Positions 1 through 34,564 of a stretch of DNA of 34,564 bases are shown here, piece after piece; position 1 is the first letter of the stretch; each line of letters opens with the position of its first letter. The notes beneath the pieces were generated by a model. That model worked only from the letters and a program-made list of their open reading frames with translations, searched no databases and was not told where the DNA came from. Both the position numbers and the translations under genes were made by a program. Source of the stretch: Candidatus Saccharimonadota bacterium (GTDB lineage Bacteria; Patescibacteriota; Saccharimonadia; Saccharimonadales; Saccharimonadaceae); contig JAGAEN010000002.1 in NCBI GenBank assembly GCA_017613135.1, positions 1-34,564 of the forward strand. Direction: 5' to 3'.

Positions 1-861
1 GGTATGACTGCCGGTAACCGCTACTACCTAAGAGATTCTCGTGACGGCAAACCATATTGTGTAGGAAAACTCGCCGACGGTAATCTCTGGATGCTAGACA
101 ACCTAGCTCTAGATATCGTAACTACAGGCCTTAATACACTTAAAGGTAACACCAATGCTTCCGATACCACTCTAGAATACTTAAAAGGCACCCACGTACG
201 CGGTGATGGTAATATCACAGGAGATACTAATTATCCTACTGCCGGCGTAGGCTACTTTGACACTAATAACTATTACAGCATTCCCAAAATAGCCATCAGT
301 GGTGACTGCAATAATGACTACTGTGTCAATGACCCAGAAACTGGTAAATGGACTAGTGACTCTACTACGCAGGCCACTATTAATGACACCACTAGTGTTG
401 CCCAAGGTAAAATTGGCATCTACTACAACTACTGTGCTGCTTCTGCCGGCTCCTACTGCTATGGTAGTGGTACCGACTACACCGGTTCCCCATCATCAGA
501 CCCCAATACCTCTTCTCTAAGAGACGTCACCGAAGACATCTGCCCAAGTGGCTGGCGATTACCTACCAGTGATAATAGCTCTACTCCATATGGTGAATTC
601 AAAACCCTTTATAATTTATACAGTAGTGGCACTCCAAACCAACCAGCAGCCTTTCAGACGGCTCTCTCTACGCCTCTTTCCGGCTACTTCTACTCTGGTA
701 AGGCCTACAGTCAGGGTAAAAACGGCCGCTTCTGGTCCTCTACGTGGAGCGGTACTAGCAGTATGAGGTTTCTCCTCGTCGAGTATAACTCTCTTATCGG
801 TCTGTCCAATAGCCTTAGTCGCTACTACGGTTTCTCGGTACGTTGTATCCTAGGCTCCTAG
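1..861 (+). CDS. FISUMP-domain surface protein, 3' part only
   Basis: The reading frame is open at the left edge and ends at TAG 859-861, so this is the C-terminal 286 or so codons of a longer protein; the ATG at position 4 is probably internal. The sequence matches the Fibrobacter succinogenes major paralogous (FISUMP) domain: an opening DSRDGKPYCVGKLADGN block followed by W-M-L-D-N-L, a central CPSGWRLPT motif, then FWSSTW and a final YGFSVRCI. The middle is rich in Asn, Thr, Ser, Gly and Tyr with several Cys, as in extracellular proteins. Such proteins are abundant on the surface of Saccharibacteria and usually begin with a signal peptide and a beta-rich N-terminal region, which lie outside the window. 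The molecular function of the domain is not established; adhesion or surface display is inferred. Confidence 0.8.
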   Translation, partial: GMTAGNRYYLRDSRDGKPYCVGKLADGNLWMLDNLALDIVTTGLNTLKGNTNASDTTLEYLKGTHVRGDGNITGDTNYPTAGVGYFDTNNYYSIPKIAISGDCNNDYCVNDPETGKWTSDSTTQATINDTTSVAQGKIGIYYNYCAASAGSYCYGSGTDYTGSPSSDPNTSSLRDVTEDICPSGWRLPTSDNSSTPYGEFKTLYNLYSSGTPNQPAAFQTALSTPLSGYFYSGKAYSQGKNGRFWSSTWSGTSSMRFLLVEYNSLIGLSNSLSRYYGFSVRCILGS

Positions 862-869
862 GTGCGACC

Positions 870-902
870 CAGAGTTTTCCGGTCCCTACTCTGCCCGTTT
901 TT
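870..902 (+). terminator. possible weak terminator after the FISUMP gene
   Basis: A 6-bp inverted repeat, CAGAGT (870-875) with ACTCTG (888-893), has a 12-nt loop and is followed by CCCG and five T. The stem is short and the loop large, so this is only a candidate for the end of the plus-strand transcript, which converges on dnaE. Confidence 0.3.
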
Positions 903-932
903 CACTTTAATAATCGCGTTTGCGACCTAAGG

Positions 933-3900
933 CTATCTAACTTTTACCCTATCATCCCCTAGCAACTCACGCAGTTTAGCAAGCAAGTCATCCGTCACCT
1001 CCACCTTAAACGGCATTCGAAGAGGCCTTTTAGTTTCGCCATCTTTCATCACTAGCACCACTTCTTGGAACCCAACATTTAGGTCCGCCAGCCTTCGAAT
1101 CGCCGTGAGAGTCTCCACATCCTCCGCATTTTCAATCAAAAGATATAGCCTTTCCTTGCGGTGGTCTTTTGGTGGCTCCTTCAATACCCGTGGCGTCTCG
1201 TCAAGAGACGAATCAGCACCACTAGCACCCCTAAGCCCATACACTTTTTCCGCCGAAGCCTTACCGTATTTTCGTCCGCTCGGCGCCGTAGTCGGCGCGG
1301 CCAGTTTTGTTCCCGTAGGCTGGTAAGACGCCAGCACCTCATCTGACACTAGTTCTACCGTCTCCGCAAGTAGTTTTACATCTGAAGTCGGGTTGCCGTC
1401 TTTATCTTTCGCATTTACTCTTCCCCGCACTTTCACCACATTATCGACCTCAAGTTTCCCACCATACTCCGCGAAGACACTCGGAAACACCAAGAACTCA
1501 ATCTCGTCAGTCTTATTCTCGATTTTCACAAACGCCATCTTGTCACCTTTTTTGGTCAAAATCGTCCGTACCGCTGTAATAATTCCCCCGACCGTCACCA
1601 CGCGTCCGTCATTTTCCTCATTCACCAAAGTCATTGGGTGGGTTTGCTCTTCAAAGTACACATCATAGCGGTCCAGTGGGTGTGCCGAAAGATAAAGTCC
1701 CATCAAATCTCGCTCCCACAATAGCTGCTCTTTTTCCGAATATTGCGTCGGCGCTGGCTTAATCTCAGGCTCCGGTATGGCACCGGCTTCCCCCATCATG
1801 CCAAAGAGATCCGTCTGCCCTGCCCCCACATCTTTTTGGCATTTCGCACCATACGCCTGAATCGCCTCGAGATTGAATAGCAAATCCGACCGCGAAATTC
1901 CAAAACTATCAAACGCCCCCGTCTTAATCGCCGCCTCCCAAGATTTTTTATTAAACTTAGTCGAATCCACACGCTTCGCAAAATCAAACACCGACTTAAA
2001 TGGCCCATTTTTGTCGCGCTCCGGAATCACGATATCCTCAACCAAGGTCTTCCCCATATTCTTAATCCCGGACAAGCCGAACCGAATCGTCTTTTTGCCA
2101 CTCACGATTGCAAAATCACCATACGACTGATTAATGTCTGGACCTAGGACTTTTAGCCCCATTTTCTTACACTCGCTCATCTCAATCGCGAGCCGGTCAG
2201 TCCACCGCATATCGGCTGTCATGAGAGCCGCCATAAAAGCATCCGGGTAGTGCGCCTTTAAATATGCCGTCCAATAAGCAATTAGAGCATAACACGCCGC
2301 GTGCGACTTGTTAAAGCAGTAATTGGCAAATTCCAGAAGTTGCCCCCAAAAAGTCTCTGCAATCTCTTCTGTCGCCCCGCCAATCTCCACCGCGCCCTTA
2401 ATAAATTCCGGCTTTACCTTTTTCATCAAATCAATTTTCTTCTTCCCTACCGCCTTACGAAGGGTATCCGCCTGCCCACCGGTAAATCCGCACCATTCCT
2501 TCGATATCTGCATGAACTGCTCTTGATAAATCATAATCCCGTAGGTATTTTTCAGCGAGTTTTCTAGCCCGGGGTGAAGATATGTGATTTTTTCTTCCCC
2601 GTGCTTGCGCCGAATAAATGAATCAATAAACTGCATCGGCCCCGGGCGATAGAGTGCCACCATCGCGATGATATCTTCAAACGACGAGGCTTTGAGGTCT
2701 TTTAGATATCGCTTCATCCCCGCCGATTCTAGCTGAAACACACCCGTAGTCTCCGCTCGTTGCAAAAGTTTATAAGTTTTTTCATCATCTAGTGGTAGGT
2801 TAGATAAATCAATATCGTCGTGATACACCTTCCGAATCATCCGAAGCGCATTATTGATCACCGACAAGTTAGATAGCCCAAGAAAATCCATCTTAAGAAG
2901 CCCGAGTTCCTCGACTTGCCCCATCGGGAATTGCGCGGCAATCGGCCCCTTCGCCGAGACTTCGAGCGGCAAGAATTTTACCAAATCATCTGGCGCAATA
3001 ATCACACCACAAGCATGCACGCCGTGATTTCTGATTGTCCCTTCAAGTCGTGAAGCAAAATCAATCACTTCCTTCGCGGTCGGGTTGGTTTCGTATTCGT
3101 GTTTCAAATCTGGTACATCCTTAATCGCATCAGATAAATGCACGTGGTGGCCCTGTACCGGGTCCGGCACCATTTTTGCTAACCTATCCGCCTCAGCATA
3201 CGGCACTTCGAGCACCCGCGCCACATCTCGCACCGCGTTTTTCGCCATCATCTTACCAAACGTCGCGATATTCGACACCCGGTCAAACCCATATTTGTTC
3301 GAACAATATTCAATTACCTCATCGCGCCTGGTATCTTGAATATCTGTATCAATATCTGGCATCGAAATTCTATCCGGGTTCAAAAATCTTTCAAACAGCA
3401 AATCATATTTCAAGGGGTCTAATTCTGTGATGCGTAACGCATAGGCCAGTATCGACCCGGCCGCCGAGCCACGACCTGGCCCGTAAACAATTCTTTGCGA
3501 TTTGCCCCAGTTAATAAAATCCTGCACGATTAAGAAATACCCATTATAACCCATTTTATCTACTACCGACAATTCGTAGTCGATGCGTGGCAAAATTTTA
3601 TGTAACTCATCGCGCTCTTTATCAACCTTCTCTAAAATCTTCCGGCATTCTTTAATTGTGAGATTAGACACCTCTTCCAGCTTCTTTCCCCCATAGCGAT
3701 ACACCAAACCCTGAAACACCAATTTATCTAGATATGTTTTTTCGTCTTCCCCATCCGGTACCGGAAACTTCGGAATCAAAATTCGTCCGAGTTGCAAATC
3801 TACGTTACATTGTTCCGCGATTTTTTTAGTATTAAGCACTGCCTCCGGGCAAGTATCCTGCCAGTGGTCAATTATCTCCTCCGCCGGAATTACGTGGAGG

Positions 3901-4661
3901 TCAAAATCTTTCAGCGTCATCCGATTGGTATCCGACAAATTTGCCGCCGTGCCAATACAAAGTAGCACCTCGTGCGCGTCTTGGTCCTCGTGCTTCAAAT
4001 AGTGTGCGTCGCAAGTTACCACAATCGGAAGCCCTAACTTCTTGTAATGTGCCATATGCCAATCATTGACCTTTTTCTGCTCGGCCGAATGCGTGGAAGA
4101 TTTCGGGTGGCCGTGGTCCTGCATTTCAAGATAAAACCTATCTTTAAATACGTTACGATACCAGTTGATTAGTTCCAGCGCCCTTTTATCATCATCCGCT
4201 CGTATGGCTTCCGAGATTTCCGACCCCATACACCCCGATAGGCAAATCAGCCCCTCATTGTATTTTTTAAGTTCATCGTGGTCAGTCCGCGGCTTATAAT
4301 ATTTGCCGTGTTCCTCAGCATTGCTCATAATCCGACAAAGGTTCTCAAAACCCTTGTTATTCATCGCAATCAGAGTAATGTGAAATCTCTGCTTGTCGTG
4401 CGCCGGGTCCTTGTCCGTCATCTTGCGCGCCGCCACATACGCCTCAAGCCCGAGCAGCGGTTTAATCCCCGCCGCGTTACATTCTTTATAAAGTTCCACC
4501 AGTCCCGACATTGTACCGTGATCAGTCACCGCCACTGCCTCCATCCCATCCTCTTTCACAAATTTCACCAGTTCCGGTACCTTGGTTAGACCATCCAGCA
4601 AAGAATAGTGGGTATGGTTATGTAGATGCACAAAATCACTCGGCTTTAACTTCACACTCAT
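933..4661 (-). CDS. dnaE: DNA polymerase III alpha subunit
   Basis: Replicative DNA polymerase of the DnaE class, 1242 residues, close to the usual length. The N-terminal PHP domain keeps the metal-ligand pattern HLHNH at residues 12-16 and AVTDHGT near 45-51. The C-family polymerase core follows, with GRGSAAGS near 395, the catalytic-aspartate motif MPDIDTD near 430, and YRPGPMQFIDSF near 670. The last third holds a helix-hairpin-helix region and an OB fold (about 1030-1110, VVTVGGIITAV onward). The intact PHP metal site suggests a possibly active PHP nuclease, as in other DnaE proteins with full ligand sets, unlike E. coli where the site is degenerate. The start ATG lies 8 nt after a TATAAT box with no Shine-Dalgarno, suggesting a leaderless message. 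A terminator upstream separates it from the small genes at 4719-5229. Confidence 0.97.
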   Translation of the reverse strand: MSVKLKPSDFVHLHNHTHYSLLDGLTKVPELVKFVKEDGMEAVAVTDHGTMSGLVELYKECNAAGIKPLLGLEAYVAARKMTDKDPAHDKQRFHITLIAMNNKGFENLCRIMSNAEEHGKYYKPRTDHDELKKYNEGLICLSGCMGSEISEAIRADDDKRALELINWYRNVFKDRFYLEMQDHGHPKSSTHSAEQKKVNDWHMAHYKKLGLPIVVTCDAHYLKHEDQDAHEVLLCIGTAANLSDTNRMTLKDFDLHVIPAEEIIDHWQDTCPEAVLNTKKIAEQCNVDLQLGRILIPKFPVPDGEDEKTYLDKLVFQGLVYRYGGKKLEEVSNLTIKECRKILEKVDKERDELHKILPRIDYELSVVDKMGYNGYFLIVQDFINWGKSQRIVYGPGRGSAAGSILAYALRITELDPLKYDLLFERFLNPDRISMPDIDTDIQDTRRDEVIEYCSNKYGFDRVSNIATFGKMMAKNAVRDVARVLEVPYAEADRLAKMVPDPVQGHHVHLSDAIKDVPDLKHEYETNPTAKEVIDFASRLEGTIRNHGVHACGVIIAPDDLVKFLPLEVSAKGPIAAQFPMGQVEELGLLKMDFLGLSNLSVINNALRMIRKVYHDDIDLSNLPLDDEKTYKLLQRAETTGVFQLESAGMKRYLKDLKASSFEDIIAMVALYRPGPMQFIDSFIRRKHGEEKITYLHPGLENSLKNTYGIMIYQEQFMQISKEWCGFTGGQADTLRKAVGKKKIDLMKKVKPEFIKGAVEIGGATEEIAETFWGQLLEFANYCFNKSHAACYALIAYWTAYLKAHYPDAFMAALMTADMRWTDRLAIEMSECKKMGLKVLGPDINQSYGDFAIVSGKKTIRFGLSGIKNMGKTLVEDIVIPERDKNGPFKSVFDFAKRVDSTKFNKKSWEAAIKTGAFDSFGISRSDLLFNLEAIQAYGAKCQKDVGAGQTDLFGMMGEAGAIPEPEIKPAPTQYSEKEQLLWERDLMGLYLSAHPLDRYDVYFEEQTHPMTLVNEENDGRVVTVGGIITAVRTILTKKGDKMAFVKIENKTDEIEFLVFPSVFAEYGGKLEVDNVVKVRGRVNAKDKDGNPTSDVKLLAETVELVSDEVLASYQPTGTKLAAPTTAPSGRKYGKASAEKVYGLRGASGADSSLDETPRVLKEPPKDHRKERLYLLIENAEDVETLTAIRRLADLNVGFQEVVLVMKDGETKRPLRMPFKVEVTDDLLAKLRELLGDDRVKVR

Positions 4662-4669
4662 ATAAATTC

Positions 4670-4678
4670 ATTATAGCA
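4670..4678 (-). promoter_or_regulatory. extended -10 promoter of dnaE, leaderless type
   Basis: On the minus strand the sequence reads TGCTATAATGAATTTATATG, placing TATAAT (4675 to 4670) only 8 nt before the dnaE ATG. Initiation about 7 nt after the -10 box would start the RNA at or next to the start codon. No clear -35 hexamer is visible. Confidence 0.75.
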
Positions 4679-4683
4679 TAAAA

Positions 4684-4706
4684 AAGCGCCTCTTTTACAG
4701 GCGCTC
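4684..4706 (-). terminator. intrinsic terminator after the small 4719-5229 genes
   Basis: AGCGCC (4685-4690) and GGCGCT (4700-4705) form a 6-bp GC-rich stem with a 9-nt loop. On the minus strand the stem is followed by a run of six T. It sits between the end of the 78-residue gene and the dnaE promoter, so it insulates dnaE from upstream transcription. Confidence 0.75.
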
Positions 4707-4718
4707 TTTTAATCCAAA

Positions 4719-4955
4719 TTATTTCTCGGCTTTTTTCTCAGCTTTCTTCTCGGTCTTTTTCTCAGCCGGCTTTTCTTCGGGCTCATTCTTGCATTCGCAT
4801 TTTTCGCCACAGTCACAACCGCAATCCTCCTCGTCCTCATCGTCATCATCAGCCTTCGCGTGGATGAACTTCCCCGCAATCGCCCCGGCAATCGCCCCCA
4901 GCGCTGCACCTAGGAAAAACTTCCCCGCACCACTACTTTTCTTTTCTTCAGTCAT
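4719..4955 (-). CDS. small glycine-zipper membrane protein with acidic Cys cluster
   Basis: A 78-residue protein in three segments. Residues 11-30 are a Gly/Ala-rich hydrophobic stretch (GKFFLGAALGAIAGAIAGKF) resembling the glycine-zipper membrane segment of YtxH-like proteins. A run of Asp/Glu (about 36-43) is followed by CGCDCGEKCEC (five Cys in 11 residues), and the tail repeats Pro/Glu/Lys (EKKAEKKAEK). Its ATG overlaps the end of the upstream 93-residue gene by 8 nt (ATGACTGA) and has its own AAGGAG site, so the two are co-translated. The Cys cluster next to an acidic run could bind metal, but this is inference; no function is known to me. YtxH-like is a composition-based guess. Confidence 0.65.
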   Translation of the reverse strand: MTEEKKSSGAGKFFLGAALGAIAGAIAGKFIHAKADDDDEDEEDCGCDCGEKCECKNEPEEKPAEKKTEKKAEKKAEK

Positions 4956-5229
4956 TTTTCTTCTCCTTTTTCTCTTTTAAAGTTTCTTTTAGTTTCGGGT
5001 TAATATACTTATCCACGAACATTTCCACTGTCCCACCTACTGAAGTCAAACCCCGCACGTTTGACACTACGCCGTTAGCGCTCTCGGCAATATCTTGTCC
5101 TTTAATTGCAACCTTCTTCGCCTCATCTACCAGTCCGAATAGTTTGACCATTAAAATAATGGCTACAACTAAAAAGATAAACAGCGTGACGCTAAGTATT
5201 GCCACCAATATCCATTCTGCTATATTCAT
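4948..5229 (-). CDS. small single-span membrane protein (DUF948-like)
   Basis: A 93-residue protein with one strong N-terminal transmembrane helix (about 5-31, WILVAILSVTLFIFLVVAII). An amphipathic helical region follows (VDEAKKVAIKGQDIAESA), then a Lys-rich tail. The layout, a membrane anchor plus a heptad-like cytoplasmic helix, is that of small DUF948 or YtxH-partner proteins, which are often encoded next to each other as here. It has an AAGGAG ribosome site and its own promoter within the 30 bases upstream. It overlaps the next gene by 8 nt, implying the two act together. Function unknown. Confidence 0.65.
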   Translation of the reverse strand: MNIAEWILVAILSVTLFIFLVVAIILMVKLFGLVDEAKKVAIKGQDIAESANGVVSNVRGLTSVGGTVEMFVDKYINPKLKETLKEKKEKKND

Positions 5230-5250
5230 ATTTTATTTCTCCTTAGGTTT

Positions 5251-5259
5251 ATTATAGCA
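5251..5259 (-). promoter_or_regulatory. extended -10 promoter for the two small membrane genes
   Basis: The minus strand reads TGTGCTATAATAAACC, with TATAAT at 5256 to 5251, between the galU stop codon (5262) and the start at 5229. A leader of about 15 nt carrying AAGGAG follows. Confidence 0.7.
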
Positions 5260-5261
5260 CA

Positions 5262-6137
5262 CTAATTTTCAGCGACAAATTTTCGCACTTCGTCGGCATA
5301 ATCGGAATTACGTAAAACATACTCCAGATGCGCCATAAAATAATTCTTCGGGTCACCCGTGGTAATCCATTTACCAGAACTTCTCGCAATCACCACGTCG
5401 CCAGTCTCAGCGAGGCGCGTAATCGCATCCACCGTCCAAAGTTCCCCATCTAGTCCTGTATTCGACGGAATCAAATAGTCAAATACTTCAGGCGTCAAAA
5501 GATACCTTCCGTAACTCGTCAGATTGCTTGGTGACAAATCTGGTGTCTTTGGCTTCTCTACGATATGGGACAACGTGCCATTTTCTTTTAGTGCAATCAT
5601 CCCGTACTTGTTCCAAACCTTTTCCGGCATCTCCTGTGCCGCAATCACCGCCTTGGCCTCAGGATGTTCATTGTAAGTATCAATTAACACCTTCACATCG
5701 CTCTCACCCAGAATCAAATCATCAGAATAAAGCACCACAAAAGCGTCTTCGCCTTCGACGTATTTCTTTGCTGACACAATCGGCGAGCCATTACCATAAG
5801 GTAAAGTTGGGTCTTGCTCGATTACCGTAATCTTCGGAAAATCTAACACTTCTTGGACCGGTTCAAACCTTTCCGCCTTGCCCTGTTTTTCAAGTAGCGC
5901 CTTCACATTGTCTGCGCGGTTATGGAAATAATCATCATAAATCTCCCGCGATTTGGTATTCGGCGTCGCCACGATGATAATTTCCTCAATCCCCGCCTCG
6001 ATACATTCCTCTACGCAAAGTTGCATCACCGGCTTTGCACCAATCGGAATCATTGCTTTCGGAATGGTCTTGGTAATCGGTAAATAACGGCTGGCAAACC
6101 CAGCATCTGTAATAATAGCTTTTTTAACAGCTTTCAT
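5262..6137 (-). CDS. galU: GalU-like UTP-glucose-1-phosphate uridylyltransferase, atypical
   Basis: A 291-residue nucleotidyltransferase. It aligns by eye with GalU along its length: IPKAMIPIGAKPVMQ (canonical IPKEMLP...KP), a catalytic-region Asp in YSDDLIL, VEKP near residue 190, PSNL...GRYLLTPEVFDYL, and GELWTVDAI. GalU makes UDP-glucose from UTP and glucose-1-phosphate for surface sugars. The nucleotide-binding loop is unusual: the G-x-G-T-R signature is replaced by AGFASR (residues 12-17), and the GLGHAV region by YGNGSPI. Substrate choice or activity may therefore differ, so the symbol is tentative. The start has a clear AAGGAGG site and an extended -10 promoter 19 nt upstream. A 14-bp perfect palindrome lies just beyond the promoter. 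Confidence 0.8.
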   Translation of the reverse strand: MKAVKKAIITDAGFASRYLPITKTIPKAMIPIGAKPVMQLCVEECIEAGIEEIIIVATPNTKSREIYDDYFHNRADNVKALLEKQGKAERFEPVQEVLDFPKITVIEQDPTLPYGNGSPIVSAKKYVEGEDAFVVLYSDDLILGESDVKVLIDTYNEHPEAKAVIAAQEMPEKVWNKYGMIALKENGTLSHIVEKPKTPDLSPSNLTSYGRYLLTPEVFDYLIPSNTGLDGELWTVDAITRLAETGDVVIARSSGKWITTGDPKNYFMAHLEYVLRNSDYADEVRKFVAEN

Positions 6138-6155
6138 AAGCCTCCTTAAGATTTA

Positions 6156-6164
6156 ATTATAGCA
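6156..6164 (-). promoter_or_regulatory. extended -10 promoter of galU
   Basis: The minus strand reads TATGCTATAATTAAATC, with TATAAT at 6161 to 6156, followed by a leader of about 13 nt carrying AAGGAGG before the ATG at 6137. Confidence 0.7.
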
Positions 6165-6175
6165 TAAAGTATGTT

Positions 6176-6189
6176 TTTTGACGTCAAAA
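6176..6189. promoter_or_regulatory. perfect palindrome upstream of galU, candidate operator
   Basis: TTTTGACGTCAAAA is a perfect 14-bp palindrome located 14-28 bp upstream of the galU -10 box, overlapping the -35 region. It is AT-flanked and not followed by a proper terminator tract, so a protein-binding site is as likely as an RNA hairpin. Four CATACT hexamers (minus strand) are scattered through the same 6165-6250 stretch. Confidence 0.35.
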
Positions 6190-6230
6190 GTATGATTCTA
6201 GACACCCCTGTTAAAACGCCGAGTATGATT

Positions 6231-6875
6231 TTATTTTTTGCGAGTATGTTTTTTGGCGGTAGATTTCTTGACAATCGTTTTTTTAGTGACTCTTTTCTTC
6301 GCCGATTCGCTACGCGCGATTTTATCTTCAATTCTTTGCGAGCGGTTATGTACGCCATAAATCATACTGGTAATACCCACAATCAAAAGATATGCCCCAA
6401 AGAAGCGAATAAACGTCATCACCTCAAAACTTCCTGCATTCAGAATCACAAACCCCATTACACAACCAACAATACCGGCCAACACCCGAATAAAGCGGTC
6501 GGTCGGGTCGACGGTCGACAAAAATCCGTGAAAGACATCAATCAACCCAGAAATAAAGGTATAGGTCGAAATTACAATTAAGCTTGCCACTAAATCGCTT
6601 TTAGCAAAGAATAGGAGCGCGAGCGCCGCCACCACGTCAATCAATGCATCAATCACCGAATTAATCCAACCGTGCTTTTTGGCAGAATTATACAGCGCAC
6701 CCGTCGCGTCGATAATTCCCATCACTAGTAAGAATACACTAATGGTGGCAATCACGGATTCCAAATTATCTAGCCCCCCAAACAGCATCAAAAACCCAAA
6801 AATCATCGCGAGCCCACCGCGAATCAAAAACACAAACCAGTGTTTATCAATAAATCTACGATTAATTTTTGCCAT
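6231..6875 (-). CDS. DUF308/HdeD-like multi-span membrane protein
   Basis: A 214-residue membrane protein when started at the ATG at 6875, which has AAAAGGA 6 nt upstream; a longer in-frame start at 6917 would run through the promoter and is rejected. About six hydrophobic helices come in the paired arrangement of the DUF308 (HdeD) family (FLIRGGLAMIFGFLMLFGG, VIATISVFLLVMGIID, ALALLFFA, and so on). The C-terminal tail from about residue 180 is Lys/Arg/Thr-rich low complexity (KKRVTKKTIVKKSTAKKHTRKK region), probably cytoplasmic and possibly binding nucleic acid or lipid head groups. HdeD in E. coli is linked to acid resistance, but the family is broad and no specific role follows. It has its own promoter downstream of the FemAB operon. 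Confidence 0.75.
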   Translation of the reverse strand: MAKINRRFIDKHWFVFLIRGGLAMIFGFLMLFGGLDNLESVIATISVFLLVMGIIDATGALYNSAKKHGWINSVIDALIDVVAALALLFFAKSDLVASLIVISTYTFISGLIDVFHGFLSTVDPTDRFIRVLAGIVGCVMGFVILNAGSFEVMTFIRFFGAYLLIVGITSMIYGVHNRSQRIEDKIARSESAKKRVTKKTIVKKSTAKKHTRKK

Positions 6876-6905
6876 AAAAATCCTTTTATTATGTTGCTTA
6901 TGTTT

Positions 6906-6914
6906 ATTATAACA
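6906..6914 (-). promoter_or_regulatory. extended -10 promoter of the DUF308 gene
   Basis: The minus strand reads TGTGTTATAATAAACATAAG, with TATAAT at 6911 to 6906, 30 nt before the chosen ATG. It starts 14 nt after the stop of the preceding FemAB gene, so the membrane protein is probably transcribed independently. Confidence 0.65.
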
Positions 6915-6924
6915 CATTTAATGT

Positions 6925-7941
6925 TTAGACGTGACGAATTCTTTTGCGTGCCTTTTCGACAATTTTTGTGATTTGGTATTTTGTCGGTTTCAAAATCAAA
7001 TCATGCGCCGGGGTGTATTTTAATTCCTCGCAGCCAAATGAACGTTTAAACTCAGAAACACCGTAAAACCTATGTGAAGTTTCATTCACGCCCACAATTC
7101 CCCACAAATTGTAGCGAATGCAGCCACGCTTTCTGGCTTCTTCCATCGCGGCAAGATGCAGTAGCGGTGCGGCAGAGTATTTGGTCCCAAGTTCCGATGA
7201 CACGCCATAATGGTAGCTCGCCTCCGGTCCGTAAAAAATCATAAAATTCTGCGCCAAAATCTCACCGTCCTTTTTTGCCGTGTATATTAATACCTCATCG
7301 TGGGCGCGGAAAGCCTCAAATTGCTTGGTTAAAAACTCGGTCGAAAACGCCACGTATTTTTGCCTTTCGGCGTGCTTTTTTTCTAGCTTGCAAAACTCTT
7401 TAATGCTAGAATCGCTCGCGTCGGCGAAGACTTCAATATCATTTTTCTCGGCTTTTCGGAGTTTTCGGCGAAACCCTTGCGAAGCACCAGCGAGAATCTC
7501 CGCCTCAGATTTCTTTAAATCTAAAATCCCGGCGTATTCTACCGATAGGTACATTGGCGCTTTTCTTAGCCCCAATTCTTTCATCAATTTCAAAGACTTC
7601 TCCGATAGCGGAAGTTGCGGCCTTACCCGCACGAATACACAATTTAATTTCTCGCCTTCAGCCCGAATGTCAGCAAAAACCATTTTAACGAGTTTCTTAT
7701 CCGTCCAATCCATCAGCGGCCCGCCCGCAATTGCAAGATAAGTGCCACGCTTTGCAGTCTCTACCACGCCAGCGTAAGCCGCAATGATTCTTTCATTCTC
7801 AAACACCGCTCGCCGCACTACCTTTTTACTACGCGCCAGGTGAAATTCATAAAAATCCCAAGATTGCAAAAAATTTGCTTCCGCGCGCGACTTAACAAAA
7901 TTATCCCACTGCTCGCGATTTTTAACTTCTTCTATTATCAT
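6925..7941 (-). CDS. FemAB-like peptidoglycan bridge aminoacyltransferase, copy 1
   Basis: A 338-residue protein of the FemA/FemB/FemX type (two GNAT-like lobes). Visible features are a first lobe with FLQSWDFYEF and GGPLMDW, a FVRVRPQL strand, GFRRKLRKAEK at about 185-195, and a second GNAT lobe ending in YNLWGIVGVNETSHRFYGVSEFKRSFG. Known Fem enzymes add amino acids from aminoacyl-tRNA to the lipid II stem peptide to build interpeptide bridges. The gene is the last of a five-gene overlapping operon, its ATG overlapping the stop of the next FemAB paralogue as ATGA. The amino acid and acceptor cannot be read from sequence. In some bacteria the same fold instead transfers to other substrates. 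Confidence 0.85.
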   Translation of the reverse strand: MIIEEVKNREQWDNFVKSRAEANFLQSWDFYEFHLARSKKVVRRAVFENERIIAAYAGVVETAKRGTYLAIAGGPLMDWTDKKLVKMVFADIRAEGEKLNCVFVRVRPQLPLSEKSLKLMKELGLRKAPMYLSVEYAGILDLKKSEAEILAGASQGFRRKLRKAEKNDIEVFADASDSSIKEFCKLEKKHAERQKYVAFSTEFLTKQFEAFRAHDEVLIYTAKKDGEILAQNFMIFYGPEASYHYGVSSELGTKYSAAPLLHLAAMEEARKRGCIRYNLWGIVGVNETSHRFYGVSEFKRSFGCEELKYTPAHDLILKPTKYQITKIVEKARKRIRHV

Positions 7942-8921
7942 AAATGCCTCTTTTTCTTGCGTACGCTCTCGACCACGTAATCCTTAAAATAACCTATTTT
8001 CGATAGCACTAAATCGTGAGCCGGCACATATTCAATCACTTCCCCGCCAAACCCAGTCTTAAAAGTCGTCACCCCGGCATAGCGGTGATTCGGCTGACCC
8101 GCCGGCGCGATGCCCCACAAATTAAATCGCTCGTACCCCGCCGCCTTCAAATCTCGCATCGCTCGCCACAGTAGTGCATACGCTCCCGGGAGTTTTCGGT
8201 TTAAATCGGTCGAAGCCGCTTCATAATAGTCCGCCTCCTTGCCATTCCCAATAATTAAACCATATGCAATCGGTTCACCTTTGGCAGTCTTTGCCACATA
8301 AATCCAAATCTCGCCCCGAAAAGCTTCTTCTTCTGCTAGCAAAGCTTTAAGACTAGGCGGAATAAAGCCTTGCCGTTTTGCCGTTTCTACCTGCACCTGG
8401 TGAAATTCCTTAAATAATTCTTCCGAATCGCCTTTTTCTACCACGATACCCATTTTATCGGCGCGCCGCACCTCATAGCGAGTCTGCCGGCGCATTCTAG
8501 CCAGCATTTCCTCCTCCGAAGCGGTAAGATCTATCATCACCGTATGCTCAGCGGCCAGATGCATTGGTGATTTTTTTAAGCCTAGCTTAGAAAGTAGAGT
8601 CAAATTTTCAGGAGAGGCAAACAGCTGCGGCCGCACCCGCACAAACACGCATTTCTCTCTTCGCCCCACTTCGGCAATCTTCTTAAACACTTCTTCAACG
8701 GTTTTAAAACTCTGCCATTTCATCAGCGGACCGCACGGAATCTCGAGATACCGCCCGCGTTTAGCGCTCCGGACAATCATTAGTGCGTGCGCCTTCCCAC
8801 CAAAATCATCAAAAATTACTTTATCGCCAAGTATTTCGTTCATCTTGGCATATTCCGGCGACTGCAAAAAATTCGCTTCCTGGTATTTCTCTATGACACT
8901 CGCCCATTCGTCACTTTTCAT
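7938..8921 (-). CDS. FemAB-like peptidoglycan bridge aminoacyltransferase, copy 2
   Basis: A 327-residue paralogue of the gene that follows it. The two share NFLQS, KRGRYLEIPCGPLMKW/KRGTYLAIAGGPLMDW, FVRVRPQL, the LGLKKSPMHL block and the closing FNLWGI...HRYAGVTTFKTGFGG. They therefore arose by tandem duplication and have diverged, suggesting successive or alternative additions, as FemA/FemB do in Staphylococcus. The ATG at 8921 is preferred over the in-frame TTG at 8924 because AAGGAG sits 7 nt upstream of the ATG. The start overlaps the aminotransferase by 11 nt and the stop overlaps copy 1 by 4 nt. Confidence 0.85.
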   Translation of the reverse strand: MKSDEWASVIEKYQEANFLQSPEYAKMNEILGDKVIFDDFGGKAHALMIVRSAKRGRYLEIPCGPLMKWQSFKTVEEVFKKIAEVGRREKCVFVRVRPQLFASPENLTLLSKLGLKKSPMHLAAEHTVMIDLTASEEEMLARMRRQTRYEVRRADKMGIVVEKGDSEELFKEFHQVQVETAKRQGFIPPSLKALLAEEEAFRGEIWIYVAKTAKGEPIAYGLIIGNGKEADYYEAASTDLNRKLPGAYALLWRAMRDLKAAGYERFNLWGIAPAGQPNHRYAGVTTFKTGFGGEVIEYVPAHDLVLSKIGYFKDYVVESVRKKKRHL

Positions 8922-10032
8922 CAAGATACTCCTTCACGATTTTATGGGCTTTTTCCAGAGCTTTTTTGCTGTAATAGGTCGGAATGTTGACGATTTTTTG
9001 GCTGACTTCCACCGCCACCGGGCATTTATCTTCTGGGAAATGAACTTTTTTGTAATATCTCTCCGGCGATACCGGCCTCTCATACCAAAAAGCGTCAAAG
9101 TAGTATCCGGCCTTGCGTAGCTTCTTCAACACCTCATCGCGATAACGCACCAAATAAAATTCCCTTAAAGGTTTTTCACCAATTTCGTGCCGGTCTTTGA
9201 GTTTTGATAAGGCCATTTTGGCTTGAAAATCGCTCAGCGTAGAGTTTATAAAATCCACTTCCGCGTCGGCGGATTTCTTTACCCAACCGATTTTAAGTAA
9301 CAACCGCATAAACAGACTGTTTAATTTCACATATGACAAAGCCCGATAAATCATCCCCACAGTCGGGTAAATCCGTGCACGAAATTCTTCGTCGCTCGGT
9401 GTCCTATCTTCCGGTTTAAGCACTGGCGTCATTTTCGGGTCGCGAAACACCACTGCGCCACCGTTGATTACATCAATCGATTTTTCTTTGCCAAAAGAAA
9501 ACACCACGATGTCACCCACCGTCCCGGCTTCGCGTCCATCTGCATAAAACCTACCCGTGGAGTGTGCCAAATCTTCAATTAAAACCAATTTATGTTCTTT
9601 GCAGAATTTCTCCACCATCTCAATATCTATCATATTGCCAAAGGTATTTTGTACTATCACTGCGCGAGTGTTTTTCGTCACCACCTTCTCTAAAGTCTCT
9701 AAAGTAAAATTCAGGTCATTTTTATTAATATCTGCATAAACCGGCTTAAAGCCCGCCGCTTCAATTCCCTGCACTACCGCATAACAAGTATATCCATTAA
9801 TAATCACTTCCCCACTCGCAAATCCCAAAAATTCCTTCAGATAATAAGTCAGCCCCGCCGCAATTGCCGAGCGGCCATTCCTAGTGATTAAAACTTGCTT
9901 GCCACCGTATTCCTGACAAAGAAAGTCGTGTAGGTCCTTTAAATCTTCCTTATTGCCTCGTCCTTTTCGCATCCTAATGCGCTCGTTTTTACTAAAATCT
10001 GCCGCCGTACCTAAAAAGTAATGTTTTTTCAC
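8911..10032 (-). CDS. DegT/DnrJ/EryC1-type PLP aminotransferase-fold protein
   Basis: A 373-residue fold-type I PLP protein of the sugar/aminoacyl aminotransferase group. TRNGRSAIAAGL near 50 corresponds to the phosphate-binding start of the large domain. VIVQNTFGN and LVLIEDLAHSTG (about 125-165) give the PLP-contacting Asp, and VVFSFGKEKSID (about 185) carries the candidate Schiff-base Lys. A small C-terminal domain follows (YYFDAFWYERPVSP). Family members usually transaminate nucleotide-linked keto-sugars, but some act on amino-acid-like substrates. Start is a GTG overlapping the hydrolase stop as GTGA. Placement between a MurF-like ligase and two FemAB transferases suggests that it modifies a cell-wall or glycan precursor, which is inference. 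Confidence 0.8.
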   Translation of the reverse strand: MKKHYFLGTAADFSKNERIRMRKGRGNKEDLKDLHDFLCQEYGGKQVLITRNGRSAIAAGLTYYLKEFLGFASGEVIINGYTCYAVVQGIEAAGFKPVYADINKNDLNFTLETLEKVVTKNTRAVIVQNTFGNMIDIEMVEKFCKEHKLVLIEDLAHSTGRFYADGREAGTVGDIVVFSFGKEKSIDVINGGAVVFRDPKMTPVLKPEDRTPSDEEFRARIYPTVGMIYRALSYVKLNSLFMRLLLKIGWVKKSADAEVDFINSTLSDFQAKMALSKLKDRHEIGEKPLREFYLVRYRDEVLKKLRKAGYYFDAFWYERPVSPERYYKKVHFPEDKCPVAVEVSQKIVNIPTYYSKKALEKAHKIVKEYLDEK

Positions 10033-10718
10033 TGTTTCATCCTTTCCACCAAGTTAATCAGTGCTTTTGCTAGTTCCTCCGGATTAGAAATGTATGGTGC
10101 GTGCGTCCAGCGCGCATAAAACTTCAGCTCCGCATTTGGCAAACTTTCATACATTTTTGTGGCTTGTCGTGGTGGCGTCACGGTGTCTTTTTTGCCCCAC
10201 AAAAGATAAGTCTTAGTTGTGACATCGCTAAGTTTCAAATTCTTATCAGACTCTAGCATATTCGATAAAGTTACCTTCATATTCTCTGGCGCCCTTGAAT
10301 AATCCGTCGTGCCGGTGAGTCTATGAAATGCCTTATTCACCACTGGTATTTTCTTTAACGGTTTGCCAATCTTGGCCAAACTTGCTACGATTTTTTTCTT
10401 GGCCGATGGCTCATACACTCCAGCCGCATCTAGCAAAATCAAATATTTTAGTTTATTTGGCTTTTTAGCGCAGAGATTTAATAAAATTCGCCCACCATTT
10501 GAATGCCCGAGCGCAATTGCGCCATCGGGTATCTCGGAATCAGCCCATTTGACATAATCGTCAATCGTGTAAATTTTTTTGCTTGGTTCAGTCAGGCCCG
10601 GCACCTTCAAAATCTTCACCTTTAACCCCGAGTCTCTCAAAATCCCTAGCGTCATCCGCCACGGCTCAATCGTGTAGCTCCAGCCATGTATTATATATAG
10701 GTCCACCCGTTCGCTCAT
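10029..10718 (-). CDS. alpha/beta hydrolase
   Basis: A 229-residue alpha/beta-hydrolase-fold protein with the expected triad: the nucleophile elbow GHSNGG (Ser near 94), the acid in LLWGKKDTVTPP (near 177), and His in RWTHAPY (near 205). The oxyanion region IIHGWSY lies at the N-terminus. No signal peptide is visible, so it is probably cytoplasmic. It overlaps the MurF-like gene by ATGA and the aminotransferase by GTGA. The specific ester, amide or lactone substrate is unknown. The operon suggests editing or deacylation of a wall precursor or of an aminoacyl intermediate. Confidence 0.85.
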   Translation of the reverse strand: MSERVDLYIIHGWSYTIEPWRMTLGILRDSGLKVKILKVPGLTEPSKKIYTIDDYVKWADSEIPDGAIALGHSNGGRILLNLCAKKPNKLKYLILLDAAGVYEPSAKKKIVASLAKIGKPLKKIPVVNKAFHRLTGTTDYSRAPENMKVTLSNMLESDKNLKLSDVTTKTYLLWGKKDTVTPPRQATKMYESLPNAELKFYARWTHAPYISNPEELAKALINLVERMKQ

Positions 10719-11989
10719 GAATCTAGCCCCCAGCTTTTGCGTCTCGCTACTGCTGCTTTTTCACGTCGGCAGAGTTTCTTAGCGTCCTTCGGGTCAGCTA
10801 GCAGCTTCTCGATAATCCACTCAAGATACTGACTCCCCTTAAAGATCAAAGTTTCCTTACCAGTAATGCGCTTTTCGAGATAGACTAAGGCCTTTTTCGG
10901 GTCAGTCGTAGCTACTGCTGACACGCCGAGCTCTTTTAATCTTGGTGCAGTGTATTCCTTAGTTCGCCGCCCAACTAGAATCACGCGGTCCGGCTTCACG
11001 TCGGCAATCATTTTAGCCAGTTTCTGGTGCTCGTCACCCTCAATCGAGCCCTGGTCCACAATATCACCAATCACCAGCCATTTACGGTCAGCGTGCATTC
11101 TCTTCACCATATCAAGAATCGACGCTACCGAAATCATATGAGCATTATAACTGCTATCAATAATATCAATCCCCTTCTTACCCTTGAAATACGAACTTCG
11201 CCCCGGTGCCATTTTTACATTCGAAAAATCCGGGTTAAACGGCAGCTTCAAGTATTTCATCAAATCCTGAATTACAAACAGCGCGAACGAAATATCCTTT
11301 GGCTCCGGGTGATTAAAATGAAAAGTCGTGTCGCCGTAAGTGAAATCTGTCGAATCTGGGTACACCACATATTTTTTCATCAAAGACTTCTTAATCGGTA
11401 TCACCTTGGCTTTAATCCCTGACGTCGCCTCTACCATTAGCTCCGAATCTGCATCGATATACACGCGTTTTGAGGTGTTGGCCGGCAAATTCGCAAACTC
11501 CGCCGTAATTGCGTCGCTCAGGGATTCAAACTTCCCCTCTTCTACCACCTTTTCAAACTGAATCGCGTGTGACAACCCAATCGATACCCAAATTGTCACT
11601 TCTGGTTTTAGCCACTGCGCTAAAAACTCTGCCTCGTGTGGTCTTTCCCCGTCAATCTCTACCACATAAAATGGCTCTTTGTGCCTGTGGAAAACTCCCC
11701 GAAGTGGCGCCGCGATAAATAGCCAGAGCCAACGGATTTTCGACCCTCGAATACCTTTTAGTCCCAGAATATCAAAAGAAATCCCAAACGCTGAGTTGGC
11801 ATCGTGCGAGTAATGGGCTTTTTTGCCCATCTCGTGCTCCAAGAGATTTAGCATCGTGGTTTTCCCCGCCGAACCAGTCACCGCTATTACTCTTGGGTGC
11901 CACCTCTTAAATGCACGGTTAGCAAAATGCCGAAAATACTTCGCCGCGACGAAATAAAAACGCTTCTTTAAAATAGCGATTTTGCTCAT
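10715..11989 (-). CDS. Mur ligase family protein, MurF-like
   Basis: A 424-residue ATP-dependent ligase. The P-loop AVTGSAGKTTMLNLL lies near 37-51, a central domain contains EIDGERPHEAEFL and WVSIGLSHAIQF, and the C-terminal domain begins near PGRSSYFKG and IIDSSYNAHMISVASILD. The last motif is the MurF pattern (D-x-x-Y-N-A-x-x-x-S). MurF adds D-Ala-D-Ala or a similar dipeptide to the UDP-MurNAc stem peptide. Divergence in the central domain leaves open a related amide ligase. The start at 11989 is chosen over a longer in-frame start because TATAAT lies only 6 nt upstream, indicating a leaderless mRNA. It heads the envelope operon running to 6925. Confidence 0.82.
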   Translation of the reverse strand: MSKIAILKKRFYFVAAKYFRHFANRAFKRWHPRVIAVTGSAGKTTMLNLLEHEMGKKAHYSHDANSAFGISFDILGLKGIRGSKIRWLWLFIAAPLRGVFHRHKEPFYVVEIDGERPHEAEFLAQWLKPEVTIWVSIGLSHAIQFEKVVEEGKFESLSDAITAEFANLPANTSKRVYIDADSELMVEATSGIKAKVIPIKKSLMKKYVVYPDSTDFTYGDTTFHFNHPEPKDISFALFVIQDLMKYLKLPFNPDFSNVKMAPGRSSYFKGKKGIDIIDSSYNAHMISVASILDMVKRMHADRKWLVIGDIVDQGSIEGDEHQKLAKMIADVKPDRVILVGRRTKEYTAPRLKELGVSAVATTDPKKALVYLEKRITGKETLIFKGSQYLEWIIEKLLADPKDAKKLCRREKAAVARRKSWGLDS

Positions 11990-11995
11990 ATATCT

Positions 11996-12004
11996 ATTAT
12001 AGCA
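11996..12004 (-). promoter_or_regulatory. extended -10 promoter of the envelope operon, leaderless type
   Basis: The minus strand reads TGTGCTATAATAGATATATG: TATAAT (12001 to 11996), then 6 nt, then the ATG of the MurF-like gene. No Shine-Dalgarno can fit. It is divergent from the guanylyltransferase promoter, the two -10 boxes being 61 bp apart. Confidence 0.75.
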
Positions 12005-12039
12005 CACATCACTATTTTTGCCACTTTCGCCACTATTTC

Positions 12040-12068
12040 TTGACTTTATCTTAAAACTGTGCTATAAT
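12040..12068 (+). promoter_or_regulatory. promoter of the guanylyltransferase gene
   Basis: TTGACT (12040-12045), 17 bp, then TATAAT (12063-12068) within TGTGCTATAAT. This is close to the full sigma-70 consensus plus an extended -10. Predicted start is about 12075, giving a leader of about 53 nt. Confidence 0.85.
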
Positions 12069-12074
12069 ATAAAC

Positions 12075-12098
12075 ATATGCCTATCAAGGCGTATTTTT
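12075..12098 (+). promoter_or_regulatory. 5'-terminal hairpin plus T-run in the manC leader
   Basis: ATATGCCT (12075-12082) and AGGCGTAT (12087-12094) form an 8-bp stem (one G-T pair) with loop ATCA, beginning at the predicted +1 and followed directly by four more T. It could protect the 5' end or act as a weak attenuator. Its terminator-like shape is seen; its role is inferred. Confidence 0.4.
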
Positions 12099-12127
12099 CT
12101 GTACTTTAATATTCTAGGAGGTGGATT

Positions 12128-13315
12128 ATGGACACTAAGCATCTATGGGTAGCCATTATTGCTGGCGGGCAAGGCACTCGTCTTTTCCCCATCAGTCATC
12201 CTGGCTGTCCTAAACAATTCTGTCAGCTGGATAAGAAAAACACTTTTATCCAAGCCGTAATAGAGAATTTTACTTCTCTGAATGTCAAACCGACTCAAAT
12301 CATTGTCATCACTACCGATGACAAACAGACCGACCTGGCTAGACAGCAATGCCTGCCAAGAGGAGTCCTGTCCCAAAACATCGTTCAAATCGAACCTGAC
12401 TACGGGTACGCCGGCGCGATGGTTCGCGCCTCACAGTGTATCTATCTGCTAGACCAAGAAGCTATCGTGATTAACACCCCTGCCGATCAATATCTTTTGG
12501 CTAACGAGGACTTCAGGAATGCCGTCAAATCGGCCGTCTTCCAAGTCGACGAAACCGATGATGCCGTCATTGTCGGCACCAAGGTTGGCGACATTGTCAC
12601 AGCAATGGGTTGCGGACACGCTATCTACGAAGAAGACTACGGCCCTTGCTATCCGGTTGTCAAATTCGTCGAAAAACCCGATCGTAATTTAGCAGATAAA
12701 ATTATGCGTCAGGGTAATTCAGTCTGTAACACCGGCATCAATGTCTGGCGGGCCGCCACCGTCAACAAGTTCTCCGCTCAGTATCCTTACAAAGGAATCT
12801 CTACGGACAAGTTGATGGAGTATTTTGACAATCTCAAAGTCGCTGTAGGCAGTTTCGACTGGCACGATTGCGGAACATTGAAATCTCTCTATGAAATCAG
12901 CAAGAAGACTCCCAACCACAAAAACGCCAATCTCGGCGGTGGCACTTTCGAGCGTATCGATTGTCGCCGTAGTTTGCTCTATGCTGATGAAGGCATGGAA
13001 CTCCACGTTTCTGGGGCCGAAGACGATGCGGTGCTTTTCACCGTCATCAATGAACGTCCTATTCTGGTCATCGCCAAGTTGTCAGAAAGCCAAAAAATCA
13101 AACGTCTGGCCGAAGACTATTTGGCTCACGAAGATATCTTGACTGCCGACTTCTCGATGGGCGCTCGCAATAACTTCGTCTTACGCTCTAATATCTCCGA
13201 AGATGTTATTGCGGGGTTTGTAGGCGTCAATGATTACCACATCTATGTTCGCCGTAAAAGTGACGGCAATCTGGACGCCTTTGTGGCAAGGCCCTGCACC
13301 CCTAAAAAATCCTAG
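12128..13315 (+). CDS. manC: mannose-1-phosphate guanylyltransferase
   Basis: A 395-residue GDP-mannose pyrophosphorylase-type nucleotidyltransferase. The N-terminal IIAGGQGTRLFPISHPGCPKQF (residues 11-32) carries the G-x-G-T-R loop and the P-K-Q-F signature of the GMP family. NTPADQYL near 120 gives the metal-binding Asp, FVEKP lies near 182, and NTGINVWR near 203. The C-terminal third (about 275-395) is beta-rich, not a full cupin isomerase domain, so this is a short ManC without the PMI fusion. It makes GDP-mannose for surface glycans. AGGAGG lies 6 nt before the ATG and the promoter is strong. It stands alone on the plus strand between divergent and convergent genes and ends at a strong terminator. 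Confidence 0.85.
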   Translation: MDTKHLWVAIIAGGQGTRLFPISHPGCPKQFCQLDKKNTFIQAVIENFTSLNVKPTQIIVITTDDKQTDLARQQCLPRGVLSQNIVQIEPDYGYAGAMVRASQCIYLLDQEAIVINTPADQYLLANEDFRNAVKSAVFQVDETDDAVIVGTKVGDIVTAMGCGHAIYEEDYGPCYPVVKFVEKPDRNLADKIMRQGNSVCNTGINVWRAATVNKFSAQYPYKGISTDKLMEYFDNLKVAVGSFDWHDCGTLKSLYEISKKTPNHKNANLGGGTFERIDCRRSLLYADEGMELHVSGAEDDAVLFTVINERPILVIAKLSESQKIKRLAEDYLAHEDILTADFSMGARNNFVLRSNISEDVIAGFVGVNDYHIYVRRKSDGNLDAFVARPCTPKKS

Positions 13316-13320
13316 AACTA

Positions 13321-13348
13321 AAAATCCCCGCTTGAAGCGGGGATTTTT
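13321..13348. terminator. strong bidirectional terminator between manC and the WG-repeat gene
   Basis: AAAATCCCCGC and GCGGGGATTTTT form a perfect GC-rich stem around TTGAA, with T tracts on both strands. It can end both the plus-strand manC transcript and the minus-strand WG-repeat transcript, whose stop codon is at 13358. Confidence 0.9.
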
Positions 13349-13357
13349 CCTAGGTTA

Positions 13358-14887
13358 TTACCACTTTGTAGCGGTAAAGAAGAGCACTCCATCGTAGGTG
13401 TAGTATTCGGTCTTCCCTTCGCTATTTTTTACCGTGAAGTAATCCGCGTAAAAGCTCTGTACGTTGACATTCTCAAGGATTACCTTTTTCTTATCCGCAT
13501 CAATTACATCATAGCTTTCGACATCGTTGCGACCAGTCCAGATATTGCGGTCAACCGCAGCGCTACGATAGTAAGTAGAGTTGTATTTGTAATCAGTAAT
13601 TCTTTCACCGCTCTTATTGCCTATGGCATATTTCGAATCAATGTTTCTAAATTCATAACCACCGCCTTTAACCGAAATCTGCCTTGCGGTACCTTCACCA
13701 ATTCGATTTCCATTATTGTCAATCAAATAATACTCATTAACCTCATCTGACACCACCGCGTGATGGTGCTCGTCAAACAAAGTTTTAATTTCTTTGTAGT
13801 CGTGGTTAATCGCTACCGAGCCATCAAGATGATAAAACTTATAAGAACCACCGTTGCTAATCCCATAAAGGTCTTCATAAAGAATACCGCTGGTGATATC
13901 TGCATCATCAGTGAAAGTTTTAATCACCCGACCATTTTGATATATTTCTACATCACCATTATCATTAGCTGTCGCAAAGTTATTGTAATCTTTAAGCGCA
14001 AGATAAGTACTTACTCGTCGCGCCACTTTGTAGTCATCATTTAAAAGTGCGATTTCCGAAAAGTTATCGTATCCCACCAAATCATTTAACGCTGTGAAAC
14101 TGTAGTATTTAGTTTCGTCTAAATCATATATTTTACCACCAGCGATTAGTTTATACTTGCCAGACTCATTATAGTTTTCTAGCAAAACCTTCTCGCGATT
14201 AGTTGAAATTTCCTCGAAAGTATAGCGCGGTCCATCAATTGTCGCTAGTATTTCACCGTTTCGCGCGTCAAAAATGATGTTTTTGTCGTTGTAATAAAAT
14301 GCGCCAAAATCGTATGAATTGTCAAATTTAACGTCTTTAGCTCCGTCTACTACATCTGTTTCATAAAGTAATTTACCGGCATAATTATATAGGTATAATT
14401 TGCCGTCAAGCTTCGCCACCGCAAAAGCGCTCGATAAATTATAATAATAGACATCAATTTGTTCACCATGCAAAAGTTCTTTGCCAGCACCAGTCAGAAA
14501 ATAATAAGTTTTAGTATTACCATCTTGTGCTAGGAATAGACCACCTTTTTGTGAAATTGAGCCAAACTTACCAAATTCGATAGTGGCTTGGCCATTTTCG
14601 TCAATTACGCCAACTTGGTCACCTTTTTTCGCATAAGCGTGCCCGCCAATAAAGTCAGACTTATAGCTATATTCGTCTTCGGTCAAACGCTTCCCCTCGT
14701 TGTTCCACAAAGTATATTTCCCGTCGTTGCTGACGAAAAAAGCTTTTGAATAGGTCAAATTAGCTTTCGGATTAGTAGGATCGGTCTGGTTTAGTCCCAC
14801 TATGATACCCACCATGCCACCTACCAGCGCAACTGCTCCGATGGCAAGGCCGATAAATAAACCTCTTTTTGATTTCTTTTCTGCCAT
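13358..14887 (-). CDS. membrane-anchored WG-repeat protein
   Basis: A 509-residue protein with a short Lys-rich cytoplasmic start and one transmembrane helix (about 10-32, FIGLAIGAVALVGGMVGIIVG). The large extracytoplasmic region is built from repeats of about 40-45 residues resembling WG (KWG) repeats: SNDGKYTLWNNEGKRL, KKGDQVGVIDENGQA, KLDGKLYLYNYAGKLL, DNNGNRIGEG, NKSGERITDYKY, NSEGKTEYYTYDG. Such repeats form beta-propeller-like or beta-rich surfaces. Tyr, Asp and Asn are abundant and there is no Cys in the ectodomain. A ligand-binding or surface-scaffold role is likely but not specific. AAAAGGAG precedes the ATG and a TATAAT lies 25 nt upstream. The gene is monocistronic between two terminators. 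Confidence 0.72.
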   Translation of the reverse strand: MAEKKSKRGLFIGLAIGAVALVGGMVGIIVGLNQTDPTNPKANLTYSKAFFVSNDGKYTLWNNEGKRLTEDEYSYKSDFIGGHAYAKKGDQVGVIDENGQATIEFGKFGSISQKGGLFLAQDGNTKTYYFLTGAGKELLHGEQIDVYYYNLSSAFAVAKLDGKLYLYNYAGKLLYETDVVDGAKDVKFDNSYDFGAFYYNDKNIIFDARNGEILATIDGPRYTFEEISTNREKVLLENYNESGKYKLIAGGKIYDLDETKYYSFTALNDLVGYDNFSEIALLNDDYKVARRVSTYLALKDYNNFATANDNGDVEIYQNGRVIKTFTDDADITSGILYEDLYGISNGGSYKFYHLDGSVAINHDYKEIKTLFDEHHHAVVSDEVNEYYLIDNNGNRIGEGTARQISVKGGGYEFRNIDSKYAIGNKSGERITDYKYNSTYYRSAAVDRNIWTGRNDVESYDVIDADKKKVILENVNVQSFYADYFTVKNSEGKTEYYTYDGVLFFTATKW

Positions 14888-14911
14888 AAAAACTCCTTTT
14901 ATTTAAATTCT

Positions 14912-14920
14912 ATTATAACA
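14912..14920 (-). promoter_or_regulatory. extended -10 promoter of the WG-repeat gene
   Basis: The minus strand reads TTGTTATAATAGAATTT with TATAAT at 14917 to 14912. It directly abuts the rpsJ terminator (14921-14948), so that the T-run of the terminator forms part of the promoter spacer. Confidence 0.65.
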
Positions 14921-14948
14921 AAAATCCTCCTACGTGAAGGAGGATTTT
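14921..14948 (-). terminator. rpsJ terminator
   Basis: AAAATCCTCC (14921-14930) and GGAGGATTTT (14939-14948) form a 10-bp stem with an 8-nt loop, followed on the minus strand by TTTTTG. It lies 11 nt after the rpsJ stop codon. Confidence 0.88.
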
Positions 14949-14959
14949 TAAAAGCCTAT

Positions 14960-15286
14960 TTACATCTTAATTTCAGCGTCTACACCTGCTGGGAGTGAAA
15001 GGTTTTGTAAACTTTCAATCGTTTTAGGGCTAGCATTGGAAATATCAATCAGACGTTTGTGAACTTTCATTTCAAACGCTTCGCCACCAGTCTTATAAAC
15101 GTGTGGTGACTTCACTACCGTGAAAGAACTGCGCTTAGTTGGTAGAGGGATTGGCCCACTGATTTTCGCACCGGTACGAATTGCGGTATCGACAATTTGG
15201 CGTGCGCTCTGATCAATCACACGATGATCATAAGCTTTGAGACGAATCCGGATAGTAAGTCCTTCATCTTTTTTGGCTTCTGCCAT
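14960..15286 (-). CDS. rpsJ: 30S ribosomal protein S10
   Basis: A 108-residue S10, full length. Recognisable segments are [20 protein letters not shown] at the start, the [22 protein letters not shown] loop region that contacts the 30S head, and [12 protein letters not shown] near the end. S10 also serves as NusE in antitermination. It lies after tuf rather than at the head of an S10 operon: the genes for L3, L4 and others do not follow, and a terminator ends the transcript. AAGAAAGGA provides the ribosome site. A 34-nt hairpin lies immediately upstream of that site. Confidence 0.97.
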
Positions 15287-15299
15287 ATTTTCCTTTCTT

Positions 15300-15333
15300 G
15301 TCCGATAACCTCTAAGAAATGAGTTGTTCGGAC
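15300..15333 (-). promoter_or_regulatory. hairpin in the rpsJ leader
   Basis: GTCCGA and TCGGAC (15328-15333 and 15300-15305) form a perfect 6-bp outer stem. An inner AACTC with GAGGTT extends it. The hairpin ends just before the ribosome-binding site, in a leader of about 70 nt, which is a typical place for autogenous control of ribosomal protein genes. Regulation is inferred from position only. Confidence 0.5.
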
Positions 15334-15362
15334 TTGATACTTATTATTGCTAATATGAATCA

Positions 15363-15371
15363 ATTATAGCA
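15363..15371 (-). promoter_or_regulatory. extended -10 promoter of rpsJ
   Basis: The minus strand reads TGTGCTATAATTGATTC with TATAAT at 15368 to 15363, immediately downstream of the tuf terminator. rpsJ therefore has its own promoter despite the tuf-rpsJ order. Confidence 0.75.
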
Positions 15372-15372
15372 C

Positions 15373-15401
15373 AAAAATTCTCCCCTGTAAAGAGGAGAAT
15401 T
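15373..15401 (-). terminator. tuf terminator
   Basis: AATTCTCC (15376-15383) and GGAGAATT (15394-15401) form an 8-bp stem with a 10-nt loop, followed on the minus strand by a TTTTTG run. It lies 18 nt after the tuf stop codon. Confidence 0.8.
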
Positions 15402-15418
15402 CTGAGACGATTCAGTTA

Positions 15419-16603
15419 TTATTTAATAACTTTGGTGATAACACCGGAACCGACAGTCTTGCCACCTTCGCGGATAGCGAAGCGGTCGTTGTTGTTCATC
15501 GCGACTGGAGCAAGTAACTTCACATTGAAGGTCACTTGGTCACCAGGCATTACGATTTCCTTGTCGGCTGGGAGTTCAACTTCGCCAGTCACATCGGTGG
15601 TGCGGAAGTAGAACTGTGGCTTGTAACCCTTGGAGAATGGAGTATGGCGGCCGCCTTCCTCTTTCTTCAAGATGTAAACTTGTGCTTCAAATTCAGTATG
15701 TGGGGTGATTGAACCTGGCTTCGCAATCACTTGACCACGCTCGATTTGGTCGCGCTCAATACCACGAAGGAGAAGCCCAGCGTTATCGCCTGCTTGACCT
15801 TGATCGAGAGTCTTGTGGAAGGCCTCAATACCAGTCACGACGGACTTTTGAGTTTCTTTGAGACCGACAATTTCAACTTCGTCGTTTAATTTCACAACAC
15901 CTTGCTCAATACGGCCAGTAGCCACCGTACCACGACCCTTGATTGAGAATACATCCTCGATTGGCATCAAGAATGGTTTGTCAAGATCGTGCTCTGGAAT
16001 GTCAAAGTATTCATCCATCGCCGTGACGAGTTCCATAATAGCGTCTTCATTTTCCTTATCACCTTCGAGAGCCTTAGTAGCAGAACCCTTGATGATAGGA
16101 GCGTTGTCGCCATCGAAACCATATTTATTGAGAAGTTCGCGCACGTCCATTTCGACGAGTTCGACGAGTTCTGGGTCAGCAAGATCCATTTTGTTTAAGA
16201 AAACGATAATCTTTGGCACATTCACCTGGTGAGCAAGCAGTACGTGCTCACGAGTCTGTGGCAAAGGACCATCATTTGCCGCCACCACGAGAATAGCACC
16301 ATCAACCTGCGCAGCACCAGTAATCATGTTCTTGATGTAATCTGCGTGGCCTGGCATATCTACGTGTGCGTAGTGACGCTTAGCCGATTCGTACTCCTGG
16401 TGAGAAGTCGCGATAGTAATACCACGAGCCTTTTCCTCAGGCGCGTTATCGATTTGGTCATAAGCCACCGGTTTGTTGACATCCGATGGTAATCTTTTTG
16501 CGAGAACAGTAGTAATCGCAGCAGTTAAAGTGGTTTTACCGTGATCAACGTGGCCCATAGTACCGACGTTAATATGCGGTTTGGAACGGTCAAAATTTGC
16601 CAT
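15419..16603 (-). CDS. tuf: translation elongation factor Tu
   Basis: Full-length EF-Tu, 394 residues, delivering aminoacyl-tRNA to the ribosome. G motifs are visible in order: [10 protein letters not shown] (G1, about 17-26), [13 protein letters not shown] (switch I), [12 protein letters not shown] (G3), FLNKMDLAD (G4, N-K-x-D), and [10 protein letters not shown] (G5). Domains II and III follow, with [37 protein letters not shown] and the C-terminal [24 protein letters not shown]. An AAGGAG site precedes the ATG. Its promoter and a leader hairpin lie in the 200 nt upstream, back to back with the adhesin promoter. Confidence 0.99.
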
Positions 16604-16627
16604 TCATTCTCCTTTTATATTATTATG

Positions 16628-16657
16628 TTTGGAGCGCTAATAAAAACCAGCTCCAAA
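16628..16657 (-). promoter_or_regulatory. hairpin in the tuf leader
   Basis: TTTGGAGC and GCTCCAAA form a perfect 8-bp stem with a 14-nt loop, about 25 nt upstream of the tuf start codon and about 7-37 nt into the predicted transcript. It is not followed by a T-run in the tuf direction, so an RNA-stability or regulatory element is more likely than a terminator. Confidence 0.5.
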
Positions 16658-16670
16658 ACTCTACTTTATT

Positions 16671-16699
16671 ATTTTAGACTATTTTGTTAAAAATGTAAA
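16671..16699 (-). promoter_or_regulatory. promoter of tuf
   Basis: On the minus strand TTTACA (16699 to 16694), 17 nt, then TAAAAT (16676 to 16671). One mismatch from consensus in each hexamer with optimal spacing. Leader of about 60 nt. Confidence 0.75.
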
Positions 16700-16738
16700 G
16701 AGGTTATTTTATTAAATATTTGTTTATAAAAATTTTTC

Positions 16739-16766
16739 TTGACAAAACATAAACAATATGTATAAT
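16739..16766 (+). promoter_or_regulatory. promoter of the VaFE adhesin gene
   Basis: TTGACA (16739-16744), 16 bp, TATAAT (16761-16766). Both hexamers are exact consensus, giving a leader of about 34 nt. The ribosome site before the ATG at 16807 is weak (CGGA). Confidence 0.88.
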
Positions 16767-16806
16767 AGAGAGTGTAAAAGGTCAAATATAAACACGGAAA
16801 CAAAAA

Positions 16807-19800
16807 ATGTTTTTATTTAGCAAAAAAGATATTATTAAGAAAGTGATTTTAGCGTCACTCTCGATTTGTCTTGTCGCGGCGGCCATTGTCACGGCTATTT
16901 ATCATATTCAAAAACAAGTCATTGCTAGTACGGCAGCGGGAGACTCTATCGTTGTTAATTATACTAGAGATATTTATTATGGCGAAAGAGATAATGGCGA
17001 GCCTTATCGCACGCGTGATTTTACAGTTAGTGTTGGCGATCAGACTGTGACCGCTTTTTGTGCTAACCCAGAGAGAAAAGCAGTGAAGGGGACCTTTCCT
17101 ACAAAGACAATGCAGGATACAGATATTAATAAGAGAATAAAACTCATGATTTACATTGCAACTGCTAATAATGATGTTACTAACCCTATTATGGATAGTT
17201 TCTTTAGTGGCGTTAATGATTCGGATTTACGTTACGCCTATTCCCATGCCGTCATTGGTGCGCTTTACGCCAATGATTATCATGCATTAACCACATCGGA
17301 AGAAGCTATGATTCGAGCTATTTATGATATTAGAAATGGCCACGTATATACCGATAGGCTTGGCGATTATATAAATGAAAATAATGACGTTTGGCTAATG
17401 GCTAAGAACTATCAGCTGTATAATATTAATCGAAGCGGCACCACGTTTGATGGAAATAGCTATCAAGATATCGTGTGGATTGAAGACAACAATCAATACG
17501 GTAACATCAGAGTCGAAAAGCACGACTCCGAAACTGAATCTACTACCCCACAAGGTGGCGCTAATCTCAAGGACATTAACTTTAAGGTCTACAACAATTC
17601 TGGTAGCCGAATCTATAATCCGAAAACTCAACAAGGGTTTTATGATAACGGTGAACTGGTGGCCGAGGGGTCTACTAACGAGAACGGCGTAGTAGAATTT
17701 GATAATTTAGTCCTTGGCAGCTACAAGATTGAAGAGAACAGTGAAGGCAGTACTAATAATAGCTACAATTTCACCGCTACCAGCCCTCAATACATCACGC
17801 TTTCAACCAACGGTGAAACTAAAACCGTTGTTTTCAATAATACCGTCAAAAGAGGCTCACTCACTGTTTACAAAAATGACAAGGAATTAGATTCTTGTAA
17901 TAAGCTAGGCAAGGCTGACTTTACGGGCATAAAATTCCAAATTATCAATAGGTCAACTAACCCAATTGTTTATAATGGTAATACCATAGCCGTTAATGAT
18001 ATTGTGGCCGAGGAAACTCTTGGCGATGCTGAGTGTAGTGCGACATTCGATAATTTACCATATGGCGATTACAATATCGTCGAAGACGTTAGCGGCGGCA
18101 GCGGATACTTAGCCGCTACGAGTGTCGACGTAACTATACAAAACACTACTAGTTCCAGCGTCACATTTAAAAACCAAGTCATTCGTGGCAATGTCAAATT
18201 CAAAAAAGTTGACCAGAATAATCAACCAATGGCAAATGTCCCATTCAGAATCACTTCGGAAACCACCAACGAATCTCACATTGTCATTACGGACGCAAAT
18301 GGTGTAGTTGATACTTCCGCGAATCCACACTCAAATCACACTAACGGCTACGACATCTTCGATAATTTCAATGGCGCAACTTATCAAGGTTATGGCACTT
18401 GGTTTGGTGAAAGCGCTTCATCATCAAGCGATATCGATTCACTCGGTGCCCTGCCTTACGATACCTATAAAATCACCGAAGTTTCTTGTGACCAAAACAG
18501 GTTTTGCAATGATATTGAATTGACGGAACGAAATTTTGATATAACCGAGGATGGCGCCGTCAGGGAGCTAGGCAACTGGATAAACAATTGTGCCGAGTTT
18601 AGCCTTACCACCACCGCCACGGATAATGCCGATGACGACAAATATGTTACGGCTGGCTCCGGCTCCAAAATCAAAGACACCATTAGCTATTGTCTTAAAG
18701 CCAACACACAGTTTACTATTATAGGTACCTTAATAGATAAACAGGCTAAAAATAGCAACGAGCAAGTGATCGGACAATCTACTATTACTGTTTCTCCTAC
18801 CGCAGATTGCGGTGTGGCTGAAATGATCTTTGAATTTGATGCCTCTTCCCTTGCTGGTCATGAAGTCGTTGTTTATGAAAGTGTTTATTACAATAACGTC
18901 GAGATCGTAGCCCACGCAAATAGTGAAGACGAATCTCAAACAGTCAGCATTATCAGCTTAGCCACCACTGCCACGGATAATGCCGATGGCGACAAATATG
19001 TTACGGCTGGCTCCGGCTCCAAAATTAAAGATACTATTAACTATTGTCTTAAAGCCAACACACAGTTTACTATTATAGGTACCTTAATAGATAAACAGGC
19101 TAATAATATCAACGAGCGAGAGATCGGACAATCTACTATTACTGTTTCTCCTACCGCAGATTGCGGTGTGGCTGAAATGATCTTTGAATTTGATGCCTCT
19201 TCCCTTGCTGGTCATGAAGTCGTTGTTTATGAAAGTGTTTATTATAATGATGTCGAAATCGTAGCCCACGCAAATAGTGAAGACGAATCTCAAACAGTCA
19301 GCATTATCAGCTTAGCCACCACTGCCGTAGATGGTCAGGTCATAGAAAAGCCAGAAGCGGATAATGATGAAACGGAAAACGATGACGACGAAAACGAAGA
19401 AGGCAATGATAGCGAAAACGAGAATGAAGAAGAAGACGATGAAGACGAAAGCACCCTGGATAATGAAGTCGCAGCGAAGTATGTTGAGAATACTAAAGAC
19501 GCAAAAATCAAGGATACCATAGCGTATTGCTTGAAAACCGATGTAGAGTTTACCATTATAGGTACGCTATGGGATAAAACTGCCAAGGAAGAATTAATAA
19601 TTGACGGTCAAGTTATCGAAAAAAGCATTACAGTGAAACCGACAAAGTCTTGCGGGGAAGTCGAAATGGTCTTTGAGCTTGATGCTTCGCTTCTTGGTGG
19701 CCACGAAATAGTTGTCTTTGAAAAACTCTACTACAACCAGGACCTTATCATGAAGCACGAAGAACCAGAGGATGAAGCCCAGACTGTTAGGATAATAAGT

Positions 19801-20325
19801 CTAACTACCTTCGCTACTCACGCTGAAAGTGATAGCAAAGATATAATCGCATCTGGTAGAGTTAGGATAAAAGATGAAGTCAAGTATTGCCTTAAACCCA
19901 ACACCGAATACACATTTAAAGGCACACTAATGAACAAAAATACTGGCAAAAAACTACTAATAGACGGAAAACCCATCACGCAAACTGTAACCTTTACTAC
20001 AGAAGACGATTGTTGCGGGCAATTCGACATGTTCTATGAGTTTGACGCTACTGATCTTGGCGGTACAGACGTGGTGATCTTCGAAGATTTGTATGAAGGT
20101 GACGATTTAATAATTAGACATAGTGATCCTGAAAATCAAGACGAGACATTCTATCTCACAATCCCAGTGCCAGATACTGGCTTCGCTACTCTAGTGGTCG
20201 AAAAGAGCGACCAGAAGAACCCACCAGTGTTAACCATTGCAATTTCCGTATGCGTTGCGACAATGGTTATCTACCTTGGGATTAGATTTAGGACCAGAAA
20301 GAAATACTTTACCGCCGAATTCTAA
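16807..20325 (+). CDS. VaFE-repeat surface-anchored adhesin
   Basis: A 1172-residue secreted protein. An N-terminal signal/transmembrane stretch (about 11-35) is followed by a helical domain (about 45-215; VTAFCANPERK, AYSHAVIGALYANDY) like the thioester-type head of Gram-positive adhesins, but I cannot confirm a Cys-Gln thioester pair. Three SpaA/Cna-B-like beta domains span about 233-597 (GNIRVEKHD, RGSLTVYKND, RGNVKFKKVD). Four VaFE repeats follow from about 598 to 1118, each with K-I-K-D-T, a VVxFE-type strand and a closing D-E-x-Q-T-V. Family members form Thr-Gln ester crosslinks. Each repeat here also has a Cys in YCLK and another near CG, suggesting disulfides. The tail IPVPDTGF, a membrane helix and RTRKK form a sortase-type sorting signal. 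Repeat 3 carries a long Asp/Glu/Asn insertion. Confidence 0.88.
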   Translation: MFLFSKKDIIKKVILASLSICLVAAAIVTAIYHIQKQVIASTAAGDSIVVNYTRDIYYGERDNGEPYRTRDFTVSVGDQTVTAFCANPERKAVKGTFPTKTMQDTDINKRIKLMIYIATANNDVTNPIMDSFFSGVNDSDLRYAYSHAVIGALYANDYHALTTSEEAMIRAIYDIRNGHVYTDRLGDYINENNDVWLMAKNYQLYNINRSGTTFDGNSYQDIVWIEDNNQYGNIRVEKHDSETESTTPQGGANLKDINFKVYNNSGSRIYNPKTQQGFYDNGELVAEGSTNENGVVEFDNLVLGSYKIEENSEGSTNNSYNFTATSPQYITLSTNGETKTVVFNNTVKRGSLTVYKNDKELDSCNKLGKADFTGIKFQIINRSTNPIVYNGNTIAVNDIVAEETLGDAECSATFDNLPYGDYNIVEDVSGGSGYLAATSVDVTIQNTTSSSVTFKNQVIRGNVKFKKVDQNNQPMANVPFRITSETTNESHIVITDANGVVDTSANPHSNHTNGYDIFDNFNGATYQGYGTWFGESASSSSDIDSLGALPYDTYKITEVSCDQNRFCNDIELTERNFDITEDGAVRELGNWINNCAEFSLTTTATDNADDDKYVTAGSGSKIKDTISYCLKANTQFTIIGTLIDKQAKNSNEQVIGQSTITVSPTADCGVAEMIFEFDASSLAGHEVVVYESVYYNNVEIVAHANSEDESQTVSIISLATTATDNADGDKYVTAGSGSKIKDTINYCLKANTQFTIIGTLIDKQANNINEREIGQSTITVSPTADCGVAEMIFEFDASSLAGHEVVVYESVYYNDVEIVAHANSEDESQTVSIISLATTAVDGQVIEKPEADNDETENDDDENEEGNDSENENEEEDDEDESTLDNEVAAKYVENTKDAKIKDTIAYCLKTDVEFTIIGTLWDKTAKEELIIDGQVIEKSITVKPTKSCGEVEMVFELDASLLGGHEIVVFEKLYYNQDLIMKHEEPEDEAQTVRIISLTTFATHAESDSKDIIASGRVRIKDEVKYCLKPNTEYTFKGTLMNKNTGKKLLIDGKPITQTVTFTTEDDCCGQFDMFYEFDATDLGGTDVVIFEDLYEGDDLIIRHSDPENQDETFYLTIPVPDTGFATLVVEKSDQKNPPVLTIAISVCVATMVIYLGIRFRTRKKYFTAEF
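18602..19309 (+). repeat. tandem 354-bp repeat encoding VaFE domains 1 and 2
   Basis: Two successive units offset by exactly 354 bp (118 codons) are almost identical at the nucleotide level, including long stretches without a change (for example around 18690-18745 versus 19044-19099). The third and fourth VaFE repeats are far more diverged. This indicates a recent duplication or gene conversion and a site where repeat number could vary by recombination. Confidence 0.92.
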
Positions 20326-20333
20326 ACCGTCAA

Positions 20334-20363
20334 AATAGCCGGACTAAAACCGGCTATTTTTTT
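20334..20363 (+). terminator. terminator of the adhesin gene, between convergent genes
   Basis: AATAGCCGG (20334-20342) and CCGGCTATT (20350-20358) make a 9-bp stem with a 7-nt loop, followed by a T tract. It lies 9 nt after the adhesin stop and 10 nt beyond the fusA stop on the other strand, and may serve fusA less well because the T-run there is short. Confidence 0.88.
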
Positions 20364-20372
20364 ATTCTAGAA

Positions 20373-22472
20373 TTATTTCGAATTTCGCTTCTCAATAATT
20401 TCTTGCGCTACGTTTGGTGGTACTTCCTCGTAAGCGAAGAGCTCCATTGACGAAGCTGCACGACCCTGTGTCATACCGCGAAGATCACCGGTGTAACCAA
20501 AGAGATTGGCCAAAGGACAAAACGCCTTGATTAATTTGGCACCACCGTTCAGATCTTCCATTTCATCGATGCGACCACGGCGCGAGTTAATATCACCAAT
20601 GACGTCACCCATGAACTCTTCCGGAGTAGTGATTTCAAGTTTCATCACTGGCTCGAGTAGTACTGGGTTCGCTTTCTTAATACCTTCACGGGTAGCTAGA
20701 GCACCAGCAAGGGTGAAGGCTAGTTCGGATGAGTCGACATCATGGTACGAACCATCATAAAGTGTCGCTTTAACATCTACCACTGGGTAACCAGCAATCA
20801 CACCACCGGCGAGAGTATCTTCGATACCTTTTTGGACCGGCTTGCGGTATTCTTGCGGCACCACGCCACCCTTAATCTGATCAATAAACTCAAATCCTTT
20901 ACCTGGTTCATTCGGCTCAAACTTGACCCAGACGTCACCGTATTGACCACGACCACCAGACTGCTTAATGTGCTTACCTTGTGCTTCAGCCGTGCCACGA
21001 ATAGTTTCACGATATGCAACTTGTGGTGCGCCAGTATTGGCTTCCACGCCGTGTTCCCTCTTCAAGCGGTCGATAATAATTTCAAGGTGTAGCTCACCCA
21101 TACCCGAAATAATGGTCTGGCCAGTTTCTTCGTCGGTATGGACGCGGAAAGTTGGGTCTTCCTCGGCGAGCTTAGATAGACCAATGCCCATTTTTTCCTG
21201 GTCGGCCTTGGTCTTTGGCTCGACTGCAATCGATACTGGTGGATCTGGGAAGTCAATAGACTCCAGAAGGATTGGATGTGCCGGGCTACAAATCGTAGTA
21301 CCAGTCGTACAATTCTTAAGTCCTACCACTGCTGCGATATCACCAGCCGTGATTTCCGAAATCTCATTACGATCATTAGCATACATCCGGACCAAACGGC
21401 CAATGCGCTCCTTGTCGCCGGTTGTTGCGTTCATCACCGTGTCACCAGACTTTAAAGTACCAGCATACACGCGGATGAAGATTAATTTACCTACGAATGG
21501 GTCAGTCGCAATCTTAAAGGCAAGTGCGGTAAGTGGCTCCGAGTTGTCAGCCTTGCGCACAATCTGCTCGCCAGTCTTTGGATCGGTACCAACGGTCTGA
21601 CCTTGGTCACGGTCAAGCGGGCTTGGCAGGTAATCAGTCATCAGGTCAAGTACTTTTTCTACAATCACACCACGACCATCGCCACCAGTCACCAAGAAGA
21701 AATCGCCGTCGAGCACGCGTTTTCTAAGCGCGGCTTTGAGTTCAATTTCAGTAATAGACTCTTCGCCTTGCGTGAAGTACTTGTCCATCAAGGCTTCGTC
21801 AGCCTGAACGGCTTCCTCAATCAACATCGAGCGAGCATTTTTGGCTTTTTCAACCATATCGGCCGGTATTTCACCTACCGTAAGTTCGTGATCAGCATAA
21901 TCCTTGTAAGTATAAGCCTTCATATCGACGAGATCTACGACACCACAAATATCTTTTTCAAAACCAATTGGGAGGTGAATTGCTACGGCATTTTTGGACA
22001 AACGCTTGTGAATCGAATCAAGCGACTTGTAAAAATCACCACCAATTTGGTTAATCTTATTCACGAAACAAATGCGTGGAATGCCATATTTGGTCGCTTG
22101 GCGCCATACGGTTTCGGACTGTGCTTCGACACCCATCTTACCATCAAACACTACCACTGCACCATCAAGCACGCGAAGCGAACGCTCTACCTCTGCGGTA
22201 AAGTCAATGTGGCCCGGGGTATCAATAATGTTAATTTGATGATTTTTCCAATAGACCGTCACTGCTGCAGAAGTAATCGTGATACCACGTTCCTTTTCCT
22301 GCTCCATCCAGTCAGTTTCAGCACCACCAGTGCCACCTTTCACAAGGTCAATTTTATGTTTAAGCCCGGTACGATAAAGAATCGCTTCGGAGGTCGTAGT
22401 TTTACCTGCATCGATATGCGCAATGATACCAATATTACGTAACTTCGACAGGTCTTTAATCTCAGTAGCCAT
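20373..22472 (-). CDS. fusA: translation elongation factor G
   Basis: Full-length EF-G, 699 residues, catalysing ribosomal translocation and, with RRF, recycling. GTPase motifs are IIAHIDAGKTTTSEAILYRTG (about 15-35), ERGITITSAAV (switch I), DTPGHIDFTAEVERSL (G3), FVNKINQIGGD (the usual N-K-x-D is N-K-I-N here) and later domains II-V (GMGELHLEIIIDRL, GRGQYGDVWVKFEP, GEFMGDVIGDINSRRG-type motif). The G4 Asp replaced by Asn is worth noting: most EF-G have NKMD, so guanine recognition may be altered or this is a lineage trait. A strong AAAAAGGAG site precedes the ATG, with a leader of about 70 nt. It is separate from tuf and rpsJ, unlike the classical str operon. Confidence 0.98.
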   Translation of the reverse strand: MATEIKDLSKLRNIGIIAHIDAGKTTTSEAILYRTGLKHKIDLVKGGTGGAETDWMEQEKERGITITSAAVTVYWKNHQINIIDTPGHIDFTAEVERSLRVLDGAVVVFDGKMGVEAQSETVWRQATKYGIPRICFVNKINQIGGDFYKSLDSIHKRLSKNAVAIHLPIGFEKDICGVVDLVDMKAYTYKDYADHELTVGEIPADMVEKAKNARSMLIEEAVQADEALMDKYFTQGEESITEIELKAALRKRVLDGDFFLVTGGDGRGVIVEKVLDLMTDYLPSPLDRDQGQTVGTDPKTGEQIVRKADNSEPLTALAFKIATDPFVGKLIFIRVYAGTLKSGDTVMNATTGDKERIGRLVRMYANDRNEISEITAGDIAAVVGLKNCTTGTTICSPAHPILLESIDFPDPPVSIAVEPKTKADQEKMGIGLSKLAEEDPTFRVHTDEETGQTIISGMGELHLEIIIDRLKREHGVEANTGAPQVAYRETIRGTAEAQGKHIKQSGGRGQYGDVWVKFEPNEPGKGFEFIDQIKGGVVPQEYRKPVQKGIEDTLAGGVIAGYPVVDVKATLYDGSYHDVDSSELAFTLAGALATREGIKKANPVLLEPVMKLEITTPEEFMGDVIGDINSRRGRIDEMEDLNGGAKLIKAFCPLANLFGYTGDLRGMTQGRAASSMELFAYEEVPPNVAQEIIEKRNSK

Positions 22473-22550
22473 ATGCTCCTTTTTAATAATTATTATTCAT
22501 TTCGTCCATTGCGAGCTCCACACTCAAAAACAAGAGACATAATTTTCTTC

Positions 22551-22559
22551 ATTATAACA
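22551..22559 (-). promoter_or_regulatory. extended -10 promoter of fusA
   Basis: The minus strand reads TTATGTTATAATGAAG with TATAAT at 22556 to 22551, giving a leader of about 70 nt before the ATG at 22472. It lies just downstream of the terminator of the 22580-23221 RNA, so fusA has its own transcript. Confidence 0.65.
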
Positions 22560-22579
22560 TAAAATAATAAAAATAGTAA

Positions 22580-23221
22580 AAAATTACCCCGGCACATTTG
22601 TGCCGGGGTTTTGAGGGAATGAACATGAAAAGACTCTTCGCAATCCTGTTTGGTTGCTAGTTTGATAGGTTTTTGGTCTTATTACGAGTGAATAATTCCT
22701 AAAACTAGTTCGGGTGAATCTTGTGATAGGAAATACACGGGAGAACTCGTTGTTGACCACCACGACGAGCCATTAGTTGTCCGCGCAGTGCAGACGTGCG
22801 ACATGCTCTTCTAGAAGAAACAACTGAACTTCCAACCGGCCAAGAAATTAGCCATAGTCTTTCCAGGCGCGGGCGCCAAAATGGCAAACCGGCGAACGTA
22901 TCTCTCACACAACCCCTCCTTTCTTTGGGTGAGATTTTCGCTTTTCACGAACCCCATTTTAAAGTACTGGCCCCCGGTGGGGGGCATTTGTCATAACGAT
23001 AAGGGCAGTCCCTTACAGTTGGACAAATCATATAACTACAAAGGCAACATCAGTTTCAACTGTGTTACAGCACTAGATAGGCGCTACCCACTCTAGCGTT
23101 TGCGACCATTTGCCTATTATGCTGGCACCCGCCAAGCAAGCCGTGCTAAACCTGGCTGGTATAAGCCATGCGCGCGCGGGCATCACGGTCAAATGTGTTA
23201 CATTACGCTCCCCACCGAGTA
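22580..23221 (-). ncRNA. unidentified structured RNA of about 640 nt
   Basis: This is the only long stretch without a convincing gene. It has a near-perfect promoter on the minus strand and ends at a strong intrinsic terminator. Between them are many hairpins: ATTTGTC/GACAAAT (22986-22992, 23022-23028) enclosing TAAGGG-ACTG-CCCTTA (23000-23015); GCCCCC/GGGGGC (22970-22985); TGGCT/AGCCA; CGCTA/TAGCG. Two copies of an NTGTAACACAN hairpin (23193-23203, 23060-23070) have a compensating base-pair change. Part of the 5' region resembles tmRNA (ATTTGACCGTGATG; AAATGGTCGCAAACG), but no T-arm or acceptor 3' end is visible. RNase P signatures such as GAGGAAAGTCC are absent. A 67-codon GTG-start frame (22908-22705) with AAAGGAGG upstream is an alternative reading. 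Base composition is richer in GC than neighbouring intergenic DNA. Confidence 0.7.
22587..22608 (-). terminator. terminator of the 640-nt RNA
   Basis: CCCCGGCACA and TGTGCCGGGG form a perfect inverted repeat, followed on the minus strand by TAATTTTTTACTATTTTT. It ends the RNA before the fusA promoter. Confidence 0.9.
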
Positions 23222-23227
23222 AGACGT

Positions 23228-23256
23228 ATTATATAGAACGATTAAAGACTTGTCAA
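23228..23256 (-). promoter_or_regulatory. consensus promoter of the 640-nt RNA
   Basis: On the minus strand TTGACA (23256 to 23251), 17 nt, TATAAT (23233 to 23228). Both hexamers are exact with optimal spacing, the strongest promoter in the window by match to consensus. It starts 4 nt after the gatB stop codon. Predicted start is near 23221. Confidence 0.9.
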
Positions 23257-23259
23257 CAC

Positions 23260-24672
23260 TTATTTTAGTTTTTTTCTTAAAATCTCTTGCACCGCTGATG
23301 GATTGGCTTTGCCGTGGGATTCTTTCATTACTTGACCTACGAGGAAGCCAATGACTTTTTCTTCCCCATTTTTGTAGTCTTCTTGAGCTTTTTTGGTTTC
23401 CGGTTTTTGAAGTACAGTGTCAATAATTGCTTCAAGCGCACCTAAATCATTTTCCTGGATTAAGCCAAGTTCTTTCGCAATGTTCTTGGCGCCACGATTT
23501 TTCATTTGAGGATCGAATAATCGTAAGAAAACTTCCTTCGTGGCGGTAGAAGATAGCTCTTTCTTTTCGTTCATCTCGCAAAGTTCATTCAAATCTTTTG
23601 CGGATGGCAAATCATTTAAGTATTCTGCTGATTTTTCTTCTGCAAGTAATACCGAAGCAAACAAATTTGACATACTCTTAACATACTCCGAACATACTTC
23701 GTCAAGCTTTTTCATCAAAGCAGGATAGTCTAATAATACTTCTAATGTGTCGCCAGAAATTACATTGCCAAATTTCTTGCGATAGTCCGCTGGCATTGGT
23801 GGCAACTTGGCCGCTTCTTTTTCAGTAAACTCTTTTGATAAATTAATCGGTGGCAAATCTGGCTCTGGCATATAGCGATAATCTTTGGCTTCTTCCTTAG
23901 AACGCTGTGCCGTAGTTTTACCGGTCGCATCATTCCAACCCAAAGTCTGCTGGACTACCTTTTCACCCGCTTCTAGTATTTTTGTTTGTCGCGCAATTTC
24001 GTATTCTACGGCTCGTTCTACTGAACGGAAAGAATTGAGGTTTTTAACTTCGGTTCTGGTGCCTAATTTGTCGGAACCTTCTGGTGCTATAGAAGTATTT
24101 ACGTCAAATCGCATATTGCCATTATACAAATCTCCATTTGTCACGCCCGCAAAGCACATCAATCGCCAAAGTTCCTTGCAGTAATCGTGAGCGTCTTTAG
24201 CTGAGTGAATATCCGGCATCGAAACAATTTCAATCAAAGGCGTATCCACGCGGTTTAAATCTACTAACGAATAATTATCAAAATGCGTGAGTTTACCAGC
24301 ATCACCTTCAAGATGTGCGTGCTCGATATGAATCTTAGTACCTGACGGTAGTTCCACGTGCCCAGCACCAATAATTGGTTGATAAAACTGTGTAATCTGA
24401 TAACCCTTCGGCGAATCTGGGTAAAAATAATGTTTACGATCAAAACGCGAGTGAGCGTTGATTTTACAATTCATCGCCTTCCCTGCGCGAATAGCAAATT
24501 TAATTGCCTCACCATTTAATCTTGGCAGCATCCCAGGTAGAGCGTAGTCCACTGGTGATACACAAGAGTTTGGCTCTTTGCCTCTCGCGTCATTATCTAC
24601 TTCCGAAAAAAGTTTAGTCTTGGTTGAAAGTTGAACGTGGCATTCAATGCCAATAGTCGGAATGTATTTCAT
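23260..24672 (-). CDS. gatB: Asp/Glu-tRNA amidotransferase subunit B
   Basis: A 470-residue GatB, the tRNA-binding and amidation subunit of GatCAB that turns misacylated Glu-tRNA(Gln) and/or Asp-tRNA(Asn) into the correct species. Motifs: IPTIGIECHVQLSTKTKLFSE at the start, DYALPGMLPRLN, FDRKHYFYPDSPKGYQITQF (about 78-97), LEGDAGKLTH, DLNRVDTPLIEIVSMPD, the T-R-T-E-V-K-N-L-N-S-F-R stretch, and DYRYMPEPDLPP. The C-terminal YqeY-like tail domain (about 320-470) ends with KESHGKANPSAVQEILRKKL. The start overlaps the stop of the upstream gene as TAATG. It is the last gene of the gatC-gatA-X-gatB operon; no terminator is evident before the RNA promoter that begins 4 nt after its stop. Confidence 0.97.
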   Translation of the reverse strand: MKYIPTIGIECHVQLSTKTKLFSEVDNDARGKEPNSCVSPVDYALPGMLPRLNGEAIKFAIRAGKAMNCKINAHSRFDRKHYFYPDSPKGYQITQFYQPIIGAGHVELPSGTKIHIEHAHLEGDAGKLTHFDNYSLVDLNRVDTPLIEIVSMPDIHSAKDAHDYCKELWRLMCFAGVTNGDLYNGNMRFDVNTSIAPEGSDKLGTRTEVKNLNSFRSVERAVEYEIARQTKILEAGEKVVQQTLGWNDATGKTTAQRSKEEAKDYRYMPEPDLPPINLSKEFTEKEAAKLPPMPADYRKKFGNVISGDTLEVLLDYPALMKKLDEVCSEYVKSMSNLFASVLLAEEKSAEYLNDLPSAKDLNELCEMNEKKELSSTATKEVFLRLFDPQMKNRGAKNIAKELGLIQENDLGALEAIIDTVLQKPETKKAQEDYKNGEEKVIGFLVGQVMKESHGKANPSAVQEILRKKLK

Positions 24673-25091
24673 TAGATGGCTCCTAAATCTTTAAGTGCTT
24701 GTTTATAAATAGAAAGCGCATTAGCGGCTTGCCGATATGACAATTCAAAATCTGATTCGTGCGCAATCATATTGCGAAGTTTATGCGCGCGCCATACCGC
24801 ATCGAGCTGCGTAAATCTATCGCCTACTCGCTTTAATCTATCCCCCATCGTTTTGCCAGGAATTCCCATTTCAACCATCGCTTTATCCAGTAACTTGTCG
24901 CTATTGATAATAGTTAAAGGAAAAGTCGCGGCGTTGTCTTTATTTAATTTATTTTCAATCGCAAGAAATCTCGTCTGATATTCTTCGACGTTAAATCTGT
25001 GCCCGCGCTTGCCAGTTAGTCCAATCGCGATAAATATTAATACTGCCACTATAATAATGGCAATAATAAACGTCACTACTCCACCATCCAT
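24672..25091 (-). CDS. membrane-anchored HEPN-like protein inside the gat operon
   Basis: A 139-residue protein I cannot assign to a named family. Residues 4-25 form one N-terminal transmembrane helix (VVTFIIAIIIVAVLIFIAIGL). The rest is predicted helical, with KLLDKAMVEMGIPGKTMGDRLK and a final LSYRQAANALSIYKQALKDL. Residues 106-111 read RNMIAH inside WRAHKLRNMIAHESDF, matching the HEPN R-x4-H motif with the usual Asn after Arg. HEPN proteins are often RNases, though some members are inactive. It is joined by TAATG overlaps to gatA upstream and gatB downstream, so it is made in step with GatCAB. Possible roles are RNA binding or cleavage at the membrane, or an operon hitchhiker; both are inference. 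Confidence 0.8.
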   Translation of the reverse strand: MDGGVVTFIIAIIIVAVLIFIAIGLTGKRGHRFNVEEYQTRFLAIENKLNKDNAATFPLTIINSDKLLDKAMVEMGIPGKTMGDRLKRVGDRFTQLDAVWRAHKLRNMIAHESDFELSYRQAANALSIYKQALKDLGAI

Positions 25092-26560
25092 TAGGCTATC
25101 TCCTTTGCAAATTCAATCAAGGCCATATCGCTACGCCTTGGACCAACTAACTGTAGCCCAAGTGGCAAACCGTCCTTAGTCTTACCGACCGGAATAGCCA
25201 GCCCTGGCACTCCAGCAAGGTTTAGCGATACACTCATCAAATCTTCAAGATACATCGCTACTGGGTCATTTACCTTTTCGCCTAATTTAAAAGCATAGTT
25301 TGGTGACACTGGCGTTAAGATAAAATCACACTTCGAAAATGCCTCTTCATATTCTTTCACAATCAAAGTCCTCGCCTTCGCGGCCTTAAGGAAATATGCA
25401 TCATAAAATCCAGATGACAGCACGAAATTTCCAATCATAATTCGGCGCTTGTTTTCTGGCATAAATCCTTCACTGCGTGTATCGTCATATATTTCTTCCA
25501 AATCCTTAGCCTTCTCAGAGCGGAACCCATAGCGAATCCCATCATATCGCGACAAATTCGAAGCCACTTCTGCTGGCTGAATAATATAATATACGGCCAA
25601 AGCGTACTTCAATGTCGGCATCTCAAGTTCTACGATTTCATAACCCTTTTCTTTTAACTTCTCACACTTCTTCTTCAAAACCTCCCTAATCTCCGGCGTC
25701 ACCGCCTCGTTGTCAAAATCTTTGATGATGCCGATGCGGATAGGTAATGAAGCGGAAGGCGCGGTGTGTTCTGCGGAACATGAAGACTTGGCCAGAGCGG
25801 CTTGGGAGCTGTTGTCCGAAGGACACGCTGCGTCTTCCGCTTTATTACCGCCGTTTTCAACTTCGTAGTAACTTGGCAGTGTTGTTAAATCCTTAGAGTC
25901 TTGCCCCGAAGCAATAGTCATCAAAAGATCCATATCTTCTGGGGTTTTAGTAAAGAACCCAATACAATCAAGCGACGAAGCCATAGCCACCACGCCATAC
26001 CTAGAAATACAACCAAAAGTTGGCTTCAAACCATAAACTCCGTTAAACGAAGCCGGCTGCCGAATCGAGCCACCCGTATCAGTACCCGTGGCAAATTCCA
26101 CAATGCCTAGCGCCACCGCCGCTGCCGATCCACCAGACGACCCGCCTGGTACTCTTTCAAAGTCTACCGCATTGTGAGTCGGTCCATAGTATGAGTTTTC
26201 TGTAGACGACCCGTGCGCAAAAGCATCCAAATTTGTCCGCCCAATCATAATTGCGCCTTCCGCCTCTAATTTCTCTACTGCTGTCGCTGTGACTGGCGAA
26301 ACAAATCCTTCTAGAATATGTGCCGAAGCCGTAGTGGGGCCTTCCGGCGACAAGAAATTATCTTTTAAAGCATATGGCACGCCAGCTAGTCGCCCAACTT
26401 CCTCACCTCGTGCAATTCTCTTATCAATCTCCTCAGCTTTTTTGAGCGCCCCTTCACTATTTAAAAAAGTAAAAACATTATATTTTTCGAATTTTTTGGC
26501 TTTTTCCAGTGCTTCTTTTACTAGGCTCACTGCCGTGATTTTTTTATTTGCAGTTTTCAT
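25091..26560 (-). CDS. gatA: Asp/Glu-tRNA amidotransferase subunit A
   Basis: A 489-residue amidase-signature glutaminase that supplies ammonia to GatB. The Ser-cisSer-Lys triad is visible: Lys in PYALKDNF (about 63-70), cis-Ser in [14 protein letters not shown] (about 138-151), and nucleophile Ser in [11 protein letters not shown] (about 157-167). Further blocks are [50 protein letters not shown] and [12 protein letters not shown]. Residues of about 240-270 ([13 protein letters not shown] to [10 protein letters not shown]) form an extra loop absent from typical GatA, encoded by a 93-bp palindromic element. Start overlaps the gatC stop as TAATG; stop overlaps the next start the same way. No Shine-Dalgarno is needed if ribosomes reinitiate. 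Confidence 0.97.
25750..25842. repeat. 93-bp palindromic element inserted in frame in gatA
   Basis: The ends are a perfect 9-bp inverted repeat, AAGCGGAAG (25750-25758) and CTTCCGCTT (25834-25842). Inside are two more hairpins: TGTTC-TGCG-GAACA (25767-25780) and TGTCC-GAA-GGACA (25813-25825). The total of 93 bp is 31 codons, so the frame is kept. It lies in a variable loop of GatA and its codons are more GC-rich than the flanks. The design resembles palindromic elements that insert into genes in Rickettsia; no relation by descent is claimed. No second copy is seen in this window. Confidence 0.65.
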
Positions 26561-26847
26561 TATAGTACCCTCGGAACTTTAATTTGATGATCTTTTTCTT
26601 CTTTTGTAAGTGCCAGTAGCTCTTCGCGTGTAGCATCTTGCCTCAAAACCTCATCATCTCGCCAGACATTTTCCATTTCAAAAACTTGGTAAGTCGGTTC
26701 CACCCCCTCAGTATCGAGCTCATCGAGCTGTGAAATATATTTAATAATATTCTGAAGGTCGTGCGTCAAAGCCTCAGTTTCCTTTTCATCCAAATCAAAA
26801 TCCGAGAGCTTGGCTAAATGTTTGATTGTCTCGCAGTTAATTTCCAT
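26560..26847 (-). CDS. gatC: Asp/Glu-tRNA amidotransferase subunit C
   Basis: A 95-residue GatC, the small subunit that wraps and stabilises GatA-GatB. Typical pattern: two N-terminal helices (IKHLAKLSDFDLDEKETEA, LQNIIKYISQLDELDTEGVEP) followed by the extended TYQVFEMENVWRDDEV segment, which matches the usual P-T-x-x-x-x-x-x-x-R-x-D motif. The ATG is 7 nt downstream of a TATAAT box, indicating a leaderless start. It heads the gatC-gatA-X-gatB operon, and its promoter begins 5 nt after the murJ stop codon. Confidence 0.95.
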   Translation of the reverse strand: MEINCETIKHLAKLSDFDLDEKETEALTHDLQNIIKYISQLDELDTEGVEPTYQVFEMENVWRDDEVLRQDATREELLALTKEEKDHQIKVPRVL

Positions 26848-26854
26848 ACACTAA

Positions 26855-26863
26855 ATTATAACA
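26855..26863 (-). promoter_or_regulatory. extended -10 promoter of the gat operon, leaderless type
   Basis: The minus strand reads TGTTATAATTTAGTGTATGG: TATAAT (26860 to 26855), 7 nt, ATG of gatC. No Shine-Dalgarno is present. Confidence 0.72.
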
Positions 26864-26864
26864 A

Positions 26865-28505
26865 TTATTTGGCGTTTTTAAAGAGGATTTTTTTAATATA
26901 GCCAAAAATTGGCTTCGCTTCTTCTAGACTCAAGAAATAACTCGCAATTAAATACGCCAAGGCCGAGCCAGAGGCAATTAGCAAAAATCTCGGGATTGTG
27001 ATTACCAGTGACACATCTGTAATTCTTAGTGGGATAAACTTAGTGAGAGAAAACGCTACGCAACCAGCCACTGCCGTCGCCACAATCATCCGTGCCATCG
27101 CTTTATAAAAATCTCGATTTAATAGTTTATGCCCAGAGCGACGTTGCAATATATATAATAATATGATTATTTCTACGATTGCCCCGATTGACTGCGCTAG
27201 GCCTAGCCCATCCACTCCCCAGCCCAGAAGATAAAACCATATCGATAAACCAATTGTCAGCCCAATCGCAATGATTGACACCCAAAATGGTGTTTTAGTA
27301 TCTTGATAAGCATAAAAACCGCGCGAGGCAATATGGAACACCGACCTCGCAAAAATCGCAATACACAAAGTCCCGAGTACCGAAGCAATCGTACCGTTCT
27401 GGTCGTTATTACCAATATTTGAAATGAAACTTGTCACGTAGCCACGCGTAAAGAACACGACCACAGCAATCGGCAAGGCTATCCAAGTAATAGTCCGAAG
27501 TGCTTTTCTAAAAGTATTAAAGAACTCATCCGTTTCTCCCGTGCCGAGTTCTTCCGTTAATTTCGGGAAAAACGCCGTCGAAATAGCCACACCAATTAAG
27601 CTAATCGGCATTTGATGCAGGGCCGAAGCCTGGTTAAATGATCTCACTGCTCCAGCGCCCATCCGTGAAGACAAGTTGGTGTTGACAATAGAATTAACGT
27701 AATCAATTCCTTGATCCAAGGAGCGTGGCGGCAATAATTTCAGAATTGTGCGAAATCCCTGATTTTTCCATTTGATTTTAAATTCGTAATCAAAGCCTAA
27801 CCCAAATAGTCCAATCAGAGATACGATTAATTGCATCACGGCACCAAGGATTACGCCTAGCGCCACGCCCATAATTCCCCCATCAAAAATCTGTACACCG
27901 AATAAATTGATCCCCCCCGTAAACCAAGTAATGCCAATAATAATACCTACATTATAAATCGCTGGCGCAAACGCATAGAATACAAATCTTCCTACCGCCT
28001 GCTGAATCGACGTGAGTACTGTCGCGATACTAAACAAAAATGGATTGATTGCAATCACGCGCGTCATATTAATAGCCAGAATCATCCCAGACTCATCAAG
28101 CCCCGGGCTCACAATATAGCGAATAAGAGGATCAGCAAAAATCATAATTAAAACACTAGTAATCAAGGTTAGGATTGCAAGTAAATTCAATAAGCTAGAT
28201 GATAGCTCCCAGGCTGATTTTTTATTACCAGTTGTCAAACGCTGATTGAATACTGGGATGAACGAAACTGCCAGCGCGCCTGAAGTCAAAATAAAAAACA
28301 TAAAATCTGGTATTGTAAAAGCCGCCGTGTAAGCGTCAATTCCAGTCGGATAAGTACCAAGATAGTAAGAGTTTAAAAGTCGGTCGCGAAACAACCCGAG
28401 CAGTGCCGAAATCAGGGTCGAAGATGCCAAAACAATTGCCGCTGCTTTCACGGAGAGTTTGATATTAGCAAGTTGCACCACGGATTTAAAGCGGAACTTT
28501 TTCAT
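26865..28505 (-). CDS. murJ: lipid II flippase MurJ
   Basis: A 546-residue MOP-superfamily transporter with about 14 transmembrane helices, moving lipid II across the cytoplasmic membrane for peptidoglycan synthesis. MurJ/MviN landmarks are ASSTLISALLGLFRDRLLNSYYLG at the start (the conserved Arg-rich loop after TM1), DAYTAAFTIPDFMFFILTSGALAVSFIPVF, and NTNLSSRMGAGAVRSFNQASALHQMP in the centre. Further markers are FFPKLTEELG and SRGFYAYQDTKTPFWVS near 390. Its ATG is 7 nt after TATAAT, a leaderless arrangement, and its promoter is fused back to back with that of the penicillin-binding protein that uses the flipped lipid II. Confidence 0.95.
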   Translation of the reverse strand: MKKFRFKSVVQLANIKLSVKAAAIVLASSTLISALLGLFRDRLLNSYYLGTYPTGIDAYTAAFTIPDFMFFILTSGALAVSFIPVFNQRLTTGNKKSAWELSSSLLNLLAILTLITSVLIMIFADPLIRYIVSPGLDESGMILAINMTRVIAINPFLFSIATVLTSIQQAVGRFVFYAFAPAIYNVGIIIGITWFTGGINLFGVQIFDGGIMGVALGVILGAVMQLIVSLIGLFGLGFDYEFKIKWKNQGFRTILKLLPPRSLDQGIDYVNSIVNTNLSSRMGAGAVRSFNQASALHQMPISLIGVAISTAFFPKLTEELGTGETDEFFNTFRKALRTITWIALPIAVVVFFTRGYVTSFISNIGNNDQNGTIASVLGTLCIAIFARSVFHIASRGFYAYQDTKTPFWVSIIAIGLTIGLSIWFYLLGWGVDGLGLAQSIGAIVEIIILLYILQRRSGHKLLNRDFYKAMARMIVATAVAGCVAFSLTKFIPLRITDVSLVITIPRFLLIASGSALAYLIASYFLSLEEAKPIFGYIKKILFKNAK

Positions 28506-28512
28506 AATAATT

Positions 28513-28532
28513 ATTATAACACGTGCTATAAT
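28513..28532. promoter_or_regulatory. symmetric divergent promoter shared by murJ and the PBP gene
   Basis: The core reads TTATAACACGTGCTATAA, almost a perfect palindrome centred on CACGTG. It holds a minus-strand extended -10 (TGTTATAAT, hexamer 28518 to 28513) and a plus-strand extended -10 (TGCTATAAT, hexamer 28527-28532). Only 8 bp separate the two hexamers, so two polymerases cannot occupy the site together. Each start codon is 6-7 nt downstream. Confidence 0.8.
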
Positions 28533-28538
28533 ATTTAC

Positions 28539-31439
28539 ATGGCTAAAAGAAAAAAAGTGGATGTTATTTTGCCATCTGGTGAGGATAAACCAAAAAAGGT
28601 TTTAGTTGTAAAAACTAAGCTAACCCCAGATGATAAAACACCAAACGAACCAGTTCAAGACAAAGCGACGATAAGCGACTTAGTCACAAAAGAAGCTTCG
28701 TCAAATGAGTTGGAACAAAATAATTTAGAACAAAATAATTTAGAACAAAATGAATTAGAAAAAAAGGAATCAGAATCAATGTCAAAATCAAAAAAAGATG
28801 CCAAGAAATCTCGCCGCAAAGAAGGTGGTTTCCTTGCCAACTGGAAAGAAAGACGCAAGGCTAAGAAAGAAAAAGAAGCCAGACGCCGAGCAGAAGACCT
28901 AGCGACTTTACCGAAAGAACCAGTCAAACGATTCTTTGCCAGACTTCATCCGAAGCGAGTTTTTAGATGGTGGTTTTCTTGGCGCGGCCAAAAAGCCATT
29001 CTTAAACTCTTCGGTGTCTGTTTCCTTCTCTTAGTAATCGCCATCGGCGGGCTATTCCTTTACTACAAGAAAGATCTCGATAAAATTCGTCTTGACGAGA
29101 TGACTATTTCCGAAACAGTCAATACTTACCTAGATAGAAATGGAGTAGTGCTCTGGAAGGATATTGGCAACGAAAACTACCGTCTCATTATCGATGGAGA
29201 GGACATCCCGGAACAACTCAAGCAAGCCACCATCGCCATCGAGGATAGAAACTTTTACAACCATATTGGTGTAGATATTTTCGGTTTAATTCGTGCTACC
29301 ATCAGTACGGTTTCTGGTAAGCAAGTGCAAGGTGGGTCTACGCTTACTCAGCAGTTAATCAAGCAAGTTTATTTTGCCGACGAAGCAGCCAGCGAAGACC
29401 GTGGTGGTCTGACGCGTAAGATTAAAGAGTTGATTCTTGCTATCGAACTCGAGCGCATGTATTCTAAGGAAGAAATCCTTACGATGTATTTAAATCAATC
29501 CCCTTACGGCGGTCGCCGCAATGGTGTCGAATCGGCTGCCCAGACATATTTTGGTAAATCAGCTAAAGATTTGACCTTAGCCGAGTCTGCACTTCTTGCT
29601 TCAATTCCGAATAACCCGGCCGTATTAAACCCATATAATGAATATGGCAATGAGCAATTGCTCTGGCGCCAGCATTATACTCTAGACGTAATGGCTGAAA
29701 TGGGTTTTATTACTCAGGAAGAAGCCGAAGAAGCCAAAGCCGTTCCGATTCTTGATACAATTAAGCCAGAGGCCAGCCAATATGCCGGTATTAAGGCACC
29801 ACACTTCGTTCTAGAAGTTAAAAAACAGCTAGAAGACAAATATGGTATTTCCGTGATGCGCACTGGCGGTTGGACTATTACCACCACCCTAGATATACGC
29901 GCCCAACAAGTTGCTGAAGATGCTGTGGCAACCGGTGCAGGCATGTTCTATATCAACCGTTCCGACAATATAGCCCTAGCCTCTCTAGATGTTGAAACCT
30001 CACAGGTAATCGCTATGGTTGGGTCAATCGATTTTAACAATGTAGAATATGGCTCATATAATGCTGCGAATGCACTTCTTGAGCCAGGTTCCACCATTAA
30101 GCCAATTCTTGATTACACTCCACTATTTGTTCAGCGCGAAGGCATCAATTATGGTCCAGGCTCAATCTTAAAAGACGAAAATATCGATAGGGTTTATTGT
30201 GCCAATAGCGGCAGCGCCTGTCGTCTCCGTAATTATACTGGAAGGTTTTATGGTGATGTGACTATTCGCCAAGCTCTGTCTAACTCGCTTAATATTCCAG
30301 CAGTCAAAGCACTCTATATTAATGGTATTGATAACTCGCTAGAAGTTGCTCACGCTCTTGGTGACGTTTCATATTGCGACGGCAGACAAAATTACGGCCT
30401 TTCTATTGCCATCGGCTCCGGTTGTAACGTCCGTTTAACTGAACATGCTAATGCCTATGCTTCAATCTCGCGCGGAGGTACCTTCAAAGATATCACTTAC
30501 GTTCTCGAAATCAAAAATAGCAACGGCGACATTATTGAAAAATGGGTTGATACTGCCGGCAAACGTGTGGTGGATAACCAAGTTGCCTATATGATTTGGG
30601 ATATTCTGCACGACCCGAAAGCCAGGGCATCCTTGGTCTGGGGGTCGCAATCTTATGCTTACGGGTTTGTTGTTCCTGGTGTAGAAACTGCCTCAAAGAC
30701 TGGCACTACCACTACTGCCAATTCCAACGAAACTAAAGATTCTCTTATGATTAGCACTTCATCTGCTATATCTACTGTGGTATGGAATGGCAATCATAAC
30801 GGTTCTGGTCTAAGAAATTCAGATAACTCTATCGTACGTAGAGTGATTAATAATTATATGGAGCGCGTCCATAAAGAAGTTTATGAGCCAGAAGGCAAAT
30901 GGCACTACGGTGACACCCCGATTAGACCTGCCGGCTTAAAGCAGCTGACCGTCAACGGTAAGACTGATATTTGGCCGAGCTGGTTTGACGAAAAAAAGAA
31001 CTCCGGCATTACCAAAGAAACCATGGTTTTTAACCGCTACAACTATTTATTAGCTGCTGCCTGTACCCCAGAAGCTTATAAGATTAGTATCGAGGTTAGC
31101 AAAATTATCGACCCAATGACTGGTAATGAAAACATTATTGTTCCCGAGCCATATAACCGTGAAGTAAGCGATACTTGTGATTATGCTCCACCTTCCGTTT
31201 CACTTTCAATCAGTGGCAACACGATTATCGTCGCCATTAGCAAAGGTACCTATAGCTACAACTATACTTTATACGTTGATGGAGAGGCGAACAATAACAT
31301 CTCCATTGGCTCAAATGGAGTGGTGAATGGATATACTCTAAATGGCACTGAAAAATCTATCAAAATTATGGTCACAGATGCGGCCGGCTATACTGTCGTA
31401 GACGAAAAAACCCTTACCCCCAGCAAGCCAGAAAGTTAA
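28539..31439 (+). CDS. class A penicillin-binding protein (PBP1-type)
   Basis: A bifunctional peptidoglycan glycosyltransferase and transpeptidase of 966 residues. A Lys/Glu-rich cytoplasmic N-terminus (about 1-145) is followed by one transmembrane helix (about 155-178). The GT51 domain has AIEDRNFYNHIGVDIFGLIRA and GGSTLTQQLIKQVYF. The transpeptidase domain has active-site Ser in PGSTIKP (about 518), S-N-S-L-N (about 585) and KTGTTT (about 720). The C-terminal part is beta-rich and Ig-like. The ATG at 28539 is chosen over an in-frame start at 28473 because it lies 6 nt after TATAAT and the longer version would run through the promoter. It stops 1 nt from the convergent PIN-TRAM gene. Confidence 0.95.
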   Translation: MAKRKKVDVILPSGEDKPKKVLVVKTKLTPDDKTPNEPVQDKATISDLVTKEASSNELEQNNLEQNNLEQNELEKKESESMSKSKKDAKKSRRKEGGFLANWKERRKAKKEKEARRRAEDLATLPKEPVKRFFARLHPKRVFRWWFSWRGQKAILKLFGVCFLLLVIAIGGLFLYYKKDLDKIRLDEMTISETVNTYLDRNGVVLWKDIGNENYRLIIDGEDIPEQLKQATIAIEDRNFYNHIGVDIFGLIRATISTVSGKQVQGGSTLTQQLIKQVYFADEAASEDRGGLTRKIKELILAIELERMYSKEEILTMYLNQSPYGGRRNGVESAAQTYFGKSAKDLTLAESALLASIPNNPAVLNPYNEYGNEQLLWRQHYTLDVMAEMGFITQEEAEEAKAVPILDTIKPEASQYAGIKAPHFVLEVKKQLEDKYGISVMRTGGWTITTTLDIRAQQVAEDAVATGAGMFYINRSDNIALASLDVETSQVIAMVGSIDFNNVEYGSYNAANALLEPGSTIKPILDYTPLFVQREGINYGPGSILKDENIDRVYCANSGSACRLRNYTGRFYGDVTIRQALSNSLNIPAVKALYINGIDNSLEVAHALGDVSYCDGRQNYGLSIAIGSGCNVRLTEHANAYASISRGGTFKDITYVLEIKNSNGDIIEKWVDTAGKRVVDNQVAYMIWDILHDPKARASLVWGSQSYAYGFVVPGVETASKTGTTTTANSNETKDSLMISTSSAISTVVWNGNHNGSGLRNSDNSIVRRVINNYMERVHKEVYEPEGKWHYGDTPIRPAGLKQLTVNGKTDIWPSWFDEKKNSGITKETMVFNRYNYLLAAACTPEAYKISIEVSKIIDPMTGNENIIVPEPYNREVSDTCDYAPPSVSLSISGNTIIVAISKGTYSYNYTLYVDGEANNNISIGSNGVVNGYTLNGTEKSIKIMVTDAAGYTVVDEKTLTPSKPES
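28710..28754 (+). repeat. 15-bp tandem repeat in the PBP cytoplasmic tail
   Basis: Three copies of a TTAGAACAAAATAAT-like unit encode LEQNN, LEQNN, LEQNE, with a degenerate fourth (LEKKE). The unit length is a multiple of three, so slippage would change the tail length without breaking the frame. Confidence 0.85.
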
Positions 31440-31440
31440 T

Positions 31441-32124
31441 TTATTTTCTTAATAGTCTAGCAAAAATCATTCTACCCGCCGAAGTTTCGTGGAATCTCAC
31501 AAATTCCACCACGACTTCCTTCCCTACTTTGTTTGCTGCATTATCTACTACCACCATCGCACCGTTACTTAAATGTCCTACACCCTGTCCCCGGTTTGAC
31601 CCCTTCTCGGTAATTTTCAATTTAATTTTCTCGCCCGGCAAAAATTCGCTTCTTACCGCCAGGGCCAAATCATTGATGTTTAAAGTCTCAATTTTTTCCG
31701 CTTCCGCGACTTTTATTAAATTGTAATCTAGCGTCAAAATCGCACCCTTTGTTTCCTTGGCGATTTTTAGTAGTTCCTCATCAACTTTTTTATACCCTTC
31801 CCCATCGTCCAATATCTCAGTGTTCACATTTACCACGCGCTCAAGTTCCGATACTACTTCTAGCCCCGCCCTAGCCCGGCTACGCTTTTCTGAGTCCTTA
31901 CCGTCGGCAAGTAATTGTAATTCGCGAAGTACACTTTTTAGCACTATCAAATCACCGTCAATAAAACCACTTCTTGCCACGTTTAAAATTCGCCCATCGA
32001 TTAGAGCCGAAGTATCAACGTAAATCTTCCTCCGGCTATTAAAAGTCGGCTTATATTTTTTAATAACGAGAATCGTCGTTTCGGCAAAAATTCCGAGCGT
32101 CACGAGCAAAATAAATATTTCCAT
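31441..32124 (-). CDS. membrane-anchored PIN-TRAM domain protein
   Basis: A 227-residue protein of the PIN-TRAM type (as in Bacillus YacL). One N-terminal transmembrane helix (about 3-22) is followed by a PIN domain with acidic residues in VDTSALIDGRI (about 36-46), SVLRELQ and LTLDYNLIKVA. A C-terminal TRAM domain (about 165-227) holds LPGEKIKLKITEKG, GQGVGHLSNGAMVVVD and ARLLRK. PIN domains are metal-dependent RNases and TRAM binds RNA, so RNA processing at the membrane is likely. A GTG one codon upstream (32127) is an alternative start. It begins 7 nt after the phosphoketolase B stop, so it belongs to that transcript. Confidence 0.88.
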   Translation of the reverse strand: MEIFILLVTLGIFAETTILVIKKYKPTFNSRRKIYVDTSALIDGRILNVARSGFIDGDLIVLKSVLRELQLLADGKDSEKRSRARAGLEVVSELERVVNVNTEILDDGEGYKKVDEELLKIAKETKGAILTLDYNLIKVAEAEKIETLNINDLALAVRSEFLPGEKIKLKITEKGSNRGQGVGHLSNGAMVVVDNAANKVGKEVVVEFVRFHETSAGRMIFARLLRK

Positions 32125-32131
32125 CACCAGA

Positions 32132-33304
32132 CTATTTTATCAAATCTTCGCCAAATTGCACAGCGTGTTCGTGGTTCGATTCCAAAATATCGCGATACTT
32201 CTCCACCAACTTATCTTGTCCCAGCACTTCCGCCACATCTATCGCGATGTCGTAGCGCGACGCTCCGTTTCGCCTTAGCATTTCAAACGGCGTCGTGGTC
32301 GAGCCCTCTTCATTAAACCCGTGCACGCGGAGCCTCCGCCTTTCGGTGTAGTTTTCCAAAATATTTTCTAAAGTCTCCGGATAACCGTGGAAATTCGCAA
32401 TAATCGGAATGTGCTTTAAGAACATTTCGTCAAACTTCTCTTTAGAAAGTTTATTTTCGGTCGTGCCAATCGCACGGTAAGATAAAGCGTTAATACCCAC
32501 AAATCGCATCTTGAGCCTCGGCAAATCTTCACGTAGAATTTTTACCGCTTCCAAGGTTTCGTGCGTCACGATATCACCTGCTGCCGTGAAAATAATATCT
32601 GGCTTTTCGTCCGAAGCAAATTGATAAATCGACGCCCCGCCATTATCAAACAAAAACTTGGCGTGAAATGAATCGATATATCTTGGCAGAGGATTCTTAT
32701 TGAACGTTGTAAGATTCACAACATCTCGTGAGCCAAGCATAAAATGGAAGGCTTCTTCTGCCGCCACGTCGTCCACCGGGAAAATACAGTTTGCCAAATT
32801 CGATGGCACTGACAGTAGCGTTGATATTAGAGCCGGCGACTGGTGAGTAAAGCCGTTATGGTCTTGTCGCCAGCAGGTCGAAGTCGAAAGCAGATTCACC
32901 GCTGGCATCGGCTCCCGCCACTCCACTGCTTTGGCTTGCTTAATGAATTTCATCTGTTGTAAAATTTGCGCCGTGATAATCGGGAAAAATGCCTCATAAC
33001 TTCCCATCATCGCCTGCTCACCAGTAATTAGATGTCCCGTCATCACCGAAAACAGCACGTTTTCAGAAAGCATCTCCACGATTCTTCCATCCGGCGCTTC
33101 CGGCAGATCCCAAGTCTTGGTCGGCAAATCTCCCCACGCCCGCTTCTCTACGTCATATATCGCCGTGAAACGATTTGAAGTAGTCTCATCTGGCGAAAAG
33201 AAATAGAAATACGGATTGTTTGATAAAGTCTCCGCGAGAAGTTCCCCAATTCTCTCGGCTGGCGAGTATAATTTTTCACCCGGTCGTTCTACAAACTCAA
33301 TCAT
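32132..33304 (-). CDS. phosphoketolase C-terminal half (pyrimidine-binding part)
   Basis: A 390-residue protein matching the second half of xylulose-5-phosphate/fructose-6-phosphate phosphoketolase. Conserved blocks are SPDETTSNRF (canonical GPDE-x-SNR, about 39-48), GSYEAFFPI (with the catalytic Glu), WREPMPAVNLL, CWRQDHNGFTHQSP (Asn and His at the active site), FNKNPLPRY (the Lys region), TAAGDIVTHETLEA, and HGFNEEGSTTTPFEMLRRN near the end. The usual C-terminal extension is short. It starts with an ATGA overlap on the first-half gene, so the two chains are made together. Neither half alone has a complete thiamine diphosphate site. Confidence 0.93.
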   Translation of the reverse strand: MIEFVERPGEKLYSPAERIGELLAETLSNNPYFYFFSPDETTSNRFTAIYDVEKRAWGDLPTKTWDLPEAPDGRIVEMLSENVLFSVMTGHLITGEQAMMGSYEAFFPIITAQILQQMKFIKQAKAVEWREPMPAVNLLSTSTCWRQDHNGFTHQSPALISTLLSVPSNLANCIFPVDDVAAEEAFHFMLGSRDVVNLTTFNKNPLPRYIDSFHAKFLFDNGGASIYQFASDEKPDIIFTAAGDIVTHETLEAVKILREDLPRLKMRFVGINALSYRAIGTTENKLSKEKFDEMFLKHIPIIANFHGYPETLENILENYTERRRLRVHGFNEEGSTTTPFEMLRRNGASRYDIAIDVAEVLGQDKLVEKYRDILESNHEHAVQFGEDLIK

Positions 33305-34236
33305 AGAATAAATCCTTTCTCACGGTCAAATAATTCTTCAAAACGATAAGACCTTAGCCAATCTTCAAGCTCCTCAAGTTCTTCTTCGTCACTCGCTGGA
33401 TTTTTTAATGGAATTTGGTGTGCTTCGTGGTGCAAATTCGGTCCCGTTTCGCCCTTTGCTGTCCGAAGAATATAAAATGGTGACTCCACCTCTTCTCTCA
33501 GAGCCTTTTGGAAATCCTCCGGATCGCTTCCGTAAATCCAGACCGGCGTAAAGCCAAACCCCCGAATTAGTTCGTTTAATTCCCTTTCTGATTTACGTGC
33601 ATAGAGCGATGGCGCTGAAATTTTGTAGCCATTAAGATGCAAAATCGGTAAGACCTTGCCATTATTCTCACTCGCCATTAAGTTCCTTAAATTTAAAGAA
33701 TCTATTGCTGTGGCAGTTTCGAGTTCACCATCGCCGATTAAAACCGCCAAAGTTTTTTCTGGGTGACCTAGCGCTACGCCATAAGCATTCGTAAGAGCGT
33801 AGCCGAGTTCTCCGCCCTCCGTGATAATACCTGGCGTCATCGGGCTAGCGTGTGACGGGAATCCATCCGGCCACGAAAAGTTTCGGCAAAGATATCTAAT
33901 GCCATCTTCGTCTAAGGTTGCCTTTTCATCAAATTTAAGGAGCACGCCATCAAGAAAGAGATTTGCCTGAAGAGCCGGGAAGCCGTGCCCTGGCCCCAAC
34001 ACAAAACTAAAATTCGGGTCAGCACCAAAATAGCTTTTGAGATTGGCATACGCCACATTGATGCCGTGGCAGGTGCCCCAGTGCCCGAGAAGCCTCGGTT
34101 TAATATCGTCAAACGATAAATCTTGTTCTAATAAGAAATTGTTTTTTAAATATAATTGCGCCACCGACAAATAATCACACGCCCGGATGCGCTTTCTGAT
34201 TTTCTCTAAAGTAGCATAATCTGCTTGCCCACTCAT
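33301..34236 (-). CDS. phosphoketolase N-terminal half (pyrophosphate-binding part)
   Basis: A 311-residue protein matching the first half of phosphoketolase, which cleaves xylulose-5-phosphate or fructose-6-phosphate to acetyl phosphate and an aldose phosphate. Conserved blocks: RACDYLSVAQLYLKNN, LLGHWGTCHGIN, LGPGHGFPA, the SHASPMTPG and EGGELGYALTNAYG pair, VLIGDGELETAT (thiamine diphosphate/metal loop), PILHLNGYKIS, and a His-Gln pair in EAHQIPLKNP. It ends just after the YRFEELFD segment, where single-chain enzymes enter the inter-domain linker. The ATG at 34236 is chosen over an upstream one (34281) because it lies 7 nt after TATAAT. First gene of the operon with phosphoketolase B and PIN-TRAM. 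Confidence 0.93.
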   Translation of the reverse strand: MSGQADYATLEKIRKRIRACDYLSVAQLYLKNNFLLEQDLSFDDIKPRLLGHWGTCHGINVAYANLKSYFGADPNFSFVLGPGHGFPALQANLFLDGVLLKFDEKATLDEDGIRYLCRNFSWPDGFPSHASPMTPGIITEGGELGYALTNAYGVALGHPEKTLAVLIGDGELETATAIDSLNLRNLMASENNGKVLPILHLNGYKISAPSLYARKSERELNELIRGFGFTPVWIYGSDPEDFQKALREEVESPFYILRTAKGETGPNLHHEAHQIPLKNPASDEEELEELEDWLRSYRFEELFDREKGFIL

Positions 34237-34243
34237 ACTTACT

Positions 34244-34252
34244 ATTATAACA
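34244..34252 (-). promoter_or_regulatory. extended -10 promoter of the phosphoketolase operon, leaderless type
   Basis: The minus strand reads TATGTTATAATAGTAAG and then TATG: TATAAT (34249 to 34244), 7 nt, ATG. No Shine-Dalgarno is visible. Confidence 0.72.
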
Positions 34253-34270
34253 TAAGAATAAAAAAAGTCC

Positions 34271-34298
34271 TTGCATTCCATTCCGCTCGTGCTATAAT
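34271..34298 (+). promoter_or_regulatory. promoter of the right-edge secreted protein gene
   Basis: TTGCAT (34271-34276), 16 bp, TATAAT (34293-34298) within CGTGCTATAAT. Leader of about 22 nt carrying GAAGGA. Confidence 0.75.
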
Positions 34299-34326
34299 AA
34301 AAGTATTCAAATGAAGGAAATTTTAT

Positions 34327-34564
34327 ATGCGCATTGAAAAAAACAAAATCATCACCGGTAGCCTAGTGGCTATCACTGCTTTTTCTTTTGCTGCACTTAC
34401 TCTCCCATCAGTATTAGCTGACGATGGTTTTGTGGATGTAATTACCATTAACGTCCCAGTATCTTGTTCTCTTGCTGCTTCTGGTATGAATACCCATACT
34501 GCAACAATTCAGAATGGTAATACTACGAGTGATATTGGTACTACTAATGTCAAAGTGACTTGTA
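34327..34564 (+). CDS. secreted surface protein, 5' part only
   Basis: The frame opens at ATG 34327 and runs off the right edge after 79 codons. GAAGGA lies 8 nt upstream. The first 33 residues form a typical signal peptide: MRIEKNKII, hydrophobic GSLVAITAFSFAALTL, and a likely cut after PSVLA. The mature start (DDGFVDVITINVPVSCSLAA, then MNTHTATIQNG) is Thr/Asn/Val-rich with Cys. This style precedes FISUMP domains in Saccharibacteria, so it may be a relative of the protein truncated at the left edge, but the diagnostic domain would lie outside the window. Confidence 0.75.
   Translation, partial: MRIEKNKIITGSLVAITAFSFAALTLPSVLADDGFVDVITINVPVSCSLAASGMNTHTATIQNGNTTSDIGTTNVKVTC

Follow-up and report, generated by a model that had tools for sequence, protein, structure and literature searches.

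The gatB-fusA gap of a gut Saccharibacteria genome encodes a predicted, ornately folded transcript of about 640 nt, and this RNA is very probably translated, because it carries a strong Shine-Dalgarno sequence ahead of a small open reading frame (ORF) whose C-terminal motif is kept through synonymous changes. That the locus yields a structured transcript within which a small ORF is translated is, judged from sequence, highly probable. As to how it works, we favor, tentatively, a stand-alone structured mRNA whose nascent chain stalls the ribosome near the stop codon; a functional small protein is the main rival and about as likely. Either way, the transcripts and their peptides form a new family, the former being large, structured and absent from Rfam, the latter short and absent from Pfam and the PHROGs.

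The host genome comprises 728,709 bases on 19 contigs. Its nearest public relative, L043 (genome G026), is an uncultured Candidatus Saccharibacteria MAG, and ruminant guts are the source of many other relatives. Within the window, that is, the whole stretch of 34,564 nt that was analysed, the RNA interval (22580-23221; 642 nt; sense on the minus strand) lies between gatB (23260-24672, minus strand) and fusA, which encodes EF-G (20373-22472, minus strand); these two genes define the site. A preliminary description of this DNA had reported an exact TTGACA-17-TATAAT promoter equal to or better than any other in the window, together with a perfect 10-bp terminator and numerous nested hairpins; the promoter, the terminator and strong folding were borne out. 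The promoter begins right past the gatB stop codon and matches the consensus at 12 of 12 positions (-35 TTGACA at 23256-23251, 17-nt spacer, -10 TATAAT at 23233-23228, minus strand); L043 has it at the same position and with the same sequence. Only one other 12/12 site occurs in 15,000-34,564, with a spacer of 16 nt (16739-16766, plus strand), and it is followed by a gene for a 1172-residue, repeat-containing and apparently surface-anchored protein; promoter and gene together span 16739-20325 (plus strand). We placed the transcript start 7 nt past the -10 box. The transcript is predicted to end at an intrinsic terminator (22586-22609, minus strand) with a perfect 10-bp stem, an AAAT loop and the tail AATTTTTT, which has the highest G-C pair count among the 19 terminator-like sites found. 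Past this terminator, fusA has a promoter-like site of its own (-10 TATAAT at 22556-22551). Its short 5' leader (22541-22510, minus strand) holds a TTTTTGAG(T/C)GTGGA element that recurs ahead of fusA in most relatives read and is possibly a cis-regulatory motif.

The RNA had been described as of unknown class, being neither RNase P nor a complete tmRNA, and our searches agree. No Rfam model reached its gathering threshold anywhere in the window, including those for tmRNA, RNase P, OLE, ROOL and GOLLD, and a search of 22450-23350 at E <= 10 returned noise only, with nothing credible. Both housekeeping RNAs lie on contig C18: a class A RNase P (C18:13798-14135, 232 bits) and a tmRNA (G000, locus L001; C18:10084-10438), which scores 88.8 bits, above the Rfam cut-off and without an ARAGORN call, and which may be divergent. 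With both located elsewhere in the genome, a divergent RNase P or tmRNA was rejected as the identity of the RNA. The window RNA shares with tmRNA a structured RNA around a short internal reading frame, but no tRNA-like domain was found in it, its ORF comes with a start codon and Shine-Dalgarno of its own, and the tmRNA has a separate locus. The resemblance to OLE, ROOL or GOLLD that had been suggested went no further than being bacterial, large and ornate: no model matched at threshold, and the window RNA differs in having an ORF under selection that follows a strong Shine-Dalgarno and keeps its C-terminal motif through synonymous changes. GOLLD and ROOL were described from phages and prophages, often close to tRNA islands (PMC12286853), as opposed to a setting between gatB and fusA.

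The predicted fold is more stable than expected from composition, with a minimum free energy of -225.3 kcal/mol where shuffled sequences average -197.7 kcal/mol (z = -3.6, from only 20 dinucleotide shuffles). A 5' multibranch domain (22973-23219, minus strand) is closed by a 12-pair stem joining 23219-23207 with 22985-22973. L043 is 80% identical over this domain, keeps the closing stem and shows compensatory pairs in the inner helices. Alignment of homologous gatB-fusA gaps and a test for covariation had been proposed as a check, and the structure is backed by both comparisons made: 7 pairs of the consensus fold have both sides changed between the window and L043, and in the sister subgroup L068/L070/L077/L079/L129/L141 there are 23 such pairs versus 8.7 +/- 2.2 in shuffles (0 of 500 as high), for six related sequences, two of which are almost the same, and with a structure that was predicted from that very alignment. 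In this alignment 94.3% of cells pair, and slid structures yield 1-6 double-changed pairs. As the window has nothing in common with the subgroup beyond the core and the ends of the ORF, its own fold rests on the comparison with L043.

This core (22911-22963, minus strand; 62.7 bits, E = 8e-17) consists of a hairpin, GGGGUUCG..CGAA-AAUCUCACCC, and an extended Shine-Dalgarno sequence. Eight sequences have in common the hairpin GGGYUUCG-(variable)-CGAAAAUYYUACCC directly 5' of the Shine-Dalgarno, and it is too invariant for a covariation test; by eye it tempts one to see a mimic of 16S helix 31, but the alignment was no better than shuffles (p = 0.69). The Shine-Dalgarno itself, AAAGAAAGGAGGGG (22913-22926, minus strand), can pair without mismatch over 11 nt with the 3' end of 16S rRNA (CCTCCTTTCTT), as judged by BLAST and from the genome's own 16S tail, which reads GGATTACCTCCTTTCTTGAG; in L043 complementarity extends over a 25-nt stretch at 84%. 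In nearly all members it stands at a normal distance from the ORF. At E <= 1e-6, a covariance model of the core matched eleven genomes of the genus, that of the window and ten more, once in each and at the gatB-fusA site wherever checked; most of these eleven matches are training sequences or near copies and so arise largely by construction, the independent one being in G186, a relative of L084. Among 393 genomes across the order, nothing convincing was found beyond the genus. Beyond the genus, and at other places in the genomes, the core and the C-terminal motif had only chance-level matches that lacked the anatomy, and recurrent AAATCCTTCTCAAGAAAGGAG matches proved to be the 16S tail in reverse complement.

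Behind the Shine-Dalgarno lies a small ORF that the preliminary description had missed (22705-22908, minus strand; GTG start, 67 codons, TAG stop, ending in CISYHKIHPN). Its start region and last residues are kept in the sister species. The L043 ORF, of 64 codons and likewise behind a strong Shine-Dalgarno, matches it at the start (MRDTF.../MEDTF..., RPRLERL/RPKLERL) and at the end (YHKIHPN/HHKLHPE), whereas the middles differ. Third bases have changed in the last codons (CAC AAG ATT CAC CCG in the window, CAT AAA CTG CAT CCA in L043), which shows that the protein is conserved, HKIHP/HKLHP, and not the RNA alone. ORFs with a C-terminus of the same type were found in the window, L043, L045, L050, L054, L056, L060, L061, L063, L064, L068, L070, L077, L079, L083, L084, L193 and L195; at this site in the genus they span 54-68 codons, plus a single one of 15. 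In 12 representatives, proline at -2, K/E at -5 and I/L/V/M/T at -4 are each present 12 of 12 times, and positions -7 to -9 are mostly aromatic or His, giving a motif of aromatics followed by [K/E]-[V/I/L/M/T]-x-P-x-stop. L045, with 15 residues only (MKFTRFYYRRIMAPG), keeps a C-terminus of this kind with a spacing one residue longer. The N-terminus is partly conserved too (MxIGFLxFP); the middles are hypervariable and unrelated even between sister species. Six close pairs gave pN/pS values of 0.22-0.57 (L054/L064 0.22; L068/L070 0.25; L061/L083 0.31; L070/L077 0.40; L056 with L061/L083 0.54-0.57), one close pair, L068/L077, a value near 1, and window/L043 0.61, near saturation. Where alignment A4 has gaps inside the ORF, their lengths are divisible by three. 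Together these patterns support protein-level selection on the ORF. The stop is UAG in 10 of 13 members, counted, like the C-terminal residues, among related sequences, compared with 24% for long ORFs in the same loci. Over the 45 nt that begin at the stop, the folding z averages -2.0, and about 9 of 13 show a clear hairpin; neither the window nor L043 has a strong hairpin directly past the stop. The ORF peptides matched no Pfam or PHROG profile, L043 reaching only a sub-threshold DUF7480.

To survey the site, we collected relatives via a gatB search and read onward to fusA. Among 66 fusA-linked loci, the window included, gap lengths vary between about 90 and 3,000 nt, with 16 loci at <=200 nt, which marks the site as variable and the RNA as an accessory element. 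The family was found at this site only, in one genus, and is patchy and fast-changing: among 59 related genomes, only one (G026, that is, L043) holds an RNA close to that of the window at the DNA level, with 80% identity across the first 311 nt. Members whose two ends, promoter and terminator, were delimited measure 580-741 nt. Each member of the window's subfamily has the structured leader, the conserved core hairpin and the extended Shine-Dalgarno, and in all members the short ORF is followed by a further 130-410 nt and then the terminator; no further conserved ORF before the terminator was seen in the window or the delimited members. Between 23800 and 23201, some 600 nt covering the gatB 3' end and the RNA promoter, window and L043 are 96-99% identical. 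Outside this tract identity is about 80-88% on both sides and falls to ~49% within the RNA, and this suggests that DNA was recently exchanged at the gatB end, the breakpoint lying where the RNA starts. Such an exchange tract would be consistent with a diversifying site. No described phage, plasmid or viral contig matched by DNA or by core motif.

Other sequences also occupy this gap. L068, L070, L077 and L079 have a 138-139-residue membrane-type protein (start MIEAILTTFFVAMVPVIELRGALPIGVG) between gatB and the RNA, and some other gaps hold unrelated genes, such as a family of ~200-residue proteins behind a similar consensus promoter. The gaps of L046, L049, L052, L053, L057, L060, L064, L071 and L110 encode proteins of about 175-306 residues with an MPLREFLYF...EWSGIP-like stretch and consensus promoters ahead; one member tested had no Pfam or PHROG match. 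In L088, L099, L104 and L105, transcripts of ~300 nt are predicted, with consensus or near-consensus promoters, terminators and apparently no ORF, and these could represent another type of RNA at the site.

Computation thus supports the promoter, the terminator, the covarying RNA structure, selection on the ORF, the C-terminal motif and the site-specific family; what follows about transcription, translation, arrest and any downstream effect is inferred. The consensus promoter would drive a stand-alone transcript, with the strong terminator insulating fusA. Downstream of the long folded leader, the extended Shine-Dalgarno presented by the conserved hairpin could capture 30S subunits. A ribosome would then translate about 55-67 codons, the middle ones free to vary, until it reaches the conserved end of aromatics, a basic residue, K/E, an aliphatic, x, Pro, x and stop (usually UAG), often just ahead of a stable hairpin. 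There, the nascent chain may slow or arrest the ribosome at Pro-x-stop, a step which we regard as possible, with some doubt. The functional state would be the RNA with its paused ribosome, which would remodel the 3' half of the RNA. It seems unlikely, though conceivable from the sequence, that the RNA is a self-contained ribosome trap, accessory and strongly expressed, in which the stalled ribosome-RNA particle is the effector instead of a downstream gene.

Arrest near Pro-x-stop is preferred because published stallers combine aromatics with proline: arrest peptides and selected stallers place tunnel-contacting aromatics together with a proline at the catalytic site, FxxYxIWPP stalls E. coli ribosomes by such residues, and known arrest peptides confine their conservation to residues near the end (PMC7897499, PMC13410324). 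Conservation in the present ORFs likewise lies mainly at the C-terminus, and the resemblance to SecM, TnaC, ApdA/ApdP (RAPP-type) and FxxYxIWPP extends to the short ORF, the C-terminal proline and the structured RNA around it. The strongest objection is that arrest and leader peptides control a downstream gene, whereas here the terminator follows the ORF with no gene to regulate in the same transcript, and the RNA is much larger. In addition, [K/E][V/I/L/M/T]xPx-stop after aromatics differs from every described arrest motif (RAPP, SecM, TnaC and FxxYxIWPP have no exact match here), its final residue is variable and it lacks Pro-Pro. The weak post-stop folding in window and L043 and the pN/pS near 1 of L068/L077 also speak against arrest, and the partly conserved N-terminus fits a functional peptide equally well.

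Such a peptide may indeed be the product itself, a possibility that we hold as tentatively as arrest. The RNA would then be the mRNA of a fast-evolving protein of 55-67 residues with an unusually long folded leader, and the protein, for example, a toxin-like, immunity or host-interaction peptide; its C-terminus would serve as a signal for binding or processing. Purifying selection across the ORF, N-terminus included, argues for this, as do the strong promoter and Shine-Dalgarno and a hypervariable middle in a gene patchily present at a variable site. Against it stand the missing Pfam or PHROG match, middles unrelated between sister species, the reduction to 15 residues in L045, and a site with no predicted antisense RNA or partner gene; moreover, the large covarying RNA structure on either side of the ORF would be left unexplained.

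The RNAIII of S. aureus is a folded RNA of about 500-700 nt with one small ORF. The window RNA is alike in size range, fold and its one small ORF, and a dual-function, trans-acting RNA of this type, whose 3' anti-Shine-Dalgarno stretches block other mRNAs or its own Shine-Dalgarno and whose peptide is a second product, would be conceivable, if improbable. Anti-Shine-Dalgarno words are indeed about 4-5-fold over shuffles in L068, L070, L077 and L079 (p <= 0.007), and a 3' CTCCTTTCT is the main predicted Shine-Dalgarno partner in L077 and L079 (a minority state in L070). However, no excess was seen in the window (p about 0.19), L043, L084, L193, L195 or L056, so that the idea fits one subgroup only; universal sequestration of the Shine-Dalgarno by 3' anti-Shine-Dalgarno sequences was dropped, being predicted for only part of that subgroup.

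A purely noncoding machine of the OLE, ROOL or GOLLD kind with incidental ORFs, to which size, stability and covariation would lend themselves, is very unlikely given synonymous conservation, pN/pS, frame-preserving gaps and a Shine-Dalgarno at normal distance. Least probable of all is a cis-acting fusA leader or attenuator in which stalling alters terminator read-through: most fusA-linked members do lie directly upstream of fusA (in L068, L193 and L195 even with other genes intervening after gatB), but fusA has its own promoter-like site past the terminator, 16 of the 66 linked gaps measure <=200 nt, and in L054, L060 and L064 another gene separates the RNA from fusA.

The family belongs to a single Saccharibacteria genus, whose genomes are close to 0.7 Mb in size, and is set apart by its combination of an ornate leader, near-maximal Shine-Dalgarno pairing, a hypervariable ORF and a fixed Pro-x-stop with no gene behind. 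If ribosomes do stall there, these RNAs would widen the reach of arrest peptides past the control of a neighboring gene in cis; if not, they would represent a small protein that evolves fast at a variable site.
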